Virus record (IMG/VR): IMGVR_UViG_3300014913_000015 | Span: 1 to 59,388 of that record | Length of the DNA: 59,388 nt | From: a virus | Direction: 5' to 3' (one strand) | Shown: positions 1-59,388 of the stretch, piece by piece | Layout of the letters: each line of letters opens with the position of its first letter | How positions within the stretch are numbered: the first letter of the stretch is position 1 | Made by a program: the position numbers and the translations under genes | Notes under the pieces: model-generated | What the model saw: only the letters and a program-made list of their open reading frames with translations | Told to the model about the DNA's origin: nothing | Databases searched by the model: none

Positions 1-12
1 AGACACATTTTA

Positions 13-21
13 TGGTATAAT
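13..21 (+). promoter_or_regulatory. Extended -10 promoter element for the late arm
   Basis: TGG followed directly by TATAAT, a TGn-extended -10 element, about 30 bases before the first gene. The surrounding 13 bases (TATGGTATAATTG) recur exactly at the 3565 promoter. Any -35 box would fall outside the window. It would drive the first head genes. Confidence 0.7.
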
Positions 22-52
22 TGAAATAGAAAAAGAGAAGGAGTTGATTTTT

Positions 53-430
53 ATGCCTGATCCCAAATATCAAGGATCTGATATCCGTATTGCCCGCCGA
101 ATAGCTCGAAAGCATGGTCCTGATATTGAGAGGCGGAGAATCAGAGCTGAGCAGTTTCTGAGTAAAGTTCGGTCCGCTGCTCGTCGAACTGCCAAAAAGA
201 GAAGCGCTATTCAGGCTGAAATGGAGCAGTTGCGTCGTCAAATAGCTTCTTCCTTTGAAGCTCAGCTTGAAAGAGAACAGCGAGTGCTTTCTGATTGGGC
301 CCAGAGACAGCTTTCTCGGATGCAAGATCGCTTGCTTTCCTCTGTTTCTCCAGAGGACTTCGCTTCTATTGAAAGAGCGCGAAGAAAGTATACAAGTTTT
401 GCTGAACTTATCAAAGATTTGGAAGGGTGA
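53..430 (+). CDS. Small basic coiled-coil protein, unknown function
   Basis: I do not recognise this 126-residue protein. It is Arg/Lys-rich at the N-terminus and has a long predicted helical, coiled-coil-like stretch from about residue 30 to 100 with many Glu, Gln and Arg. The ATG at 53 is chosen because AAGGAG lies 9 bases upstream; an in-frame TTG at 44 would touch that ribosome site. It is the first gene after the extended -10 promoter and sits two genes ahead of the portal. The position would suit a small terminase subunit or head accessory protein, but I see no helix-turn-helix and do not assign either role. It runs into the next gene with almost no gap. Confidence 0.75.
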   Translation: MPDPKYQGSDIRIARRIARKHGPDIERRRIRAEQFLSKVRSAARRTAKKRSAIQAEMEQLRRQIASSFEAQLEREQRVLSDWAQRQLSRMQDRLLSSVSPEDFASIERARRKYTSFAELIKDLEG

Positions 431-435
431 GTACG

Positions 436-618
436 ATGGCAAAAAAGAAGATTGGGGGGCATCCTTTTGAGGTCGAGGATCGTGAGCCTCTGGAAGTGGA
501 TCGCAGGGAAGTAGATGTATCTGATATCATCATTTCAGAACTTCAGCAAATCCCTATTCCTGAAGGTTTTTACATCTTTTCCGTCCTTCCTCGACCGACT
601 GTACTAAAAGACGAATAA
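436..618 (+). CDS. Small hypothetical protein before portal
   Basis: A 60-residue protein of unknown function with a lysine-rich start, an acidic middle and a proline-containing tail. The ATG at 436 has a GGAAGGG ribosome site 8 bases upstream, overlapping the end of the previous gene, so the two are probably translationally coupled. Lying directly before the portal, it is most likely a minor head or packaging accessory. No motif supports a finer call. Confidence 0.7.
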   Translation: MAKKKIGGHPFEVEDREPLEVDRREVDVSDIIISELQQIPIPEGFYIFSVLPRPTVLKDE

Positions 619-629
619 AAGGTGAGATC

Positions 630-2456
630 ATGGCAAAATTTAAGACTCCTGCTGGGAAGGAGATAGATGCGAGTTATATTCGCAATTTGTACAATGAGGT
701 AAAAGTTTGGCGGCAGCCTTATTATCAGCGCTGGATCAATTACTACAAGCAGTATCGTAGTTATCGAGAAGAGGCCAATTATCCCTTCCGAAGCTCACTC
801 TTCATCCCCTATACATTTTCACTTGTTGAACACGTTGTTCCTTCCACTCTTTCATCTATTTTTTCTTCTGAACCAGTTATTTCCGTTTCTCCCAGAAAAG
901 GTGCTGTCGCTGAACTTGCTACATTGATTGAAGAAGTTCTTAACTATTTCATTGAGGATAATCGCCTCAAGCTTTATTTTCGCCTTGAGGATTTCTTCAA
1001 AGAAGCTGCTATCTACGGAACAAGTTTTGCTCGTATCCTTCCTTCTTTTACCAAGGAGAATTTCTACAATCCTATTACTGAGGAATTTGCTCCCTTCCTT
1101 GATTATGTCAAGGTAGAGCCTATTGATCTCTTCCGTGTTTATCCTGACTGGCGTGCTTCTGATATTGATGATATGCGCTTCATCATTATTGAGCATGAGA
1201 AGTCTGAAGATGAACTGTATGAACTTGCTGCTCTTGGGTTGATTGAAAAAGGAATAATTGATGAGCTGGCTTCAACGGGTGAAATAGATAGAGCAAAAGC
1301 TGAGCGTTTAGGTGAAGTTGGTTTAAGCCATACTACGACAGGAAGGGAGAGAAAGTTCTTCAAGGTACTTGAGTACTGGGATCGTAATTGTGTGATTTGG
1401 GTTTGTGAGGATAGGATAATCAAGGAAGTAGAGAATGTCCTTGGTGTATTTCCTTTTGTTATGATGCAATATACTCGTGTTCCTCACGAGCTGTATGGTA
1501 TCGGCATTCCTGAAATGATTGCTGATCTTCAGGAGGAATTGAATACTATACGAAATCAGAGAATTGATAATTTGAACCTTATCATCAATCGTATGTTCAT
1601 TGTGAATAAGCTTGCAGATATTGATATGGATTCTCTGGTTTCCTATGCAGGCAACTGTATTTTGACGAACGATGTTGATGCAATCAGACCGTTGGATACA
1701 AGAGATACTGTTCGCAGTTCTTATCTTGAGGAAGATATAATCAAGGCTGATATTGAAGAGACGACTGGAATTACACGTTATACAAGAGGGCTACCACCTA
1801 CTCGTCGTGAACCTGCAACTACTACCATTCGTCTCCAACAGGCGGCTTTTGTCCGTTTTGATGCTATTATGAAGATGATGGAATATGGCGTTATTCGAGA
1901 GATTGCTTCAATCTTTCTCAGCTACATTCGCAAATACCTTCCTCCTGAGAAGTTTGCTGAAATAGTGGGTTACAATGAATTCATTGAACGTGGTGGTCCT
2001 CTCTTCTATATGATTCCTCTTAATGATATCTTAAAGAATTACCACTTCAGACCAGTTGGCTCAGCTATTACTGGAGTACGTGAACTGAGAACACAACAGT
2101 TACTGAATGCCTTTGCGATGTTTGCTAAATTCCCATTCACCAATGTTTATGAATTTGCTAAACTCGTTCTTCGTGAAGGTTTCGGTATTAAGAATATTGA
2201 GCAGCTCCTCCTCCCTCCTCAGTCGGCCGGGGGACCTCCTGGACAACCTCAGCCAGAGGCCCAGCCCACAGAGGCTGGACAACCTCAAGAAATGGTTGGG
2301 GCCCAGGGGCAATCTCCCACTCAGCTTCCCGGTCAGGCTCTTGAACCAGTAGCTCTTGAAGAGCTTGCCACAAGGGGAAGCGAAAACGAGGGTGTAAATA
2401 CAGAGTCTTTGCTTCGTGGATTGGCAGGAATAGTCACTTCAGTTGAGGGGAGGTAA
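630..2456 (+). CDS. Portal protein
   Basis: 608 residues, the usual size for a podovirus-type portal, which forms the dodecameric ring at the unique capsid vertex through which DNA is packaged and ejected. The N-terminus (residues 20-60) has the aromatic/Arg-rich helical start typical of head-to-tail connector portals. The middle carries an alternating hydrophobic and charged pattern with a conserved-looking TTGITRYTRG stretch near residue 385. The last ~80 residues are a low-complexity Pro/Gln/Gly tail. Context is decisive: a scaffold and major capsid protein follow within 3 kb. The ATG is preceded by AAGGTGA. Terminase would normally lie just upstream, outside the window. The family assignment is inference from pattern and position. 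Confidence 0.88.
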   Translation: MAKFKTPAGKEIDASYIRNLYNEVKVWRQPYYQRWINYYKQYRSYREEANYPFRSSLFIPYTFSLVEHVVPSTLSSIFSSEPVISVSPRKGAVAELATLIEEVLNYFIEDNRLKLYFRLEDFFKEAAIYGTSFARILPSFTKENFYNPITEEFAPFLDYVKVEPIDLFRVYPDWRASDIDDMRFIIIEHEKSEDELYELAALGLIEKGIIDELASTGEIDRAKAERLGEVGLSHTTTGRERKFFKVLEYWDRNCVIWVCEDRIIKEVENVLGVFPFVMMQYTRVPHELYGIGIPEMIADLQEELNTIRNQRIDNLNLIINRMFIVNKLADIDMDSLVSYAGNCILTNDVDAIRPLDTRDTVRSSYLEEDIIKADIEETTGITRYTRGLPPTRREPATTTIRLQQAAFVRFDAIMKMMEYGVIREIASIFLSYIRKYLPPEKFAEIVGYNEFIERGGPLFYMIPLNDILKNYHFRPVGSAITGVRELRTQQLLNAFAMFAKFPFTNVYEFAKLVLREGFGIKNIEQLLLPPQSAGGPPGQPQPEAQPTEAGQPQEMVGAQGQSPTQLPGQALEPVALEELATRGSENEGVNTESLLRGLAGIVTSVEGR

Positions 2457-2459
2457 CTG

Positions 2460-3209
2460 ATGCCCGGAGTAAGTCGTTCTTTTGCAGGACCAGTGAGATT
2501 GAGCGATCTTTTGGCATTGGAAGAAATACGAGGAACTATTCCCACTACTGATGAACTGATTGATATAGCTCTTAATTGGGTTACACCTTTTTCTTTGATA
2601 ACTCGTCCTCAGCTTCTTTCTTTTATGTCAAAAGAGTTGATTCCTGCTCTGCAGAAAGCGAGTCGTCCTCCATACTTCATTGATCGTGTAAAAGCTATTT
2701 TGGAAGAATTACCGGAGAAAATTTATGAACCAGTGAGTGAGATTGCAACTCCAGCTTCTTTTCCTGAAAAATATTCTAAACTTTTTGGCAGAAATTTGGA
2801 GGACATTGAATGGAACTTACGTCATCTTCGTAAAGTACGAGGATCAGCAATACGTCCTCTTGGGAAAGTTTCGCCCTTTCTTATTGCACTTAATCCTGAG
2901 TTGATGCGTTCTACGACCCCAGTTCATGAGATGTTGCATTATTGGGCTGCACTTGAACATCTCCCTTTAGGAGTACAAAATCTCCTCTTAGAGACTCATA
3001 TGGATATACCTGCTTCGCAACTTGCATTGCATGAAGCTCTTACTTCAACTGCTTTGTCCTCTCCTAGTGAATATGGAGCAGAATTTATAACACGTTTTCT
3101 TACCGCTTCAACTCCTAGAGAAGAGGCATTTTGGGCGCGACAGATAGAGGAATTACCTCCTGTTTATAGGGATTGGATTAAGGAAATAATAAACAGGATA
3201 TTCAGATAA
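2460..3209 (+). CDS. Putative zinc metallopeptidase (HExxH) in head module
   Basis: 249 residues, starting 4 bases after the portal stop with GGGGAGG upstream. Residues 156-160 read HEMLH, a perfect HExxH zincin signature. A beta-like stretch (FLIALNPEL) precedes it and a second helix contains HEALTSTAL around residue 191, where Glu192 could be a third zinc ligand. This layout resembles gluzincin-type peptidases. Many phages place a head-maturation protease between portal and scaffold, but those are usually ClpP-like or herpesvirus-like serine proteases. A zinc protease here could process the scaffold or portal, or could be an unrelated capsid-packaged enzyme. The motif is plainly seen; the maturation role is inference. 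Confidence 0.6.
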   Translation: MPGVSRSFAGPVRLSDLLALEEIRGTIPTTDELIDIALNWVTPFSLITRPQLLSFMSKELIPALQKASRPPYFIDRVKAILEELPEKIYEPVSEIATPASFPEKYSKLFGRNLEDIEWNLRHLRKVRGSAIRPLGKVSPFLIALNPELMRSTTPVHEMLHYWAALEHLPLGVQNLLLETHMDIPASQLALHEALTSTALSSPSEYGAEFITRFLTASTPREEAFWARQIEELPPVYRDWIKEIINRIFR

Positions 3210-3228
3210 TTAAAGGGAGGAGGAGAAC

Positions 3229-3555
3229 ATGTATTTTGACGACGATCGTCGCAAGGCAGTAGAAGAACTCTCACGTCAAACTCCGAATGAACAGGTCATC
3301 AGTAAATCCCATGAGGTTATCGATAAAGGTTCTGCTTATGCCAGTTTGAAAGACAATCGTGGCTGGAAGTTTCTCGTAGAAGAATTTATTCAACCTCGCC
3401 TCTCTATCAATCGCTTTCTGACTGCTGATAAAGGAGAACTTCCTTATATTCAACACGAAATGAGAGTTCTCAGTGAGTTGTTGAATTTTGTGGATAATAA
3501 GATTGCGCAGGCTAATGCTGAACAGCGTTTGTTAGAGAAATTGAAAAAATCCTAA
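3229..3555 (+). CDS. Hypothetical head-module protein
   Basis: 108 residues, mostly helical, unrecognised. It starts after a very strong GGGAGGAGGAG ribosome site. It sits between the zincin-like protein and the scaffold gene, with a promoter overlapping its last codons. A minor head component is the simplest guess from position. Confidence 0.75.
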   Translation: MYFDDDRRKAVEELSRQTPNEQVISKSHEVIDKGSAYASLKDNRGWKFLVEEFIQPRLSINRFLTADKGELPYIQHEMRVLSELLNFVDNKIAQANAEQRLLEKLKKS

Positions 3556-3570
3556 ATTATATGGTATAAT
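3541..3570 (+). promoter_or_regulatory. Sigma-70-type promoter before scaffold and capsid genes
   Basis: TTGAAA at 3541-3546 and TATAAT at 3565-3570, separated by 18 bases, with an extended TGG immediately before the -10. It lies about 55 bases before the scaffold gene, in the only sizeable gap of the early late-arm. It would boost scaffold and capsid expression. Its -10 region repeats 13 bases of the element at 13-21. Confidence 0.82.
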
Positions 3571-3625
3571 TGGATAGAATAGTGGAGGAGATAACTAAAA
3601 TTTTAGACTGAGGAGGGGATCATAT

Positions 3626-4594
3626 ATGGCAAGGAAGAAGCAGGAAAATTTGGAGGAAAAGATAATGGAGTCTGAGCTTGGCCCCACAGCAGATGACATA
3701 ATAAAGCTGTGGAACGAGTCAAGCTCGACTGAGGAAGAAACAGAGGTCGCTGAGGAGGAAAAAGGGATGGAGGAGCCCACGGAGGAGGAGAAACCTCAGG
3801 CAGAAGAGGAGAAAGGGGAATACGAAGAACTCCTTAAGCTTTTGCCTGAGAAGTTCCGGAGTCAGGATCCGAAAGAGGCTCTCAAGCGTTTCGTGGAGTC
3901 TTATCGGGATCTTGAATCACGGCTAACACAGACCTCTATGGAGCTTACGGAAGCAACCAAACTGTTGCGCACACTCGCTGGCGCTTCCTCTGCGCAGCCT
4001 GTACCTGAGTCCCAGCCTCAAAAGGAAGGAGAAGATCTTAACATTAAGTTTGATATTAAACCGGATGAGTATTATCAGAATTTACCAGAAGCAGTTCAGA
4101 AGACTGTGGTTCAGGCAATTAAGCAGGCTGTTCAGCAGTATCGTCCTGATCAGTATGCTGCACTGGCAATGCAACAGGTAGCAGCGCAGATGGCTCTTGC
4201 TCAGTTACGTTCGCGTGATCCTAAAACTTTTGAGCTAGTAAAAGGTGATCTTTTGCAGGTGCTTCGTGAGAAACCTCATCTTGATACCATTGAAGGACTT
4301 GAAATTGCGTACGAGGAAGCGAAGCAGCGATACAAAGCGCGACAGGAGGAGCTTCGTAAGCAGCTCATAGATGAGAACTTTGTCAACTCCCTCAAGGAGG
4401 GAATACTCAGAGAGCTTGCCTCGAAAGTGGGATCTCAGGCAAGGGAAGCCACTGGTGTTCCTCAAGAAGCGACCGGTGGTGGGTCATCTGAGGTTGCCAA
4501 GAAAGAGGCGGAGAAGAAGTCTCCTTCCGAGGTACTCTCTGATATGATCATGTCAGTTGGAGCGAAAGCTCCGCTTCTAACTGAAGACTTTTAA
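3626..4594 (+). CDS. Capsid scaffolding protein
   Basis: 322 residues. The N-terminal ~70 residues are highly acidic and Glu-rich; a helical coiled-coil region follows (about 75-120), then a Gln/Ala-rich helical domain and a charged C-terminus. This composition and the position immediately before the major capsid gene are typical of scaffolds that template procapsid assembly and are later removed. The start has GGAGGGG 8 bases upstream and lies behind its own promoter. There is no conserved catalytic motif, so a fused protease is not indicated. If it is proteolysed, the HExxH protein three genes upstream is a candidate enzyme. Confidence 0.85.
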   Translation: MARKKQENLEEKIMESELGPTADDIIKLWNESSSTEEETEVAEEEKGMEEPTEEEKPQAEEEKGEYEELLKLLPEKFRSQDPKEALKRFVESYRDLESRLTQTSMELTEATKLLRTLAGASSAQPVPESQPQKEGEDLNIKFDIKPDEYYQNLPEAVQKTVVQAIKQAVQQYRPDQYAALAMQQVAAQMALAQLRSRDPKTFELVKGDLLQVLREKPHLDTIEGLEIAYEEAKQRYKARQEELRKQLIDENFVNSLKEGILRELASKVGSQAREATGVPQEATGGGSSEVAKKEAEKKSPSEVLSDMIMSVGAKAPLLTEDF

Positions 4595-4632
4595 TTTCTA
4601 AACAATCAAAATTTTTACGGAGGTGAAAGAAA

Positions 4633-5808
4633 GTGGCTACCATTATAAGTGGTGCTGCCGGGACTTTTGACGTTCTGGCTCAGAGGCTTGTTGTGGATAT
4701 GGCTCCTAAGATCTATCTCCTTGAACCGGATTCGGCCCCGCTTACAGTTCTTCTCAATAAGCTTACCAAGGAGAAGGCGGAGAATCCTAAGTACGAGTGG
4801 ATGGAAGATGAGCTGATGCCCAATTGGACCAACATTACCAATAATGCCGGCACTGGTACTACCATCAATCTTGGTGCTTCTGCTGGTGCGACCGGGCATG
4901 CTAAGTACGTGACCAAGTACTCTCTGATTAAAGTGCCTTCCACTGGTGAGGTTATGCTGGTTACGGCTGTTAATGAGTCAACTGGCGCGATCACTGTGAC
5001 CCGTGGTTATGGTACTGATGTATCTTCGGTGGATGGTTCTTCAACTCCTGTGCCTGTGGTCATTATCGGTACCGCGTTTGCTGAGGGTGCTGCTGGTTCT
5101 GAGCTGACCCATCACACCACCAAGCAGACCGGTAATTACAACTATATCCAGATCTTCCGTGAGCCGGTGAAGGTTACCAGAACCGCTGCCCTCACCAATA
5201 TGTATGGTGGCAAGCTGCGGGTCACCGAGCAGGCGAAGAAGGGTATTGAGATTCTGAGGAACATTGAGAACGCTTTCCTCTATGGCGTCCGTTACCTTGA
5301 TACCAGTGGTGAGCGTCGTACTACTGGCGGGGCTCTCTACTTTATCAGCACCAACTCTACCAATATAGGTGGCGTTCTTACTTACACTGCTCTTGAGAAC
5401 TTCCTGCGTTCCGTTTTCAGATATGGACGTCAGAGGAAGTTCCTCATCGCTTCGCCGCTCGTGATGTCTGCTCTCAGCATTATCGCTGAGGCGAGGGGCT
5501 CTGTCCGCTTGGTGCCAAAGGCCACTTCCTACGGTGTGTCTATCCGCCAGTGGAGCTCTCCTCACGGAGACGTAATGCTCCTTAAGGATGTGAACTTGAC
5601 TGGTTCCACCTATGGCGGGTACGGCATTTGCCTTGAGCTTGAGGAGTGCGCTTTCAGGTACATGCAGGATGTGGTCTTGGAGACCAACGTGCAGAATCCT
5701 GCCGACCTGTTCTATCTGGATGTGTACACTGCGATGGTGGGCTTTGAGCTGCACAATGAGCAGAAACACGGAGTGATGTATGGAATTAGTGGTGGTAGTG
5801 GAAGTTAA
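4633..5808 (+). CDS. Major capsid protein (HK97 fold, SU10-like)
   Basis: 391 residues with a GTG start preceded by GGAGGTGAAAGAAA. The N-terminal segment (TFDVLAQRLVVDMAPKIYLL) and the beta-rich insertion around residues 75-150 resemble SU10-type (DUF5309-like) major capsid proteins. The C-terminal half has the mixed alpha/beta character of the HK97 P and A domains. Codon use is slightly more G/C-ending than the neighbours, fitting very high expression. A perfect hairpin terminator directly follows, as expected for the most abundantly transcribed late unit. The subfamily call is from memory of sequence pattern, not a search. Confidence 0.88.
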   Translation: MATIISGAAGTFDVLAQRLVVDMAPKIYLLEPDSAPLTVLLNKLTKEKAENPKYEWMEDELMPNWTNITNNAGTGTTINLGASAGATGHAKYVTKYSLIKVPSTGEVMLVTAVNESTGAITVTRGYGTDVSSVDGSSTPVPVVIIGTAFAEGAAGSELTHHTTKQTGNYNYIQIFREPVKVTRTAALTNMYGGKLRVTEQAKKGIEILRNIENAFLYGVRYLDTSGERRTTGGALYFISTNSTNIGGVLTYTALENFLRSVFRYGRQRKFLIASPLVMSALSIIAEARGSVRLVPKATSYGVSIRQWSSPHGDVMLLKDVNLTGSTYGGYGICLELEECAFRYMQDVVLETNVQNPADLFYLDVYTAMVGFELHNEQKHGVMYGISGGSGS

Positions 5809-5843
5809 TAACTAATGATAATTTGTAGTCTAATTCTAATGTG

Positions 5844-5874
5844 AGGGGAGGGAGTTATTTCCCTCCCCTTTTTT
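5844..5874 (+). terminator. Rho-independent terminator after capsid gene
   Basis: GGGGAGGGA (5845-5853), a 6-base loop, TCCCTCCCC (5860-5868), then six T. A5844 and T5869 can extend the stem to 10 bp. It sits 35 bases after the capsid stop and before the homing endonuclease, and would cap the scaffold/capsid transcript; downstream genes then depend on read-through or on other promoters. Confidence 0.92.
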
Positions 5875-5882
5875 CTGTAACG

Positions 5883-6500
5883 ATGGTTGATTTGATAGAG
5901 TTGATTGATGGATGTTTATTAGGTGATGGTTGCTTAGCCTTACGGCGGGCTTCAGGATGGCGGAATGCACGATTTGGGTTTGCATCAACACGAAGTTTGA
6001 CATTGTTAAAACAATTACAATCATGGCTGGAGTATTATGGTTTCCGTTATCAAATTCGAGACATTGGAACGGATTATCAGCAGCTTGTTACCGGTTTAGA
6101 TCCATTTTTTACAGCAATGTGGCGACGCTGGTATCGTAATGGAAAAAAAACAATTCCACAAGATGTTCGTCTTACTCCTTTATCACTTTTGCTGTGGTAT
6201 TTAGGAGATGGTACAATTTCAAATGATAAGAGAAAATGGGGAAAATCAGAATTGTACTTAGCTTCCGTATGGCCAGTAGAAGAAGCTAAATTTCTTCAAC
6301 AGAAATTATTAGATGAGCAAGACTTACATTTTGGTTTAGTTCGACGAAAAACTTATCGTCCAGAACATTATAATTTACGTTTGAGTCGTTCCGACTTGTC
6401 AAAGTTCTTTACCATAATTGGTACAAAACCTCCTGCATGGGTACCAGAATTGAGTTATAAATGGGAAGTATTCTATCAAAATCCTAAAAATTTTTGTTAA
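5883..6500 (+). CDS. Free-standing LAGLIDADG homing endonuclease
   Basis: Two LAGLIDADG helices are visible: LIDGCLLGDGC near residue 6 of the ATG-5883 form and LLLWYLGDGTI near residue 104. Both keep the catalytic acidic residue in the LGDG signature, giving a single-chain enzyme of about 205 residues. Such enzymes make a site-specific double-strand break and spread by recombinational repair. It is inserted just behind the capsid gene and its terminator. An upstream GTG at 5841 would place the start inside the terminator stem, so the ATG is preferred, although it has no clear ribosome site. Poor initiation plus the terminator suggest low expression, common for selfish genes. Confidence 0.9.
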   Translation: MVDLIELIDGCLLGDGCLALRRASGWRNARFGFASTRSLTLLKQLQSWLEYYGFRYQIRDIGTDYQQLVTGLDPFFTAMWRRWYRNGKKTIPQDVRLTPLSLLLWYLGDGTISNDKRKWGKSELYLASVWPVEEAKFLQQKLLDEQDLHFGLVRRKTYRPEHYNLRLSRSDLSKFFTIIGTKPPAWVPELSYKWEVFYQNPKNFC

Positions 6501-6530
6501 ACCAAAGACTGAGGAAGGAGGAGATGAGCA

Positions 6531-6986
6531 ATGGCTAACAAAACAAAAAGCTGGACATTTTACAGCAGACACAAGAATTTACAGATCTGGTTACGACAAC
6601 CTGAGGAGACGTATGATTCACGAGGTAAGTTGCGAGTGATTGATCCGGGAATACTCGTTGAATTTGAAGGAGGTCATTACAGCACTACTGATCCAGTAAT
6701 TGCGGAAGGGTTGATGAAGCATCCGGATTTTGGCCGTACCTTTGAATTATTTAAGGGTGAACCAGTTTCTCCAGAAGAGATGAAAGAGAACGCGCTTACT
6801 GCGATTCAGAAATCAATTGAAGCTGGGCCTCCTTCAGGAGATATAATCCCCAAGACAAAAGTAAAGAGAGTATATCGTTGTAAGGAATGTGGAGCAACTT
6901 TTACTTCTGTTTATCATTTGACAAAACACAAGAAGGAAGCTCATCCAGTTATCGCTGAGGAAAAGACTGAGAAGGTAGAAGAATAG
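6531..6986 (+). CDS. Head-module protein with C-terminal C2H2 zinc finger
   Basis: 151 residues. Residues ~1-85 form a globular domain of unknown family. Near residue 117 the pattern C-x2-C-x12-H-x4-H appears with the canonical aromatic and Leu core positions (YRCKECGATF, then SVYHLTKH), which is a classical C2H2 finger. Ribosome site GGAGGAG precedes the ATG. It lies one gene after the capsid protein, where phages place decoration or head-completion proteins. C2H2 fingers are uncommon in virion genes; the finger could stabilise a capsid attachment or bind nucleic acid. A second, degenerate finger is readable in the gap just downstream in another frame. Confidence 0.8.
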   Translation: MANKTKSWTFYSRHKNLQIWLRQPEETYDSRGKLRVIDPGILVEFEGGHYSTTDPVIAEGLMKHPDFGRTFELFKGEPVSPEEMKENALTAIQKSIEAGPPSGDIIPKTKVKRVYRCKECGATFTSVYHLTKHKKEAHPVIAEEKTEKVEE

Positions 6987-7038
6987 TGTTTCCTGACATT
7001 ACTGGATCGAGGGCTTTTTCAATAGGCCGAGTATTTCG

Positions 7039-7095
7039 TGTAATAAATGTGGATTAAAGTTTTCTTCACTTTCTGATTTGGTTTATCATGTTTGT
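7039..7095 (+). pseudogene. Degenerate second zinc-finger fragment in gap
   Basis: The 128-base gap after the finger protein contains, in the frame starting at 7039, C-x2-C-x12-H followed by a Cys two residues later, with the same spacing and a similar GLKFSSLSDLVYH core. The frame opens at 6997 after a stop, has no ATG and runs to 7161 across the next gene. It is offset from the upstream gene by a frameshift. The simplest reading is a remnant of a formerly longer, multi-finger protein; a programmed frameshift product is less likely. Confidence 0.45.
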
Positions 7096-7114
7096 AACAA
7101 GGAGGTAGATTCAA

Positions 7115-7354
7115 ATGGCCAAGAAGAAATCAAAGAAGAAACTTCCCGCTCAGCAGATTAAAGCTGCTATTAAGAAACGAGGTACAGAAGGTACTTTCAG
7201 GGAGTGGTGTAAGCGACATGGCTTCAGTGGTGGTAATGAAGCCTGCGCCAATTATGCTCTCAGGCAGTATAAAAAAGGTAAGGTATCAGAGAGTATTATG
7301 AAGAAAGCTCGTACTGCTAAAGCGTTGGCTTCTATGAGGAAGAAGAAAAAGTAG
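7115..7354 (+). CDS. Small very basic protein
   Basis: 79 residues, with about a third Lys or Arg and Lys clusters at both ends (AKKKSKKK and MRKKKK). The middle holds a compact region with two Cys (EWCKRHGF, NEACANYAL). AAGGAGG precedes the ATG. Unknown family. The charge suggests binding to DNA or to the acidic capsid interior. It sits among head-completion genes and may be packaged in the virion. Confidence 0.75.
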   Translation: MAKKKSKKKLPAQQIKAAIKKRGTEGTFREWCKRHGFSGGNEACANYALRQYKKGKVSESIMKKARTAKALASMRKKKK

Positions 7355-7366
7355 GAGGTGTGAAAA

Positions 7367-7687
7367 ATGGCCTTTCGGCCTTACAACAGTGGTGTATGGG
7401 AAGGTGGAAATAAGATTGCAACTGTTGATGGTGCTTCAAGTCCTGTCAGTTCCCCTCTTGCAGTAGATACTACTACAATCAAGACTCTTACCGTTCCCAC
7501 TAATGCCGTTTCTTTAGTTATTTCAGGTTCAGTTGCATTGCGGATAAGTGAGGATGATGATATGAATTCCTATTTTGTATTGCCTGCGGATACTCCTCTT
7601 CATCTTGATATAGCTAATGAGGATTATATTTATGTAAGAGGAGATAGTGCTTCAGGTAATTGCTATTTTGTATTTCAGTTGATATAG
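7367..7687 (+). CDS. Putative decoration or head-surface protein
   Basis: 106 residues, rich in Ser, Thr, Val and alternating hydrophobics, predicted all-beta, starting 10 bases after the preceding gene with GGAGGTG. The pattern (TIKTLTVPTNAVSLVISG, then YIYVRGDSASGNCYFVF) resembles the small beta-sandwich proteins that phages encode just after the capsid gene. Decoration of the capsid is inferred from fold impression and position only. Confidence 0.6.
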   Translation: MAFRPYNSGVWEGGNKIATVDGASSPVSSPLAVDTTTIKTLTVPTNAVSLVISGSVALRISEDDDMNSYFVLPADTPLHLDIANEDYIYVRGDSASGNCYFVFQLI

Positions 7688-7701
7688 CTGGGGTGAAGTA
7701 A

Positions 7702-8007
7702 ATGCCGGAATTTGAAAATTATCTCTCTTTTGTTCCACAATGGCCTTATGGAATGGGGTATAGTAAATTATTTGCTCCAAATCAATATTTGGAATCCCCC
7801 TTTTTTTATGAATATCGTGTTCATCGTCCTCCGACATTGCTTTTACCACCTTCTTATTTCTGGATGCCAGTAATGTCAATTCCTGATGTTTTATATCCTT
7901 CGTTTGACCGCTATTTTCCACCGTCTGGGGTTAATCCATTTTTTGATGTTGCTAACCCTCTTTTGATGACAAGGATAAGCTCGGTATTGGAGAAAATGCT
8001 GAGGTGA
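7702..8007 (+). CDS. Hypothetical Pro/Tyr/Phe-rich protein
   Basis: 101 residues with unusually many Pro, Phe, Tyr and Trp and few charges until the C-terminus. No family recognised. GGGGTGA precedes the ATG. Lying between a putative decoration protein and the adaptor, it is probably a minor structural protein. Confidence 0.65.
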   Translation: MPEFENYLSFVPQWPYGMGYSKLFAPNQYLESPFFYEYRVHRPPTLLLPPSYFWMPVMSIPDVLYPSFDRYFPPSGVNPFFDVANPLLMTRISSVLEKMLR

Positions 8008-8026
8008 GTGGAGGTGTGGACTAAGT

Positions 8027-8707
8027 ATGAACCTAGGACAAGCAGTACAAGAAGTGCTTCGGTATATTGATTGGAATGGTAGTAATGCTGAAACTTTAGC
8101 TAAATCTTGGGTGAATCGAAGTCGAGAAGACCTAGCCACAAAATTCGACTTTCCATTCCTCTTCACAATAGCTACCGCCACCACTACTTCTTCCAATACC
8201 TATAACTTTCCAGATGATTATCTTGATCATCTCATGATTTTTATTGATGATGAGGATGGTAATCCTATTTTAATCTATGAAATGACTCCCGGTTACTGGG
8301 CTAATCTTGTAAAAGTACCTTCTCCTCTTGACCTTTCGGCAGACACCCCTCCTTACAGAGTTCTTCTTCAAGGCACTCATTTCCGTATCATTCCCGATCC
8401 TCCTTCAGGTCGCACCCTCACTCTTTGGTATTACCGTCGCCCCGAAACTCTTACGGATGATACTGATACTGATTATTTCTTGAATACTTATGGCGAAACA
8501 GTTGTATGGGGTGCTGCTTGGAGAGGAGCAGTTTATCTTGATGATGAACAGAAAATTCCCAAATTCCGTGCTGCTTATGAAGACGGGATAAAGACGATGA
8601 TCGCAAGGGAAAATAGAAAGAAGGCTGATCGAAAGGGAGTTGTGCGCTTCAAGACATGGCGTGATTTTCCGCCTGCTACTATAAGAAGAATCTTTGGAGT
8701 CTTTTGA
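8027..8707 (+). CDS. Head-to-tail adaptor (P22 gp4/T7 gp11-like)
   Basis: 226 residues. The N-terminal helical pattern (about 1-40, a repeated hydrophobic surface ending in REDLATKFDFPFL), the YNFPDDYLDHL stretch, the beta region around RVLLQGTHFRIIPDPP and the LTLWYYRRPETL motif are characteristic of phage adaptor proteins, which bind the portal and seal packaged DNA before the nozzle is added. Size and position (after head genes, before nozzle) fit. It argues for a short-tailed virion. The start follows a GGAGGTG site 14 bases upstream and is the best available. Confidence 0.8.
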   Translation: MNLGQAVQEVLRYIDWNGSNAETLAKSWVNRSREDLATKFDFPFLFTIATATTTSSNTYNFPDDYLDHLMIFIDDEDGNPILIYEMTPGYWANLVKVPSPLDLSADTPPYRVLLQGTHFRIIPDPPSGRTLTLWYYRRPETLTDDTDTDYFLNTYGETVVWGAAWRGAVYLDDEQKIPKFRAAYEDGIKTMIARENRKKADRKGVVRFKTWRDFPPATIRRIFGVF

Positions 8708-8720
8708 GAGGTGGTGAGGA

Positions 8721-9962
8721 ATGGCGACTTGGGATAAAAACACACCTGCCGGTAATGATCCAATAAGATTAGGTGATGATGAGATAAGAAATATGAAAGA
8801 TTATCTTGAGGATGCATTATCACGAGAGCATACTTTTCCCGGTACTTATGGAAGTGACGCAGGGAAACACTTACCAGGACGAATAGGTGTTATCTTTGTC
8901 GGTAGTACCAGTCAGATAGAGAGCTTACCTTCGCCGCCTGAAGGGGCGCTAGCATATGATACTCTTACGCGAGATTTAAAACGTTATAATGGAAGTTCTT
9001 GGGAAGTACTTAATATAAATGCCGATACAGTAGATGGTGCTCATGCTGGTACATTTTTACGAAGGGATGGGGGAAATTCTCCTTACACACATATAAATTG
9101 GGGAGGATATAGGATTACTAATTTAGGTAATCCTCAGGATAGTAAAGATGCTGCTAACAAATGGTATGTTGATAATCATCCTTTTCAGGTAAAACAACAA
9201 CACTTATACACATTTTGGGGAACTGTAAGTGCCGGATCTACTGCACAGACATTGACGTTGCCTGGCGGAGAGTATGGTTTTTATCCCTTAATAAGGATGA
9301 GTGCAGAATACACCACTTACTGGCAAGCTACTATTCTTTGGCCAGCATGGATAGATAGTGATGGTTTTGGGCATGTTGAATCCTTCAAAGGTTGGGTTGA
9401 ACTTGCCGCGAAAATCAGATTGTGTGCTCCTACCGGAACTATTTATGCATATCAACGATATGTAACTTCATCAGGCGAAGTTTATTGGATTTTCTTGTTG
9501 CGAGATAAAAACACGGGAGAAATACTTGCTGGATATTCAGCACCTGATCATCCTTGTTTCGGGAATGGTAATGACCCTATTCTTACCCCTCATCCTTTTC
9601 ATGACTATAATCCTGAAAAACATGAGATTGTTGTTATTAATCCTACTCCTGAACAACTTCAGGAGATGCGGTCTCTTTGCCGTCCTCGTCGAATAGGGCA
9701 ACCGAAGAGATGTTTTCTTGATCTCTTTCATGGGTGGGAGGAAGAAGGTAAGAAAGTAGGTCCATTTTATGAGCCAGATGATAAACAGGAACTTGCGTAT
9801 CCTAAACGAGAGATCACGGTCGGTGTGGTGGATGATGAAGATGAAAAGCCCTTGTGGTGGAAGAAGGAAGCTAAAATCATTAAGGTATCTATTGATAAGT
9901 ATCAGCCAGAATATGTAAAAGTACGACCTTTGAAACGAATTAACTATACGGTATTGCGGTAA
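8721..9962 (+). CDS. Tail fibre/receptor-binding protein 1
   Basis: 413 residues. Residues ~70-97 (GALAYDTLTRDLKRYNGSSW) match the small module found twice in the fibre protein at 12805. Residues 124-152 carry the INWGGYRITNLG module followed by KDAANKWYV, also shared with that protein. These are typical phage fibre repeats. From ~155 the protein is different, with an aromatic-rich beta region and a charged C-terminal tail. It likely mediates adsorption or links fibres to the tail. GAGGTGGTGAGG precedes the ATG. Its position between adaptor and nozzle is slightly unusual for a fibre. Confidence 0.72.
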   Translation: MATWDKNTPAGNDPIRLGDDEIRNMKDYLEDALSREHTFPGTYGSDAGKHLPGRIGVIFVGSTSQIESLPSPPEGALAYDTLTRDLKRYNGSSWEVLNINADTVDGAHAGTFLRRDGGNSPYTHINWGGYRITNLGNPQDSKDAANKWYVDNHPFQVKQQHLYTFWGTVSAGSTAQTLTLPGGEYGFYPLIRMSAEYTTYWQATILWPAWIDSDGFGHVESFKGWVELAAKIRLCAPTGTIYAYQRYVTSSGEVYWIFLLRDKNTGEILAGYSAPDHPCFGNGNDPILTPHPFHDYNPEKHEIVVINPTPEQLQEMRSLCRPRRIGQPKRCFLDLFHGWEEEGKKVGPFYEPDDKQELAYPKREITVGVVDDEDEKPLWWKKEAKIIKVSIDKYQPEYVKVRPLKRINYTVLR

Positions 9963-9963
9963 A

Positions 9964-11568
9964 ATGGCAGAACAGGTATTCATACTGGATGATTTTTCGG
10001 GTGGTCTTCGATATGGATTTTCTAACCGTGAGGTGGAGGTAACTGAAGGCGTAGTTTTTGAGAATGTTCTTTCAATGCCTCATAATTATTTGCGTTCTCG
10101 TTCTGGATATGTAAAGAAAAACACAGGAGGAAAACCAAGTAAAGGAGCTTGGATAAATGGTATTTCTCAGTTTTGGGCTCCTGATGGAAATACTTATTTA
10201 ATCTGTACTACCTGTGAAGATCCATCCAGCGGGGTAACGGGCGCCGGAATTTTTCGGTTCAATACCGGGGCAAAGGATTTTACTGATCTTACTGGCTCAA
10301 CTATTACTTGGAATCCAGGACCGGAAGATTTAGCTTTCTTTGAGTCTTTTGGCGGATATTTGGTTATAGTTAATGGTAAAAATTACCCTGTAGTGTGGGA
10401 TGGGGAATCTTCAGAGGTACAGCAATTTGGGGTTAATTTTTCTATTACTGGAACTAATTGCATTCCCAAATATGTCAGAGCATATCGTCAGTTTTTATTC
10501 TTCGGATATACCGTAGAAGGTGAAACTATTTATGATTCTCGATTACGTTGGTGTGAACCCGCAGATATTACTCAATGGCCAGAAAATAACTATATTGATC
10601 TTGATGCCGATGATGGGGATATTATTACTGGGATGGATCTGATAGGAGATTATCTGGTAGTTTTTAAAGAACGGAAGATATTTGTTGTGGCTTACAGTGG
10701 TGGTGAACAGGTATTTGAATCTCGTCTTGTGGTTGATGGACGCGGATGTGTTTCAGGTGCTTCTCTTACGGCTATTTACAATGACTTAATCTTCCTTGCT
10801 GAAGATGGGATATATTCTTTTGATGGGACAGTCACTATTGAAGAGATTTCAACCAAAGTGAAGCCTCTTGTCTTAGAAATAAATCCCAGTAAAAGGCATC
10901 TCGTTCAGGCTGCACCTCTTGAAGAGATGGATCAATTGTGGTTTGCTTTTCCTCATCTTACTTCTGAAAAGAACAATCGTGTACTGGTTTTGAATTACAC
11001 CAATCCTGATAAGGAATGCTGGTATGTATATGATATACCGTGCAGCACACTGGGATTCTATTATCGTATTGAACAACTTACTTGGGATGATATGGCAGAA
11101 GCGTGGGATGCCTCGGATTTCAAATGGGATGATCGTATGTTGCTTGCTGCAACCAGTTTACTCATTTCCGCAGATTATGAAGGAAATTTATATGATCATA
11201 ATTCTGGAACCAATGATAATGGTTCGGCTTTTACCTCTAAATGGCAAAGCAAATATATAGATTTTGGAGCACCATATCTCAACAAGAGATTAAAACGAGT
11301 CATTCTTTGGGTTGGAAGAGAAAGTGAAGGAAGAACTCTTAAGGTTAAATTATATAAAGATTATGATGAACTTAACCCAAGTGAATTTACAGTTAATCTT
11401 TCTGATTCTACATTCCCGAACAGGCAGATTCTGGAAAGAAGGATTGATATGTCAGAACAGGCACGAGAATTCAAGTTAGAATTATATCAAGATGAGTTGA
11501 ACGCTTGCTGGTCAGTATACAAAATAGCTTTTGTATTTGATGTGAAAGGACGGACGATCAGAACATGA
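9964..11568 (+). CDS. Tail nozzle protein (P22 gp10/T7 gp12-like beta-propeller)
   Basis: 534 residues, almost entirely beta, with repeated blade-like segments (LICTTCEDPS, YLVIVNGKNYPVVWDG, YRQFLFFGYT, LRWCEPADITQWP, YLVVFKERKIFVV, DLIFLAEDGIYSFDG). The RLRWCEPADITQWP stretch and the opening FSGGLRYGF are hallmarks of phage nozzle or stabilisation proteins that extend the portal-adaptor channel. It starts one base after the previous stop with no obvious ribosome site, so it is probably coupled. Its length is close to that of known gp10/gp12 proteins. Confidence 0.78.
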   Translation: MAEQVFILDDFSGGLRYGFSNREVEVTEGVVFENVLSMPHNYLRSRSGYVKKNTGGKPSKGAWINGISQFWAPDGNTYLICTTCEDPSSGVTGAGIFRFNTGAKDFTDLTGSTITWNPGPEDLAFFESFGGYLVIVNGKNYPVVWDGESSEVQQFGVNFSITGTNCIPKYVRAYRQFLFFGYTVEGETIYDSRLRWCEPADITQWPENNYIDLDADDGDIITGMDLIGDYLVVFKERKIFVVAYSGGEQVFESRLVVDGRGCVSGASLTAIYNDLIFLAEDGIYSFDGTVTIEEISTKVKPLVLEINPSKRHLVQAAPLEEMDQLWFAFPHLTSEKNNRVLVLNYTNPDKECWYVYDIPCSTLGFYYRIEQLTWDDMAEAWDASDFKWDDRMLLAATSLLISADYEGNLYDHNSGTNDNGSAFTSKWQSKYIDFGAPYLNKRLKRVILWVGRESEGRTLKVKLYKDYDELNPSEFTVNLSDSTFPNRQILERRIDMSEQAREFKLELYQDELNACWSVYKIAFVFDVKGRTIRT

Positions 11569-11879
11569 TTTATCCACGTTATTTAATATCATGGGATAAA
11601 TCTCAGTTATCCACTTTGAATAGAATTCTTTATGATCTGATTTCGTATGTCAATCGGTGGATCTTCGGTAGTGGAAGAAAACATGATCTTGAAGTTACCG
11701 ATACCGGACCAGCCGATACTAATTTTACAGTAACCCATAACCTTGGATATCAACCATCAGGCTGGATTTTATACTATCAAGATAAAGCGGGGAGTTTGTA
11801 TTTGGTAAGTTGGAATGAGAATCAAGCTATATTTCGATTCAGTGCAGATAATGCTCATATAAAATTCCGATTATTTTAA
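11565..11879 (+). CDS. Small tail-associated beta protein
   Basis: 104 residues overlapping the nozzle gene by four bases (ATGA), so coupled to it. A helical start (~1-38) is followed by a beta region (DTNFTVTHNLGYQPSGWILY) common in small phage tail proteins that cap or hang from fibres. No specific family name is justified. Confidence 0.65.
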   Translation: MIYPRYLISWDKSQLSTLNRILYDLISYVNRWIFGSGRKHDLEVTDTGPADTNFTVTHNLGYQPSGWILYYQDKAGSLYLVSWNENQAIFRFSADNAHIKFRLF

Positions 11880-11901
11880 CTGACAAAGGAGGAGATGGCA
11901 T

Positions 11902-12300
11902 ATGGCTAAATGGACTGATCAGGGTGAAACTGATGTTGGCAACATCTACTTAAAGAATCAAACTCAGAACTCATATCTCTATTTAGGTTTGTATACCAAT
12001 ACTTCTGAACCGGCAGAATCGGCGACTCTCTCTGATATAACTGAACCGTCAGGTGGGGGTTATAGTCGTAAGCAACTGAATCCCAGTGACTGGACAGAAA
12101 ACCCTCAAGGAACATTTTCTCAACCTGAGCAGACATTTACTGCCAGCGGAGCTGATTGGGGAAATATATATGGTTATTTCATTGCTACTTCTTCTGATAA
12201 TACAGGAAAGTTGATAGCGGTGGAGCATTTTTCAGATGGACCGTATAATATAAAAGATGGGCACTCAGTTAAAATAACTCCCAAAATCACGATTAGTTAA
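11902..12300 (+). CDS. Putative tail structural protein
   Basis: 132 residues, beta-rich with the pattern YLKNQTQNSYLYLGLYTN and later YGYFIATSSDNTGKLIAVE, a combination seen in small phage structural proteins of unknown role. GGAGGAG precedes the ATG. It lies in the tail/fibre block and is probably a virion component. Confidence 0.65.
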   Translation: MAKWTDQGETDVGNIYLKNQTQNSYLYLGLYTNTSEPAESATLSDITEPSGGGYSRKQLNPSDWTENPQGTFSQPEQTFTASGADWGNIYGYFIATSSDNTGKLIAVEHFSDGPYNIKDGHSVKITPKITIS

Positions 12301-12302
12301 AT

Positions 12303-12788
12303 ATGAGCTATCAAGCAGTAAAAACACTGAGTGGGGATACAGTAATTACAACGACTGGGGATACTGTAGTTACTTGGAACTTCTATTATACAGGAGAAAT
12401 TTCCTCTATACTATCTCCAGTCTCAGAATATACTTATCTTGCGGCTTATATTGGAACATTGTCTTTAGATTGTACCCCCGCATCTGATACAACTTATATT
12501 GCAGTATATACTGGAGATCTGGATTGTGCTTTTTCTTTAAGCAGTGATTTTACGTATATTGCAAAATATATCGGTACTGTCGAATGTTCTGTTTATCCTT
12601 CCAGTTCTTACAGTCAATTGTATACGTGGGAAGGAGATGTTCATCTTATGTTTTCTCTTGTGTCTGAGATATTTGGATGGGCAGAGACAGAGCGGAAAGA
12701 AATCACTTGGAGTAAGGATATAATAACTGAAGTTGAATGGACAGTTGATTCTGCTGCTCAGGTAAGCTGGAAAAAAGTATTCAGTTAA
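12303..12788 (+). CDS. Protein built of five 20-residue repeats
   Basis: 161 residues, unrecognised. Residues 29-128 form five consecutive units of exactly 20 residues, each beginning Y-[TI]-G (the last WEG) and most ending with a [ST]YxA-like pattern after Ser-Glu/Asp. The alternating hydrophobic pattern suggests a beta-solenoid or stacked beta-hairpins, fitting a fibre shaft or baseplate-like element. Before the repeats the phrase GDTV[IV]T occurs twice. It starts 3 bases after the preceding stop with a weak ribosome site. It is followed by the main fibre gene, which it might support. Confidence 0.7.
   Translation: MSYQAVKTLSGDTVITTTGDTVVTWNFYYTGEISSILSPVSEYTYLAAYIGTLSLDCTPASDTTYIAVYTGDLDCAFSLSSDFTYIAKYIGTVECSVYPSSSYSQLYTWEGDVHLMFSLVSEIFGWAETERKEITWSKDIITEVEWTVDSAAQVSWKKVFS
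12387..12686 (+). repeat. Five tandem 60-base coding repeats
   Basis: Five in-frame units of 60 bases encode the 20-residue repeat. The units have diverged at DNA level, but the spacing of Tyr-x-Gly and of the Ser-Glu/Asp pair is constant. Confidence 0.75.
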
Positions 12789-12804
12789 GGGGGTTGTGTA
12801 GGAA

Positions 12805-13965
12805 ATGGCCGAAGTTTTTCATAAAGATCTCAGTGGTGATGATCTCCATCCACCAAAAGAACACGGAAATGAAGCTCACAACCCTGATTTCCTTGCAGTG
12901 GATGGGAGTAATAGTCCTACGGCTGATATAAATTGGGGAGCTAGGAAAATAACCAATCTGGCCGATCCTGTAAATAATCAGGATGCAGCCACGAAAAAAT
13001 ATGTGAGTGATAATTTTGCGCCGGTAAGCCATGGCAATGAGCATGAAGCTGGTGGCAGTGACCCAGTGGATGTAAGAGGTTTACAGGGAGGTTGGCTGAC
13101 TGCTGATATTGAAGCTAATCGTCCAGCAGCGGGGACAAAAGATCGTTACTTCTATGCTACTGATACCGGAAAGCTCTATTATGATAACGGTACATCATGG
13201 ATTGAAATTACTCCTACTCCTAAAACACACGCTTCTACTCATGAAGAGGGAGGATCGGATGCGTTAGATATTCGTGGTTTACAGGGAGCATGGCTTATGG
13301 CAGATACCGAAGCCAATCGACCTGCTGCCGGGACGAAGGATCGCTATTTCTATGCCACCGATACGGATAAACTTTACTATGATAATGGATCTTCTTGGGT
13401 TGAAATGTTGGGAGGCGGAGGATTATCAGTTCATGGAAATGATTATCACGATCCTGATATGCTTCCTTTGGAAACCTCCAATACTATTGATGCTTATATA
13501 TCCAGCAATAAGTGGCTTTCGGTATTAACTTCTGGGATTGTAAAATTTCCACGACAAAGTGCGTGTAAGGCATATCTTTCAGCAAGTCAAACCATTGCCA
13601 GTGCAACTTGGACGAAAGTTCAACTTGATACAACTGAATATGATGTACAGGGGGAATTTGATACTGCTAATTATAGGTTCACTGCCACAGAAGCAGGGAA
13701 ATATCTTGTAATAGGGCAGATACGTATACAGAGTATGACTGGTCAGAAACCGATGGGTGTACGGATCAGTAAAAATGGTGGTAGTCAGGCTGAGTTTATT
13801 TGTTATACGGGTTACACAGGACACTCTTCGGTTGCCATCTCCACCGTTGTAGATTTAGCTGCTGGTGATTATATTGAATTGTTTGCTTATCAGAATAGTG
13901 GAGCCTCTAAAGACTTGTTTTCGGATTCATACTACACCTTTATGGCAATTCACAAATTGAGTTAA
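12805..13965 (+). CDS. Tail fibre 2 with C1q-like tip domain
   Basis: 386 residues. The order is: an N-terminal HGNEAHNPDF segment; the INWGARKITNL/DAATKKYV module (about 42-70) shared with fibre 1; two near-identical copies of a ~60-residue module (76-134 and 142-200, offset 66 residues) containing RGLQG, NRPAAGTKDRYFYATDT and KLYYDNG[TS]SW; a Gly-rich hinge; and a C-terminal ~130-residue beta domain with the C1q/TNF-like pattern (YRFTATEAGKYLVIGQI, then GDYIELFAYQ). C1q-like tips trimerise and bind receptors. This is the best candidate receptor-binding protein. The duplicated module suggests easy length variation by recombination. Confidence 0.82.
   Translation: MAEVFHKDLSGDDLHPPKEHGNEAHNPDFLAVDGSNSPTADINWGARKITNLADPVNNQDAATKKYVSDNFAPVSHGNEHEAGGSDPVDVRGLQGGWLTADIEANRPAAGTKDRYFYATDTGKLYYDNGTSWIEITPTPKTHASTHEEGGSDALDIRGLQGAWLMADTEANRPAAGTKDRYFYATDTDKLYYDNGSSWVEMLGGGGLSVHGNDYHDPDMLPLETSNTIDAYISSNKWLSVLTSGIVKFPRQSACKAYLSASQTIASATWTKVQLDTTEYDVQGEFDTANYRFTATEAGKYLVIGQIRIQSMTGQKPMGVRISKNGGSQAEFICYTGYTGHSSVAISTVVDLAAGDYIELFAYQNSGASKDLFSDSYYTFMAIHKLS
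13030..13404 (+). repeat. Tandem duplication inside fibre gene
   Basis: Two copies of a ~180-base segment, offset by 198 bases, encoding the RGLQG...YFYATDT...YYDNG module. Protein identity between copies is high, pointing to a fairly recent duplication. Confidence 0.85.
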
Positions 13966-13982
13966 GGAGGTAGGGAAACGCC

Positions 13983-14240
13983 ATGCTTACTATCAGAGTG
14001 GGTGACAAAAGTTTTATCCTTACTGACGAAGAGGAGAAAGCACTTCTTACTGATATGGAGGATATTTATTTGTGGGTTAAGAATCTTGTGGAAAATAAAG
14101 TGCGGCAAGTAATAGATCGGATTATTGAGGAACAGACGGAATATAACCCTCGAAAACTGACGCCTGAAAGAAAACGGGAAATTATAGCACCACTTAAACT
14201 CAAGACGGTTGCTGAAAAGAATAGAGAAAATAATAGATAA
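13983..14240 (+). CDS. Hypothetical charged helical protein
   Basis: 85 residues, rich in Glu, Lys and Arg, helical from about 20 to 60, with no recognised family. Ribosome site AAGGAGG is 12 bases upstream. It lies directly after the fibre and before small membrane genes; an assembly chaperone for the fibre is possible but unsupported. Confidence 0.7.
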   Translation: MLTIRVGDKSFILTDEEEKALLTDMEDIYLWVKNLVENKVRQVIDRIIEEQTEYNPRKLTPERKREIIAPLKLKTVAEKNRENNR

Positions 14241-14272
14241 ATGAGATACCATTTTTATCAGGAGACTGACCG

Positions 14273-14491
14273 ATGATGGATGAACTGCACAAAGAAATTG
14301 GTATGATCAAAGGGAAACAGGAGATGGTAGTTCAACAATTGAGTAGTATTGAGCAAAAATTGGATAGAGTAATAGATGATATAGCTACTGTTAAAAGTAA
14401 AGTCTCCAAAATCGAAGGTCGCGCTTCTGTCTGGGGGATCATCACAGCAGCTATAACAACGGCGTTGATTAATTTAGGATTACGAAGATAA
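14273..14491 (+). CDS. XhlA-like lysis-associated membrane protein
   Basis: 72 residues. Residues ~1-50 form a heptad-patterned coiled coil (QQLSSIEQKLDRVIDDIATVKSK split over heptads) and residues ~53-70 a single membrane helix ending in Arg-Arg. This is the layout of haemolysin XhlA-type proteins, which accompany holins and endolysins. Two ATG codons are adjacent; either may be used. It is followed by another one-TM protein, so the pair may form a lysis-related unit. Family assignment is from architecture. Confidence 0.6.
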   Translation: MMDELHKEIGMIKGKQEMVVQQLSSIEQKLDRVIDDIATVKSKVSKIEGRASVWGIITAAITTALINLGLRR

Positions 14492-14493
14492 TT

Positions 14494-14721
14494 ATGCAGT
14501 ATATCATCTTTGCCATTAGTCTTTTAATCGGAATTGTTTTTACCGGTATCTTAACTCACTATTGCCCTTTGCTATTTGTTAATCCAGAGAAATATTTCTC
14601 CAAATTGGCAATGAAGCTGGAGAGAAAAGCGAATGGGGCGGAGGAAAATGTAAAAGCTGAGATCAAAGGATTACTGCGTGATCTCATCTTAATCGTGAAT
14701 CGTATTAACTTGATTGATTAA
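14494..14721 (+). CDS. Single-TM small membrane protein
   Basis: 75 residues: an N-terminal membrane helix (about 3-25) and a charged amphipathic cytoplasmic or periplasmic tail. It starts 3 bases after the XhlA-like gene. It could be a holin partner, antiholin or spanin-like protein. No signal-peptidase site is evident. Confidence 0.6.
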   Translation: MQYIIFAISLLIGIVFTGILTHYCPLLFVNPEKYFSKLAMKLERKANGAEENVKAEIKGLLRDLILIVNRINLID

Positions 14722-14727
14722 GAAACC

Positions 14728-16968
14728 ATGAAGATTTTAATTGTTGGAATATTTGCAGAATTGATTGATCTGGCTATCCATCTTCAAGATGAAGGACACG
14801 ATGTCTACTACTATATTGACCGGAAAGATGATAAAGGAATTGGAAAAGGTTTAATCAAACTGGTAAAAGGCTGGAAACAGCTTGCTGAGGAAGCTGACCT
14901 TATCATCTTTCCAGATGTCTATTTTGGCGATCTCCCTCTCAAGTATCGTGAAAAAGGTAAACTTGTAATTGGGGGATCAGCCCTTTCTGATCGCCTAGAG
15001 AACGATAGAGAATTTGCTACAAAGATCTATGACCGTTTTGGTCTGAAATACCCTAAAACTTGGCGTTTTACCTCCTTCAATGAAGCGATTGAGTTTGTGA
15101 AGAAGAATCCGAACCGCTATGTCCTGAAGCCAATGGGACAGAAACCTCGTTTTTACACTTACATAGCTGAAGATGATGAGGATATGATAGTTGCTCTCAA
15201 GCATTTCAAAGATGTATGGCCAGGAAAAAGCGATTTCATTCTCCAAGAGTATGTTGAAGGAGTGGAGATTGCTTGTACAGGATTTTTCAATGGGGAAAAA
15301 TTCTTGAAACCTTTCATTGTGAACTTTGAGGAGAAGAGAATTGGAGAAGGAAATAGAGGACCTTCATCAGGCGAGGCGGGTACCACCGTAATTCCACAAA
15401 TGAAGTGTAAACTAGCGCAGCAGACTATTCAGAAGCTTTCTCCTTTCCTTAAATTAGCTGATTTTCGTGGAGAGTTTGACCTAAACACAATTGTCAACGA
15501 TGATGGAGTATGGATTCTTGAAGCAACCTGTTTCCCTGAAAACACTCAGATTCAGACCCTTGATGGCTGGAAAGGTCCTAATGATTTACAAATAGGGGAT
15601 CTTGCTTTAACTCTCAACCTAAAAACAAATAAAATTGAATATCATCCTGTTGAAGACATTCTCGTCTTCAAATATGATGGTCCTATGTGTATATTTGAAA
15701 ACAACTATCTTGAGTTTGCCACAACCCCAGATCATGATATCCTTCATATAACTGATGATCACTACACAAAAACAAAAGCCCAAGATCTCCTCGGTAAGAA
15801 GATAAAACCAGTTCTCTCCGCTGAAAAAGATGGCCTCAATAAGGACGTTTTTGAACTTCCTCCAGTGACGGATGGAAATGAAACACTGACTCCTCCACTA
15901 TCACTCAAAACAAAAGATTTACTTTATTTCCTTGGTTTATACATAGCTGATGGATGGCATGATGCAGGAAGAGTTTACCTGAGAAGGCAATATCGACCTG
16001 AGATAACGGCAAAAATTCTCAAAAGATTGGAGAACTTCCCATTTCCAATTGATAAGATTGAAAACTGGATCGTAATCCGTTCAATTCAGCTTGTCAATTT
16101 CCTTGATCAGCTTGGTTTTGAGCGTGGAAAGATCCTCACTGGACGTCTTATCCCTCCTTTTCTTTTCCAGTTCTCTTCTGAACTGCTTTACAATCTTGTG
16201 GAGGGATTGAGCGATGGGGATGGATCTTCTCATTGTGAAGGAAGACGATTTTATACTGCATCCCGTGAGCTGGCCGAGCAGGTAGCAATGCTCTATCTCT
16301 ATCTTGGACTATCACCATTGATCTCAATCAAACGCCATAAACCTCCTCTTTATACAGTTTATGGAGCTTCTCCTGAAGCTATTTCTCACAATCTGAAAGT
16401 AAAAGAAGATCATTACAAAGGTTATGTCTGGTGTCCAGTGGTCCCCCCTCATCATACGGTACTTGCAAGAGAGGGGAATCGTCCATTCTTTAACTTCCAG
16501 TGTCGCCCGGGGATTCCTACAATTCATATCATTGATGGATTAATGCAGGGAGAATGGGGCGAGACGCTTGTGGATATCGCTTCTGGACGAAATACGGTAA
16601 TTCCTCTTAGAGAAGAATGGTGTGTTGGTGTTGTAATGATGTCTCCTCCTTGGCCATATGAGATAAAGACTGATAAGTATGCTGATTTTCCGCTTTCTTT
16701 TCCTTGGGAACTGGTTGAGAAAAGGCTTATTCATCCGGGTGATATCAAAGCAAAGGTAATTGATAAGCGAGTACTTCTGACCACAGCAGGAAGTGTTGGG
16801 TTCACACTCGTTGCTACTGGACGAGGAAGAACAATAGATGATGCTCAGAGAATGGTTTATAACCGAGTATTGCCGAAAGTGAAATTCTCTCTTGGTTGGT
16901 ATCGTACAGATATTGGTGATCGGGTAAAAAAGAGGCTCGGCTATCTGAAGAAATTGGAAATTTTGTGA
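14728..16968 (+). CDS. PurD-like ATP-grasp enzyme interrupted by an intein
   Basis: 746 residues as translated; removal of the intein (residues 268-591) leaves 422 residues, the normal length of phosphoribosylamine-glycine ligase (PurD)-like ATP-grasp enzymes. The N-extein has a Rossmann-like start (ILIVGIFAELIDLAIHL), the ATP-grasp pieces YVLKPMG and FILQEYVEGVEIAC, and the metal-binding-type FDLN...GVWILEAT. The C-extein resumes at CRPGIPTIHI. The insertion is therefore in the most conserved catalytic stretch, as usual for inteins. PurD joins glycine to phosphoribosylamine in purine synthesis, but a phage late-gene homologue may act on another substrate. It has no good ribosome site and follows the preceding stop by 6 bases. 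Confidence 0.82.
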   Translation: MKILIVGIFAELIDLAIHLQDEGHDVYYYIDRKDDKGIGKGLIKLVKGWKQLAEEADLIIFPDVYFGDLPLKYREKGKLVIGGSALSDRLENDREFATKIYDRFGLKYPKTWRFTSFNEAIEFVKKNPNRYVLKPMGQKPRFYTYIAEDDEDMIVALKHFKDVWPGKSDFILQEYVEGVEIACTGFFNGEKFLKPFIVNFEEKRIGEGNRGPSSGEAGTTVIPQMKCKLAQQTIQKLSPFLKLADFRGEFDLNTIVNDDGVWILEATCFPENTQIQTLDGWKGPNDLQIGDLALTLNLKTNKIEYHPVEDILVFKYDGPMCIFENNYLEFATTPDHDILHITDDHYTKTKAQDLLGKKIKPVLSAEKDGLNKDVFELPPVTDGNETLTPPLSLKTKDLLYFLGLYIADGWHDAGRVYLRRQYRPEITAKILKRLENFPFPIDKIENWIVIRSIQLVNFLDQLGFERGKILTGRLIPPFLFQFSSELLYNLVEGLSDGDGSSHCEGRRFYTASRELAEQVAMLYLYLGLSPLISIKRHKPPLYTVYGASPEAISHNLKVKEDHYKGYVWCPVVPPHHTVLAREGNRPFFNFQCRPGIPTIHIIDGLMQGEWGETLVDIASGRNTVIPLREEWCVGVVMMSPPWPYEIKTDKYADFPLSFPWELVEKRLIHPGDIKAKVIDKRVLLTTAGSVGFTLVATGRGRTIDDAQRMVYNRVLPKVKFSLGWYRTDIGDRVKKRLGYLKKLEIL
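15529..16500 (+). mobile_element. Intein with DOD (LAGLIDADG) homing endonuclease
   Basis: 324 residues. Block A starts with the catalytic Cys (CFPENTQIQTLDG); block B shows TTPDHDIL with the TxxH core; two endonuclease motifs follow (FLGLYIADGW and LVEGLSDGDGS). The end reads HTVLAREGNRPFFNFQ followed by extein Cys. The terminal residue is Gln rather than Asn and the usual penultimate His is replaced by Phe, a non-canonical but known type of end. Excision restores EAT-CRPG. The boundaries are set by these motifs and by the resulting extein length. Confidence 0.9.
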
Positions 16969-16974
16969 TAAAAT
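16946..16974 (+). promoter_or_regulatory. Possible extended -10 promoter
   Basis: TGATAAAAT (TGn plus TAAAAT at 16969-16974) overlaps the end of the ATP-grasp gene, 22 bases before the tiny basic gene. The -35 region (TGAAGA, 17-base spacing) is weak. It could give separate expression of the lysis genes downstream. Confidence 0.4.
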
Positions 16975-16996
16975 AGTAGTGAAGGGAGATGAAAAC

Positions 16997-17119
16997 ATGA
17001 AGAAACGCTGCCCCGGTGGGAAGATACGTTCCAAAGGGTTGGGACGAGGGAAGGGGTACGGCAAGGGTAGAGGCCCCATCGGTGTTCCTTACAAATTGAA
17101 AAGGAGGTTGGCCAAGTAA
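16997..17119 (+). CDS. 40-residue Gly/Lys/Arg-rich miniprotein
   Basis: ATG at 16997 with AAGGGAG upstream, ending TAA at 17117-17119, one base before the GTG of the holin-like gene. The product has about 15 Lys/Arg and 10 Gly, including a GLGRGKGYGKGRG stretch that resembles RGG-type nucleic-acid-binding tails. It is positioned in a gap that would otherwise be empty. Its ribosome site and tight packing support translation; its role is unknown. Confidence 0.6.
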   Translation: MKKRCPGGKIRSKGLGRGKGYGKGRGPIGVPYKLKRRLAK

Positions 17120-17617
17120 GTGTTTCCTTGGCGAATAATTATAGGCCCGGCTGCTAAGCTACTTGACACAATTCTTAAACGTGTTCTACCTCCTGAAAAG
17201 GTTTCTGAGAAAGAACGTCTTGAAATTACCAAGCAATTTGAATTGGCTCTTGAGAAACAATTAAAAGAAAGTGAAGCTCAGTTCTTTGAACTTGTGAAAA
17301 CTCAGATTCAATCTGCTGTACGTACTGGACCCTTCGCCTTTTTTACTGCAATAGCTGATATGCTCCGTATGCTTGTTCGTCCAGTTGTTACATTAGCTTG
17401 GTTTGCTCTTTATGCATGGATTAAGATAAATGTTATTTCGATGATCACATCAGATGGTTTTCAAGTGACAGATGTAAAAGTGATCTTCACTCAGTATGAT
17501 GCAATAATTGGATTGGTCATTCTCTGCTTCTGGTTCGGAGATCGTGCTTTCAAGCGTGCGATTGAAGCTTTACGTGAAGGTAAACTTAAGAACATTTTTG
17601 GCTTTATGTTGAGGTGA
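17120..17617 (+). CDS. Putative holin (3-TM, GTA-holin-like)
   Basis: 165 residues with a GTG start, AGGAGG 12 bases upstream. A charged amphipathic N-terminal half (VLPPEKVSEKERLEI, then a long Glu/Gln/Lys helix) is followed by membrane segments at roughly 75-90, 92-112 and 131-148, the middle one opened by RPVVTLAW. This matches the 3TM holin family first named from gene-transfer agents (PF11351), in which a charged helix precedes RP-containing TM segments. It would permeabilise the inner membrane for endolysin release. The endolysin itself is 14 kb further on. Confidence 0.68.
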   Translation: MFPWRIIIGPAAKLLDTILKRVLPPEKVSEKERLEITKQFELALEKQLKESEAQFFELVKTQIQSAVRTGPFAFFTAIADMLRMLVRPVVTLAWFALYAWIKINVISMITSDGFQVTDVKVIFTQYDAIIGLVILCFWFGDRAFKRAIEALREGKLKNIFGFMLR

Positions 17618-17622
17618 TAGAG

Positions 17623-17826
17623 TTGCCAGCTACCTCACGAAAGCAAAGACGTCTAATGGGTATGGCATATGCTTATAAGAAAGGTAAGAGGAGACTTACT
17701 GATTTTCCTCCGTCAGTACGGGATGAGATAAAGAAGATTGCTTCTTCAATGACTCTTAAACAGTTGAGAGATTTTGCTAAAACGCCAGAGAAGAAATTAC
17801 CTGTAAAGAAGAGGAGGAAAAAGTGA
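17623..17826 (+). CDS. DUF3008-like small basic protein
   Basis: 67 residues from a TTG start. The TTG at 17623 is preferred over the GTG at 17614 because GAGGTGA (17610-17616) is then 6 bases upstream and the product begins MPATSRKQRRLMGMAYAYKK, matching the start of DUF3008 proteins. The family consensus continues with a conserved KIA.SM segment near residue 35, also present here. The function is unknown; homologues occur in phages and prophage regions. It overlaps the next gene by four bases. Confidence 0.72.
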   Translation: MPATSRKQRRLMGMAYAYKKGKRRLTDFPPSVRDEIKKIASSMTLKQLRDFAKTPEKKLPVKKRRKK

Positions 17827-18200
17827 GGGGTAGAAAGGGAGTAATGTTTCCAATTCGGGAGCGTTACTTCTTTGAGTGTTTTGGGTGCCCAGATACTTCG
17901 GAAACTATCCTCCAGCGGCTCTTTGATAAAATAGTTGAGAAATCAGGTATGAAATTGCTTGCTCCTCCTCAAGCTGTAAAGGTAGATGATGGGGTTTCTA
18001 TTCAGGGAATTTGGGAAGCAAGTACGCTGGCAATACATGGATGGGATGAACCAAAATTGGTTACAATAGATATTTATTCCTGTCGCCATATAAATGCTCT
18101 TGAAATGGCAAATGTAATCAATGAGATTCTGAATCCAAAGATGATTACTTTTTCGGCTATCATGCCGAATGATATGATAACCATTCTGAGGAGGGAGTAG
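17823..18200 (+). CDS. speD: S-adenosylmethionine decarboxylase homologue (SpeD)
   Basis: 125 residues, a normal length for bacterial SpeD, from GTG 17823 with GGAGG 5 bases upstream. Four active-site positions known in the Thermotoga maritima enzyme can be aligned with exact spacing: Ser59 (GVS), Ser67 (pyruvoyl-forming position), His72 (IHGWDE) and Cys87 (IYSC). The residue before the cleavage Ser is Ala instead of Glu, and His after it is Thr. SpeD self-cleaves to make a pyruvoyl cofactor and decarboxylates AdoMet for spermidine synthesis. Changed flanking residues could mean altered processing or substrate. It overlaps the DUF3008-like gene by four bases, in the lysis/late region rather than with metabolic genes. 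Confidence 0.78.
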   Translation: MRGRKGVMFPIRERYFFECFGCPDTSETILQRLFDKIVEKSGMKLLAPPQAVKVDDGVSIQGIWEASTLAIHGWDEPKLVTIDIYSCRHINALEMANVINEILNPKMITFSAIMPNDMITILRRE

Positions 18201-18204
18201 AGGG

Positions 18205-18675
18205 ATGGCAAGAACATCATTTGAAATTACTGAGTTTAATGATCCAGCTTTCATTGGGCTTCTACTTCCGATTTTGAAGGAAATATTTGCAAGGACGGGA
18301 ATTAATGAAATGAAGCCGGAGGATTATATTCATCAATTAGCACATGCCCTTTTTACCAATCAACCAGTGAAAATTTATACAGCTATTGAGAAAAAGACTG
18401 GGGAAGTAGGGGCAATAGCGATATTGACTGCTGGAGGATTTCCTCCGCGGGTATGGGTTGAAGTATTGGGGCAGGCAAAAAAGTTTGCTAAGCAACGTCC
18501 GGCACAAAAGTTGTATCGAAGAATGATTTCTGATATGGAAAAAAGCGGGATAAAAGAAATTTATTGTATTGTACGGAAACCTGCAGCAGCGAAACTCTTT
18601 ATGAGAGAAGCTGCTTTTCGACCAAAAGAAGTAGTTCTTATCAAACAAATAGGAGGGGTAAAAAGTGGTCGGTAG
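18205..18675 (+). CDS. GNAT-fold protein, possibly inactive
   Basis: 156 residues with a GNAT-like succession: AAIEKKTGEVGAIAILT-type strands with GAIAI near residue 69, a helix around KLYRRMISDMEK, a strand IKEIYCIV, and AAAKLFMREAAFRPKEVVLIK, reminiscent of the FYEKxGF end of acetyltransferases. The classical acetyl-CoA pyrophosphate loop (Q/RxxGxG/A) is not evident, so activity is doubtful. GNAT-like proteins of this kind are frequent beside phage internal-virion genes. Overlaps the next gene by 11 bases. Confidence 0.55.
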   Translation: MARTSFEITEFNDPAFIGLLLPILKEIFARTGINEMKPEDYIHQLAHALFTNQPVKIYTAIEKKTGEVGAIAILTAGGFPPRVWVEVLGQAKKFAKQRPAQKLYRRMISDMEKSGIKEIYCIVRKPAAAKLFMREAAFRPKEVVLIKQIGGVKSGR

Positions 18676-19375
18676 AAGAATGACAGGATTCTCTCCTTGG
18701 TTTTATCCTTTTTATGGAAGAGGCTTTCCATCTTGGTATCTCTGGCAATGGCTCCCCAGACATCTTCTTTATGAACTTGATTATCAAAAGCCAGAAGGAG
18801 GTCCTAATCTCTTTGGTAACATCTCTTCTCCTCCCGGTATCTGGCAATTCTGGCAACGCCTCCCTCGACATGTTCTTTTCCAGCTTCAATATGGTAGACC
18901 ACGACCAAGAATGGTATCTTCGATATCTACTGAGAATATTCCTCATCCTAGTCCCCCTTCTTCTGAAAATATCCAGCCTACTTCCAGTTCTTCTGCTAGC
19001 ACATCTCCTCCCGGTATCTGGCAATTCTGGCAACACCTCCCTCGACAGGTTCTTTTTCAATTACAGTATGGTGGAAAACGTCCTTGGCAACTTTGGCAAC
19101 ATCTGCCACGGCAGGTACTTTTTCAATTGCAATATGGTAAAGAACGTCCTACTGGAAATATATATTCTGAAGAAATTTCTTCTGAAAATATTTCTCAACT
19201 TGGTTCTGGCATCCCTTCTGAAAATATTTTCTATCCTGGATTTTCGTCAGGGAAAAAATATATAACCAGTCGCGGTGCTTCATATGCTATACCTAGAGGG
19301 ATAACTCCATCCACTTTCCGTTCGAGACGAGCGTATGGTGCAATTAGTTCAGCACTTACCCGTGGAAGATATTAA
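18665..19375 (+). CDS. Novel Trp-rich repeat protein (WQxWQxLPR repeats)
   Basis: 236 residues, no known family. Four copies of a 17-residue core, consensus WQFWQHLPRQVLFQLQY, occur at residues 24-40, 60-76, 119-135 and 141-157; the first is the most diverged. They are joined by Pro/Ser-rich linkers containing a recurring S-[ST]-E-N-I phrase (about 88, 99, 172 and 184). The C-terminal 40 residues are Arg/Ser/Tyr-rich. The amphipathic, aromatic cores look suited to membrane or peptidoglycan contact, or to binding a repeated partner surface. GTG start with AGGAGG 8 bases upstream. It precedes the ejection-protein block and may be packaged with it. Confidence 0.75.
   Translation: MVGRRMTGFSPWFYPFYGRGFPSWYLWQWLPRHLLYELDYQKPEGGPNLFGNISSPPGIWQFWQRLPRHVLFQLQYGRPRPRMVSSISTENIPHPSPPSSENIQPTSSSSASTSPPGIWQFWQHLPRQVLFQLQYGGKRPWQLWQHLPRQVLFQLQYGKERPTGNIYSEEISSENISQLGSGIPSENIFYPGFSSGKKYITSRGASYAIPRGITPSTFRSRRAYGAISSALTRGRY
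18734..19135 (+). repeat. Four coding copies of the WQxWQ repeat
   Basis: Units at 18734-18784, 18842-18892, 19019-19069 and 19085-19135. Copies 2 and 3 share 31 identical bases at 18827-18857 and 19004-19034 (offset 177), which indicates recent duplication and a potential site for recombinational length change. Confidence 0.85.
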
Positions 19376-19392
19376 GCAGGGGGGATTTGAAA

Positions 19393-20109
19393 ATGGGTGG
19401 TGGCAAAAAAAAGACCAAGACAGTTCAAAGGGTTTATTATCCACCTGGATTTGAAAGTTTTTTCCGTCGAGCAGGTGATATTCTTCTTAAACACGCTCAG
19501 GTTCCCCGAGGCCCTACTTTTGAAATGAAACTTTCTCCTTTTGAAAAAGATATCTATGGGCGAGTATCTTCTCTTCTTTCTGCTGGCACTACTCCAGTTG
19601 ATACTCTTGTTCAAAATTACTTTTTAAATCGAATGGGGATCACTTCTCCATTATCCCGCTTGACTGGAACTTCTGTATCTGAATCGCCTCTACAAGTGCT
19701 CCCTTCTCTTAGTGAAAGTGGATTGCCAGAGTATTACGAACCCATTCCTCCTGCGATTAGTTTACCTCAATCCAAAGATAAAGAAGAGGAATGGTCCTTG
19801 CCTACCAGTTGGCAACAACTTTTTACCGTAGCGCCATTACCTAAATCGCCAAGTGATGTACTCCGAAGTCTGCAAATTGGAGCTACGGCGTTAGCTCTAA
19901 AACAACAATTCCCTGAGTTAACTACCAATGAAGCTCAAGGAATAATCAGTGATCTTCTTTCTCGATCTTATTCATACGATTATGGTTATGGATTACCAGA
20001 TAGTGTTGGTCGTTTCTTATATGGTAAAGACGAACCAATCAGACGTGCTTTCCGCATGCTTGAATCTGCTGGTTTGTTAAATATTCGTGATGTACACCCG
20101 GAGGTGTAA
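19393..20109 (+). CDS. Putative internal virion protein A
   Basis: 238 residues from ATG 19393 (a poly-G ribosome site is about 8 bases upstream; the in-frame TTG at 19387 is too close). A Lys-rich start is followed by AGDILLKHAQVP, LSPFEKDIYGRV and AGTTPVDTLVQNY, a pattern repeated in the protein at 21063. The centre is Pro/Ser-rich and low complexity. It is probably a virion or ejection component, from position between the repeat protein and four larger internal proteins. No enzymatic motif. Confidence 0.65.
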   Translation: MGGGKKKTKTVQRVYYPPGFESFFRRAGDILLKHAQVPRGPTFEMKLSPFEKDIYGRVSSLLSAGTTPVDTLVQNYFLNRMGITSPLSRLTGTSVSESPLQVLPSLSESGLPEYYEPIPPAISLPQSKDKEEEWSLPTSWQQLFTVAPLPKSPSDVLRSLQIGATALALKQQFPELTTNEAQGIISDLLSRSYSYDYGYGLPDSVGRFLYGKDEPIRRAFRMLESAGLLNIRDVHPEV

Positions 20110-20119
20110 ACAACTACCA

Positions 20120-21052
20120 ATGGCAAATGACCTTTTTACAAATCTTTTAGGTCCTTATCAGGAAGCTTTTCAGACAAGTGAAGCTCTGCGCTTAGGTACC
20201 CTTTCCCAGCAACTTGCCGATTGGTTAACAAGACAAAAAGCAGAAACTGGACTTGATCTTGAGCAGTTTCAAAAACTAATCGTAAGTCCAGCTCTTAAAG
20301 GAGCCCGGGACGTAGTTGAAGAAGCCCTTCGAGGGAAAGAGGAAATTGAAGAGCGATATGGAGTGCCTTTCAGACAAGCTCTCAGCCGTCTTGGAGAGGA
20401 TCTTGCGCGTGCTCAGCGCAAGCTACAATATCGGTTTGGTGCCAGAGGGATGATAGGAAGTGGACCTTGGGTCGAGGCAAGAGCTGACCTTATCCGTAGT
20501 TATATGCGCCCGCTCATTGACCAATTGTATGGTTATCGGAGAGGAATTTCAGAATGGGAGGGAACTGATGTAGAAACTCCTCTCCGGCGTCTTGCTCTCG
20601 GAATAGAAAGAGGACAGCTTGGTTTAGGTCGGATTCCAATTTCGCTTATGGAATACCGTCGTCAACTTTATTCAGTTCTTCCACAGGCTGCAGAAAGAGC
20701 CTATGGCATATTGAGTGATCTTCTGAGTCGTGCTCAGACGGAAAAACGTTACGAAGATCTTATGCGAATGACAGGCGCGGAGACACTCTATGAGATGTAT
20801 GGCACACCAGCAATACTGTCCACTCTAGGAACTCTTTACGGATTAGCTGGAGCGCCAAGAGAAGTTGAGGAAGCGAATGTAGAGGCTGCTTTGCAGGATC
20901 TATTGTATCGCCTTGGAATTATGAGTCGTATTGCAGGCGGTTTTGGACAACCAAGAATAGAGGAAAGAGTTGAAACAACTCCTTATCTTGGTCCCGCTCT
21001 CCTGAGCGGAATTCAGACAGGGATTATGTCATATCTACTTTCACAGATGTAG
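20120..21052 (+). CDS. Putative internal virion protein B
   Basis: 310 residues from ATG 20120, with GGAGGTG about 14 bases upstream; an in-frame ATG at 20087 overlaps the previous gene and is less likely. Long helices rich in Arg, Glu, Leu and Ala dominate, with a central YRRGISEWEG stretch. Helical, alanine-rich ejection proteins are typical for this position in podoviruses. Function by context only. Confidence 0.65.
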   Translation: MANDLFTNLLGPYQEAFQTSEALRLGTLSQQLADWLTRQKAETGLDLEQFQKLIVSPALKGARDVVEEALRGKEEIEERYGVPFRQALSRLGEDLARAQRKLQYRFGARGMIGSGPWVEARADLIRSYMRPLIDQLYGYRRGISEWEGTDVETPLRRLALGIERGQLGLGRIPISLMEYRRQLYSVLPQAAERAYGILSDLLSRAQTEKRYEDLMRMTGAETLYEMYGTPAILSTLGTLYGLAGAPREVEEANVEAALQDLLYRLGIMSRIAGGFGQPRIEERVETTPYLGPALLSGIQTGIMSYLLSQM

Positions 21053-21062
21053 GTGAGGTGTA

Positions 21063-22460
21063 ATGGGTGCTGATCCTGTATCCCTTATAGTTGGAGGAAT
21101 AGTTACTCCAGCAGTAGGAGCTGCTACACAGGCTGCGTTCACTGGTGGTGGAGGTACGGTCACTACCACCGCTCAAGAACCAGCAATGGTTTCGGCAATG
21201 CGTTCTCGTGCGATTAGTGCAGCCGCTCCTATTCTACTTGATCTGCTGGAACATCCTGAACATGTAGGTTATTATACTGGTTTACAGTATCTTGTTCCTC
21301 CTCTGACTCCTGCTGAACAGACTATCTATAATATGGTCCAGAATCTTTATACTCAGGGGACTCCTTATGACATTCTTCTGGGGGAACTTTCTAAAGCAGT
21401 TCTTGAGGCAAAACCTGAAGAGTATGCCGCTCCCGCTGAAAGAGCAATAGTGATGGAGACTTTCTTTGGACCCAGCGGTCTGGGAGCTATCAGACGAGGT
21501 TTGGAAGCGCTTACAGGAGGAATTGAGTCCGAGCTTGCTCCTATAATTCAACAGATTGGAAGAACCCGTGAAGCTGCTGGAACACTTGCTCGATTGCTTG
21601 AGCAGGCAGGCGCAAGGACAGAGGAAGTGATTGGGGAACAGGCTGAAGCGATGAGGAGACAGGCTGAAGATACTTTACGCAATGCCGTTCTTGGAACTAT
21701 CCAACAATATCTCACTCCTCGTGGAAGTTTTTGGGAAAAGTTAGCTGCGCGAGGAATGGGGGAGGCTGCTGGTAAGCTTTCCGATCTTCTTGAAAGAGAA
21801 CTTGCTAATCTTCGTATTCCAGAGGTAGATGTTGAGGCAATTCTACCTCGTCTTGGAAGTAGAGAAATTGAGACTCTTGCTTCTTCTATTATGTCAGAAG
21901 AGCCGCCGAAAGGTGAAGTTGGTTCAATATTACCATTTCTCGCTTGGCAGTCACCTCTTCTCCAAAGGATGATTGGGGCAAGGAGTCTTGCTGATTATTA
22001 CAAAGATGTGTTTGCCGCTCGTCAATTTCTTGACAAAATGCAGCTTGGAGCTGCCAAGACTCTTGAGAATTTATTCGGTCTACGAGGTATGACCAAGCGT
22101 CTTGCTCAATTCGCTCCTTGGGCCGCAATCCCACGCGAAAGAGAACATAAGATGAAGACTGCTACCGAACGACTCTGGGAAAAAATAGCTGAAACTGCTA
22201 TGGGTATGATGCGGATACAGCCAGCCGGATCAACTACAACTACTAAAGGGCCTTCCTTTGGTCAGCAATTTCTCAGCCATTTCTTGCCTGGTGTTGGTAG
22301 TTACTTTACCCGTACTTTGCTTAATCAGTTGACTCCTACTCCATCTGCTCCGCTAATGACACCTGGGCAGTGGTCAAGTGGATGGGGGCAATTCAGTCAG
22401 TGGGGTTATGAGGGACCTCCTTCATATAGTTCTTCAACTCCGGGAGGTTATTTTGGCTAA
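21063..22460 (+). CDS. Putative internal virion protein C
   Basis: 465 residues. The N-terminal ~20 residues are hydrophobic and Gly/Ala-rich, as in proteins that insert into membranes on ejection. Residues ~55-115 repeat the motif seen in protein A (ILLDLLEHP, LTPAEQTIYNMV, QGTPYDILL). A coiled-coil follows (about 170-230) and the last 60 residues are Ser/Thr/Gly/Trp-rich. GAGGTG precedes the ATG. Likely part of the DNA-ejection conduit. Confidence 0.65.
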   Translation: MGADPVSLIVGGIVTPAVGAATQAAFTGGGGTVTTTAQEPAMVSAMRSRAISAAAPILLDLLEHPEHVGYYTGLQYLVPPLTPAEQTIYNMVQNLYTQGTPYDILLGELSKAVLEAKPEEYAAPAERAIVMETFFGPSGLGAIRRGLEALTGGIESELAPIIQQIGRTREAAGTLARLLEQAGARTEEVIGEQAEAMRRQAEDTLRNAVLGTIQQYLTPRGSFWEKLAARGMGEAAGKLSDLLERELANLRIPEVDVEAILPRLGSREIETLASSIMSEEPPKGEVGSILPFLAWQSPLLQRMIGARSLADYYKDVFAARQFLDKMQLGAAKTLENLFGLRGMTKRLAQFAPWAAIPREREHKMKTATERLWEKIAETAMGMMRIQPAGSTTTTKGPSFGQQFLSHFLPGVGSYFTRTLLNQLTPTPSAPLMTPGQWSSGWGQFSQWGYEGPPSYSSSTPGGYFG

Positions 22461-22480
22461 TTGAGGAGGTCGAAGAGTAG

Positions 22481-24124
22481 ATGAACCAAGGATTGATTTC
22501 TGAATTTCTAACTGGGTTCTTAATGGGAAGCAGTGAAGATCCCCTTTCAATTATGCGTTTCCTTGAAGAGAGACGTCGCCAGAATGAACAGCGACGTTTG
22601 CGTGAACTCCAAATGGCAATGGAACAAGAACGGTTGCGAATGCAGCAGGAGCGATTGCGATTAGCGGAAGAAGCAGCTAAAAGAGATGTTGCCAGCTTTT
22701 TAGCAGGTATGGGGATAAAACCAAGCGCTGTTTTGGAAGCACTTAAAAGAGGAGAATTACCTGAGCTCAAGCCTGAAGAAGTAATCTTTGGTGCAGAAAG
22801 ACCTCTTACAGAGGAACTACCTCGTTTAATGACCGAACTTCCCTATATTGAGGATATTACTGTAAAAGAGATCCCAGCTACTTTACGAGGTAAACCATAT
22901 GTTCCTTCAGAAGAGGCTTACATTTACGAACCTACACCCGCTGAAGGTGAATTTAAGCCTCCGAAAACTGAACTCAAGGCAAAAATATCTCCATATCAGA
23001 CTCCAGAGCAAACTCGACGGGCAGTACTTGCTAAACTACGCGAAATAATTCCTCGTGATAAATGGCAGTTGATTGTTACTGGGAAGACAGTTCCAACAAC
23101 TGAGGACATTGTAGAAAAATACAAAACTCTCAAAGAAGCCGCTGTTAAGATAAGTAAAGAAACAGGCACCCCTCAAATAATAGTTGAAGAGACTTTAGGT
23201 CTTCCTGTTGACCCATTTGCAAAAAAAGACATAGCTCTTGCAAATATGTACACACGACTCAAACGACTGTTTGGAGATAAATATTCTGATGATGAATTGT
23301 TAATGTATGCCTTTGCGGCTGTTTACGGTGGTGGAAAAGTACAACTTGGAAAATTGGAAGATGAAAACGTTGCAGTATCTTGGCGGACTTTTTCTCAAGG
23401 ACCATATAAAATAATGGCTCTTGTTCGCCATGACAAGAAAACTGGGAAACCTTTAGGAATGGAAATTTTTAATGTGGATTTTGATCGCAACTGGATTCAG
23501 CAACAAACGAACAACCTTTCTACTCTTGGGGCAAAAACTTCTGCTCTTGATCCTGACACAGTTGGGCGTGTTGTTGCTGAAGCTTCCAAAGTGATATGGG
23601 GGAATAAACAAATACCTCTTGGTTCACGAAACACTGCATGGTCAATGTATATCTCTACTGCTCGTCAAAAGAATCCAGCGGCTGTATGGTCTTTTCTTTA
23701 TGCTACTGTTCCAGCCCATACGGTGGTAGGGCAACATGTCAGAGCAGGATTGAAGAGATGGGCTACAAGCAATGTTCCTGATCGCTTTGCTCCCGAACAG
23801 ATAATTGGAATTCAACAAAATTTGCAAAAGCTGAGCACTTTAGTTAAAGATAAGTTTTGGGAAAATATCAATAAAATAGCTGGGATTGATGTTGAGAATT
23901 TACGGGAAAGTGATATAGTCAAGATAGCCAAGATCATTGGCAAACCAGTTGGGAAGCAAAGTTTACAGGAATATAAACAGAGAGCTCAAACGTTTCAAAC
24001 GCTCTATACGAGATTTCTCAAAAGTATTAATGAAGCACCAGAAAAGCCGGATCAGTTTGCGCAGAGTTTGAAAGACTTGATCGAATTCCTTGAGAAGGAA
24101 TTTCAAGCTTACCAAGAGCAGTAA
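22481..24124 (+). CDS. Putative internal virion protein D, coiled coil
   Basis: 547 residues. Residues ~25-75 are a strongly charged coiled coil (repeating R, E, Q with Leu/Met heptads). A Pro/Glu-rich linker follows, then a mostly helical C-terminal half. No enzymatic motif was seen, including none for a transglycosylase. Together with genes at 20120, 21063 and 24149 it fits the set of large proteins ejected ahead of the genome in podoviruses. Confidence 0.65.
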   Translation: MNQGLISEFLTGFLMGSSEDPLSIMRFLEERRRQNEQRRLRELQMAMEQERLRMQQERLRLAEEAAKRDVASFLAGMGIKPSAVLEALKRGELPELKPEEVIFGAERPLTEELPRLMTELPYIEDITVKEIPATLRGKPYVPSEEAYIYEPTPAEGEFKPPKTELKAKISPYQTPEQTRRAVLAKLREIIPRDKWQLIVTGKTVPTTEDIVEKYKTLKEAAVKISKETGTPQIIVEETLGLPVDPFAKKDIALANMYTRLKRLFGDKYSDDELLMYAFAAVYGGGKVQLGKLEDENVAVSWRTFSQGPYKIMALVRHDKKTGKPLGMEIFNVDFDRNWIQQQTNNLSTLGAKTSALDPDTVGRVVAEASKVIWGNKQIPLGSRNTAWSMYISTARQKNPAAVWSFLYATVPAHTVVGQHVRAGLKRWATSNVPDRFAPEQIIGIQQNLQKLSTLVKDKFWENINKIAGIDVENLRESDIVKIAKIIGKPVGKQSLQEYKQRAQTFQTLYTRFLKSINEAPEKPDQFAQSLKDLIEFLEKEFQAYQEQ

Positions 24125-24148
24125 ATCTGAGAGTTTTATCAATTAAGC

Positions 24149-27100
24149 ATGGGTAGGAAACTATCATTGTTTGATCTCCTCGATGAAGAGGAGAAGGACA
24201 CTTTGACCACACCTGAAAAGATCGCACCTCTTGCGTCTGAAACCGAAATCTTTTCTCTAATTCCTCGTTGGGAAACCAAGAAAGAACTTTCCCTTCCAAA
24301 ATCTCCTTCCGGAACAATTAGTCTTTTTGATCTCGCGGAAGAAGAACCTAAACCAGAGAAAAAAGAAGAAACTAAAAAACCGTCTGCACCGATCAGTCTC
24401 TTTGATCTTATGGAAAAAGAGATCGAGATTCCTAAAGAGCCTTTCTACAAACGTCTTCTTCGTCCACTTGAAGGCTTTTATAAAGCTATAGAAACTGCTG
24501 CTCCACGCTCCCGCGAAGATATCGAAAAGATTAAAGAAGGTCTGAAAATCGGAGTAAAACAAACTATTTTTCACACTTGGCCAGAATGGCTTACCGGTCT
24601 CCGAAAGATAGCTCCTTTTGCCCACCCTGTTCTTCTTGGCGAAACAATAGCCGCCAAGATAGCTGGAAAAGAAGAACTACTGAGACCTACTGAAAAGGTA
24701 GAGAAAGAACTCGTCCGTAAAATTGAAAAACTTGGGCCTACTGAGGAAGAAATTGAAAAGCTCAAGAAAGATCCGACGATTCGGGCATGGGCAAGGGTTG
24801 GTGGATTTGCTGCTGATATTCCCCGGATAATGGGATTAGGATATGCTTTAGGACCTCTCCTTGGTCCTCTTGCTGAAGGAGCCTCTGGAGCAACAATCTT
24901 CCTTGCTCGTCCTCTTCTTCGTCGTGTGGCTACTAATCCCAAGATGCTCCGTCTGGCGGAGCGTTTCCTGATCAAGCTTCCCCAGAGAATGGTTACCGAT
25001 ACTGCCATCTTTTCTGCTCTTTCTGCTCCTCATCCTGAAGAGATGCTTGAAGCTGCCAAGACAGGCGTCACCTTCGGCCTTCTCGCTGGTCCAGCAGGAA
25101 GAAAACTTCAGCCTATTACTACCGGTCTTGCTGCCTATATATCTGCTAAACGGGAAGGAGCAAGCGATGAGGATGCAGCTTGGGAAGCGCTTATGTTTAC
25201 TGGTTTCAACAAGTTCCTTCCTCACAGTGAATGGACAGAAGAAAATATTCTTAAGATTGGTGGGATCAAATCCAAAAAACAGCGAGCCTATATCAGAGAT
25301 GAGCTCCTGAAAGAACGACTCGGAATAGGAAAAGCCGATCCAGAAGCGAAGAAAGCTGCTGCGAATGCCTATATGCGTTGGCTTGAACACTATAGTCTTC
25401 CTCTTGAAAAGATTGCTGGACGAGCTCTTTCCCCTGAAGAGACTACTAAAGTAGTCGCTTCTCTTGAGAAATTCTTTACGGAAGAAGCGAAGAAGATAAA
25501 ACTTGATCCTCTTGATGAGGTAGTTGGGTTACTTGAAGCAAAGGCCGACCTTAAAGTCGCTCCTGCTTTACGGGAACTTGAACGTCAGGTAACGAGACAG
25601 AAGCCAGAAGATGAAGGTCTTTATTCTACTATTGCTGATCTTCATATCAAATCAGTTCTTTCTGCTGCCAGAGAGTGGAAAGAACAGATTGATCAATTAG
25701 CTCGTAAAACTGAACTTGATAAAAAAGCTGCAAAGCTCCTCCCCAAAGCAACTGCCAAACTAATCGTTGAAAAAATCCATGGTCTCCTTCCTGTCACCCA
25801 AGCAAAAGCCGACATGTCTCTCGCTGAAAGAGCTGACCGCTTAGGTGATCTCGTTAGAATTACTCTTAGAAAGAAAAAAAGCACGGTTGCAAGCGCTCTT
25901 AAAGCATTAGCCGAAAGAGCAAGAGAAGTTCATCCTGATGATAAAAAGAAACTTCTTGATTTGGAGAAGGAATACGAGAATCTTGAGAAAAAAGTCTTTG
26001 AACTTGAACAGAAGCTGATTGCAGAAACACCTGATGAACAAAAACCGGCTGTTGCTCGTCAACTTTATACACAACTTTCCAATTTTATTCGTGGAGAAGA
26101 AATCCAGCCGCTCAGTATACGCAAAATAGAGGAAATACCTGAGCCGATTCCTAAAGAAGAAGTTCCTCCAAAAGGTGTTGAAGAAATTCCTCCCGAACCC
26201 AGAGTTGAAGGAACTCATGAGGGAGTCATACCAACACCTCAGACAATTCTTGTAGAAGCTACCAAACTTATTGATCGGGTTAGCAAAGAAGCTCCTAAGA
26301 AACCAGAAATAGATGTTGATTCTATCCTTTTCAATGTAAAACCTCAAAAAGGTAAACACTTTATCTTTTTAGAGGATACAGGTGAATTTGTTGAAGTCCC
26401 CAAACCTTCCTCTATCAGAGTTCCTACTGAACACTTAAATATTGAACCCGAAGCCCTCGATCTTTTCACCTATTACAGTGGGCGTTTTGAAGGCTGGCCA
26501 ATAATCCTTGGAAAAACAGGAAGAGTTATTGATGTTGTTCCAGACCGTGCAACTGCCTTCCAACGTGCTGCTGAAATTTTTGCCAATCCTGAAAGAGTAG
26601 CGGAAATCCTTGCTCAAGCGGCAACTGATATTCGTAACGGGCAGATTTCTCCTCGCTGGAGACCAGAAGAAATAGAAACAGAACGGAGATTTTCCGATAT
26701 TATTGCAAAGCATATTCGTAATGAGGCGGAGGCAATTAAAGCTAGAATTGAGGAAGATCCTATGGCTGCTTACCTTGGTGCTTATGGAATAGCTGGAGCT
26801 GCTGCGATAGAACCTATTTCTAAAGCAGCCGTAGAAGCTAATAAATTCAGCGGAATTGGAGCTATCGCCCTTGACATTGCAAACTTCAAAGCTGCTATCA
26901 ATGATGTCTTCGGCCATCCGTTTGGAGATAAGATAATTCAGAAGATAGTTGATACTTTACGCTCCTTTGAGAAAGAACATCATGTAAGGTTCTCCCGAAT
27001 TCCTATCCGTGTAGGTGGAGACGAATTCATTGTCTTCCTCTCCGCGAGAAACGCAAAGGAAGTTGAAAACCTCGCCTCAAGTATCAAAAAGAAGGTTACC

Positions 27101-30100
27101 CAGTCCATCCAGCGTATGCTTCGCAATCAAATTCAGAAAGTGGTTAAGAAAACTGGCGAGAAACCGGTAATAGAAGAGCTTGGTGTAGAGGTTAAACCGT
27201 CAATGGTTAAAGCTGATGTCACTTCTCATTTTGTAGAAAAGGGAGTTCTTAAGAGTCCGGCTGATTTCAAAGAAGCAGTTCTTGATACAGTAATGGCGAA
27301 ACTTGACGCTTTGAAACAGGCTCGTACCGATCTTTCTCAGGAGAAGCGAAAGACGAAGATCATGAATGATAAACATGTACTTGCTGATCCTAAACCCATC
27401 CTCTTGGCGCTCCTTTCCAAGAAAGAGCTTGAAACTCCTCCAGTTGATCTTGAGAAAACCCCAGAAGGAAAGATCCGTATCAGCTACCCCGATGGTACTG
27501 TTCGTGAGCTTACTCCCGATGCTTTTATTGATGAACTGTTAGGGGCGAAACCGAAAGATAAGGAAGTCGAGATTCCAAAGCCTGAAGAGCCGGTTTCAAT
27601 CACCACTCCAAAAGATCGAGACAGGGTAAAAGACCTTGATGAGGTTCAGCTAACTGATCCTTCCAATCCTCCTCTTACTGTGGATGATCTGATTGAACCT
27701 GATCCAGCTAAAAATCGAGTGCCAGAGATTGCAATTGGCGCTGGAGGAGGAGGGTTCTTCCGTGACCATATGCCCCTTCTTGCCAGAATAATTGACGCAA
27801 CTAAGGAAACGAAACGCAAATTGAAATGGCTTTACAATCAGTTAGTTGATCCAGTTTCCCGAATGGGTGTGGCTCAGCAGGCAATTATTGAAGCTTGGCG
27901 AACAGCTCCAGAGATAACCGCTTCAGCTATCATCAAACTGGCAAACAAAGCTTTCTATACTTTGAGTACTGAAGAAAGGATTCTTTTCCGCTTAATGTAT
28001 ACGAACAAAGACCTGAGAGATCATCTGATGAGCCTTGAAGATTTTCCTCTTCCTCGCGAAGTTTGGGGGAAAACCAAAGAGCTCCGAAAATTCATTGAAT
28101 TGGCTAAAAATCTTGTTCTTCATGAAGCCCGCAAGAGGGGAATCCGAATTGCTAAATGGCCTGATAGTGCTATTAGTCGTATTTGCCAGAGAATTGCTGA
28201 GATTGACAGAATGTTACGTGAGGGAAGTGTAAGCGAAGACAAGCTTATAGAATTAGAGTTAGAACGGGATACACTTTACGAGACTATGAAGAAGCTTAAA
28301 TCAGAGGTATATTTTCCTCGGTCTTTAATTCCTACCGAAGAAGGTATTCTGGCAGCGGGGCAAATAAGTGCAATGATGTCTAAGGCAGTTAACGATGCGA
28401 TTTACAATGTCTTATCCAACGCTGAAAAACGTCTTGGTCGGCAAAAGTTGAGAGAAGTACTGGAGAACATTACATCAGTAGTTAGTGCCAAAGAATTCTT
28501 GCAAAATCTTGACAAACTTGGTGTACCGAAAGCTGATGTTGGAGTTCAGGATAAGATAATTCTTACTACTTTGATGGCCCTTGATGATATGCCCCTTCCT
28601 CCAATTGACATTTCTCCTGCATTGCGTAAACTGGGAATCCAAATGGGCAGAAGAGGCTATGCAGTGGTTCCTGTTGAATCAGTACGAGAAAAACTCCGGC
28701 TGGACAAAATCATTCCTCAGCACAAACGAAAATTCAACACGGAAGCTGAGGCAATGCTGTGGGCTCTTGAAAATGGGATGGGGTATGTGCTTGATCCTGT
28801 ATACGACCTTGCTAATTATCTACATTACATGGAAGAGCGTTTCCAGTTTCACGATGCTATTGAAGCAATGAAAAAAGCTTCAATTGAAGACCTTCGTCAA
28901 TCAGAAATACTAGCAAAGCAGATGGATTTGAAAACACCTTCTGCTATCCTTGGTTCTAACACAGTCATTCTCCCGTTGTCAGAAGCAGCTCGTCTAAAAG
29001 CTCAGTATGACATTGATCTTCGCGAACTTGGATGGAGAGAATGGGGTGGGCAGCCTCCAATTCCTAATCTAAAAGGACACTTAGTTCACCCACTCATTGA
29101 AGCTTGGTTAAAAGATGAAATGTACGTACCTTGGTTTTCTCGATATGATACTCCAGCTCCACAATGGTTAAAAAAGACAGTGCGATCAATTGACAAACTC
29201 GTTCGAGTTACCAAGATGATGCGCTTCTACATTCCTATGATAATGATTGTTAACGACCTTGGACAGATGTGGATGCTTGGTGCGGCAGGCCCAGCCTCCC
29301 TCGTCAAAGGAGCAGCCATTGATGTTCCTCTCTTGGCCTTTAGAGCTGCAAGGAAAGCAATCACGGGAAGAGGAAGCATCGTTACTGGGCAAAAGTATTA
29401 CGGTTTTCTGGGGTATCTTGCAAAGGCTATGTATGATGTAGCAGCGGAAACTGATTTGTACTTAGCGGCCAAGAAAGCAGGGCTGTTCATTTCTCCTGTA
29501 AGAGATCGGGAAGATGTTGGAAAACTGGCCGTCCATCTCCTTGAGAGGTCAAAACGGCATCCTCTTATAAAGCCATTAGTCGCTCTACGTCAAACTTATC
29601 GAACTACTGCTCCTCATCTTGGTCTCCCAATTGAGCTCCCCTTCAAGGTATTACACATGATTTATAAAGATGGTTTGCAATGGCTCACTTGGAAAGGGGA
29701 TCAAATTGCACGAATGACTGCACTGAATTGGTACCTCGATAGACGAGCAAAGATGGGAACAGATGGAAAACTATGGGTTGAGCATCCTCTTGAGTTCAAA
29801 AAGGCAGTCAATATGGTTCGCAAGTTTATGGTAAATTACCGGGGGATTCCTCAGCGTACACGAAGAACTCTCAATTTTGCCTTCCTGACTCCTACTTATC
29901 GAATCGAAGTTCTGAAACTTTATAAGGATATAGCCAAAGGTCTTGTAACCGACCCAAAAGAATGGATTGGGCCTGCTGCAAGGATCTTCACTGCAAAATC
30001 AATCGCTTTTACTGTTCGCTGGTGGTTAAGAATAGCTTTCTTGCGTATGCTGGCTCCAATAGTGGGAGCTGCTCTCAGTGGATTTGATGAAGACGACCTT

Positions 30101-30820
30101 GAGCGAATTAAAGAGAAATATCGTGACTGGAAACTCAGTGTTGATGTAAGAAAGAATTGGACGCTACAGGATTGGTATCATCTTGTACGTGAACTTCCTG
30201 GTGGTCTTGCTGAAGTTGTGGTTCTCCCCAGTCCTCTTTTTGAAATAGACAAATGGCTAGGACGTGATCCACGATACAGTCTCCGAATGTATAGCTCTGG
30301 TCCTATCCACCTAGCATGGTCACTTTTACTTAATCGTGACTGGAAAGGGGACGAAATAGTACCGCCTGCAGTGGGGCCAATTGAAGCGGCAAGTAGAGTA
30401 ACCGCTTACATTATCAGGCAGGGGTTCATTCCTTGGCTTGAGATGATCTTGCTTTCCGATCGTGATAACTGGAAATGGTGGAACTGGTTGCTTGCATCAA
30501 TGGCAATTGTGCACTACAAGGGTAAGAGCCAGAAATGGCGTTTGATCGCTGCTTACAGACGAGCTGAATGGGAGCTCATGCGCTATAGAGCCAAAGCAAT
30601 GCAGTCAGGCGATCCGAAGGATCTCCAGAGGTATTTAAAGATGAAACAGAGATTGATAAAATTAAAACAGAATACAGTCAAAGCTCTTTTGAGACAGGAG
30701 TCACCACGGTTGATTGACCAATTAATCAACTCATACGGAAAGATCTTTGGAGTGGGTAAGGAGACTTACGAGACATGGCTGTACTGGGATATAAACAACT
30801 TTTTGCGGGGTGAGTATTAA
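24149..30820 (+). CDS. 2,223-residue internal virion/polyvalent protein with GGDEF domain
   Basis: The largest gene here. Layout: residues 1-90 disordered, with three SLFDL copies (4-10, 56-62, 81-87); ~90-800 mostly helical; ~870-990 a GGDEF-like nucleotide-cyclase fold; ~1080-1230 charged linker; ~1230-2223 a long helical region rich in Trp, Arg and Leu. The cyclase domain keeps Asp909 (LDIANFK), INDVFGH, the following GD, and GGDEF at 956-960; the second acidic residue of the usual LDxD motif is Ala. Canonical GGDEF domains make cyclic di-GMP from two GTP. Size and place, at the end of the ejection block, suggest delivery into the host with DNA, similar to phage large polyvalent proteins. 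Whether it is active is unknown. Confidence 0.8.
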   Translation: MGRKLSLFDLLDEEEKDTLTTPEKIAPLASETEIFSLIPRWETKKELSLPKSPSGTISLFDLAEEEPKPEKKEETKKPSAPISLFDLMEKEIEIPKEPFYKRLLRPLEGFYKAIETAAPRSREDIEKIKEGLKIGVKQTIFHTWPEWLTGLRKIAPFAHPVLLGETIAAKIAGKEELLRPTEKVEKELVRKIEKLGPTEEEIEKLKKDPTIRAWARVGGFAADIPRIMGLGYALGPLLGPLAEGASGATIFLARPLLRRVATNPKMLRLAERFLIKLPQRMVTDTAIFSALSAPHPEEMLEAAKTGVTFGLLAGPAGRKLQPITTGLAAYISAKREGASDEDAAWEALMFTGFNKFLPHSEWTEENILKIGGIKSKKQRAYIRDELLKERLGIGKADPEAKKAAANAYMRWLEHYSLPLEKIAGRALSPEETTKVVASLEKFFTEEAKKIKLDPLDEVVGLLEAKADLKVAPALRELERQVTRQKPEDEGLYSTIADLHIKSVLSAAREWKEQIDQLARKTELDKKAAKLLPKATAKLIVEKIHGLLPVTQAKADMSLAERADRLGDLVRITLRKKKSTVASALKALAERAREVHPDDKKKLLDLEKEYENLEKKVFELEQKLIAETPDEQKPAVARQLYTQLSNFIRGEEIQPLSIRKIEEIPEPIPKEEVPPKGVEEIPPEPRVEGTHEGVIPTPQTILVEATKLIDRVSKEAPKKPEIDVDSILFNVKPQKGKHFIFLEDTGEFVEVPKPSSIRVPTEHLNIEPEALDLFTYYSGRFEGWPIILGKTGRVIDVVPDRATAFQRAAEIFANPERVAEILAQAATDIRNGQISPRWRPEEIETERRFSDIIAKHIRNEAEAIKARIEEDPMAAYLGAYGIAGAAAIEPISKAAVEANKFSGIGAIALDIANFKAAINDVFGHPFGDKIIQKIVDTLRSFEKEHHVRFSRIPIRVGGDEFIVFLSARNAKEVENLASSIKKKVTQSIQRMLRNQIQKVVKKTGEKPVIEELGVEVKPSMVKADVTSHFVEKGVLKSPADFKEAVLDTVMAKLDALKQARTDLSQEKRKTKIMNDKHVLADPKPILLALLSKKELETPPVDLEKTPEGKIRISYPDGTVRELTPDAFIDELLGAKPKDKEVEIPKPEEPVSITTPKDRDRVKDLDEVQLTDPSNPPLTVDDLIEPDPAKNRVPEIAIGAGGGGFFRDHMPLLARIIDATKETKRKLKWLYNQLVDPVSRMGVAQQAIIEAWRTAPEITASAIIKLANKAFYTLSTEERILFRLMYTNKDLRDHLMSLEDFPLPREVWGKTKELRKFIELAKNLVLHEARKRGIRIAKWPDSAISRICQRIAEIDRMLREGSVSEDKLIELELERDTLYETMKKLKSEVYFPRSLIPTEEGILAAGQISAMMSKAVNDAIYNVLSNAEKRLGRQKLREVLENITSVVSAKEFLQNLDKLGVPKADVGVQDKIILTTLMALDDMPLPPIDISPALRKLGIQMGRRGYAVVPVESVREKLRLDKIIPQHKRKFNTEAEAMLWALENGMGYVLDPVYDLANYLHYMEERFQFHDAIEAMKKASIEDLRQSEILAKQMDLKTPSAILGSNTVILPLSEAARLKAQYDIDLRELGWREWGGQPPIPNLKGHLVHPLIEAWLKDEMYVPWFSRYDTPAPQWLKKTVRSIDKLVRVTKMMRFYIPMIMIVNDLGQMWMLGAAGPASLVKGAAIDVPLLAFRAARKAITGRGSIVTGQKYYGFLGYLAKAMYDVAAETDLYLAAKKAGLFISPVRDREDVGKLAVHLLERSKRHPLIKPLVALRQTYRTTAPHLGLPIELPFKVLHMIYKDGLQWLTWKGDQIARMTALNWYLDRRAKMGTDGKLWVEHPLEFKKAVNMVRKFMVNYRGIPQRTRRTLNFAFLTPTYRIEVLKLYKDIAKGLVTDPKEWIGPAARIFTAKSIAFTVRWWLRIAFLRMLAPIVGAALSGFDEDDLERIKEKYRDWKLSVDVRKNWTLQDWYHLVRELPGGLAEVVVLPSPLFEIDKWLGRDPRYSLRMYSSGPIHLAWSLLLNRDWKGDEIVPPAVGPIEAASRVTAYIIRQGFIPWLEMILLSDRDNWKWWNWLLASMAIVHYKGKSQKWRLIAAYRRAEWELMRYRAKAMQSGDPKDLQRYLKMKQRLIKLKQNTVKALLRQESPRLIDQLINSYGKIFGVGKETYETWLYWDINNFLRGEY

Positions 30821-31602
30821 TGTCATACGTTAAATCACTCGTCGCAGGGTTAATCTTCTTTACCTTCATTATCGCTTGGTGGCCACACTATGAACCAATC
30901 TACCGTTATACCAATGAAATAAGTGATGCCACTGTTGATATCTATCTTGCTTTCAGTGGCCATGCAGGTGGAGCAGAGGATGGATGGCCTATCAGTTCAG
31001 TCACTTATGGGCAAGGAATAGCAATCGCGCCTACCTATGTCTTGACTGCTAAACACGTTGTGACCCCTCCTGATAAAATGTTCCTACTTGGAGTGCCTAT
31101 CCCAATAACTTCTGAGAAGAAGGAAATTTTCGTCTTGTCGCGTATTGCAGATAAACATGGCTATTATCAATGGATCTCAGCTTCCGTAGTATGGACTGCC
31201 GAGAAGGATGATCTAGCTATCATTCATTTGGAAAAACCTGTTGCTCATTACTGGAAAGGAATAAGCGAAATTGACGTATATGACAAAATCTATTTTGTTA
31301 CCAGTTGGGGAACCCATAGAGGATATCTTGCAGATGGAAAAGTTATTGGAAGAGGTTTCTGCCCGTTCAAAGCGGAACGGGACATGGGTGCTTTTCCTAT
31401 TATCAAAGATGACAAAGAATTTTGTAAAGATAACCTTCTGGTTATGGATATGATCGCGATGCCGGGTGAATCAGGATCAGCAGTACTCAATCGTCATGGG
31501 CAGATTGTAGCTATTGTTTCTATCCGTTGGAAATATGTAGTGTGTGTTCCAGTTATAGAATATAAAGAGATTATTGAGAACTATGCAGCTTACACGGAGT
31601 AG
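30820..31602 (+). CDS. Membrane-anchored trypsin-like serine protease
   Basis: 260 residues. One N-terminal membrane helix (about 7-22) probably places the rest outside the inner membrane. A chymotrypsin-fold protease follows with all three catalytic residues: His79 (TAKHVV), Asp131 (DDLAIIHL) and Ser218 (PGESGSAVL). The motif around Ser is GxSGS, as in HtrA/glutamyl-endopeptidase-like enzymes. There is no PDZ domain. Its start overlaps the giant protein stop by one base (TAATG), and the M15 endolysin overlaps its end. It may help lysis or entry by cleaving envelope proteins, or inactivate host defence proteins in the periplasm. Confidence 0.85.
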   Translation: MSYVKSLVAGLIFFTFIIAWWPHYEPIYRYTNEISDATVDIYLAFSGHAGGAEDGWPISSVTYGQGIAIAPTYVLTAKHVVTPPDKMFLLGVPIPITSEKKEIFVLSRIADKHGYYQWISASVVWTAEKDDLAIIHLEKPVAHYWKGISEIDVYDKIYFVTSWGTHRGYLADGKVIGRGFCPFKAERDMGAFPIIKDDKEFCKDNLLVMDMIAMPGESGSAVLNRHGQIVAIVSIRWKYVVCVPVIEYKEIIENYAAYTE

Positions 31603-31978
31603 AGTAGACTGGAATCAGATAAGACATTTTCGACAAGATGAATGGGGAAGATGGGAGTTTGTCGATCCCCGTCTTATCTATATGATGGATCAATTACGAG
31701 AAGAGATCGGTGCTCCGATTATCATTCATGAAGCTTATGCTACTTCAGGGCATGCGAAGAACTCATATCATTACATTGGAAAAGCAGTTGATTTCCATAT
31801 CAAGACTAAAAAATCATTCCGTACTCAACTAGCAGTAATTATGAGAATTGGATTCACAGGAATTGGATTTTATCCTTGGTGGGAACATCCTGGATGGCAT
31901 GTTGATATTCGCCCTGCATTTAAAACTCAGCTTTGGGTTTCTCCAGAAAAAGGAGTCTACAAATACCTCATGCCTTAG
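31583..31978 (+). CDS. M15-family peptidase, endolysin
   Basis: 131 residues from ATG 31583 (a TTG at 31574 is also in frame). The zinc-site motif SYHYIGKAVDF gives the M15 pattern SxHxxGxAxD, and GWHVDIR supplies the second His and nearby acid. In the numbering from TTG these are His66, Asp73 and His109. M15 peptidases cut peptide cross-links in peptidoglycan (L-Ala-D-Glu or D-Ala-type). No signal peptide, so export would need a holin. The start lies inside the protease gene, which suggests translational coupling. Confidence 0.88.
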   Translation: MQLTRSRVDWNQIRHFRQDEWGRWEFVDPRLIYMMDQLREEIGAPIIIHEAYATSGHAKNSYHYIGKAVDFHIKTKKSFRTQLAVIMRIGFTGIGFYPWWEHPGWHVDIRPAFKTQLWVSPEKGVYKYLMP

Positions 31979-31986
31979 GAGGAAAG

Positions 31987-32085
31987 ATGGGGAGCGTCCT
32001 TAAGTGGAGACGTCGAAAGATGAGGAGAATGAAGTATCGGAAACGAAGAAAGAGAATGCGGTTTAAAACGAAGAGGAATAGATAA
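31987..32085 (+). CDS. 32-residue hyperbasic miniprotein
   Basis: ATG at 31987 with AGGAGG 3 bases upstream, overlapping the endolysin stop. 19 of 32 residues are Lys or Arg. Such protamine-like peptides bind nucleic acid nonspecifically. The well-placed ribosome site and clean stop support a real gene. It may be packaged with DNA or neutralise charge during assembly. Confidence 0.6.
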   Translation: MGSVLKWRRRKMRRMKYRKRRKRMRFKTKRNR

Positions 32086-32095
32086 ATGATCTTGA

Positions 32096-32272
32096 ATGAC
32101 ACAAAAAATTCCTGAGCAGGAGTTGAAGCGACGGTTGAAATCCTACATTAAGGCGTGGTTATGGAGTGATGTCCTTCGGTATCCAATTGAATTAGATGAA
32201 AGGGATCTTGATAGTTTAGTAAATCTGCTTTTACAAGAGATTAAAGAATACCTTCTTACATCTTTTCCTTAG
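32096..32272 (+). CDS. 58-residue helical protein, last late gene
   Basis: ATG at 32096, TAG at 32270-32272. The product starts MTQKIPEQELKRRLKSYIKA and ends with a Leu/Glu helix; unknown family. The ribosome site is weak, so coupling to upstream translation is likely. Its 3' end overlaps the convergent minus-strand gene by 17 bases, marking the junction of the two arms. Confidence 0.6.
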   Translation: MTQKIPEQELKRRLKSYIKAWLWSDVLRYPIELDERDLDSLVNLLLQEIKEYLLTSFP

Positions 32273-32432
32273 TAACCTTTTCTTTATCAAACCACCGATC
32301 GACTTCCTCAATAATCCTTCTATTTTCCTCAAACCATCGGTAAATATGACGAAGCATCGTTCGTTCCGTTAGCCAGTTTCCAAGCTTAAAACCAATGCCA
32401 AATGAGAGAAGAATTAATATAGCACAGATCAT
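32256..32432 (-). CDS. 58-residue single-TM protein
   Basis: Start ATG at 32432, stop TAA at 32256-32258. An N-terminal membrane helix (about 2-20) is followed by a highly charged amphipathic tail (RWFEENRRIIEEVDRWF). A GAGGGG ribosome site lies inside the end of the SbcC-like gene, so the two are coupled. Last gene of the early arm; no terminator is visible between the arms. Function unknown. Confidence 0.65.
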   Translation of the reverse strand: MICAILILLSFGIGFKLGNWLTERTMLRHIYRWFEENRRIIEEVDRWFDKEKVTKEKM

Positions 32433-32436
32433 TATC

Positions 32437-34194
32437 TTATCCCCTCATAACTACAACATTTGAAAACTGACTCTGCAATTCTGGTCTGTGCGACACAACG
32501 AAAACTGTCTCAATTTCTCTTTCCATCTGCTGAAGAATCTCAAACACTTTCTCCTGCCCTTCAACATCTAACGCCCGATCAAACAGCTCATCAAGAAAAA
32601 GAAAATTGGTACTCATTAGATGAAAAGATCTTGCCATACGATTCAGGCCAAACGCCAAAGCACATTCAATCCTGTGTTTTTCTCCACTGGAACAGTCCTC
32701 ATATCGTTTCTTGATTCCAGTACGGTAAACTTTTATTTCAATTTCCTCTTTATTATTCACCTCAATCTCCAAGTCAAGTTTGGAGCTGGAAAGCACGTAA
32801 AGAATCTTTTGTGTTTCTTCTTCCAGCTTCTGAAGAACTTGACGAATGTATTCAAATCTGATTCCTTTCTTTCCGAACATTTCCTTTATGATCTCGTATA
32901 GCTCGATTTTGTGATTCAGCTCATTTTGCTTTTCTATTAACTTGTCAATCTCTTTCCGATTTTTCTTCAAATCTTTGTATCTCTTTTTCAGGAGATTATC
33001 ATAGGTGGAAATATCTTTTTCAATGGAATCAATCTTATTCTGGACAAAAGACAGTTTATCGCGAAGGTTACTCAGTTCGTTTTCATATTGAATGCGAGCC
33101 TTCTCCTGTGAGAGTTTTTCAGTAGCTAGGTATTCGATTCTCTTCTGAAGTTCATTAATCCTATTTTCAATCTCCTCTTTTTCTTCCTCTGCCGTCTTTA
33201 TTTGACGGGAAACAACACTCATTTTCCTCTTATGATCCTGCATTAAACGGTGAACAAGATTCTTACTGATTGGACGCTCACAGACAGGGCAAGGTTTACC
33301 AATATAATCTTTAGCCTCGATCTGTTGGAGATCATGGTATTGCTGGCGGAGAGAATGCAGTTTTCCGTTAATCTGAGTAAGCTTTGAAGACAGTTCGTTT
33401 CTTTCCTCCTTTAACTTTCGTTCTTCTGCTTCGTAATCTACCGCTTTTCCTTTTTGAAATCTTTCAAGCTCTTTCTGAACCTGCTTTATACGATAAATCA
33501 ACCTTCGTTTCTCAAGCACCAATTGATGTTTCTCCTCTTCCGCTTCCTCCTTCTTCTTTGCTTTGTTCCGTTCGAGATAATCAATATCTGCCTTAATTCC
33601 TTCAAGATTTCGTTCTATGACACTTATCTCTTTCTCAAGAGAAGCAAGTTCTACCTGATATTGTTTCAAACGTGAACGGGTATATTCATAGGCCATATCA
33701 AAATGATGAAGATCGAGAATCCCACCAAGGATTGCCAAACGTTGGGCTGGAGTTGCAGCAGCAAAGGTACGGATACGTTCAGGAATGAAAGAGGAAATCA
33801 ACAAAAACTGGTTGAAATCCGCCCTTACAAGCTTTTCGAGTTGAAGTTGAATCTCAGAAGGAGATCCCTTGAAATTTTCTCCATCATAAACTACTACAAG
33901 GTCATTTCCTGCTACAGAGTGCTTTCTGAATCGTGAAACTTTAAGTGGTTTCCCATTGAGATAACCATCAATAATGACCTGACAATCCTTTTTTACAATA
34001 TCATTCACCACATCATCCACACGTGACTGACGAGCAGTACGGTTGAAAAGACACCAAAGGATTGCCTCGTAGATAGAACTCTTCCCACTTCCATTGGGAC
34101 CGCTAATCAAGACAAGACCTCGATTTTGAAAGGAAATCTCGAACTCTCTCAAACAGAAAAAGTTGCGAATCGTCAGCTTGCTGATTTCGAGCAT
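32437..34194 (-). CDS. sbcC: SbcC/Rad50-like (gp46-type) nuclease ATPase
   Basis: About 585 residues, start set at the ATG 34194 because GGAGG is 10 bases upstream (an ATG at 34203 is too near). Walker A GPNGSGKSS near residue 35, a zinc hook CPVC near residue 302 flanked by two coiled-coil arms, the ABC signature region SSGEKHRIECALAFGL, and Walker B LFLDELFDRALD at the end are all present. With the SbcD/Mre11 partner immediately upstream it forms the two-subunit nuclease that trims double-strand ends and hairpins and prepares 3' overhangs for recombination, as T4 gp46/47. The coiled coils are short relative to cellular Rad50, as usual in phages. Confidence 0.93.
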   Translation of the reverse strand: MLEISKLTIRNFFCLREFEISFQNRGLVLISGPNGSGKSSIYEAILWCLFNRTARQSRVDDVVNDIVKKDCQVIIDGYLNGKPLKVSRFRKHSVAGNDLVVVYDGENFKGSPSEIQLQLEKLVRADFNQFLLISSFIPERIRTFAAATPAQRLAILGGILDLHHFDMAYEYTRSRLKQYQVELASLEKEISVIERNLEGIKADIDYLERNKAKKKEEAEEEKHQLVLEKRRLIYRIKQVQKELERFQKGKAVDYEAEERKLKEERNELSSKLTQINGKLHSLRQQYHDLQQIEAKDYIGKPCPVCERPISKNLVHRLMQDHKRKMSVVSRQIKTAEEEKEEIENRINELQKRIEYLATEKLSQEKARIQYENELSNLRDKLSFVQNKIDSIEKDISTYDNLLKKRYKDLKKNRKEIDKLIEKQNELNHKIELYEIIKEMFGKKGIRFEYIRQVLQKLEEETQKILYVLSSSKLDLEIEVNNKEEIEIKVYRTGIKKRYEDCSSGEKHRIECALAFGLNRMARSFHLMSTNFLFLDELFDRALDVEGQEKVFEILQQMEREIETVFVVSHRPELQSQFSNVVVMRG

Positions 34195-35159
34195 TCTTGC
34201 CATACCTCCCTCGCTATTTTCCTCAGTTCATCCTTATCCGACTGCTCCAGCTCCTGTGCTTCAATCCACTTATCCATTGCTTCTTCCACAGTAAGAGGAG
34301 GTTTTTCTTCTTCCTGTCTCCTTACTCGTTCCTCTTGGAGGAACTCGATAAAGATCCTTTCATTGCCCTCCAGCGGAGAAGCATCAAAAGTATGAGGTAC
34401 CCGTAGAAGAATGTAGTCATGACTGGGATTCTCCTGATACGCCTTCAAGAATTTCTTAAATTCCGATTTTTTGGTAAATTCATAAACTCTAAACTGAGGT
34501 ACAAAAGACGAAACACTAATATCCAATATTTTTCCATCTTCCCAAAGAATCACTCTTTTCTCTTCTCGACTTTCAGAAAAATCCTGCTGGAGTGGAGAAC
34601 CTACACATACGATATCGCCAACCTTCTGAGGAAGATGAATATGGCCATTGAAAATAAATTCTATAGGAGGCACGTTCGATATCCCTTCTTCCATTACCCT
34701 TCCTGTACTCAGCCGTGCACCAATAATGTCGGCATGTAGGAATAGGATATCAACATCTGAGAATGAAGGGATAACTTCCTCCGCCCCATGAGGAATAAAT
34801 CCTGCCTGAACGTACTGAAGAGAAACAATTGTCGGTGAAGAGATAATATTTACGTTTCCACTTTGGAGAAAATCTAGATAACATTCATTCCGAAACTTAT
34901 CATGATTTCCTACAAGGATATAAATCTCTGTGTATTGGGCTAAGTCAGTAAACAGTTTCACACCAAAATTTATCACATCTTTCCTGATAAAAGGAGATAA
35001 TGTATGGAAAACATCGCCAAGATGAATCATGAAATCTGGTTTCTCTTCCTTGAGAAAATCTAAAAAAAAGTCCCGTAGTAACTCAAAATCTCTGAGTCGT
35101 CCTTCTCGACCTCGATAGGTTTCCTTTATATGCCAATCTCCTGTTATAAGTAACTTCAT
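34173..35159 (-). CDS. sbcD: SbcD/Mre11-like (gp47-type) nuclease
   Basis: 328 residues with the calcineurin-type nuclease motifs in order: GDWH near the N-terminus, LGDVFHTLSP, LVGNHDKF, FLHADIIG and NGHIHLP. These supply the two-metal site. The C-terminal ~100 residues form the capping and partner-binding part. It ends inside the start of the SbcC-like gene by about 20 bases, so the two are produced together. Role: nuclease subunit in recombination-dependent replication and repair. Confidence 0.93.
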   Translation of the reverse strand: MKLLITGDWHIKETYRGREGRLRDFELLRDFFLDFLKEEKPDFMIHLGDVFHTLSPFIRKDVINFGVKLFTDLAQYTEIYILVGNHDKFRNECYLDFLQSGNVNIISSPTIVSLQYVQAGFIPHGAEEVIPSFSDVDILFLHADIIGARLSTGRVMEEGISNVPPIEFIFNGHIHLPQKVGDIVCVGSPLQQDFSESREEKRVILWEDGKILDISVSSFVPQFRVYEFTKKSEFKKFLKAYQENPSHDYILLRVPHTFDASPLEGNERIFIEFLQEERVRRQEEEKPPLTVEEAMDKWIEAQELEQSDKDELRKIAREVWQECSKSAS

Positions 35160-35199
35160 TTGGCTACTCCAATCCTTTTATTTAAGAACAGAGACTCCG

Positions 35200-35397
35200 T
35201 CAGAGATTTAAGATTATTGCCAAAATTCCTGTAATCTTCCACGCCACCACTAAGCAGCTTATCAAGTAAAACAAGTACAACATAGCGACGACAATATAAA
35301 CTGCCAGAGGTTGAGAATCAAGATCAACTTTACACCTGAGACCACTCAATACCAACAGAATTGAAAAAATTACATAGAATAAACAAATTTTAAACAT
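35200..35397 (-). CDS. Small two-TM membrane protein
   Basis: 65 residues with two hydrophobic helices (about 3-20 and 30-62, the latter possibly two short spans). Unknown. It is one of several tiny membrane genes in the early arm, a common place for phage superinfection-exclusion or lysis-timing proteins. Confidence 0.6.
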   Translation of the reverse strand: MFKICLFYVIFSILLVLSGLRCKVDLDSQPLAVYIVVAMLYLFYLISCLVVAWKITGILAIILNL

Positions 35398-35421
35398 AAT
35401 CCTCTCTCCTCCCTTCTTTAC

Positions 35422-35643
35422 TTAACAAGTTGGAGGAATCCAATCAGGTGTCTTTTTTGGTATCCAGTACTTCCAATCTTCTTTAAGGAAACAGCGCCGC
35501 AATTCATATAAATACCTCCGAATAGCCGATTCCTTTGACTTGCCATATCCATAGAGCCCCCGAATTTTAGGTGAATGGACGATATACTCATCTTCGCTCC
35601 AGTCATACTCAATATAAATAGGAATCTCTCCTCTCTTGATCAA
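35422..35643 (-). CDS. HicB-like small protein
   Basis: 73 residues. IPIYIEYDWSEDEYIVHSP followed by RGLYGYGKSKESAIRRYLYEL matches the HicB-type ferredoxin-like partial RNase-H fold, where a beta-hairpin and a helix follow an acidic turn. No HicA toxin is adjacent and there is no DNA-binding domain, so this is probably a stand-alone HicB-like protein rather than a toxin-antitoxin pair. It might act as an antitoxin against a host HicA. Confidence 0.5.
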   Translation of the reverse strand: MIKRGEIPIYIEYDWSEDEYIVHSPKIRGLYGYGKSKESAIRRYLYELRRCFLKEDWKYWIPKKTPDWIPPTC

Positions 35644-35649
35644 ATAGCA

Positions 35650-35940
35650 TCAGCCCCCTCCAATACCAACCGGATTGGGAATGCAAAACAACATTCCTAC
35701 AGATATCAGTACCGCCAATATACCAATGAATCCAGTTATCATTAGAAAGCGACCGAAAAAGGTATCTTCCCCATGCTTGTCAGTATACTTAACGGAATAA
35801 TCAAACAAATATCCACCGCCAAAAAATACGATAAGAATAACCCACCAAGGGAGACGGCGAAGGAAAACAGTATAAACTACTGTCAACACGCCTATTGTCG
35901 GGCCTACTACAAAAGGGATTAAATACAAAAGCGTTCTCAT
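35650..35940 (-). CDS. Membrane protein, about three TM segments
   Basis: 96 residues with hydrophobic spans at about 3-25, 32-48 and 65-88 and a short Gly-rich tail. Its start overlaps the transglycosylase stop by 4 bases, so the two are coupled. It could be a partner (channel or anchor) of the transglycosylase. No named family. Confidence 0.6.
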   Translation of the reverse strand: MRTLLYLIPFVVGPTIGVLTVVYTVFLRRLPWWVILIVFFGGGYLFDYSVKYTDKHGEDTFFGRFLMITGFIGILAVLISVGMLFCIPNPVGIGGG

Positions 35941-36566
35941 TTCTTCTCCTCCACAATAGATTTTGGTTGTGGTTTCGGTAAACTGGTCTGTCCTAAAAGG
36001 ACAACAAGCTCGCCAATGTTTAACAAAATATCTTTTACATACGCAGTATTCTTCCCTCCAACGTATTTCCGTAAAGCCTTGGGTAGATCGTTATTTGCTT
36101 CCTTCAGACATGTTAAGAAGACGAAATAAGTACAGCGCACATTTATCACTGGATCGTAAAGATCTCTTACTTCTCGAATTAGGCCATTACGTTTCAATTT
36201 ATCAGCCCAAAATTTAGGATGAATCTGCCCCAACCCAATCGCTCCTGCCTTAGAGCGTACAAATGGATTGAAAGAACTTTCACGAGCTATTAAGGCCAAA
36301 AGAATGATAGGATATTCTGTCTTAAAACATTCTTGGGCGATCTCCTGAGCCATTGAACGCGGTAAACGAGTTGATTTTTTCATCATCCAGTCAATTACCT
36401 TAGAGGGAACAGTCACTTCCGTTTGAACAACTGTTGAAGGAACAGCAGAAGGAGTGACTTGTAAGGATTGTATAAACACGATGAATCCTATTACAATCAT
36501 TCCTATAACAATACCTGTTATAATTATGAACCACGGAGACAATATTGTAGTTCTTGGTTTCCTCAT
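35937..36566 (-). CDS. Lytic transglycosylase (SLT), membrane-anchored
   Basis: 209 residues. One N-terminal membrane helix (about 11-33) and a Thr/Val/Pro-rich linker precede an SLT domain with the catalytic Glu96 in ARESSFNPF and the GAIGLGQIHP motif. The enzyme cleaves glycan strands of peptidoglycan to form anhydromuramic ends. Placement in the early arm, away from the late endolysin, suggests use during infection establishment or in envelope remodelling. A three-TM protein follows in coupling. Confidence 0.88.
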   Translation of the reverse strand: MRKPRTTILSPWFIIITGIVIGMIVIGFIVFIQSLQVTPSAVPSTVVQTEVTVPSKVIDWMMKKSTRLPRSMAQEIAQECFKTEYPIILLALIARESSFNPFVRSKAGAIGLGQIHPKFWADKLKRNGLIREVRDLYDPVINVRCTYFVFLTCLKEANNDLPKALRKYVGGKNTAYVKDILLNIGELVVLLGQTSLPKPQPKSIVEEKK

Positions 36567-36985
36567 TGCTTCCTCCTTTCATCTATATCTTCATAAAATT
36601 TGCGTAACAAACATACAGTATTATTCAATAAATATCCAAGTCCCTTAAATTCATCAAAATGACGGTAGATTATAGATTGCAAAACTGAGATTATGTACCA
36701 AACAATCCTCACATCTTTCTTGATGATTTCCAATTCTGACTGGAACCTAAGGCTAAAACGGATATAACTCAACAAAGATTTCACTTCCCACGCAAGAGAA
36801 GTATCTAATCCCAGTTTTTGGCGACATTCTTTCTTGTGAAAGGGGCATTCATAGATCTCCTTACAATTCTCAGCATGACAATACATAGCAAAGGCACGAC
36901 ACAAATGATTCAACTTCTCACAAACTTCTTCGTACTTTTCTGATGGATTTACCTTCAACACACTACCATTCTGGAGATCACCCAT
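36563..36985 (-). CDS. Hypothetical protein with Cys cluster
   Basis: 140 residues. A Cys/His cluster near residues 35-55 (YCHAENCKEIYECPF and HKKEC) gives C-x4-C-x5-C-x6-C, a possible zinc or iron-sulfur site. The rest is helical. Unknown family. It overlaps both neighbours by a few bases and follows the RecA-like gene. Confidence 0.65.
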   Translation of the reverse strand: MGDLQNGSVLKVNPSEKYEEVCEKLNHLCRAFAMYCHAENCKEIYECPFHKKECRQKLGLDTSLAWEVKSLLSYIRFSLRFQSELEIIKKDVRIVWYIISVLQSIIYRHFDEFKGLGYLLNNTVCLLRKFYEDIDERRKQ

Positions 36986-38021
36986 TATTCCCCTCCCTTA
37001 ATCTTATTCCCCCTTTCTCAATTAACTCCAGCACCTCCTTTTCTCGCATGGCCTTTTCTCCTTCAGGCAAGTAATACCAACCGCCTCTTTGAATCAACTT
37101 TCCCAATTCAACCAGTTTGGGAACAAGTCCAGAATACTTCGGAACTCCCTGTTCCCAGAACAACTCAATATGTGCTTCTTGGAAAGGAGCCGCCCATCGA
37201 GTCTTCAGGCAATGAGCGTGCAATTCAATCCCCACTACTTTACCTCCCTCCTTGATCGGAGATGGCTTTGTGAACTGGAGACGAACATTACTGGCAAAGT
37301 CAAAACCCTTTCCAGAACTTGTACTTTTCCCTGTCTGAGAGTAAATCACATGATTCACGACAAGCAAAAGATTCCCAGAAAGAATTACACTATTCACCGC
37401 TCGTATTCCCTGTCTTACTTCTTTTGCCCGTTGTCCTTGATCAACCATTGTAAAACCACGATCTGTCTCGGTCTCTCCTGCCAAATTGGCCAAAGAATCA
37501 ATTACAAACAATTTTCTCATCTTCTCGAATTCAGGGTAACGACAAATGGCAAGAATTCGCTGGAAGCATTCCCAAATAGTATAAGAAGAGGCAAAACCAC
37601 TCTGAGCGAGTTCATTGAATTTACTACGAGCGGAAGTATCCACTTGTTTTGCCAAGTTGGCAAATACTTCTTTGGTCAATTCTATTGCAATATCCTCATG
37701 CATTGATGTACAGATAAAGTTTGTAGCATTGATATCCACACCTATTTTCTCTGCAAATTCAGGGTTGATGCCTCCTTCAATATCATCATAGAAGATAAAG
37801 CCTTCATCTCCAAACTTCTTCTGAAAGGAAGCGACAGTCTGAAGAGCACAGAAGGTCTTCCCTGCCGCCTCATCTCCAGAGATTTCAGCAAAACTCCCCA
37901 GAGGCCATCCTCCACTTCCATCCATCTTTCCTGAAATGATATAATCCAAGACTAACGACCCAGTTGAAACAAATTCCCTTTTTACTAATTCCTTTTCTCT
38001 AAGTTTCTCCAAGATCCCCAT
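36978..38021 (-). CDS. RecA/UvsX-like recombinase
   Basis: 347 residues from ATG 38021, chosen for GGGAGG about 10 bases upstream. Walker A GDEAAGKT (about 49-56), Walker B KLFVIDSLANLAG, and the loop/Q region SQTGKSTSSGKG identify a RecA-fold strand-exchange ATPase. Length is close to bacterial RecA. It forms filaments on ssDNA and invades homologous duplexes, probably working with SbcCD, the gp32-like protein and the Pol in recombination-linked replication. It might also be a phage Sak4/RadA-type relative; the length argues for RecA/UvsX. Confidence 0.85.
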   Translation of the reverse strand: MGILEKLREKELVKREFVSTGSLVLDYIISGKMDGSGGWPLGSFAEISGDEAAGKTFCALQTVASFQKKFGDEGFIFYDDIEGGINPEFAEKIGVDINATNFICTSMHEDIAIELTKEVFANLAKQVDTSARSKFNELAQSGFASSYTIWECFQRILAICRYPEFEKMRKLFVIDSLANLAGETETDRGFTMVDQGQRAKEVRQGIRAVNSVILSGNLLLVVNHVIYSQTGKSTSSGKGFDFASNVRLQFTKPSPIKEGGKVVGIELHAHCLKTRWAAPFQEAHIELFWEQGVPKYSGLVPKLVELGKLIQRGGWYYLPEGEKAMREKEVLELIEKGGIRLREGNNG

Positions 38022-38412
38022 AATCAGTCTTACCTCCCTCTTGAAAAGACTCCTTAATTTCCTTTCCAAACAACTTGTTTATCAAGTGCTCCTTGTATTC
38101 CAAAGGAGCTGGCTCACGATGGATATCCTCATACTCTTCAATTTTCTTCCAGTAGTAATGAGTCTTGCCATGAGAATCGGGAAGATCATCCCATCTACGA
38201 CCAAATATATCCTCCTTCTTCAAATCCAGCTCAGTACCATCAGGCCTAACAATAGGTTTTTCTCTATCGCCTGATCGGAATCGAGCGAAGTTGCAACGAG
38301 TAAAGAGGCGTACCATCGGTTTTCCACAACAGTAGGGAATATCGGTTTCATTCCTCTGGAGATACTCAATTATTTTTCCACAATTCTCACAGAGGAAATC
38401 CCACAACTTCAT
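37999..38412 (-). CDS. Zinc-ribbon protein (FmdB-like N-terminus)
   Basis: 137 residues. LCENCGKIIEYLQR and IPYCCGKPM form a CxxC...CxxG-type zinc ribbon like that of FmdB-family proteins; the remainder is charged with no known domain. It overlaps the start of the RecA-like gene by about 20 bases. May be a regulator or recombination accessory. Confidence 0.7.
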   Translation of the reverse strand: MKLWDFLCENCGKIIEYLQRNETDIPYCCGKPMVRLFTRCNFARFRSGDREKPIVRPDGTELDLKKEDIFGRRWDDLPDSHGKTHYYWKKIEEYEDIHREPAPLEYKEHLINKLFGKEIKESFQEGGKTDYGDLGET

Positions 38413-38723
38413 TGCAGGATCTTCTCCTCCTTTCCTTCTTTCTTTTTCACCATCTTCCCCAAAATTGTCTCGACAACATCCCGTGCTCCTTCTGACCTAT
38501 ATACAACCTCCAGAATTCCAATTATCCGTCCCAATGAAAAGACAGCGAATGCCCGCTTTTTATCATCTTCAAAGAGATTCCAGAACTTTTCAATCAGCTC
38601 TGGATAGAATAAAGAACCTTTCTCAGCCTCACAAACCTGGTCAAGTTCGCTAATTATCAAATGAATATCTTCCCATTCCAAGCCGTAAATATCAAAAATA
38701 TTATCTCCTTTATTTAGTTTCAT
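38409..38723 (-). CDS. Hypothetical protein, paralogue of the gene at 40311
   Basis: 104 residues. Alignable with the protein at 40311-40604 through a GL-x2-x-D start, a helix, E-x2-EKFWNLF, and the LGRIIGILEVV segment (LGRVVGMIL in the other). The pair is a small phage-specific helical family of unknown role. It overlaps both neighbours. Confidence 0.7.
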   Translation of the reverse strand: MKLNKGDNIFDIYGLEWEDIHLIISELDQVCEAEKGSLFYPELIEKFWNLFEDDKKRAFAVFSLGRIIGILEVVYRSEGARDVVETILGKMVKKKEGKEEKILQ

Positions 38724-38967
38724 CTCTCATCTCCTTTTTCCATTTTTCTATAATTGCAAAAACGACTTTTTCAAAAGTTGCATCTTGAGATAAATCCAAT
38801 CCGATCCTTTGCTTTGCTCTCTCTCGCCACTGCGACATGGGAATTGTATCCCAGTCTTCGCCTATTGCCCAAGAAAAACATTCATCTACATCTTGAGTCG
38901 TTCTCAAACCTCCTGCCAAACACATGAGAATGAAAATTGAAAATGTTAATTGATCACGACGATTCAT
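38710..38967 (-). CDS. Hypothetical protein
   Basis: 85 residues, helical, with no recognised motif. Lies between the recombinase and the paralogue-family gene with overlapping ends, so it is part of the same transcription unit. Confidence 0.65.
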   Translation of the reverse strand: MNRRDQLTFSIFILMCLAGGLRTTQDVDECFSWAIGEDWDTIPMSQWRERAKQRIGLDLSQDATFEKVVFAIIEKWKKEMRDETK

Positions 38968-39773
38968 TTCCTTCTCCCTAACTTCTCGACTGCCTTCCGC
39001 AAATCGCCAAGATAGGCATGAAGATACTTCTCAGTAGTCCGAATACTAGAATGACCACATAACGCTTGAATAGTGGTTAATGAAACTCCCTCTCTTGCAA
39101 GAGAAGTTGCTGCCCAGTGACGAAAAGTATGAAATCCTACAGGAGGTACCCCCGCCTTTTCACAAGCTCGTTTTAAAGCATACCAGCGATAGCTCATTTT
39201 AGGACTTCCCCTCTGTCCAGCAAAAACGTATTCTGAGCGACGGGGGAGTTTCTTCAATGTTTCATACGCCTCATCATTTAAAGGAATGATCATGTTCTTA
39301 TAACCTCGTCCTCCTGTCTTACGAGTTCGCAAGAAGATAAGACGGTTCTCAAAATCAATATCCTCCCATTTTAGTTCAAGCAGCTCCCCTACTCGTGCTA
39401 AAGTTGATTTCAATACAATGAGTAATGGACGCAATTCCTGATCAGCATTATCAATGATTTTAAAAAGGTATTCGACAGGGGGAAGGGGGCGCTTCCCCCT
39501 GTCGTTAGGAAAGAGGGGAGGTGTGGAGATGAAGGAGGTAGAGAGTCCTCTTTTCTTTGCCCAGTTTTTAATAGCATTAAGAACTGTTAAATAACGATTT
39601 CGTGTGTAATTACTAATTGGTAAAGATAAAAGCACCTGTCGTACTTTTTCCTCTGGAAAAGTAGGATGAGTCTTCCAGAAATCAACATAATATTTCAATT
39701 GCCGGGCCCAACGTTCGGAGATATAAGGCAACCGTTCTTTATAATATTGGTCAAGCAACACCTCTTTTCTCAT
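38964..39773 (-). CDS. Tyrosine recombinase (integrase/Xer family)
   Basis: 269 residues from ATG 39773 (GGAGG 6 bases upstream). The N-terminal SAM-like core-binding domain (about 15-85) is joined by a proline linker to the catalytic domain. All catalytic residues are present: Arg129 (ARVGELL), Lys154 (RKTGG), His217 and Arg220 (HTFRH), His243 (CGHSS) and Tyr252 (EKYLH), numbered from the alternative ATG two residues earlier. The size suits Xer-like or small integrases. No repressor, excisionase or att site was recognised, so it may resolve genome multimers or integrate. The linker codons contain a perfect hairpin. Confidence 0.92.
   Translation of the reverse strand: MRKEVLLDQYYKERLPYISERWARQLKYYVDFWKTHPTFPEEKVRQVLLSLPISNYTRNRYLTVLNAIKNWAKKRGLSTSFISTPPLFPNDRGKRPLPPVEYLFKIIDNADQELRPLLIVLKSTLARVGELLELKWEDIDFENRLIFLRTRKTGGRGYKNMIIPLNDEAYETLKKLPRRSEYVFAGQRGSPKMSYRWYALKRACEKAGVPPVGFHTFRHWAATSLAREGVSLTTIQALCGHSSIRTTEKYLHAYLGDLRKAVEKLGRRK
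39473..39504. repeat. Perfect 13-bp inverted repeat inside recombinase gene
   Basis: CGACAGGGGGAAG at 39473-39485 and its exact complement at 39492-39504, separated by 6 bases. It encodes the interdomain linker. Perfect stems of this length are rare in coding sequence; it may be a protein binding site, an attenuator or an insertion scar. Confidence 0.85.
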
Positions 39774-39978
39774 CTTCATCCTCCACTAACACTACTTCCA
39801 CCCAATCGGGCGGAGACTCATCAAAAGCTATCATAATTACTCCTTCTTCTGTAGGAATAAGAGAAGCATATGAAGCCAGATCAGTAATGATTTTTTTCGC
39901 TGTTAATTTAGCTTTCTGCTCGTCAAGCCATCCATCCTCTACCAAACTCTTTGCAATCACTTCTTCAGGATATAGCAT
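39751..39978 (-). CDS. Small acidic hypothetical protein
   Basis: 75 residues, an acidic C-terminus (VEDEDEKR), helical start. Its end overlaps the recombinase start, so the two are coupled. A recombination directionality factor would be expected to be basic, so that role is not indicated. Confidence 0.65.
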   Translation of the reverse strand: MLYPEEVIAKSLVEDGWLDEQKAKLTAKKIITDLASYASLIPTEEGVIMIAFDESPPDWVEVVLVEDEDEKRGVA

Positions 39979-40177
39979 CGCTCTCCTCCTCCTTTAGCAC
40001 TTTTCTACGAGTTAGTTTTCTCACCTCCTTGAAATCCTTCAATACTGAACAATGCTGTTTTTGACGACACGAAAGACAATAGAATAATGTATGATAACCT
40101 GCATTTGGACACCAAATTATACGACTCAACCATCGGTACTCCTCCTTCAGATCCTCCGTCTGAGCTAACCTTCCCAC
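39965..40177 (-). CDS. Small Cys-rich hypothetical protein
   Basis: 70 residues. Cys at about 23, 34, 37 and 43 (WCPNAG, FYCLSCRQKQHC) could bind zinc. The C-terminus is charged. It overlaps both neighbours by a few bases. Confidence 0.6.
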   Translation of the reverse strand: MGRLAQTEDLKEEYRWLSRIIWCPNAGYHTLFYCLSCRQKQHCSVLKDFKEVRKLTRRKVLKEEESDAIS

Positions 40178-40314
40178 CTCTTACATCCCGGGCGATTAGC
40201 TAACATTAACAAATAACACCAAGTGACCAATTCATTAGTACAGTACCCAACCTCAAGTCCTTCTTTGATTACTATAAGAGGACGCCACCATCGACAATAT
40301 CGACACTTTCTCAT
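40165..40314 (-). CDS. 49-residue Cys-rich miniprotein
   Basis: ATG at 40314 with GGGGGAG 6 bases upstream; TAG at 40165-40167. Starts MRKCRYCRWW; five Cys in all (4, 7, 25, 33, 44) suggest a zinc-binding knuckle. Its end overlaps the next gene. It fills the space between two annotated genes and is likely real. Confidence 0.6.
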   Translation of the reverse strand: MRKCRYCRWWRPLIVIKEGLEVGYCTNELVTWCYLLMLANRPGCKRWEG

Positions 40315-40604
40315 TGTATCTCCCCCGTATGCATATTATTGAATAAGATATCCTCAATTTGAAGAGCATCAAGAATCATTCCCACTACCCGCCCGAGATA
40401 AAGAATTGTGTATAAACTCTTCTCCACACTATCAAACATCTCCCACAACTCTTCCACCACCTCAGAAACCGCCTTCGTGCCACGCTTCCCCTCCAATACT
40501 TCTCTCAAATAATCATGAAAGCGCTGGAGGTCCTGATCAGTTAGGCCAAAAGCGTTAGAAACACTGACTTCACTATGATTCAGTTTAAGTTTTTCTTTCT
40601 TCAT
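40311..40604 (-). CDS. Hypothetical protein, paralogue of the gene at 38409
   Basis: 97 residues, helical. Shares with the protein at 38409 the FGLTDQDL-type start, the EVVEELWEMF helix and LGRVVGMIL. Overlaps the Cys-rich miniprotein by 4 bases. Function unknown. Confidence 0.7.
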   Translation of the reverse strand: MKKEKLKLNHSEVSVSNAFGLTDQDLQRFHDYLREVLEGKRGTKAVSEVVEELWEMFDSVEKSLYTILYLGRVVGMILDALQIEDILFNNMHTGEIQ

Positions 40605-40611
40605 CTCTTAT

Positions 40612-40863
40612 CTACCAGCAATAACATTGCCCTCCCCAACATTGAGGAGTACAAGTACCGATTAAACGACCATTTTTGTAGATATAACAAATATTGGAGA
40701 ACGTATCACACTGAATCTCAATAAAAGGTGAAGGAGCTGTAGTAGGAGTGGAAGAACCCAATCCCATCAGGAACCCTCGCAGAAATTCATTAGTCAATTC
40801 ACGGTTGTTGGTACAACCCATTAGGAAACCAATAATTAACAGAACTATTAATATCTTCTTCAT
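40612..40863 (-). CDS. Small phage lipoprotein
   Basis: 83 residues with a clear type II signal peptide: MKK, a hydrophobic core, and the lipobox LMGC (Cys17). The mature part has a Thr/Pro/Ser linker and a Cys-rich domain (six Cys within ~30 residues, ending GGQCYCW), probably disulfide-bonded. It is the first gene after a consensus promoter, so it is made early and strongly. Early phage lipoproteins are often used to block receptors against superinfection; that role is inference. Confidence 0.8.
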   Translation of the reverse strand: MKKILIVLLIIGFLMGCTNNRELTNEFLRGFLMGLGSSTPTTAPSPFIEIQCDTFSNICYIYKNGRLIGTCTPQCWGGQCYCW

Positions 40864-40893
40864 TTTTACCCTCCTTTATCTTTTTGCGCCAGT

Positions 40894-40922
40894 ATTATAG
40901 CACAAAATACAAACCTTGTCAA
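40894..40922 (-). promoter_or_regulatory. Consensus sigma-70 promoter, early arm
   Basis: Read on the minus strand: TTGACA (40917-40922), exactly 17 bases, TATAAT (40894-40899). Both hexamers are perfect. Transcription would begin about 7 bases beyond and enter the lipoprotein gene at 40863. The -35 overlaps the stop of the upstream zinc-ribbon gene. Confidence 0.93.
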
Positions 40923-41098
40923 GCCTGCTCATCATCTTTCCCCAGCATCCCCCATAGACTCCACAACTCCTTGGGAGGAACGAACTTCCCTACTTCTCGC
41001 ACTTCCCATGAAGCACAGCGAGGACATTGAACATGTTCATATTTGCTTACCCAGCGAAAACCACATTTCTCACACTGAAGAGTGTAGATCGCCTGCAT
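40919..41098 (-). CDS. 59-residue zinc-ribbon protein
   Basis: ATG at 41098 with AGAGGTG just upstream, TGA at 40919-40921. CEKCGFRWVS and CPRCASWEV form a CxxC...CxxC zinc ribbon. Likely a small nucleic-acid or protein adaptor. It is coupled to the gene at 41100 and lies directly before the strong promoter. Confidence 0.72.
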   Translation of the reverse strand: MQAIYTLQCEKCGFRWVSKYEHVQCPRCASWEVREVGKFVPPKELWSLWGMLGKDDEQA

Positions 41099-41099
41099 T

Positions 41100-41429
41100 T
41101 TACACCTCTGCTTGCTCCTTTTCTTTCTCCTGCAAGATAATGATGGCCGCAGCTAAATAAACAATACAATCCAACAACTCCGCAATTTGTGCTTCATATG
41201 TTGCCAGCCGACCAATTTCACAAACTTTTTTAATAACCTGACCAAGGTTGAATCCTAACCCTACTTTACGAGGAATCCAACAGATTAATTGCTGATCAAA
41301 AGGTTCTCCATCAGCATGACGTTGCCGCCCTTTACCTAATTGTGCGCGATTCAGAGCCTGTTCCAGAACCTTCATCAATGGCTGGTAACCTTCACAAACC
41401 TTTGTTTGCCAAAGATAATATCTAGTCAT
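41100..41429 (-). CDS. Hypothetical helical protein beside NrdJ
   Basis: 109 residues. A polar middle (RQRHADGEPFDQQLI) is followed by PRKVGLGFNLGQVIKKVCEIGRL and a helical C-terminus with EIAELLDCIVYLAAAI-like pattern. The acidic residues in helices hint at a MazG-like or diphosphohydrolase-like helical protein, but the ExxE/ExxD motifs are not clear. Its position next to the ribonucleotide reductase is compatible with nucleotide metabolism. Confidence 0.6.
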   Translation of the reverse strand: MTRYYLWQTKVCEGYQPLMKVLEQALNRAQLGKGRQRHADGEPFDQQLICWIPRKVGLGFNLGQVIKKVCEIGRLATYEAQIAELLDCIVYLAAAIIILQEKEKEQAEV

Positions 41430-41441
41430 CTCAATTTCTCC

Positions 41442-43163
41442 TTACAATTCGCAAACTCCAGAACGACACTGGATCGTCTCCTCGTCCGCCCGCTCATCCG
41501 CTTGCTCCAAAAATTCTCTTGCTTCCTTTTCCGAAACATGATAGAGAACTTGTTCTGGACGACATCGATCGCGATAAACCGTTATACCTTTAAGATCGAA
41601 GAAATATTCAAGGAATAATTCTGAAAGCTCCTCAACTGTTGTCGTTGCAGGAAGATTCAAAGTCTTAGATATAGAACCATCTACGTATTTCTGAATTGTT
41701 ACTTGCACCTCTAAATGCTCTCTGGGAGAAATATCATAAGTATCAACGAACCAGTCAGGAATTTCGCCTTCTTGAAGAAACTTCTTGTACAATGGATGAA
41801 TGTATACACGTGCGCCAATTCGATCTTCCCGTCGGTATGCTTTTGCGAATAGAGGTTCTACGCCTGATGTAACGTCCGCTAAAAGAGATATTGTTCCAGT
41901 TGGAGCACAAGCCATGAGAGTAACATTGCGTATTGAGTATTTTTTAATATCCATCCGCAATGATGGCGGTAACTTTCTAATGAAAGAAGCTTTCAAATAC
42001 TCAAAACGATCAAATTTCGGAAAGGGAACTTTCTCCTGTGCAAGAGCAATAGATGCTTGGTAAGCAGTATCACGTATGAATCGAAAGAGACGACTAACCT
42101 CTTCAACGCTTCGCTCCGATCCATAACGAATCTGTTTAGCGAATAAATAATCAGCTAATCCCATTACTCCCAACCCAATACGTCGTCCTTGCTTCGATAC
42201 TTCCTCGATTTGAGGAAGAAAGTAATAGTTGACATCAATAACATTATCTAAAAATCTTACAGCCGTCCAGATAACCTCCTCCATCTTCTTCCAGTTTGTC
42301 TGGGTTCCTTGCACAAAACGAGGAAGAACTAACGCACCCAAACAACACCCCTCAAAAGCAGAAAGAGGTAATTCCCCACAAAGATTACACCCCGCAATTG
42401 GGGCAAAATAATAGGAGTTGTTCTTACGAATATTGGTATAATTTATGAGTCCCGGTTCCGCCGATTGAAGCATATTATCCAAAATCTTATTCCATAATTC
42501 TCTTGCTGGAAGACGAAGATACTCTTTTCCTCCAAATTCCAGAATCCACTCTTCATCTTGATCTACCGCTTCGAGAAATTCATAAGTAACGCCTACTGAT
42601 ATATTATGAGCTGATAACTCTCCATGTTTTACTTTCGCTTCAATAAAATCCAATACCTCTGGATGTTGGGCTGAAACAATAGCCAAAGCTCCTGACCGTC
42701 GTGATCCTCCAGTTTCAATCGTTTGTCCAATGTAATCTAAAGAGCGAATAAAGGAAACAAGGCCACTTGATTTCCCTCCTTTACTTAGAAGAGGTGCTCC
42801 TTTCGGTCGTAAATTAGACCAATCAATCCCAATCCCCCCACCATAGGACCAACAGATAAGAGCATTTTTCATTGTCTCACCAATCGATTCAATATTATCT
42901 TCAACTGGAGGTAAAGTAAAACAATTGAATAAGTTGAGACGTTTTGATCGTCCTGCATTTCGGAGAATTCTACCTCCAGGAAGGAAATACTGTTCTGCAA
43001 TTATTTCAGCAAACTTTTCAGTCCATCTCTCTATCTTTTCTTTATCAGCTTCAGCTTTTGCCACTGCCTGCGCTACCCGAAGGGCAGCTTCCTCCCATGT
43101 CTCCTTTTCATGTAAGGCATAACGATCGTAAAAAACAAGTTCAGCATTAGGACTCAATTTCAT
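41442..43163 (-). CDS. nrdJ: Class II ribonucleotide reductase (B12-dependent)
   Basis: 573 residues, compact for the family. Visible landmarks: NCFTLPP near residue 80 (first redox Cys), GGGIGIDWSNLRP, the ETGGSRRSGA stretch, NLCGEL (the N-x-C-x-E catalytic thiyl site), GRRIGLGVMGLADYL, APTGTISLLAD, and a C-terminal Cys pair in CRSGVC that re-reduces the active site. No class I small subunit or class III activase is nearby. It reduces ribonucleotides to deoxyribonucleotides using adenosylcobalamin, so the host must supply or take up B12. Works with ThyX. Confidence 0.93.
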   Translation of the reverse strand: MKLSPNAELVFYDRYALHEKETWEEAALRVAQAVAKAEADKEKIERWTEKFAEIIAEQYFLPGGRILRNAGRSKRLNLFNCFTLPPVEDNIESIGETMKNALICWSYGGGIGIDWSNLRPKGAPLLSKGGKSSGLVSFIRSLDYIGQTIETGGSRRSGALAIVSAQHPEVLDFIEAKVKHGELSAHNISVGVTYEFLEAVDQDEEWILEFGGKEYLRLPARELWNKILDNMLQSAEPGLINYTNIRKNNSYYFAPIAGCNLCGELPLSAFEGCCLGALVLPRFVQGTQTNWKKMEEVIWTAVRFLDNVIDVNYYFLPQIEEVSKQGRRIGLGVMGLADYLFAKQIRYGSERSVEEVSRLFRFIRDTAYQASIALAQEKVPFPKFDRFEYLKASFIRKLPPSLRMDIKKYSIRNVTLMACAPTGTISLLADVTSGVEPLFAKAYRREDRIGARVYIHPLYKKFLQEGEIPDWFVDTYDISPREHLEVQVTIQKYVDGSISKTLNLPATTTVEELSELFLEYFFDLKGITVYRDRCRPEQVLYHVSEKEAREFLEQADERADEETIQCRSGVCEL

Positions 43164-43345
43164 TCGTCTTCGCCTCCTTTTGTTAACTTCTCTAATCTCT
43201 GCTCAATCTTTTCTATTCTGTCTGCAATTGCCTCCAAAATCGGTAATGCCCAAAGAACTAAATCAATCTCGGAAGGAATCAAAGTTCCTAATCTCTCAGC
43301 CAACTTTTCAGCCTTCTCCTTTGTATGAGGATCAACCCAAAACAT
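43160..43345 (-). CDS. Small coiled-coil hypothetical protein
   Basis: 61 residues from ATG 43345; a longer GTG form from 43405 would overlap the upstream gene. Starts MFWVDPHTKEKAEKLAERLG and ends in a short coiled coil (IADRIEKIEQRLEKL). Its stop overlaps the NrdJ start by 4 bases, so it is coupled with NrdJ. Unknown role. Confidence 0.6.
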   Translation of the reverse strand: MFWVDPHTKEKAEKLAERLGTLIPSEIDLVLWALPILEAIADRIEKIEQRLEKLTKGGEDE

Positions 43346-43353
43346 TTTACATC

Positions 43354-43935
43354 TTAACAAACCATTCCAGCCATTATTGATGGAGAAATATAAACAATCC
43401 GCCACCCGCCTTTACTCCGGCAATAATCATCAATATCATCCGTTGTCACGTCATGCCAGCTCTCCTTTCCAAAAGTCTCCCCTACTGCATCCCAGTAAAC
43501 CTTGGCGACAAGCGAGCAGCAAATCTCCCTTCTCGGTAACTGAATCCACCGTTGGAGCCATACAAAACCTGTCAACCATGTGAAAAGTTTACCCAATATT
43601 AGAACCCAATCATACTTTCGACCAATATGTTTAAGTGCTTCTCGTGCAATACGATTCCGCTCTTTTTCAGTCAGTTTTGTATTTCTGAAAACGATGGATG
43701 GTTTATCAAGAATCTGTCTTTGAACACTGGCAATTCGTACTTTCCATTGTTGCTCAACAACAGCATTTTTATTTAGTATGATCCCAGCATGATAGAAGAC
43801 TACTGGATCAGGTCGCCAGCCGAAAAGACGGCCAAACAAGAAATGCCATATGGTAGGGTATTTCATTACAAATTTCACTACCTTTGCAGCGAAAATATCA
43901 TAGTCATTCAGGAAGATATCGCCTGGTAGGAACAT
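43354..43935 (-). CDS. NlpC/P60-like (permuted, YiiX/YebB type) protein
   Basis: 193 residues from ATG 43935 (GGAGGTG 6 bases upstream). FLPGDIFL, then VVFYHAGIILN with the conserved His, ALKHIGRKYDW, and REICCSLVAKVYW with the nucleophile Cys: the circularly permuted order seen in YiiX/YebB-like papain-fold hydrolases. A hydrophobic stretch (about 110-130) could associate with membranes. It may hydrolyse peptidoglycan peptides, lipids or acyl-type bonds. It sits in the early arm, separate from lysis genes. Confidence 0.72.
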   Translation of the reverse strand: MFLPGDIFLNDYDIFAAKVVKFVMKYPTIWHFLFGRLFGWRPDPVVFYHAGIILNKNAVVEQQWKVRIASVQRQILDKPSIVFRNTKLTEKERNRIAREALKHIGRKYDWVLILGKLFTWLTGFVWLQRWIQLPRREICCSLVAKVYWDAVGETFGKESWHDVTTDDIDDYCRSKGGWRIVYISPSIMAGMVC

Positions 43936-43948
43936 TAAATTCACCTCC

Positions 43949-44218
43949 TTATTCCGTTGGTGCAGCAAACTTAGGTATAGCACCTTTATCTACCGTGAAA
44001 TATCCTTCTGTAAAAATCTCATGGATAATAGCTCCTCCTAAAAACTTTGACAATTCATCTTTTCGTACCTACTTTCTTTCAATTTTTCCCTCATTCGGAA
44101 CAATCCAGATCAAAGCGCGATCTGGCGTAGCAATAGCACTAATTCCAAATTCAAAAAGCTTGCCTTCTTTCTCAACCAAAAAACGCTCTCCTACTGGAAT
44201 TGGTGTTCCTACAACCAT
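43949..44218 (-). pseudogene. 89-codon paralogue interrupted by an in-frame TAG
   Basis: ATG at 44218 (AGGAGGAAGATAAG upstream) reads 49 codons to TAG (44069-44071), then continues in the same frame for 39 codons to TAA (43949-43951). Both halves align with the intact protein at 48592-48873: the first half in GE-x-[FY]-L-x-E...G-[KR]-x-FE-[FI]-GI, the second in V-x-x-[DN]-EL-x-x-F. So the TAG interrupts one gene. TAG ends other genes here and is not generally recoded. It is a nonsense-inactivated copy, a read-through gene, or a sequence variant in the sample. The 49-residue product may still be made. Confidence 0.7.
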
Positions 44219-44219
44219 C

Positions 44220-44330
44220 TTATCTTCCTCCTTTCTGTTTTATTTTCCAGATTAAACGTATCAATAGTTTAATCCAAATATCAATAGCACAGATCGCTAG
44301 ACCAATCACTATAAGAAAAACAGCTTCCAC
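44220..44330 (-). CDS. 36-residue single-TM miniprotein
   Basis: GTG at 44330 to TAA at 44220-44222. Almost entirely one hydrophobic helix (VEAVFLIVIGLAICAI) with a basic tail. No good ribosome site, but it starts 3 bases after the preceding stop and its tail carries the ribosome site of the next gene. Tentative. Confidence 0.4.
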   Translation of the reverse strand: MEAVFLIVIGLAICAIDIWIKLLIRLIWKIKQKGGR

Positions 44331-44332
44331 GT

Positions 44333-44524
44333 TTATAAGTCATATTTGAAACGCAATGTAACAAACACTATTGAAAAGAAAAGCCATAGAAAGAATAGCA
44401 TTTCTGGAGTTAGAAAAACTCCAAAAAGGTGTTTTGCGAGTCCTTTCAGTCCAAAGACAACAAGAATATATGCCCAAATAAAATCAACAATCACTTTTGC
44501 AAGGAAAAATAAAACATCACGCAT
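44333..44524 (-). CDS. Two-TM protein, tandem paralogue 2
   Basis: 63 residues with two membrane helices. Aligns end to end with the neighbour at 44541 (F-[AG]-V-x-LT-x-E-x-x-FFLW-x-F core and a KY/KF-x basic end), so the two arose by tandem duplication. Unknown function; early-arm position allows superinfection exclusion or lysis control. Confidence 0.68.
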   Translation of the reverse strand: MRDVLFFLAKVIVDFIWAYILVVFGLKGLAKHLFGVFLTPEMLFFLWLFFSIVFVTLRFKYDL

Positions 44525-44540
44525 CCTTTTCCCTCCTTTT

Positions 44541-44735
44541 TCATTCTTCTGACCGAAACTTGAGTTTAATCAAAGGAGCTACCACTAGAAGAAAAACCCA
44601 TAAGAAAAATACTTCCTTTACAGTTAAACATACCCCAAAGAAATATTCCGCAACATAGAAAAATCCCAATGCAAGTAAATAAGCAAAAACAAGATTAATA
44701 CCCAGCGCCAAAAGAAAAACCAAAATAACCTTCAT
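44541..44735 (-). CDS. Two-TM protein, tandem paralogue 1
   Basis: 64 residues from ATG 44735, whose codon overlaps the upstream stop (ATGA) with AGGAG directly before it. Two membrane helices and a charged C-terminus (KLKFRSEE). Homologous to the gene at 44333. Function unknown. Confidence 0.68.
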   Translation of the reverse strand: MKVILVFLLALGINLVFAYLLALGFFYVAEYFFGVCLTVKEVFFLWVFLLVVAPLIKLKFRSEE

Positions 44736-45034
44736 TCTCCTCCCTCCTTCAAACGCCACCCATAATTTGCTGTAAACATCTCAGCAAAACGCTGTAAATA
44801 CTTTCTCCGAGAAGTTGGATACCTCATCAGATCTTTTCGCAACTGTGTATCTGAAACTAACTCCTTTGTCAACCATTTCACAAAATCTTCCTCTTCCTCC
44901 AACGTCCACTCATACCTGTAAAACCATTCTGGATCAGAAAAATCCAGATCTTCATAACGTGCCCCGACCCTGCGGCACATCTCCCGTAGCACTTTTTCCA
45001 AACCTTGACTAAATTTTTTCTGTTCCTTATTCAT
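44732..45034 (-). CDS. Conserved phage hypothetical protein
   Basis: 100 residues from ATG 45034, overlapping the phosphoesterase stop. The pattern YEWTLEEEEDFVKWL followed by RKDLMRYPTSRRKYLQRF and FTANYGW is a small helical family I associate with phages, without known function. The coupling to a metallophosphoesterase suggests a functional pairing. Confidence 0.7.
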   Translation of the reverse strand: MNKEQKKFSQGLEKVLREMCRRVGARYEDLDFSDPEWFYRYEWTLEEEEDFVKWLTKELVSDTQLRKDLMRYPTSRRKYLQRFAEMFTANYGWRLKEGGE

Positions 45035-45914
45035 AGAACGCCCTCGCCATTCCTCCCAAACGGACATAACGATCATGTTTCTTTCCTTCTCGTAACTTCC
45101 GTGTTTCAACAACCGACATCCTGATTACAGCAAATCCCAGAGGACGAGCAGGAAAACCAGAAATCTCAGCGTAAGAAGGATATTCCGATCGTGAAAAAGT
45201 CCTCTGAAATGTACCCGAAAGAACAAGCAGCCGGCCTTCAGCAGAAATCCAAGGCTCCTTTCCTTTCCGGTAAGTTATTCGAGGAGGGAGATCCTTAACT
45301 ACCAGCTCATGAACATGGCCATAAATGAAGATACGAGCATCAAACTGCATAGCATGGCGAGATAGTGATGTGATATTACCACCTTCCGTTCGAGATCCGC
45401 GACCAAACCCATGATGACAGAAGACCATCACTTCCCGTGCCCATCCTCGATCACGCACTCGTAAAACAATAGGGAACATACAGGAATACCCCAAATTGCG
45501 GATTCCAAGCATCTTACACATTAGATTGTGGGGGTCATATCCCAATTTTCTCATCACCGTCTTAATTGGGTGATTCCCTGAAATACAACCAATTACATGT
45601 TGTTTTATCCAAGATGCTCCTAAACGTTTCTTCATCTGCTCTACAAAATCGTAAACTTCCTCCTCCACCAGACGATGAAACGTCTCTAACTTGTAATACT
45701 CTGGACGTAAAGCAGCAAAGCGGCGATCTTCCATCGAAATAGAATTCAAAATGTCGCCCATAAAAACATATAATGCATCTGGATATTCCTCAAACATCTT
45801 CCACCAGCAATCGTGAGCACTTTCCGCTGAAGCCCAGTGAAGATCTCCTGCTGCTACCAATTCAACAGTTTCGTCAAAATCAATATCCACAATAACAGGT
45901 TGAATTGCCTTCAC
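45027..45914 (-). CDS. Calcineurin-like metallophosphoesterase
   Basis: 295 residues with the full two-metal motif series: GDLHW, MGDILNS, SGNHP, CHHGFG and GHVHEL. Distinct from the SbcD homologue: there is no ATPase partner and the C-terminus differs. It may be a DNA/RNA phosphodiesterase or cyclic-nucleotide phosphodiesterase; the family spans many substrates. Given the GGDEF protein and defence-related cyclic nucleotides in bacteria, a nucleotide-cleaving role is plausible but not shown. Confidence 0.85.
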   Translation of the reverse strand: MKAIQPVIVDIDFDETVELVAAGDLHWASAESAHDCWWKMFEEYPDALYVFMGDILNSISMEDRRFAALRPEYYKLETFHRLVEEEVYDFVEQMKKRLGASWIKQHVIGCISGNHPIKTVMRKLGYDPHNLMCKMLGIRNLGYSCMFPIVLRVRDRGWAREVMVFCHHGFGRGSRTEGGNITSLSRHAMQFDARIFIYGHVHELVVKDLPPRITYRKGKEPWISAEGRLLVLSGTFQRTFSRSEYPSYAEISGFPARPLGFAVIRMSVVETRKLREGKKHDRYVRLGGMARAFYE

Positions 45915-45925
45915 TTACTACCACC

Positions 45926-46102
45926 TCATTTTATTGTAATCGGCTTCTTCGTAACAAATCGTAATATGATATTGATAAGTGCAAGCACAATAGGTGTTGC
46001 CGCTTCCTGCCAATCAATTTTTGACGAAAGAACTGCTCCAACACTTGAAAGAATTATCCCCATATTTGTCAAGACAGTCTTCGACTTATACCACTTTTTC
46101 AT
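45926..46102 (-). CDS. 58-residue holin-like two-TM protein
   Basis: ATG at 46102 with GGAGGTG 5 bases upstream; TGA at 45926-45928. Starts with KSKTVLTN, has two hydrophobic spans, and ends LINIILRFVTKKPI. This matches a common small phage membrane family, often annotated as holin or lysis-associated. It follows a terminator hairpin closely, which could limit its early expression. Confidence 0.7.
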   Translation of the reverse strand: MKKWYKSKTVLTNMGIILSSVGAVLSSKIDWQEAATPIVLALINIILRFVTKKPITIK

Positions 46103-46117
46103 TTCTACACCTCCTTC

Positions 46118-46155
46118 AAAAAGGGGGGAGGGAGGGGAAGAGATCTCCCTCCCCC
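46118..46155 (-). terminator. Rho-independent terminator, early arm
   Basis: Read on the minus strand: GGGGGAGGGA (46155-46146), a 12-base loop, TCCCTCCCCC (46133-46124), C, then five T (46122-46118). The stem nearly repeats the terminator after the capsid gene. It follows the gene at 46162 and precedes the holin-like gene. Confidence 0.85.
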
Positions 46156-46161
46156 ATGTGG

Positions 46162-46347
46162 CTATTCCCCCTCCTCAAGCTCGCCCAGCACTTCCGAGAC
46201 CTTAGGCAGGCCGCCTTCTACGAATGCAACCACGATGTTGTCATAAGGATTCTGAGTTCGCTCAGCGCCTGCCTTCATCAGCGGGAGACCAAAGACCACA
46301 ATAAAATCAATCACATCTTTAATCTTACTCCAATTCGGCTCGGCCAT
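46162..46347 (-). CDS. Small acidic hypothetical protein
   Basis: 61 residues, with a hydrophobic VIDFIVVFGLPLM stretch and an acidic end. Unknown. It is the last gene before the terminator in this sub-operon. Confidence 0.6.
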   Translation of the reverse strand: MAEPNWSKIKDVIDFIVVFGLPLMKAGAERTQNPYDNIVVAFVEGGLPKVSEVLGELEEGE

Positions 46348-46366
46348 CCCTATTCACCTCCTTTCT

Positions 46367-46612
46367 TTACTTTACTTTCTCCTTGAGATACGTAAGGATA
46401 TCTCCTACTGTTACAAACTTCTCCTCATCTTCATCGGGAATTTCAATCCAGTACTCATCCTCAAGCGCCAGAATCAATGCCCTCCGATCAAGCCAGTCTG
46501 CTTCTAGGTCTTCAACAAGTCTGGTATCAGAAGTTATCTTTGATTCAGATACTCCAAAATGATAGGCAATCAACCTTTTCAATTTTTCCTCAATCAGAGG
46601 AGCTTCTTTCAT
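46367..46612 (-). CDS. Acyl-carrier-protein homologue lacking the carrier serine
   Basis: 81 residues, normal ACP length. The four-helix pattern is clear: IEEKLKRLIAYHFGV, KITSDTRLVEDLEAD, ALILALEDEYWIEIPDED, and VTVGDILTYLKEKV. In ordinary ACPs the sequence DSL carries the 4'-phosphopantetheine on Ser36. Here the equivalent is DWL: codon TGG for Trp40 (46493-46495), one base from the Ser codon TCG. It therefore cannot be pantetheinylated there. It may mimic host ACP to block partner enzymes or stand in as a structural subunit; alternatives are a sequencing error or a diverged non-carrier fold. Confidence 0.85.
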   Translation of the reverse strand: MKEAPLIEEKLKRLIAYHFGVSESKITSDTRLVEDLEADWLDRRALILALEDEYWIEIPDEDEEKFVTVGDILTYLKEKVK

Positions 46613-46979
46613 CCTTCCCTCCCTTTGATTCTTCCCATAAAATGTATCCTTTCAAAAGTTTAATAAAAGTCCTCATAGACATCAAGATCAGATCCTTCAT
46701 CCGTCGCATCCCAAGCATATGTAATTGTACTACATGTATTTTTGTAGGATGGCGTTCTGGACGTAATTGTTCAAAAGAAGACAGGAGCCATTTTGGAAGT
46801 CGCTGCCGTTCCTTACATTCTACTACAATATACCGCCCTAAAAGATCCTCTTCACCTACAATGCCTATATTCCGTAACTCCTTATCAATCTCACGAAGAA
46901 TACGAGCAGTTTCACGTTGATTCGCTTTTCCACGTTGACGAGAGCGTGAAGACACTCTCTCACTCCTTTCTATACTCAA
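46590..46979 (-). CDS. PD-(D/E)XK-type nuclease (Hjc-like)
   Basis: 129 residues. A basic start (RSRQRGKANQRETARILREI) with a conserved-type Glu, then EEDLLGRYIVVECKERQRLPKWLL, giving the acidic residue and E-x-K core of PD-(D/E)XK nucleases such as archaeal-type Holliday-junction resolvases. Phages use such enzymes to resolve branched DNA before packaging. The C-terminus is basic and helical. It overlaps the ACP homologue start. Confidence 0.65.
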   Translation of the reverse strand: MSIERSERVSSRSRQRGKANQRETARILREIDKELRNIGIVGEEDLLGRYIVVECKERQRLPKWLLSSFEQLRPERHPTKIHVVQLHMLGMRRMKDLILMSMRTFIKLLKGYILWEESKGGKDERSSSD

Positions 46980-47206
46980 ATCTCAATTTCTTGTTCTGGA
47001 CAGGAAGAAATTCTCTCAATCCGCACATCCTCAGACAATGCCTTTTTAAATTCATCCCTTCTCATCCAACGAACTTCCATTTCTCCAGCCGGACGAGTCA
47101 GCCTCGTAGTACGCAAATAATCTCCCGCAATGGCATCTACTCTGAACTCACCAACAGCCACTTCTCCTTCTATTACTAAATACCAATCTCCCAATCTTAA
47201 TCTCAT
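46976..47206 (-). CDS. Small hypothetical protein, member of a three-paralogue family
   Basis: 76 residues. The beta-rich start (LGDWYLVIEG) and the end (W-x-x-R-DEFKKAL...RIERI) resemble the proteins at 48592 and 43949. Unknown function; overlaps the nuclease start by 4 bases. Confidence 0.6.
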   Translation of the reverse strand: MRLRLGDWYLVIEGEVAVGEFRVDAIAGDYLRTTRLTRPAGEMEVRWMRRDEFKKALSEDVRIERISSCPEQEIEI

Positions 47207-47216
47207 AATTAACCTC

Positions 47217-48191
47217 CTATGGTTCTCTTATATCAACTCCAACTGTTAAATCTTCTCTCATTCTTCGGATCAATTTTGCTGTATTCAAATAAATAGGGAG
47301 AAAGTGAATAGCCAAATCAAGATCCTTCTTAATTCCTTCGTGCCAGATAGCAATTAATCCCCCTGCATTAACGATAAAATCAGTCAAATAATAGATCTTC
47401 CTTTTGTTTATAATTTCCTTAATCTCATCTTTCTCTTCTTCTTTTATTTGGTTATTTGCGCTTCCCATAATGACAGTACCTTCCTTCAGCTTCTCAAGAG
47501 TCTCCTTATTAACTATACCCCCAAGAGCACAAGGAGAAAAGAGGTCAGCACCTGCAGTATAGATATCCTCTGGAGGAAGGATAATAGTAACTTTTTGTCG
47601 CTGTTCCTCTTTAAGCGAGCTGAGGAATCGTTCAACTGCTGAATGGTCAATATCACAAACAAATAGTCGTTCAATAGGGAAGTGTTCAAGCAATAATCTT
47701 GCAAACGGCTCTCCACATTTCCCCAAACCCTGAACAGCAACACTCTTGACTTTGAAATAATACTGTACCGCTAAGTAGGCCCAGCATAATCCAACTGCAG
47801 TCCAGTGCCCCGTATTGGAGTTAACTACGTAAGGAGATTGCTTAGCCATAAAAGCTACTTCTTCAGGAGCAAGCCCCACATCCTGCCCGGTATAAAATCG
47901 TCCTTCAAACTCGTTCACATATTCACATACTCGTGTGAGAACTTCCTTTCGATCTTTTGCTGGATCAGCATAAATCACGCCTTTTGCTCCCTCTGCTGGA
48001 ATCATTGCCCATTTACATTTATAATGCATCGCCTCCGCAAGCCGATGTGCGTCTTCTTTTGCCTCTTCCAAGCTATCATATTTCTTCCATCGAGTACCAC
48101 CAAGAAAAGTCATAGCCGGTTGATCATAGAAAGCTATGACATATTGCCCATAATTTCCTAAAGGTTTCGTAACTATCTCTATCTTTCTCAT
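47217..48191 (-). CDS. Leucine/Glu-family amino-acid dehydrogenase-like enzyme
   Basis: 324 residues. Near the N-terminus GGTRWKKYDSLEEA, then AMHYKCKWAMIPAEGAK with two Lys (58 and 70) at the catalytic positions of the ELFV family, TGQDVG with the conserved Asp104, and the NAD-binding GLGKCG near 155-160. The normal GGGK is changed to EGAK. ELFV enzymes deaminate amino acids reversibly with NAD(P). The protein is slightly shorter than leucine dehydrogenase. A phage copy might alter amino-acid or 2-oxo-acid pools (branched-chain precursors of lipids), in the same operon as the ACP homologue. Confidence 0.82.
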   Translation of the reverse strand: MRKIEIVTKPLGNYGQYVIAFYDQPAMTFLGGTRWKKYDSLEEAKEDAHRLAEAMHYKCKWAMIPAEGAKGVIYADPAKDRKEVLTRVCEYVNEFEGRFYTGQDVGLAPEEVAFMAKQSPYVVNSNTGHWTAVGLCWAYLAVQYYFKVKSVAVQGLGKCGEPFARLLLEHFPIERLFVCDIDHSAVERFLSSLKEEQRQKVTIILPPEDIYTAGADLFSPCALGGIVNKETLEKLKEGTVIMGSANNQIKEEEKDEIKEIINKRKIYYLTDFIVNAGGLIAIWHEGIKKDLDLAIHFLPIYLNTAKLIRRMREDLTVGVDIREP

Positions 48192-48203
48192 TTTAAATCC
48201 CTC

Positions 48204-48386
48204 CTATGCAAAAGCAGTCTCTGCTTTTACATCTTCACATACTTCAATATGAATCCAGATTCTGGCAATGAGCTTATTGTCCTTCTCTCGAAAAAGGAGA
48301 TAACACTTCTCTGTCTCATCCCATTTAAAGAAATAACCCTGATTACATACAAGATTTACTATATCCCGCACTCCTATCTCACTCAT
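48204..48386 (-). CDS. Small hypothetical protein
   Basis: 60 residues, mixed alpha/beta with WDETEKCYLLFREKDN, unrecognised. GGAGG precedes the ATG by a short distance. Part of a string of small genes between ThyX and the dehydrogenase. Confidence 0.6.
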   Translation of the reverse strand: MSEIGVRDIVNLVCNQGYFFKWDETEKCYLLFREKDNKLIARIWIHIEVCEDVKAETAFA

Positions 48387-48387
48387 T

Positions 48388-48579
48388 TTAGTTAGCCAAT
48401 GCTAGGGAAATTTTCTCCTCTTTTCCTTCAACCCTTGTCCGCAAGACAACCGTCCTAATCGGTTCGTAACTACCCTCAGGAAAAAAAGTCGGAGGACAAT
48501 AGATCTGAACTTCCACTTCATCTGGGTTGAGAATCTTAGAATAATAGTCCAAAATCTCTTTCAGTCTTGCAAGAGTCAT
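48388..48579 (-). CDS. Small hypothetical protein
   Basis: 63 residues. Helical start (LARLKEILDYYSKIL), then beta strands. Its LKEILDYY...D-x-VEV pattern is common in small phage proteins. Role unknown; it ends next to the gene at 48204. Confidence 0.6.
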   Translation of the reverse strand: MTLARLKEILDYYSKILNPDEVEVQIYCPPTFFPEGSYEPIRTVVLRTRVEGKEEKISLALAN

Positions 48580-48591
48580 TCTTCCCTCCTC

Positions 48592-48873
48592 TTAATCATT
48601 TTTCTTCCTCTCAATGAGAAGAGTACCCTCTTTTGTTATAAGAAAGATTCTCATCGCCTTCTCCATAAACTGTTTCAATTCATTCTCATGAACCCAACCT
48701 GTATTTCCCTCTTTATGAACATATAAAGGCAAATCTTCTCTCATCGCAAACAAGCACGGTGATATGTCTATTTCATAATAACCACCTGCTTTTCCCCAGA
48801 TCCCAATCTCAAAAAACCTCCCGTCTGGAGTCTCCAATAAATATTCTTCACCAACCTTGATCGCTATTTTCAT
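48592..48873 (-). CDS. Small hypothetical protein, intact paralogue
   Basis: 93 residues. VGEEYLLETPDGRFFEIGIWG and WVHENELKQFMEKAMRIFLI define the family that includes the TAG-interrupted copy at 43949 and the shorter one at 46976. Mixed alpha/beta. It is the reference for judging that the 43949 copy is interrupted. Confidence 0.7.
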   Translation of the reverse strand: MKIAIKVGEEYLLETPDGRFFEIGIWGKAGGYYEIDISPCLFAMREDLPLYVHKEGNTGWVHENELKQFMEKAMRIFLITKEGTLLIERKKND

Positions 48874-48876
48874 TCT

Positions 48877-49476
48877 TTATTCCCTCCTTTCCTCAATCAG
48901 ATCCTCAAAAACTGACGGAGCAATCAAGTAAAGTTGCCTCGCAATTTCTCGGCACAGTTCTCGTATTTCCCATTGAGCATCTGAAGCTAGGCGAAGCTGA
49001 AGAATATGTCGCCATTCACGAAAGTTTGCTGAGATGATAAATGTTGTAGGTGTCGCGTTGGGAAGAATGAATCGTGCGTCCTCTTTCGGAACCCCCTTTT
49101 CAACCATTTTCTCGTACAACGCAAAACACTTCTGCGCTATTTCTTTATATTCCTCCTTCAATTCGGAATCTTGTGCAATCGTAGGAGGTATTATAATCTC
49201 TGATTTTGGTTTTGTATGTCGCTGACTTTCTACTGCAAAACTCGCCAATCGATGGCGCGTAATTTGGGCAAGAAGAGCACGGCTAACACCTTCAATAAGA
49301 AAAGTAGCATAACCAAATTCAAGAATTGAATGGTGTCCCCTCTTGATAAGCTTCCTGATGAATTTTTCTTTGGAAAAAAGAGAAGATGGTGGATGTTGCC
49401 TTCCTCGTGTAATTAATCCTGCTTTCATGATGACATATTCACTGAAAGGTGTATGGGAAATCAACGTTACCTTCAC
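48877..49476 (-). CDS. thyX: Flavin-dependent thymidylate synthase ThyX
   Basis: 199 residues with the ThyX signature RHRxxS at residues 74-79 (RHRLAS) followed by ESQRH, and GHHSILEF upstream. ThyX methylates dUMP to dTMP using FAD, NADPH and methylenetetrahydrofolate. Length is near the usual 210-230. With NrdJ it provides dTTP for phage replication. Overlaps the gene at 49473 by 4 bases. Confidence 0.95.
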   Translation of the reverse strand: MKVTLISHTPFSEYVIMKAGLITRGRQHPPSSLFSKEKFIRKLIKRGHHSILEFGYATFLIEGVSRALLAQITRHRLASFAVESQRHTKPKSEIIIPPTIAQDSELKEEYKEIAQKCFALYEKMVEKGVPKEDARFILPNATPTTFIISANFREWRHILQLRLASDAQWEIRELCREIARQLYLIAPSVFEDLIEERRE

Positions 49477-49853
49477 TTCTTTTCTCCCGTTACTGGAGGT
49501 ACAACCGTAAGAGTAAGTTCGCCCTTATATGTACTTAACATTTCAACCAGTTTCTGAATCACATTCTTACCTGCTGCCTGAAGCTCTTTGAGAGTCTTCT
49601 GGTCATGTCTTTTCTCATAAGTATGCTTCTCCCATACTGAACGGAATTTATCAACCGCTCCCCTTACTTTCACATCCTCAAGGAGACATAGACAGGCAGT
49701 AACAGCCGAAAGTTCTCCAATACAGGGATAAACCAGTTCATGATGAGGAGATTCCGCCCACATCATATATTCTGTGAAGAGCCGGGTGAAATGAAACAGA
49801 AGGGCATACGGATCATGGTAATGTAGAATTGGCTGCCAGCAACTTGTTGTCAT
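49473..49853 (-). CDS. Hypothetical helical protein upstream of ThyX
   Basis: 126 residues, helical, with several Cys/His (HYHDPYALLFHF, CIGELSAVTACLCLLED). No firm family. Start has GGAGGG upstream. It lies between the SSB and ThyX and overlaps ThyX by 4 bases, so it probably belongs to replication or nucleotide supply. Confidence 0.65.
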   Translation of the reverse strand: MTTSCWQPILHYHDPYALLFHFTRLFTEYMMWAESPHHELVYPCIGELSAVTACLCLLEDVKVRGAVDKFRSVWEKHTYEKRHDQKTLKELQAAGKNVIQKLVEMLSTYKGELTLTVVPPVTGEKK

Positions 49854-49865
49854 TCCATTTCCCTC

Positions 49866-50903
49866 CTATTTCTTCTTCCTTATTCGTTTTGCCTTTACTG
49901 CTTTCTTGCATTCCTCAAAGAAGTTACACTCTTGAGTACAAACTTCATCATCGGGATCAAAATAAGCAGGATCGCCAAAACAAGGAGGAGGACCTTCCTC
50001 TACTTCTTCCTCCTCTTCTTCCTCTTCTCCTCCTTCTTCCTCCTTAGGAGCTGATTCTTCAATTTCTTCATCTTCCATTTCCTCTTCTACCGGAGGCTCC
50101 TCAAAAGGTTCTTCCTCTTCTTTTGGCATAACTATGAGTGAATGGAAGAAGGTAGATGGATCTTTCTCCCCTTCGTTAATTGCGTCAAGATCCTCCTGTG
50201 TCACTCCGAAATGCCAGTACAGGCGCAGAAACCAAATATCAGGGTCATCTTTTACTATTGGCAGGAACCGAATATAATTTTCTCCCTCCTCCAGATGACC
50301 ATATTCACGTACAGGAAGGATACGTTGCCTGTTTTCACGCGAAGTATTTTCCACAATAAACTTAACTGTCATCTGAGGTAAACGATCAAGAATAGACGGA
50401 TCAACAGGAGTTGCTTTAGGCTGAGGAATTACATTATAATCATACCTCTGGTTTCTACCCATCACCTTGTGAATCACAATTTCAAACCCATGTTTCGGGT
50501 CCCAGAAGTGGTGGTAGGACTCACTTTTAGCAAGAGCCCGAAGCTTCTGGAAAATTGTCCATCCAATGCGGAAGAGATAGGGTTGGGCAGGATCTTTTTC
50601 CCGCGGAAAGACAACGTAAGTCCATATATGCTCCCTTGCTCGAAGTCTTCTTGCTTCCTCTCGTATCGTATCAGCATAGATCGGTTCAAACGTGGCAGGG
50701 TCTCGTGAGTAAAGAATACCAGGATAGGAGTGCCATCCAAGAGTCATCTTTAAGTAGCGAGTTCCTGCTGGCATGCCTATGAATTCACAAAAGCGACATG
50801 CCTGAAGAAAGGTTCGGGGACAGAGAGCTCGCCCCCCTCGTCCTCTTTCAGACATCAGCTCATCTTGAGCTTGTCGGTAATCCAAGTCCTGATCGTAACG
50901 CAT
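49866..50903 (-). CDS. gp32-like single-stranded-DNA-binding protein
   Basis: 345 residues. The pattern FWDPKHGFEIVIHKVMG followed by YDYNVIPQPKATPV is that of T4 gp32-like SSBs. From ~255 to 305 there is an extremely acidic Glu-rich tail, which in SSBs recruits partner proteins and is kept off DNA by charge. Unusually the acidic tail is followed by a Cys module (CFGDPAYFDPDD, then C-x3-C-x5-C) and a basic KRIRKKK end. It coats ssDNA for the PrimPol/PolA/RecA machinery. Confidence 0.75.
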   Translation of the reverse strand: MRYDQDLDYRQAQDELMSERGRGGRALCPRTFLQACRFCEFIGMPAGTRYLKMTLGWHSYPGILYSRDPATFEPIYADTIREEARRLRAREHIWTYVVFPREKDPAQPYLFRIGWTIFQKLRALAKSESYHHFWDPKHGFEIVIHKVMGRNQRYDYNVIPQPKATPVDPSILDRLPQMTVKFIVENTSRENRQRILPVREYGHLEEGENYIRFLPIVKDDPDIWFLRLYWHFGVTQEDLDAINEGEKDPSTFFHSLIVMPKEEEEPFEEPPVEEEMEDEEIEESAPKEEEGGEEEEEEEEVEEGPPPCFGDPAYFDPDDEVCTQECNFFEECKKAVKAKRIRKKK

Positions 50904-51174
50904 AGCCCACCTCCTTAGTTGAATTTTTGATGTTCAAAATTGAATTAAATGCCTTAAGGATATCTTCTGAAAGCCCAAGTGGATCTGCTTCCGGGTACTT
51001 GAGGAAGTAGTAAAGATATCGAAATCCACAACAACGAGCAGTCTCGTCAATAAACTCGTCTCGCAACTCAAGCAGTTTTTCAAGAGAAGAATCTTTCCCA
51101 GCTTCCCCAATCTCCTCGATTTTTTTCAATGATTCCTCAACCCGCCTGAGTAAAAGCTCTTTTATCTTTTCCAT
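50860..51174 (-). CDS. Hypothetical protein before SSB
   Basis: 104 residues, helical, overlapping the SSB start by 44 bases. A Cys pair (ARCCGFRYLYYFL) is in the middle. Unknown. Coupled translation with SSB is likely. Confidence 0.6.
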   Translation of the reverse strand: MEKIKELLLRRVEESLKKIEEIGEAGKDSSLEKLLELRDEFIDETARCCGFRYLYYFLKYPEADPLGLSEDILKAFNSILNIKNSTKEVGYALRSGLGLPTSSR

Positions 51175-51176
51175 TT

Positions 51177-51581
51177 CTATCCTCCAGTATTCAGCCGAAC
51201 CAACAACTCAAGCATTGTTGCCCTCTGCCCAAAGGCATATCGAGCTGCTACCGCTTTTTCGTGCTCGGCTTTCAGTTCAGCCAGCTCTTTTCTCAATGCA
51301 ATGAGATCAGGATGGTTCTGAAGATACTCCTTAACCATATTCTCGGTTATCTTATTGTGAGCATTTTCAGAGCGGAATCGGGAGGCATAATTGGCTTCCT
51401 CTTCTTTCAATTCAATTTCCTTCAACATTACATCACGCTGGAGATCGGCTGCCTTTTGGGCGTATTTCATATAGAGCTGAGGCTGGCGTTTGAGTTCATC
51501 TGGAAGGAAACTTTCATCAATTGAAAGTTCCTCCATTACGTAATCGTGTAACTCCTCCTCCCTTATCTTTCTCCTTGGCAT
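51177..51581 (-). CDS. Coiled-coil protein, possible recombination mediator
   Basis: 134 residues, mainly helix with a coiled coil in residues ~55-125 (LIALRKELAELKAEHEKAVAARYAF). Small coiled-coil proteins next to gp32-like SSBs and RecA-like recombinases include UvsY-type loaders; the similarity here is only in architecture and place. GGAGG lies 5 bases upstream of the start. Confidence 0.6.
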   Translation of the reverse strand: MPRRKIREEELHDYVMEELSIDESFLPDELKRQPQLYMKYAQKAADLQRDVMLKEIELKEEEANYASRFRSENAHNKITENMVKEYLQNHPDLIALRKELAELKAEHEKAVAARYAFGQRATMLELLVRLNTGG

Positions 51582-52141
51582 CGTAACCTCCTTTTTGCCT
51601 TTGCGTTATTATAACCATCTACCCCAAAATTGACAAGATAGCGGCGGAGACAGTCAAGAGCTTTATGAATTCTCTGTCTTACCGCTTCAGCCGAAATCTT
51701 TAATTCATCAGCAATCTCATAAAGCGTTTTGTCTTCCCAGAAGTAAGCATAAAGCAAGGTTATATCCTTCTGTGGAAGAGAAATTAGTGCCTTTCGTAAG
51801 AGAGAGATCATTTCCTCTCGATAGCAAAGATCATCTGGAAGAGGGTCAGGGGACTCGATTTTATAGAAAGGATCGAAATCATAGTTCTCTCCGTCTTCCT
51901 GTTCCCATTGAACAATGTGACTTTCTCGTGTCATCTCCTTACGCAGATATCGTTTCATATAAGCTCCTGCCCACCAACCTCCGTAAGTAAGAAATTTCAC
52001 TTTCTTCTTTTTTCTGAACCGTTTCTCTGCCTCTATCAAACCTAAATATCCTTCCTGCACAAGGTCGTCAATTATATCCCCTTCTTCCACGTATTTTCTT
52101 GCTAAACTATAAAGGAATCCCTTATAAGCTGAAAGATCCAT
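51563..52141 (-). CDS. Phage-encoded sigma-70 family factor
   Basis: 192 residues from ATG 52141, with GGAGGTGATC directly upstream (a GTG at 52147 lies inside that site). Region 2: DIIDDLVQEGYLGLIEAEKRF and KFLTYGGWWAGAYMKRYLRKE, matching the core-binding and -10-recognition helices. Region 4: LPQKDITLLYAYFWEDKTLYEIADELKISAEAVRQRIHKAL with a helix-turn-helix for the -35. No region 1.1 or 3 of size. It likely redirects host RNA polymerase to the late, extended -10 promoters. Confidence 0.88.
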   Translation of the reverse strand: MDLSAYKGFLYSLARKYVEEGDIIDDLVQEGYLGLIEAEKRFRKKKKVKFLTYGGWWAGAYMKRYLRKEMTRESHIVQWEQEDGENYDFDPFYKIESPDPLPDDLCYREEMISLLRKALISLPQKDITLLYAYFWEDKTLYEIADELKISAEAVRQRIHKALDCLRRYLVNFGVDGYNNAKAKRRLRCQGER

Positions 52142-52150
52142 GATCACCTC

Positions 52151-53941
52151 CTACTTCATTTTTTCTTGTGTCCTTATCCCCTCAATTTTAAGAGTTGCTC
52201 TCTCCTTCCAAGGTGGTGCTCTTTCCATAAGTTCCTCCATTTGTCCTTGGTATTCCTTTACTCTCTTTCCACTTAATACATCCATACACTCAGCTATCTC
52301 CTTCTCATCATATTCCTCCCATATCCTCCTCAACACTTTTGAAACTTCCTCCCTTACTCTCCTATCACATTTATTCAAAATGTTATTCCCATATTTTGAA
52401 TTAATGTTTTTACTACTACACCACTTTAAGTAAAAACTTTTTAATCCTTTATGGAGGTAGATCTTATATGGCTTACCTTGTTTATCTATTGACTTGGATA
52501 GAAGGTAAGCGTTTTTGAGTATTTGGTAAATATGGGTCTTAGAGTTTTTGTTGATAGTCTTAAGGAAATCATAAGACGAAGGATAAGGGTTCTTAGTTTT
52601 TTGATATTCCTTAAGTATCTCTAAGATACTCAGAGAATAAGGTTTAGTCTTCCTTTGATGAAGAGATACACTGACATTGAAAACAAAGGAATAAATCTCG
52701 TCAAAGGTAATGTCTGGAAGGTAACGATGATAACCAAGTTCACTTAACATTTTCTTTCCAGATACTTCCCAAGGAGGATTTCGTCTATAGATGGAACGAA
52801 GAGTAGCCTGTGCTTCGGAGGTAGTGTAAGGATGAGAACCTGATTGAGTGTGATGATTGACGTATTTTTCTAAGATGGATTCTGCTTTATCAAGAGGAAT
52901 ATTTCTTAAACGGCATGCAATTGCGATGGTGGTACCGACATGGTGACGCAGACCTTCGGGAACTCTGTAACCATTCTGAAAGATCTTTCTGATAAAGGGA
53001 AGATGGAAGAAGGTTTTGGGGTTGAAGTTATTGATCCGAGGATACTCCCCTTTTGATCTTTCGGGAGACTTAGATTGTTCCAGTTTGGGAAAGGGGACAG
53101 TTACTTTCACTGTCCGATCGGGGAAAAGATCCTTTATCAGTCTTTCTACAGCAATAGGAGGAGTCGTAGAGAAGAGACCTGCTGCTCCTTCATTTACGAT
53201 ATCAAAAAAGGCATATTCATCGTAATAGATGATATAACTGAACATTTTGCGTTTGGGGTTATAGGTTCCGGGGAAACGGAAGAGGTGGAAACGGGGTTGT
53301 ACTGTGGAAAGATCTTTAACAGATAGCAATTTATGCGGTTCAAAAATTCCTTGCAGAGAAAGAGTAGTTACATCCGAAAACTTTTTAGTGTAGTGCCCAA
53401 GAACTGCCAGAGCATGGTAAGTGGTAAATCTTTCAGTACCATTCAGTACGCGGTTATGTACTACTTTTTTCTTTGTCTCCCCGAAGAAAAAAGGTTTTCT
53501 GTATTTAAAAACTACATGTATCCCTTTTCCTGATCGGATGATCCAGCGAACGTGTCTTAGATTATTAGTAATAATCTCAACTATCTCTTCATCCGAAAGC
53601 TCTGGTTTTATATCATCTATATCAAGCGTCGCTATGGAGCAAAACAGACCATCGTTCACTGCATAACAACAATCAGCCTGATGAGGATGGGTTGTATAGT
53701 CTGTTATTTCGGATACCATCTGGGGAAGCTTTGTAATGGTTCGAGGTCTTTTGCCGTCCTGACGAAAGACGGTTCTTATATAGGAATTCAGACGCTGGGT
53801 ACCTGCTTTACATTGGGAATCACGAACGAACATTATGTCGCGGAAGAAAACCCCTGTAAGTTCTCCACAGACGATTGAGAGGCGGTTCACGCATTCATTG
53901 ATTTCTTTCTCTGGTATAAAAGAACCTACTGACTTCGGCAC
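52151..53941 (-). CDS. PrimPol-type primase (AEP) with PriCT-like domain
   Basis: 596 residues from GTG 53941 (AGGAGGAG upstream). The archaeo-eukaryotic primase signature is visible: LDIDD (Asp107-Asp109) and SGKGIHVVF (His142). A PriCT-like helical domain follows around residues 315-410 (GLRHHVGTTIAIACRL). The C-terminal ~180 residues look like winged-helix domains. There is no helicase motor in this protein; the DnaB-like gene at the window edge would supply it. Function: primer synthesis, possibly lesion-tolerant polymerisation. Confidence 0.8.
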   Translation of the reverse strand: MPKSVGSFIPEKEINECVNRLSIVCGELTGVFFRDIMFVRDSQCKAGTQRLNSYIRTVFRQDGKRPRTITKLPQMVSEITDYTTHPHQADCCYAVNDGLFCSIATLDIDDIKPELSDEEIVEIITNNLRHVRWIIRSGKGIHVVFKYRKPFFFGETKKKVVHNRVLNGTERFTTYHALAVLGHYTKKFSDVTTLSLQGIFEPHKLLSVKDLSTVQPRFHLFRFPGTYNPKRKMFSYIIYYDEYAFFDIVNEGAAGLFSTTPPIAVERLIKDLFPDRTVKVTVPFPKLEQSKSPERSKGEYPRINNFNPKTFFHLPFIRKIFQNGYRVPEGLRHHVGTTIAIACRLRNIPLDKAESILEKYVNHHTQSGSHPYTTSEAQATLRSIYRRNPPWEVSGKKMLSELGYHRYLPDITFDEIYSFVFNVSVSLHQRKTKPYSLSILEILKEYQKTKNPYPSSYDFLKTINKNSKTHIYQILKNAYLLSKSIDKQGKPYKIYLHKGLKSFYLKWCSSKNINSKYGNNILNKCDRRVREEVSKVLRRIWEEYDEKEIAECMDVLSGKRVKEYQGQMEELMERAPPWKERATLKIEGIRTQEKMK

Positions 53942-53970
53942 GCTAATTGACTCCTCCTCTTAATCCCCCA

Positions 53971-54336
53971 CTATTGTTCTTTAAGTTTCATCAAGTCCTG
54001 TTCTATCTTATCTGCTATTTCCGCTTCTACTTCTCCCACAATAGCACGTATATGGTCTTCAAGTTCAGGGAAGACTCCTACAATGAGATCTTCTACTTCA
54101 AAAACAGGGAATTTAATATCCTTTTGATCTTTCATTAAGTATTCCTTCCAGCTTTTGGACCAAAAATAGATAGTTTCTACCCCCTCATCAGCGCCTCCGA
54201 CAGTATACGTAATGTCTGGGATATAGGGACGGAGAAGATTGGTAAGAATATCTCCAATTTTGTTAGCTTTTTCCTCTGCTTGCTTGACGGCTTGTGTGTA
54301 TTCCTTAACAAGTTGACAAAATTTTTTACCTTTCAT
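53971..54336 (-). CDS. Hypothetical protein
   Basis: 121 residues, helix-rich at both ends with a beta region in the middle (ITYTVGGADEGVETIYFW). Unrecognised. GGAGGGAGATGA lies immediately upstream. First gene before the PrimPol. Confidence 0.65.
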   Translation of the reverse strand: MKGKKFCQLVKEYTQAVKQAEEKANKIGDILTNLLRPYIPDITYTVGGADEGVETIYFWSKSWKEYLMKDQKDIKFPVFEVEDLIVGVFPELEDHIRAIVGEVEAEIADKIEQDLMKLKEQ

Positions 54337-54384
54337 TCATCTCCCTCCTCATAGTTTAAAGGATAACGTTTCTCTCAAAAAACA

Positions 54385-54459
54385 TCAAGACCATCGCCAA
54401 GAAAAGAGGAGATATGCTACTGCCAGTCCGATTACGATTAATAAAAGTGATTCTTCCAT
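54385..54459 (-). CDS. 24-residue membrane miniprotein
   Basis: ATG at 54459 with AAGGAG about 11 bases upstream (two other ATG codons intervene out of frame or with few codons), TGA at 54385-54387. It is essentially one hydrophobic helix (LLLIVIGLAVAYLLF). Tentative, but it is the only reading of this 140-base gap. Confidence 0.4.
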   Translation of the reverse strand: MEESLLLIVIGLAVAYLLFSWRWS

Positions 54460-54477
54460 TTCATTTTCATCTCCTTG

Positions 54478-54909
54478 TTATTCACTAAAATTAAAAGAAA
54501 GTTGTTTATTTTCCCTTTCTTCAAAAAAGTCTTTCAATTTCTTATATTCCTTCGCCCACCTCTCGTCATATTCTTTCCAGTTTATTCCCAGCTCTGTTGC
54601 AAGCAGACGTTCTATAACCGTAGCGATTGAGTGTTCTCTCCAGTAGGGGGCTTGGGGGTCATCTCCCGGTTCTCCTTCTTTGCCTGATTTGGCGTACTCC
54701 TTATCAAACTTACAGACTTCCTCATCTGTAATTCCTCTCCGGTAGCAGAGGTAGTATTCAACAAGTTCATGAATCATTACGAGAAATTCGTAATCTTCGT
54801 TACCTATTTTGAGGACATGAATCTCTCCTCCGTCTCCTCTGGGAATCCAATCTCCTACTGTTGGGTACCGTAATTCCTCTTTAGGAACTGTTCTTAGGAT
54901 AAACTTCAT
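54478..54909 (-). CDS. Conserved-type phage protein with HExxE motif
   Basis: 143 residues. VMIHELVEYYLC (His-Glu pair) and the later HSIATVIERLL suggest a metal-binding helical protein, possibly an inactive or atypical zincin. The tail ends KQLSFNF, which resembles a sliding-clamp-binding pentapeptide (QLxLF-like). Unknown role in the replication operon; overlaps the GNAT gene start by 29 bases. Confidence 0.65.
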   Translation of the reverse strand: MKFILRTVPKEELRYPTVGDWIPRGDGGEIHVLKIGNEDYEFLVMIHELVEYYLCYRRGITDEEVCKFDKEYAKSGKEGEPGDDPQAPYWREHSIATVIERLLATELGINWKEYDERWAKEYKKLKDFFEERENKQLSFNFSE

Positions 54910-55438
54910 TTTGCATCCCTCCTTGCTGGAATAGAGGAAGAAAAAGTTTTTGATAAAGAAAAAGTGGTCTCTTGGATTTGCTTTCTCGTTGATTTAACCA
55001 AGTGGAAGTGAGTACCTTTATCGGTTTGTATCCCATAGCTCTCCAGAAAAGATTACTCTCAAGGTCAATAGCAACTCGCGCTTCCACTCCTTTCTTCCCT
55101 CTTCTTATTGCTTCTTCTTCTACTTTGGAAAGCATTAAAGTTGCACGGTACCATCGTCGGGCATCTTTCCTCACTACGATTTGGAATACCTTTGCCATCT
55201 CACCATAAAATGAGACGTAACAATAACCAGTTTGCTCTCCATTATCTTCAGTGATGTAGATTTTTGAGTATTTCCATCTGTCCCGTTGGTCTACCCTTCT
55301 TTTTTCCAGAACGGATAGGTAGGCTCCCTTTGGGATAAAACCTAAAGCGTGACCTTCCTCTTTACGAAGGGAATCAATAAAGGTAAAGTCACTGGGGATG
55401 CCTTCACGGAGAAGGGTTTCGTTATTTGCGTTTTTCAT
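54881..55438 (-). CDS. GNAT-family N-acetyltransferase
   Basis: 185 residues. The GNAT order is visible: GIPSDFTFIDSLRKEEG, GEQTGYCYVSF, VFQIVVRKDARRWYRATLML (strand 4 and the modified acetyl-CoA loop), EARVAIDLESNLFWRAMGYKPIKV (the F-W-x-x-x-GY end). Acetyl acceptor unknown. It lies between the methyltransferase and the HExxE protein, suggesting DNA-base or protein modification; phage GNATs also counter host toxins. Confidence 0.78.
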   Translation of the reverse strand: MKNANNETLLREGIPSDFTFIDSLRKEEGHALGFIPKGAYLSVLEKRRVDQRDRWKYSKIYITEDNGEQTGYCYVSFYGEMAKVFQIVVRKDARRWYRATLMLSKVEEEAIRRGKKGVEARVAIDLESNLFWRAMGYKPIKVLTSTWLNQRESKSKRPLFLYQKLFLPLFQQGGMQNEVYPKNSS

Positions 55439-56199
55439 TGCTGTTCCTCCTTGAGAAGCTTCAATCTTTTTTTGGTCAAAAGTACATAATTTCTTGAAAT
55501 GTCAATTCCGATGAATTTCCTTCCAAGTATTTTCGCTGCAACACAGGTCGTTCCTGTTCCACAGAAAGGATCAAGGATGACATCGTCCTTGAAGGAGAAT
55601 AATTTGATAGCTCGATAAGGAAGCTCAAGAGGAAATGGTGCTGGGTGGTACTTTCTCATTTTCCTTTCTGGAGGAATTTTCCAAACATTGACTGTCCATT
55701 CGAGGAATTCATCGCGTGTAAGGTCGGTTTCGCCTTTATGAGTTAGTTTATATTGTTCTTTGTAAAGGACAAAGAGGAGGTCGATTCTGTCTCTTATATA
55801 GGGAGAAGAAGGGCTGCACCAAGATCCCCATGCTGTTTGTCTCTTTGATATTATTGTTCCTTTATCCCAGATAATAAGATCGCCATGTTTCCAGCCTATT
55901 TTTTCAGTTAGAAGGAGAAGAATATCTATCACTGAATAGGCTACGTATGAATTTTTAGACATTTTCAGATAGGAAGGGAGATCAATAAAAAGACGACCGC
56001 CTTTCTTTGTGATTCGATAGACTTCCTTGAAAACATCAGAAAGCATCTTCAAATATTTCTCGTAAGCCATCGCGTCATTGTGGATTGAATATGGCATGTC
56101 AACATTGAATGGTGGAGAAGTTACCGTAAGCGTAATCAGATCGTCAGGAAATGATTTCAAAACTTCTTCTGCTTTTCCACAATAAATTTGATTTAACAT
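55435..56199 (-). CDS. DNA adenine-N6/cytosine-N4 methyltransferase
   Basis: 254 residues from ATG 56199, overlapping the polymerase stop by one base (TAATG) with GGAGAAG upstream. Motif IV is TSPPFNVDM near residue 28, motif I is DPFCGTGTT near residue 223, so the order is IV before I (beta class). SPPF can belong to N4-cytosine or N6-adenine enzymes. No restriction partner is nearby, so it probably protects phage DNA against host restriction. Confidence 0.9.
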   Translation of the reverse strand: MLNQIYCGKAEEVLKSFPDDLITLTVTSPPFNVDMPYSIHNDAMAYEKYLKMLSDVFKEVYRITKKGGRLFIDLPSYLKMSKNSYVAYSVIDILLLLTEKIGWKHGDLIIWDKGTIISKRQTAWGSWCSPSSPYIRDRIDLLFVLYKEQYKLTHKGETDLTRDEFLEWTVNVWKIPPERKMRKYHPAPFPLELPYRAIKLFSFKDDVILDPFCGTGTTCVAAKILGRKFIGIDISRNYVLLTKKRLKLLKEEQQ

Positions 56200-58595
56200 T
56201 ATGTCTTCTCCAGCTCTCCCCATCTTTCTCCAACTGAAAAATCTACCTTCAGTTGGACAGGCTTGAGCCATTCCTCCTGTGGGTTTTCAAGAATTTCCCT
56301 GATTAAGGGTAAAAGATCATCCATTTCTTCCTTCTTCATGAGGAAAAGGATTTCATCATGCACCTCAAGGATAGGATGACTTTTGACTTTTAACTCCATA
56401 AATTTTTCATGAACTCTTGATAAGCCGAGCAGGAGAAGGTCGGATGCGGCACTTTGAATGGGAAAATTGATTGCCTTGCGCTCAAAATCATAATCCCACC
56501 TGAAGGATCGATAGCGATCAAATGGGGTTTTTATTCTTTTTTCCTGCTTTGCTTTTGAAACAATATATTTAATCCAGCTTTGTAGTCTTCGATATTGAGT
56601 GAAGAAACTTTCGATGTATCGTTTCGCTTCCCTTTCAGAGATTTCCAATCGCTGCGCAAGACCTCTTGCGGTCATGCCATACATAACTCCAAATACTACC
56701 GTTTTCGCTTTTCTGCGTTTTTCTTCAAATTCTGGATCGCCTCCTTCTATTTTTTTGAGAAATTCCTCATAAGGGATTCCCTCAATTGTGGCTGCTGTAG
56801 CTGAATGAATGTCTTTTCCTTCCTCAAGAAGAGAGATCAGCTTAGGGTCTTTGGATAGAGCAGCAGCAACTCGCACTTCATGAAGAGAGAAATCTGCTGA
56901 GAGAAGCAGATATCCCTTTGGGGCATAGATCATATTCCGTATTTTGACTCCATGAAGTTCACCTTTATAGAGATTCTGGCAGTTTGGGTTTTGGGAGGCG
57001 GTCCTTCCAGATCGGGCAATGAAAAGGGTGAAGCTTGGATGGATTTTCCCGTTATGTATGGCTGGAAGATATTGTTCCCGTATGTGAGAGCTGAGTGTAC
57101 GAATTTTTCTGAGTTCAGCAATCCATTCAAAAACTGGATATTCCTTTCCTGCTTTCCGTAAGAATTCCTTATTCCAGGATTCCTTGTCGTTTTTGGTGCG
57201 GGGAACGGGAATTTTGCCTTCCTGAAGGAGAGGTGAACACAGTTTGCTCATGTGATTGTATGAAAAAGGATTAAAATCTTTTTGAGGGAAGAGCTCTCTA
57301 ACAATGGAATCAGAATTGATCTTTTCAAGAAGGGAGTTATATTCTTTTTGTAACTTTTTATAAGCCCATAAAAGGAAGTTACGGTCAGCAGGAGCGCCCC
57401 GATGTTCCATTGCAAGGAGAGCTTTTGTCGCTGGAATAAGGAGAAAGCGGTAAGGTCTCCAGTAAGTTCCTTCCTTTGTTAACTCGTCTTTGAATCTTAT
57501 GTAAAGGCGATGGGTCACGTCAGCATCGGCTGCGTTGTAAAGATAAAGTTCTTCTCCTTCTACTTTAAGAGGACCTCCTTTCTTCAGCACTTCGCGATCA
57601 TATCCTCCCATGTCTGTGTATTTGAAAGCGAGGGAGGAAAGGGAATGTTTTGCTATCTCGTCAATGAGATGATGCATAAGGATGGTATCTTCAATATTAC
57701 ATTTTATATCTTCAGGTTGAAGCCCAAGATCTTTTATTAACCAGCGGAGGTCGAATTTCAGATTGTGCCCGATAAGAGTTTGTTCTGAATTGGTCAATAG
57801 TTTTTTAATGATATCTCTTACTTGTTGCCACTTGTCTTGCCAGTAATTTTCATCCCACGGGATGACAACTGCTTGGTGGGAAGAAGGAGAGAGAGCTATG
57901 GAACGAATACGAGCTTCTTCTTCAAACTCATAAAGGCCAGAAGTTTCTACATCTATAGCGAGGACTGAAGTAAGATGAGTTTCTATCGTGGGGATGTCTT
58001 TCGCAATAGTATATTTCCCATATGAAGAGTTACGAGTTCGGTTAATATATTCCCAAGCAACTTTAATTGTTGTTCTGATGTGATCCCTAATTACGTCACT
58101 CCAGTTCCCTTTTCTAATAACAGCAGCAGGATGATAGGTAGCGAAAACAGGAATATGTTCAATCAGTTTTATCTTGGGAGTTTGGGGAATGAATGAAATA
58201 TCTTGAATTTTCTTCTTCCGCAGGAGAGCCATGCTCGCTACTTCGCCTAAGGTAATGATTACTTTAGGTTTTACAGTAACGATTTCATATAACAAGTAGG
58301 GGAGACAGTTTTTGACCATTTGCTGAGTTGGAGTAGTTTTGTAATAGCATTTTACAACATTCGTTATATAACAGTATTGGACTTTATCTCCGAGTATCTT
58401 CCGTAAAACATTTCCAGCAGGTCCGATGAAAGGCACTCCCTTTATGTCTTCCTTTGTCCCTGGGCATTGACCAACCAACATGATAGGCCCTTTTCCTTCA
58501 CCCCAGAGACAGCGATGTTCGAGTTTACTACGTTTCAGCTCCTCACAGAGCCTGCATTCAGGGTCTCTTTCTCTAATCTCTTCAGCTTTCTTCAA
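56199..58595 (-). CDS. polA: Uracil-DNA glycosylase/3'-5' exonuclease/DNA polymerase I fusion
   Basis: About 798 residues. The TTG at 58595 is chosen because AGGAGG lies 5 bases upstream and inside the longer TTG-58610 form. Residues ~10-175 are a family-4-type uracil-DNA glycosylase: GQCPGTKED, VPFIGPAGN, four Fe-S-type Cys (14, 17, 83, 97) and HPAA. About 210-370 is a DnaQ-like exonuclease (AIDVETSGLY, GHNLKFDLRWL, Y-x3-D). About 375-798 is family A polymerase with motif A DFSLHEV, motif B KTVVFGVMYG and motif C EVHDE. The polymerase has Phe at the position that disfavours dideoxynucleotides. Uracil removal coupled directly to synthesis is the notable feature. Confidence 0.92.
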   Translation of the reverse strand: MKKAEEIRERDPECRLCEELKRSKLEHRCLWGEGKGPIMLVGQCPGTKEDIKGVPFIGPAGNVLRKILGDKVQYCYITNVVKCYYKTTPTQQMVKNCLPYLLYEIVTVKPKVIITLGEVASMALLRKKKIQDISFIPQTPKIKLIEHIPVFATYHPAAVIRKGNWSDVIRDHIRTTIKVAWEYINRTRNSSYGKYTIAKDIPTIETHLTSVLAIDVETSGLYEFEEEARIRSIALSPSSHQAVVIPWDENYWQDKWQQVRDIIKKLLTNSEQTLIGHNLKFDLRWLIKDLGLQPEDIKCNIEDTILMHHLIDEIAKHSLSSLAFKYTDMGGYDREVLKKGGPLKVEGEELYLYNAADADVTHRLYIRFKDELTKEGTYWRPYRFLLIPATKALLAMEHRGAPADRNFLLWAYKKLQKEYNSLLEKINSDSIVRELFPQKDFNPFSYNHMSKLCSPLLQEGKIPVPRTKNDKESWNKEFLRKAGKEYPVFEWIAELRKIRTLSSHIREQYLPAIHNGKIHPSFTLFIARSGRTASQNPNCQNLYKGELHGVKIRNMIYAPKGYLLLSADFSLHEVRVAAALSKDPKLISLLEEGKDIHSATAATIEGIPYEEFLKKIEGGDPEFEEKRRKAKTVVFGVMYGMTARGLAQRLEISEREAKRYIESFFTQYRRLQSWIKYIVSKAKQEKRIKTPFDRYRSFRWDYDFERKAINFPIQSAASDLLLLGLSRVHEKFMELKVKSHPILEVHDEILFLMKKEEMDDLLPLIREILENPQEEWLKPVQLKVDFSVGERWGELEKT

Positions 58596-59388
58596 AGGAA
58601 ACCTCCTCAAATAGATTTTTCTCTGGATAAAAGTCTAATATGATATGCCCAGTTTCTCCATAGCGACAATTGTCAAGGATTAAAGTTGCGGGACCTTCAT
58701 AATCAGGTACCTTGATTCTATCAAAGTCCTCTTTTAAGGTTCTTCTTCTGTGCAGGACGAAGATGTAATCGGAGTTTGCCCGTATCATTCCACTGTCACG
58801 AAGGTCGGCAGAGGTAGGAGGATTGATTTCATCTGTCTTTTTTGTAACGTGGGCGACAAGAAAGATGGCGATAGATAGCTCTTCAGCAAGAAGTTTGAAC
58901 CGCTTTGTCACCATTGCGATTTCGGCAGGTAGGTGAGATGTGTCAGAGAGGAGGAAATGGAGATTGTCGAAAACGACAACCTTAATTCCGTAGCGTTTTA
59001 CAGATTCTTTGATCAATTCAAAGACTTCATTTGGTTTTCCTGCACCTGCTGAAGAATCAACAATATAAATAAGAGGGTCATCTTCTTTAACCTGCAATCC
59101 TTGCATAGGGTCTTCAACGTAAACGTCTTTTAGCCATGCAGAGATGAATTTAGGAATGAGACGCCGCTTTTTCATTTCAAGACAATAGAAAAGGACTGGA
59201 ATACCTGATTGGGCAAGGTAGCAGCTCCACTGAACAAGTAAACTCGTCTTACCGCTTTTGGGAAATCCACTTATTATTACAAGATCTCCTTCCGTGATTC
59301 CTTTCCCTTTTCGGAGAATTCTATTCATTCCCTCCCAAGGTGTGAACACCTGAAAGACGATAGGCTCCGTTTGCTGTTCTTCATACAA
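58582..59388 (-). CDS. DnaB-like replicative helicase, partial
   Basis: 268 residues visible; the 5' end runs off the window, so the TTG at 59388 need not be the start. RecA-fold: Walker A GFPKSGKTSLL near residue 41, VVVFDNLHFLLSD (Walker B), FLVAHVTKK, and SADLRDSGMIRANSDYIFVLHR, as in DnaB/T7-type helicases. The N-terminal DnaB domain is absent from the visible part. It unwinds DNA at the fork with the PrimPol and PolA. It overlaps the polymerase gene by 14 bases. Confidence 0.85.
   Translation of the reverse strand: MYEEQQTEPIVFQVFTPWEGMNRILRKGKGITEGDLVIISGFPKSGKTSLLVQWSCYLAQSGIPVLFYCLEMKKRRLIPKFISAWLKDVYVEDPMQGLQVKEDDPLIYIVDSSAGAGKPNEVFELIKESVKRYGIKVVVFDNLHFLLSDTSHLPAEIAMVTKRFKLLAEELSIAIFLVAHVTKKTDEINPPTSADLRDSGMIRANSDYIFVLHRRRTLKEDFDRIKVPDYEGPATLILDNCRYGETGHIILDFYPEKNLFEEVSFEES

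Follow-up and report, generated by a model that had tools for sequence, protein, structure and literature searches.

Does a podovirus carry a nucleotide cyclase into its host together with its DNA? The question is raised by a giant protein, here called P0001, encoded by the IMG/VR virus record IMGVR_UViG_3300014913_000015, the whole of which (59,388 nt) was analysed and is referred to as the window. The initial annotation, made from the sequence alone, had assigned residues ~870-990 of P0001 to a GGDEF domain with a nearly complete active site, and had regarded the protein as the last member of a block of ejection proteins.

Detection and fold of the GGDEF domain

P0001 holds a genuine GGDEF domain, as the initial annotation had claimed. 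The reading frame starts with ATG and continues for 2223 aa without interruption, and the following features were located in it.

24149..30820, + strand: P0001, giant late-block protein of 2223 aa carrying the GGDEF domain, in the slot of the giant genes of related podoviruses
24164..24421, + strand: tandem motif SLFDL[LAM][DE][EK]E in three copies (24164-24190, 24320-24346 and 24395-24421; residues 6-14, 58-66 and 83-91), a possible docking or loading tag
26663..26752, + strand: predicted 30-residue helix (residues 839-868, AlphaFold) leading into the GGDEF domain, at the position that the coiled-coil stalk occupies in diguanylate cyclases
26756..27370, + strand: whole modelled GGDEF domain (residues 870-1074; AlphaFold/Foldseek and alignment), with an insertion of ~30 residues before the last strand
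26849..27139, + strand: Pfam GGDEF match (residues 901-997)
26873..26875, + strand: D909, the first metal-binding Asp (LD-I-A; the next acidic position, 911, is Ala)
26885..26905, + strand: FKAAIND (residues 913-919), one residue longer than the FKxxND consensus
27014..27028, + strand: GGDEF motif (residues 956-960)

The Pfam profile search matched PF00990 with E=1.5e-13 and 51.2 bits, above the curated cut-off of 23.8 bits, and this is the sole GGDEF domain in the whole record. The PDB entries matched by phmmer are all GGDEF proteins (3ezu, E=1e-7; DosC, 7e-6; PleD, 2e-4). In the AlphaFold model the core of the domain has a pLDDT above 90 and the stalk helix is present; the alignment behind the model consists of GGDEF domains, so that the input partly predetermines the fold obtained. 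With this model, Foldseek retrieved nothing but GGDEF proteins in its first 50 PDB matches (best E=1.8e-8), headed by the coiled-coil and GGDEF portion of DgcB, and the palm of Cas10/mCpol and reverse transcriptases, which had been considered as other possible folds, are absent from these 50. A fold other than GGDEF, named in the initial annotation as a result that would refute it, was thus not obtained. The residue range proposed initially was about right, the modelled domain extending from ~839, where the stalk helix begins, to ~1074.

Active-site residues

Ten positions that are invariant across 32 other viral GGDEF domains are all kept in P0001 (D909, K914, N918, D919, H923, D927, R954, G956, G957 and E959), at an overall identity to those domains of only 17-26%. 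Intact elements comprise D909, INDVFGH (917-923), GD (926-927), R954 and GGDEF (956-960), and both the Asn and the Asp of guanine binding are retained as N918 and D927. In Hypr GGDEF domains, which are cGAMP synthases, Ser replaces the guanine-binding Asp. P0001 lacks this Hypr signature, having D927 and not Ser, which fits recognition of guanine and not the cGAMP type.

The domain also departs from the consensus. The DxD motif reads DIA, with A911 at a position occupied by Asp in 30 of the 32 other viral domains and by Asn in the remaining 2. Helix alpha-1 contains one inserted residue (FKAAIND), a spacing for which a DNA pattern search returned one match in the window and no other in viral contigs. 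Only D870 is left of the DxLTGLxNR motif, its T and NR being gone, and the inhibitory RxxD site five residues before GGDEF is broken, with R947 kept and Arg at position 950. The near-complete active site described initially therefore stands with respect to the metal-binding Asp, INDxFGH, GGDEF and the Ala in DxD, but the inserted residue in FKAAIND and the loss of TGLxNR and RxxD had been overlooked. Judged from the sequence, catalysis could suffer from A911, the extra residue of helix alpha-1, the loss of TGLxNR and the unusual insertion preceding the last strand. Of these oddities, the Asp-to-Ala change probably does the least harm; the additional residue in helix alpha-1 and the missing TGLxNR deviate more strongly. 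Compared with DgcB, WspR and PleD, P0001 shares the fold, the stalk helix, the metal- and guanine-binding residues and the GGDEF motif, but differs in A911, the extra alpha-1 residue, the missing TGLxNR, the broken RxxD, the lack of a sensor domain and its location inside a 2223-aa virus protein.

Genomic slot and relatives

P0001 lies at the end of the late block, among the following genes.

630..2456, + strand: portal of the SU10/P22 podovirus type (PF23899, E=1.5e-33)
4633..5808, + strand: major capsid protein of the SU10 type (PF17236, E=1.7e-43)
19387..21052, + strand: proteins of 240 aa (19387-20109) and 321 aa (20087-21052), candidate partner ejection proteins by position only
21063..22460, + strand: 465-aa protein, candidate partner ejection protein by position only
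22481..24124, + strand: 547-aa protein directly upstream of P0001, candidate partner ejection protein by position only, with no family match
30820..31602, + strand: trypsin-like protease with an N-terminal hydrophobic segment (PF13365, E=5.6e-7), whose start shares one base with the stop of P0001
31574..31978, + strand: M15-type peptidase, probable endolysin (PF05951, 3.4e-8; PF08291, 7e-6)
38964-39779: tyrosine integrase

Scans for sigma-70 promoters and terminators gave results close to the shuffled expectation, and a Glu/Leu/Phe/Val dehydrogenase-like phage gene was uninformative about the host, with a single distant match.

In position, size and strand, P0001 matches the giant structural-block genes of related SU10-capsid podoviruses, namely gp24 of Vibrio phage VS-ABTNL-3, Kuura_021 of a Caulobacter phage, the corresponding genes of Microcystis phage Mel-JY34 and of Roseobacter phage CRP-810 (gp35), and those of the IMG/VR genomes G003, G007, G020 and G125. 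In the relatives the giant gene encodes 1358-2332 aa and closes the tail/ejection block; lysis genes, an ATP-grasp gene or replication genes on the opposite strand follow, and in one relative the giant gene is located two genes past an annotated DNA injection protein. Positional equivalents match LPD38 at 3e-47, 2e-21 and 3e-22, and others match ART-PolyVal or DarB-like profiles. LPD38 was reported from phage-type polyvalent proteins only (PMC5512222). Because equivalents in this slot carry LPD38, ART or DarB-like polyvalent regions, it is plausible that P0001 is delivered along with the phage DNA.

The positional equivalents carry no GGDEF domain and have no detectable sequence homology to P0001. 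Comparison of P0001 with these giant proteins by blastp, phmmer, HMM and hhalign gave nothing significant, little weight attaching to hhalign, which was silent for every giant, and local alignment against shuffled sequences gave z values of 0.5 and 1.4. GGDEF was found in none of 145 records of related phages, and searches of viral contigs with the whole protein and with the GGDEF domain alone returned no relatives of P0001. LPD38 was not found in P0001 by Pfam, local HMM or hhalign, the last being a weak test that was also silent for the other giants. GGDEF is the only domain recognised by Pfam, most of the protein is without relatives, and a single-sequence AlphaFold model of residues 1201-2223 has a pLDDT of 37. 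Outside the GGDEF domain, homology to proven or putative ejection proteins was not detected, which counts against the ejection reading. The initial placement of P0001 as the last ejection-block member is thus only partly borne out: it occupies the slot of giant late-block proteins, several of them polyvalent or with ART regions, but has no detectable homology to a proven ejection protein.

A generic GGDEF scan yielded 80 loci; the long ORFs examined among them are of the ordinary sensor or GGDEF-EAL type, and no giant structural protein is included. The GGDEF matches inspected in annotated phages are either free-standing enzymes or sensor proteins of bacterial appearance encoded on fecal contigs.

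N-terminal tandem motifs

Among the proteins of the window, the SLFDL tandem motif occurs in P0001 only. Phage-specific N-terminal tandem motifs were found in 15 of 49 giant proteins and in 4 of 320 other ORFs (p=2e-11), and the habit is common to several of the giant positional equivalents. Such motifs in giant late proteins are possibly virion-loading tags. A reading of SLFDL as the sliding-clamp motif QL[SD]LF was rejected, the Gln being missing in all three copies and the equivalents in other phages looking nothing alike.

Known systems

Injection of GGDEF enzymes by phages is not a new idea: GGDEF domains in phage polyvalent proteins were reported, and their injection predicted, in 2017 (Iyer et al., 2017; PMC5512222). 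By its sequence, P0001 appears as an unusually complete and isolated example of the predicted class. The Acetonema longum prophage protein WP_004096050.1 (Iyer et al., 2017), compared here by description, is likewise a giant phage protein with GGDEF that was proposed to be injected. Unlike that example, P0001 sits in an SU10-capsid podovirus, and unlike the polyvalent proteins it has one recognisable enzymatic domain, LPD38, SWI2/SNF2, methylase, metallopeptidase and ART domains not having been found in it. A giant, ejected, late-block carrier of an enzyme is also known in the virion RNA polymerase of Schitoviridae (N4; gp71 of DEV), the giant protein of phage DEV having been identified as an ejection protein (PMC10925440). 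P0001 would be a giant of this kind; the enzyme is different and the sequences do not match. Yuavirus, Vojvodinavirus LK3 and the Bacillus phages SP-15 and G also encode GGDEF proteins, but these are free-standing and made after infection, and the diguanylate cyclase of Yuavirus is located among non-structural genes.

Possible function of P0001

The best, although still tentative, explanation is that P0001 is the giant internal ejection protein of an SU10-capsid podovirus and contains a virion-delivered, GTP-using cyclase. P0001 would be made late and loaded into the head, perhaps through the three SLFDL motifs, and would enter the host envelope and cytoplasm together with the DNA. Its middle part would be a cargo enzyme, the GGDEF domain on its helical stalk. 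If the ejection complex brings several copies of P0001 together, their GGDEF domains could pair up with the active sites facing each other. Such a pair would bind two GTP through D909 and E959 (metal) and N918 and D927 (guanine), and the bacterial signal molecule c-di-GMP would be made ahead of early phage transcription or while it is under way. With the RxxD site of product inhibition broken, the enzyme would lack the usual shut-off. A local or brief rise of c-di-GMP would likely alter surface or motility behaviour of the host or disturb nucleotide-signalling defence.

The main rival is that the domain is a non-catalytic module of an ejection protein that binds GTP or c-di-GMP and serves as a structural element or a sensor, for example of arrival in the cytoplasm. 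Bacteria have many GGDEF domains without enzymatic activity, and P0001 differs from active diguanylate cyclases in four ways that would be in keeping with such a domain (A911, the extra alpha-1 residue, the missing TGLxNR and the broken RxxD); however, degenerate domains usually lack the GGDEF motif or the metal-binding Asp, whereas P0001 keeps all of its metal, guanine and GGDEF-motif residues, and this reading is rather unlikely. Less probable again is an active cyclase devoted to counter-defence, whose product or consumption of GTP would disrupt CBASS, Pycsar, type III CRISPR or Panoptes and would not control biofilm or motility. Interference with host nucleotide responses was proposed by Iyer et al. 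(PMC5512222), and other conflict-type domains (ART/PARP, DarB-like) occupy equivalent slots, but D927 and N918 indicate c-di-GMP, whereas such defences usually signal with other molecules, Panoptes with 2',3'-c-di-AMP.

It is slightly more doubtful still that P0001 is absent from the virion and serves to modify the host, late in infection or in the lysogenic state. The tyrosine integrase is compatible with this, as is the temperate Bordetella phage LK3, whose free-standing diguanylate cyclase leads to hyperbiofilm lysogens (PMC8471281). Against it stands the agreement of P0001 with the relatives' giant structural-block genes in size, position and late-block strand. Moreover, lysogenic conversion genes rarely encode 2.2 kaa proteins within a structural block. 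A recent, decaying capture of a host diguanylate cyclase without selected function would explain why GGDEF is missing from all 145 relatives searched, but it is very improbable: the identity of 17-26% shows that the domain is not a recent copy of other viral GGDEFs, and a drifting domain should lose some catalytic positions, of which none is lost.

Implications

In the searched literature, no experimental case of a phage-injected second-messenger enzyme was found. The GGDEF domain of P0001 is directly testable because its catalytic residues are kept and it is bounded and foldable. A broader proposal, held with less confidence than the delivered cyclase itself, is that a podovirus packs a diguanylate cyclase in its ejection apparatus, so that c-di-GMP is synthesised before phage expression, with the middle of the protein serving as a slot for interchangeable cargo (GGDEF in P0001, and ART/PARP or DarB-like conflict domains in relatives) and the N-terminal tandem motifs as a loading tag. 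If the motifs do act as loading tags, they would bear on the packing of large enzymes into podovirus heads, and if the GGDEF domain is active, the phage would reset host c-di-GMP just as it enters the cell.

GENOMIC CONTEXT OF THE GIANT GENE

The window is a single IMG/VR virus record in which the late block lies on the + strand and the replication genes, encoding PolA with a UDG domain, a DnaB-type helicase, RecA, ribonucleotide reductase and an integrase, lie on the − strand. The features around the giant protein P0001 are as follows.

630–2456, portal protein, SU10/P22-type
4633–5808, capsid protein, SU10-type
24149–30820, +, P0001, 2223 aa
24164–24421, tandem-motif region of P0001 (residues 6–91)
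30820–31602, +, trypsin-like protease whose N-terminus has a hydrophobic segment

The portal matches podoviruses; several phages matched by the capsid protein have the same podovirus-like late block, and other phages with this capsid type are long-tailed. The protease gene, which shares 1 base with the 3′ end of the P0001 gene, might serve in processing of P0001, and is followed by an M15 peptidase gene whose product looks like an endolysin. A contig from assembly 3300014887, which is Guaymas Basin deep-sea material (PMC8065059), is 96–98% identical to the window in capsid and portal.

On the − strand, a tyrosine integrase (38964–39779; PF00589, 3e-32) indicates that the phage may be temperate. 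The polymerase gene (56199–58610) encodes DNA polymerase A and 3′-5′ exonuclease with a fused N-terminal uracil-DNA glycosylase domain, and 47217–48191 encodes a Glu/Leu/Phe/Val dehydrogenase-like phage protein (PF02812, 2e-12; PF00208, 3e-9) with a single distant genome match.

IDENTIFICATION OF THE GGDEF DOMAIN

The initial annotation placed a GGDEF nucleotide-cyclase domain in P0001, and its presence is borne out by Pfam (residues 901–997, E = 1.5e-13) and by phmmer, whose PDB matches are GGDEF proteins only. The region is also matched by six PHROG families (best 3e-15), each annotated as of unknown function. For residues 828–1100, an AlphaFold model built from 32 viral GGDEF sequences reaches pLDDT above 90 in its core and shows a leading helix of 30 residues and the strand and helix order of GGDEF domains; its best 50 PDB structure matches are all GGDEF proteins, headed by the DgcB coiled-coil and GGDEF structure. 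TM-scores against single-domain entries are modest (mostly 0.5–0.6 by target), and extra helices in the model make for a high rmsd. Since the input alignment was itself GGDEF, the independent evidence is provided by the sequence matches.

GGDEF domains in phage polyvalent proteins, with injection suggested, were described by Iyer et al. (2017; PMC5512222), and diguanylate cyclases that phages encode as separate proteins have been described too (PMC8471281). P0001 is a variant isolated in sequence, from a podovirus lineage in which the relatives searched lack GGDEF: the domain was found in none of 50 capsid relatives, 50 LPD38 phages or 45 portal relatives, many of these records being fragments.

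GENOMIC SLOT AND PRESUMED DELIVERY

In annotated podoviruses whose capsid proteins are related, the same block likewise ends with a giant gene. Vibrio phage VS-ABTNL-3 gp24 (1790 aa) is the second gene downstream of an annotated DNA injection protein, Kuura_021 (1358 aa) is preceded by a transglycosylase and CRP-810 gp35 (2016 aa) by internal virion protein D, and the Mel-JY34 giant has 1894 aa. Capsid- and portal-based scans gathered many IMG/VR relatives, and several of those fetched have late-strand giants downstream of the capsid gene. Because the relatives' giants match LPD38 (G003, 3e-47; G007, 2e-21; G020, 3e-22, with a PARP match just below cut-off), ART-PolyVal (CRP-810 gp35, below cut-off) and DarB-like profiles (VS-ABTNL-3 and Mel-JY34), the slot of P0001 is that of polyvalent-type giants. 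A giant of such kind was identified as an ejection protein in work on phage DEV.

P0001 is not counted among the proven polyvalent proteins, since no second domain could be demonstrated and a search for LPD38 in P0001 found none. P0001 has no detectable homology to any of the relatives' giants. Searches with P0001 as query lacked a positive control, so that finding nothing in them weighs little. We therefore infer the virion location of P0001 from gene position.

In the relatives G125 and G115 (portal E = 8e-153), a 2332-aa giant is directly followed by a gene related to 14728–16968 (+) of the window. The window gene encodes a PurD-like phage protein of the ATP-grasp type (GARS_A and GARS_C), apparently split by an intein that contains a LAGLIDADG domain; the homologue in G125 and G115 is shorter and apparently intein-free. 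The G125 late block (L390:16195–19969) also contains glycosyltransferase- and methyltransferase-like genes. At about residues 800–880, mid-protein, the G125 giant (L390:3294–10292) bears a GNAT-like signature, RKGIGTAMFDAIE, a motif without a Pfam match, at a position similar to that of GGDEF in P0001, which suggests that the mid-giant region may be an exchangeable cargo slot.

N-TERMINAL TANDEM MOTIFS

The N-terminus of P0001 contains three copies of SLFDL[LAM][DE][EK]E, starting at residues 6, 58 and 83. Equivalent giants carry their own N-terminal tandem motifs, differing from phage to phage: GFFDDIG (G010) and LDD[IV]DxMLQ (Mel-JY34) occur three times, and SKYDxxR (G004), SFYDxxR (L225) and RYNYxxYM (L226) twice, and further giants show such motifs as well. 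Each is essentially confined to the giant of its own phage, and the looser motif of Kuura also occurs in two short ORFs. The best internal 9-mer repeat in the N-terminal 120 residues was compared with shuffles, a protein counting as positive at z ≥ 4. Among 49 non-redundant proteins with 1200 aa or more, 15 were positive, against 4 of 320 proteins of 400–900 aa (Fisher p = 2e-11); likewise, positives comprised 16/71 N-termini and 2/142 internal windows of the same proteins (p = 6e-7). A few positives are low-complexity (TPTPTP, REERER). As a guess, the motifs could be a multivalent docking or loading tag for a virion component.

ACTIVE SITE AND POSSIBLE ACTIVITY

The reported metal-binding Asp and intact GGDEF are both present: D909 (metal), N918 and D927 (guanine) are retained, as are K914, D919, H923, R954 and G956–F960, including E959. 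The reported Asp-to-Ala change in LDxD is likewise found, at position 911, where other viral GGDEFs have Asp (30/32) or Asn (2/32). The T and NR of DxLTGLxNR, a diguanylate cyclase motif, are lost, the inhibitory RxxD site reads R947..R950, and the consensus FKxxND is FKAAIND, with one residue inserted in the helix, a spacing whose DNA pattern occurs once in the window and not in the other viral contigs searched.

Known structures do not use the second Asp of DxD as a main metal ligand, so A911 may be tolerated. P0001 is tentatively regarded, at somewhat below even odds, as a virion-delivered, GTP-using cyclase; a non-catalytic nucleotide-binding role for the domain is the less likely alternative. 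Judged from the Hypr enzymes, D927 points to c-di-GMP and away from cGAMP as the product of such a putative cyclase. At typical values of ten ejected copies, about 1 turnover/minute and 30 minutes, roughly 300 product molecules would be formed, corresponding to about 0.5 micromolar at a cell volume of 1 fL, which by this rough estimate would be enough to matter locally.
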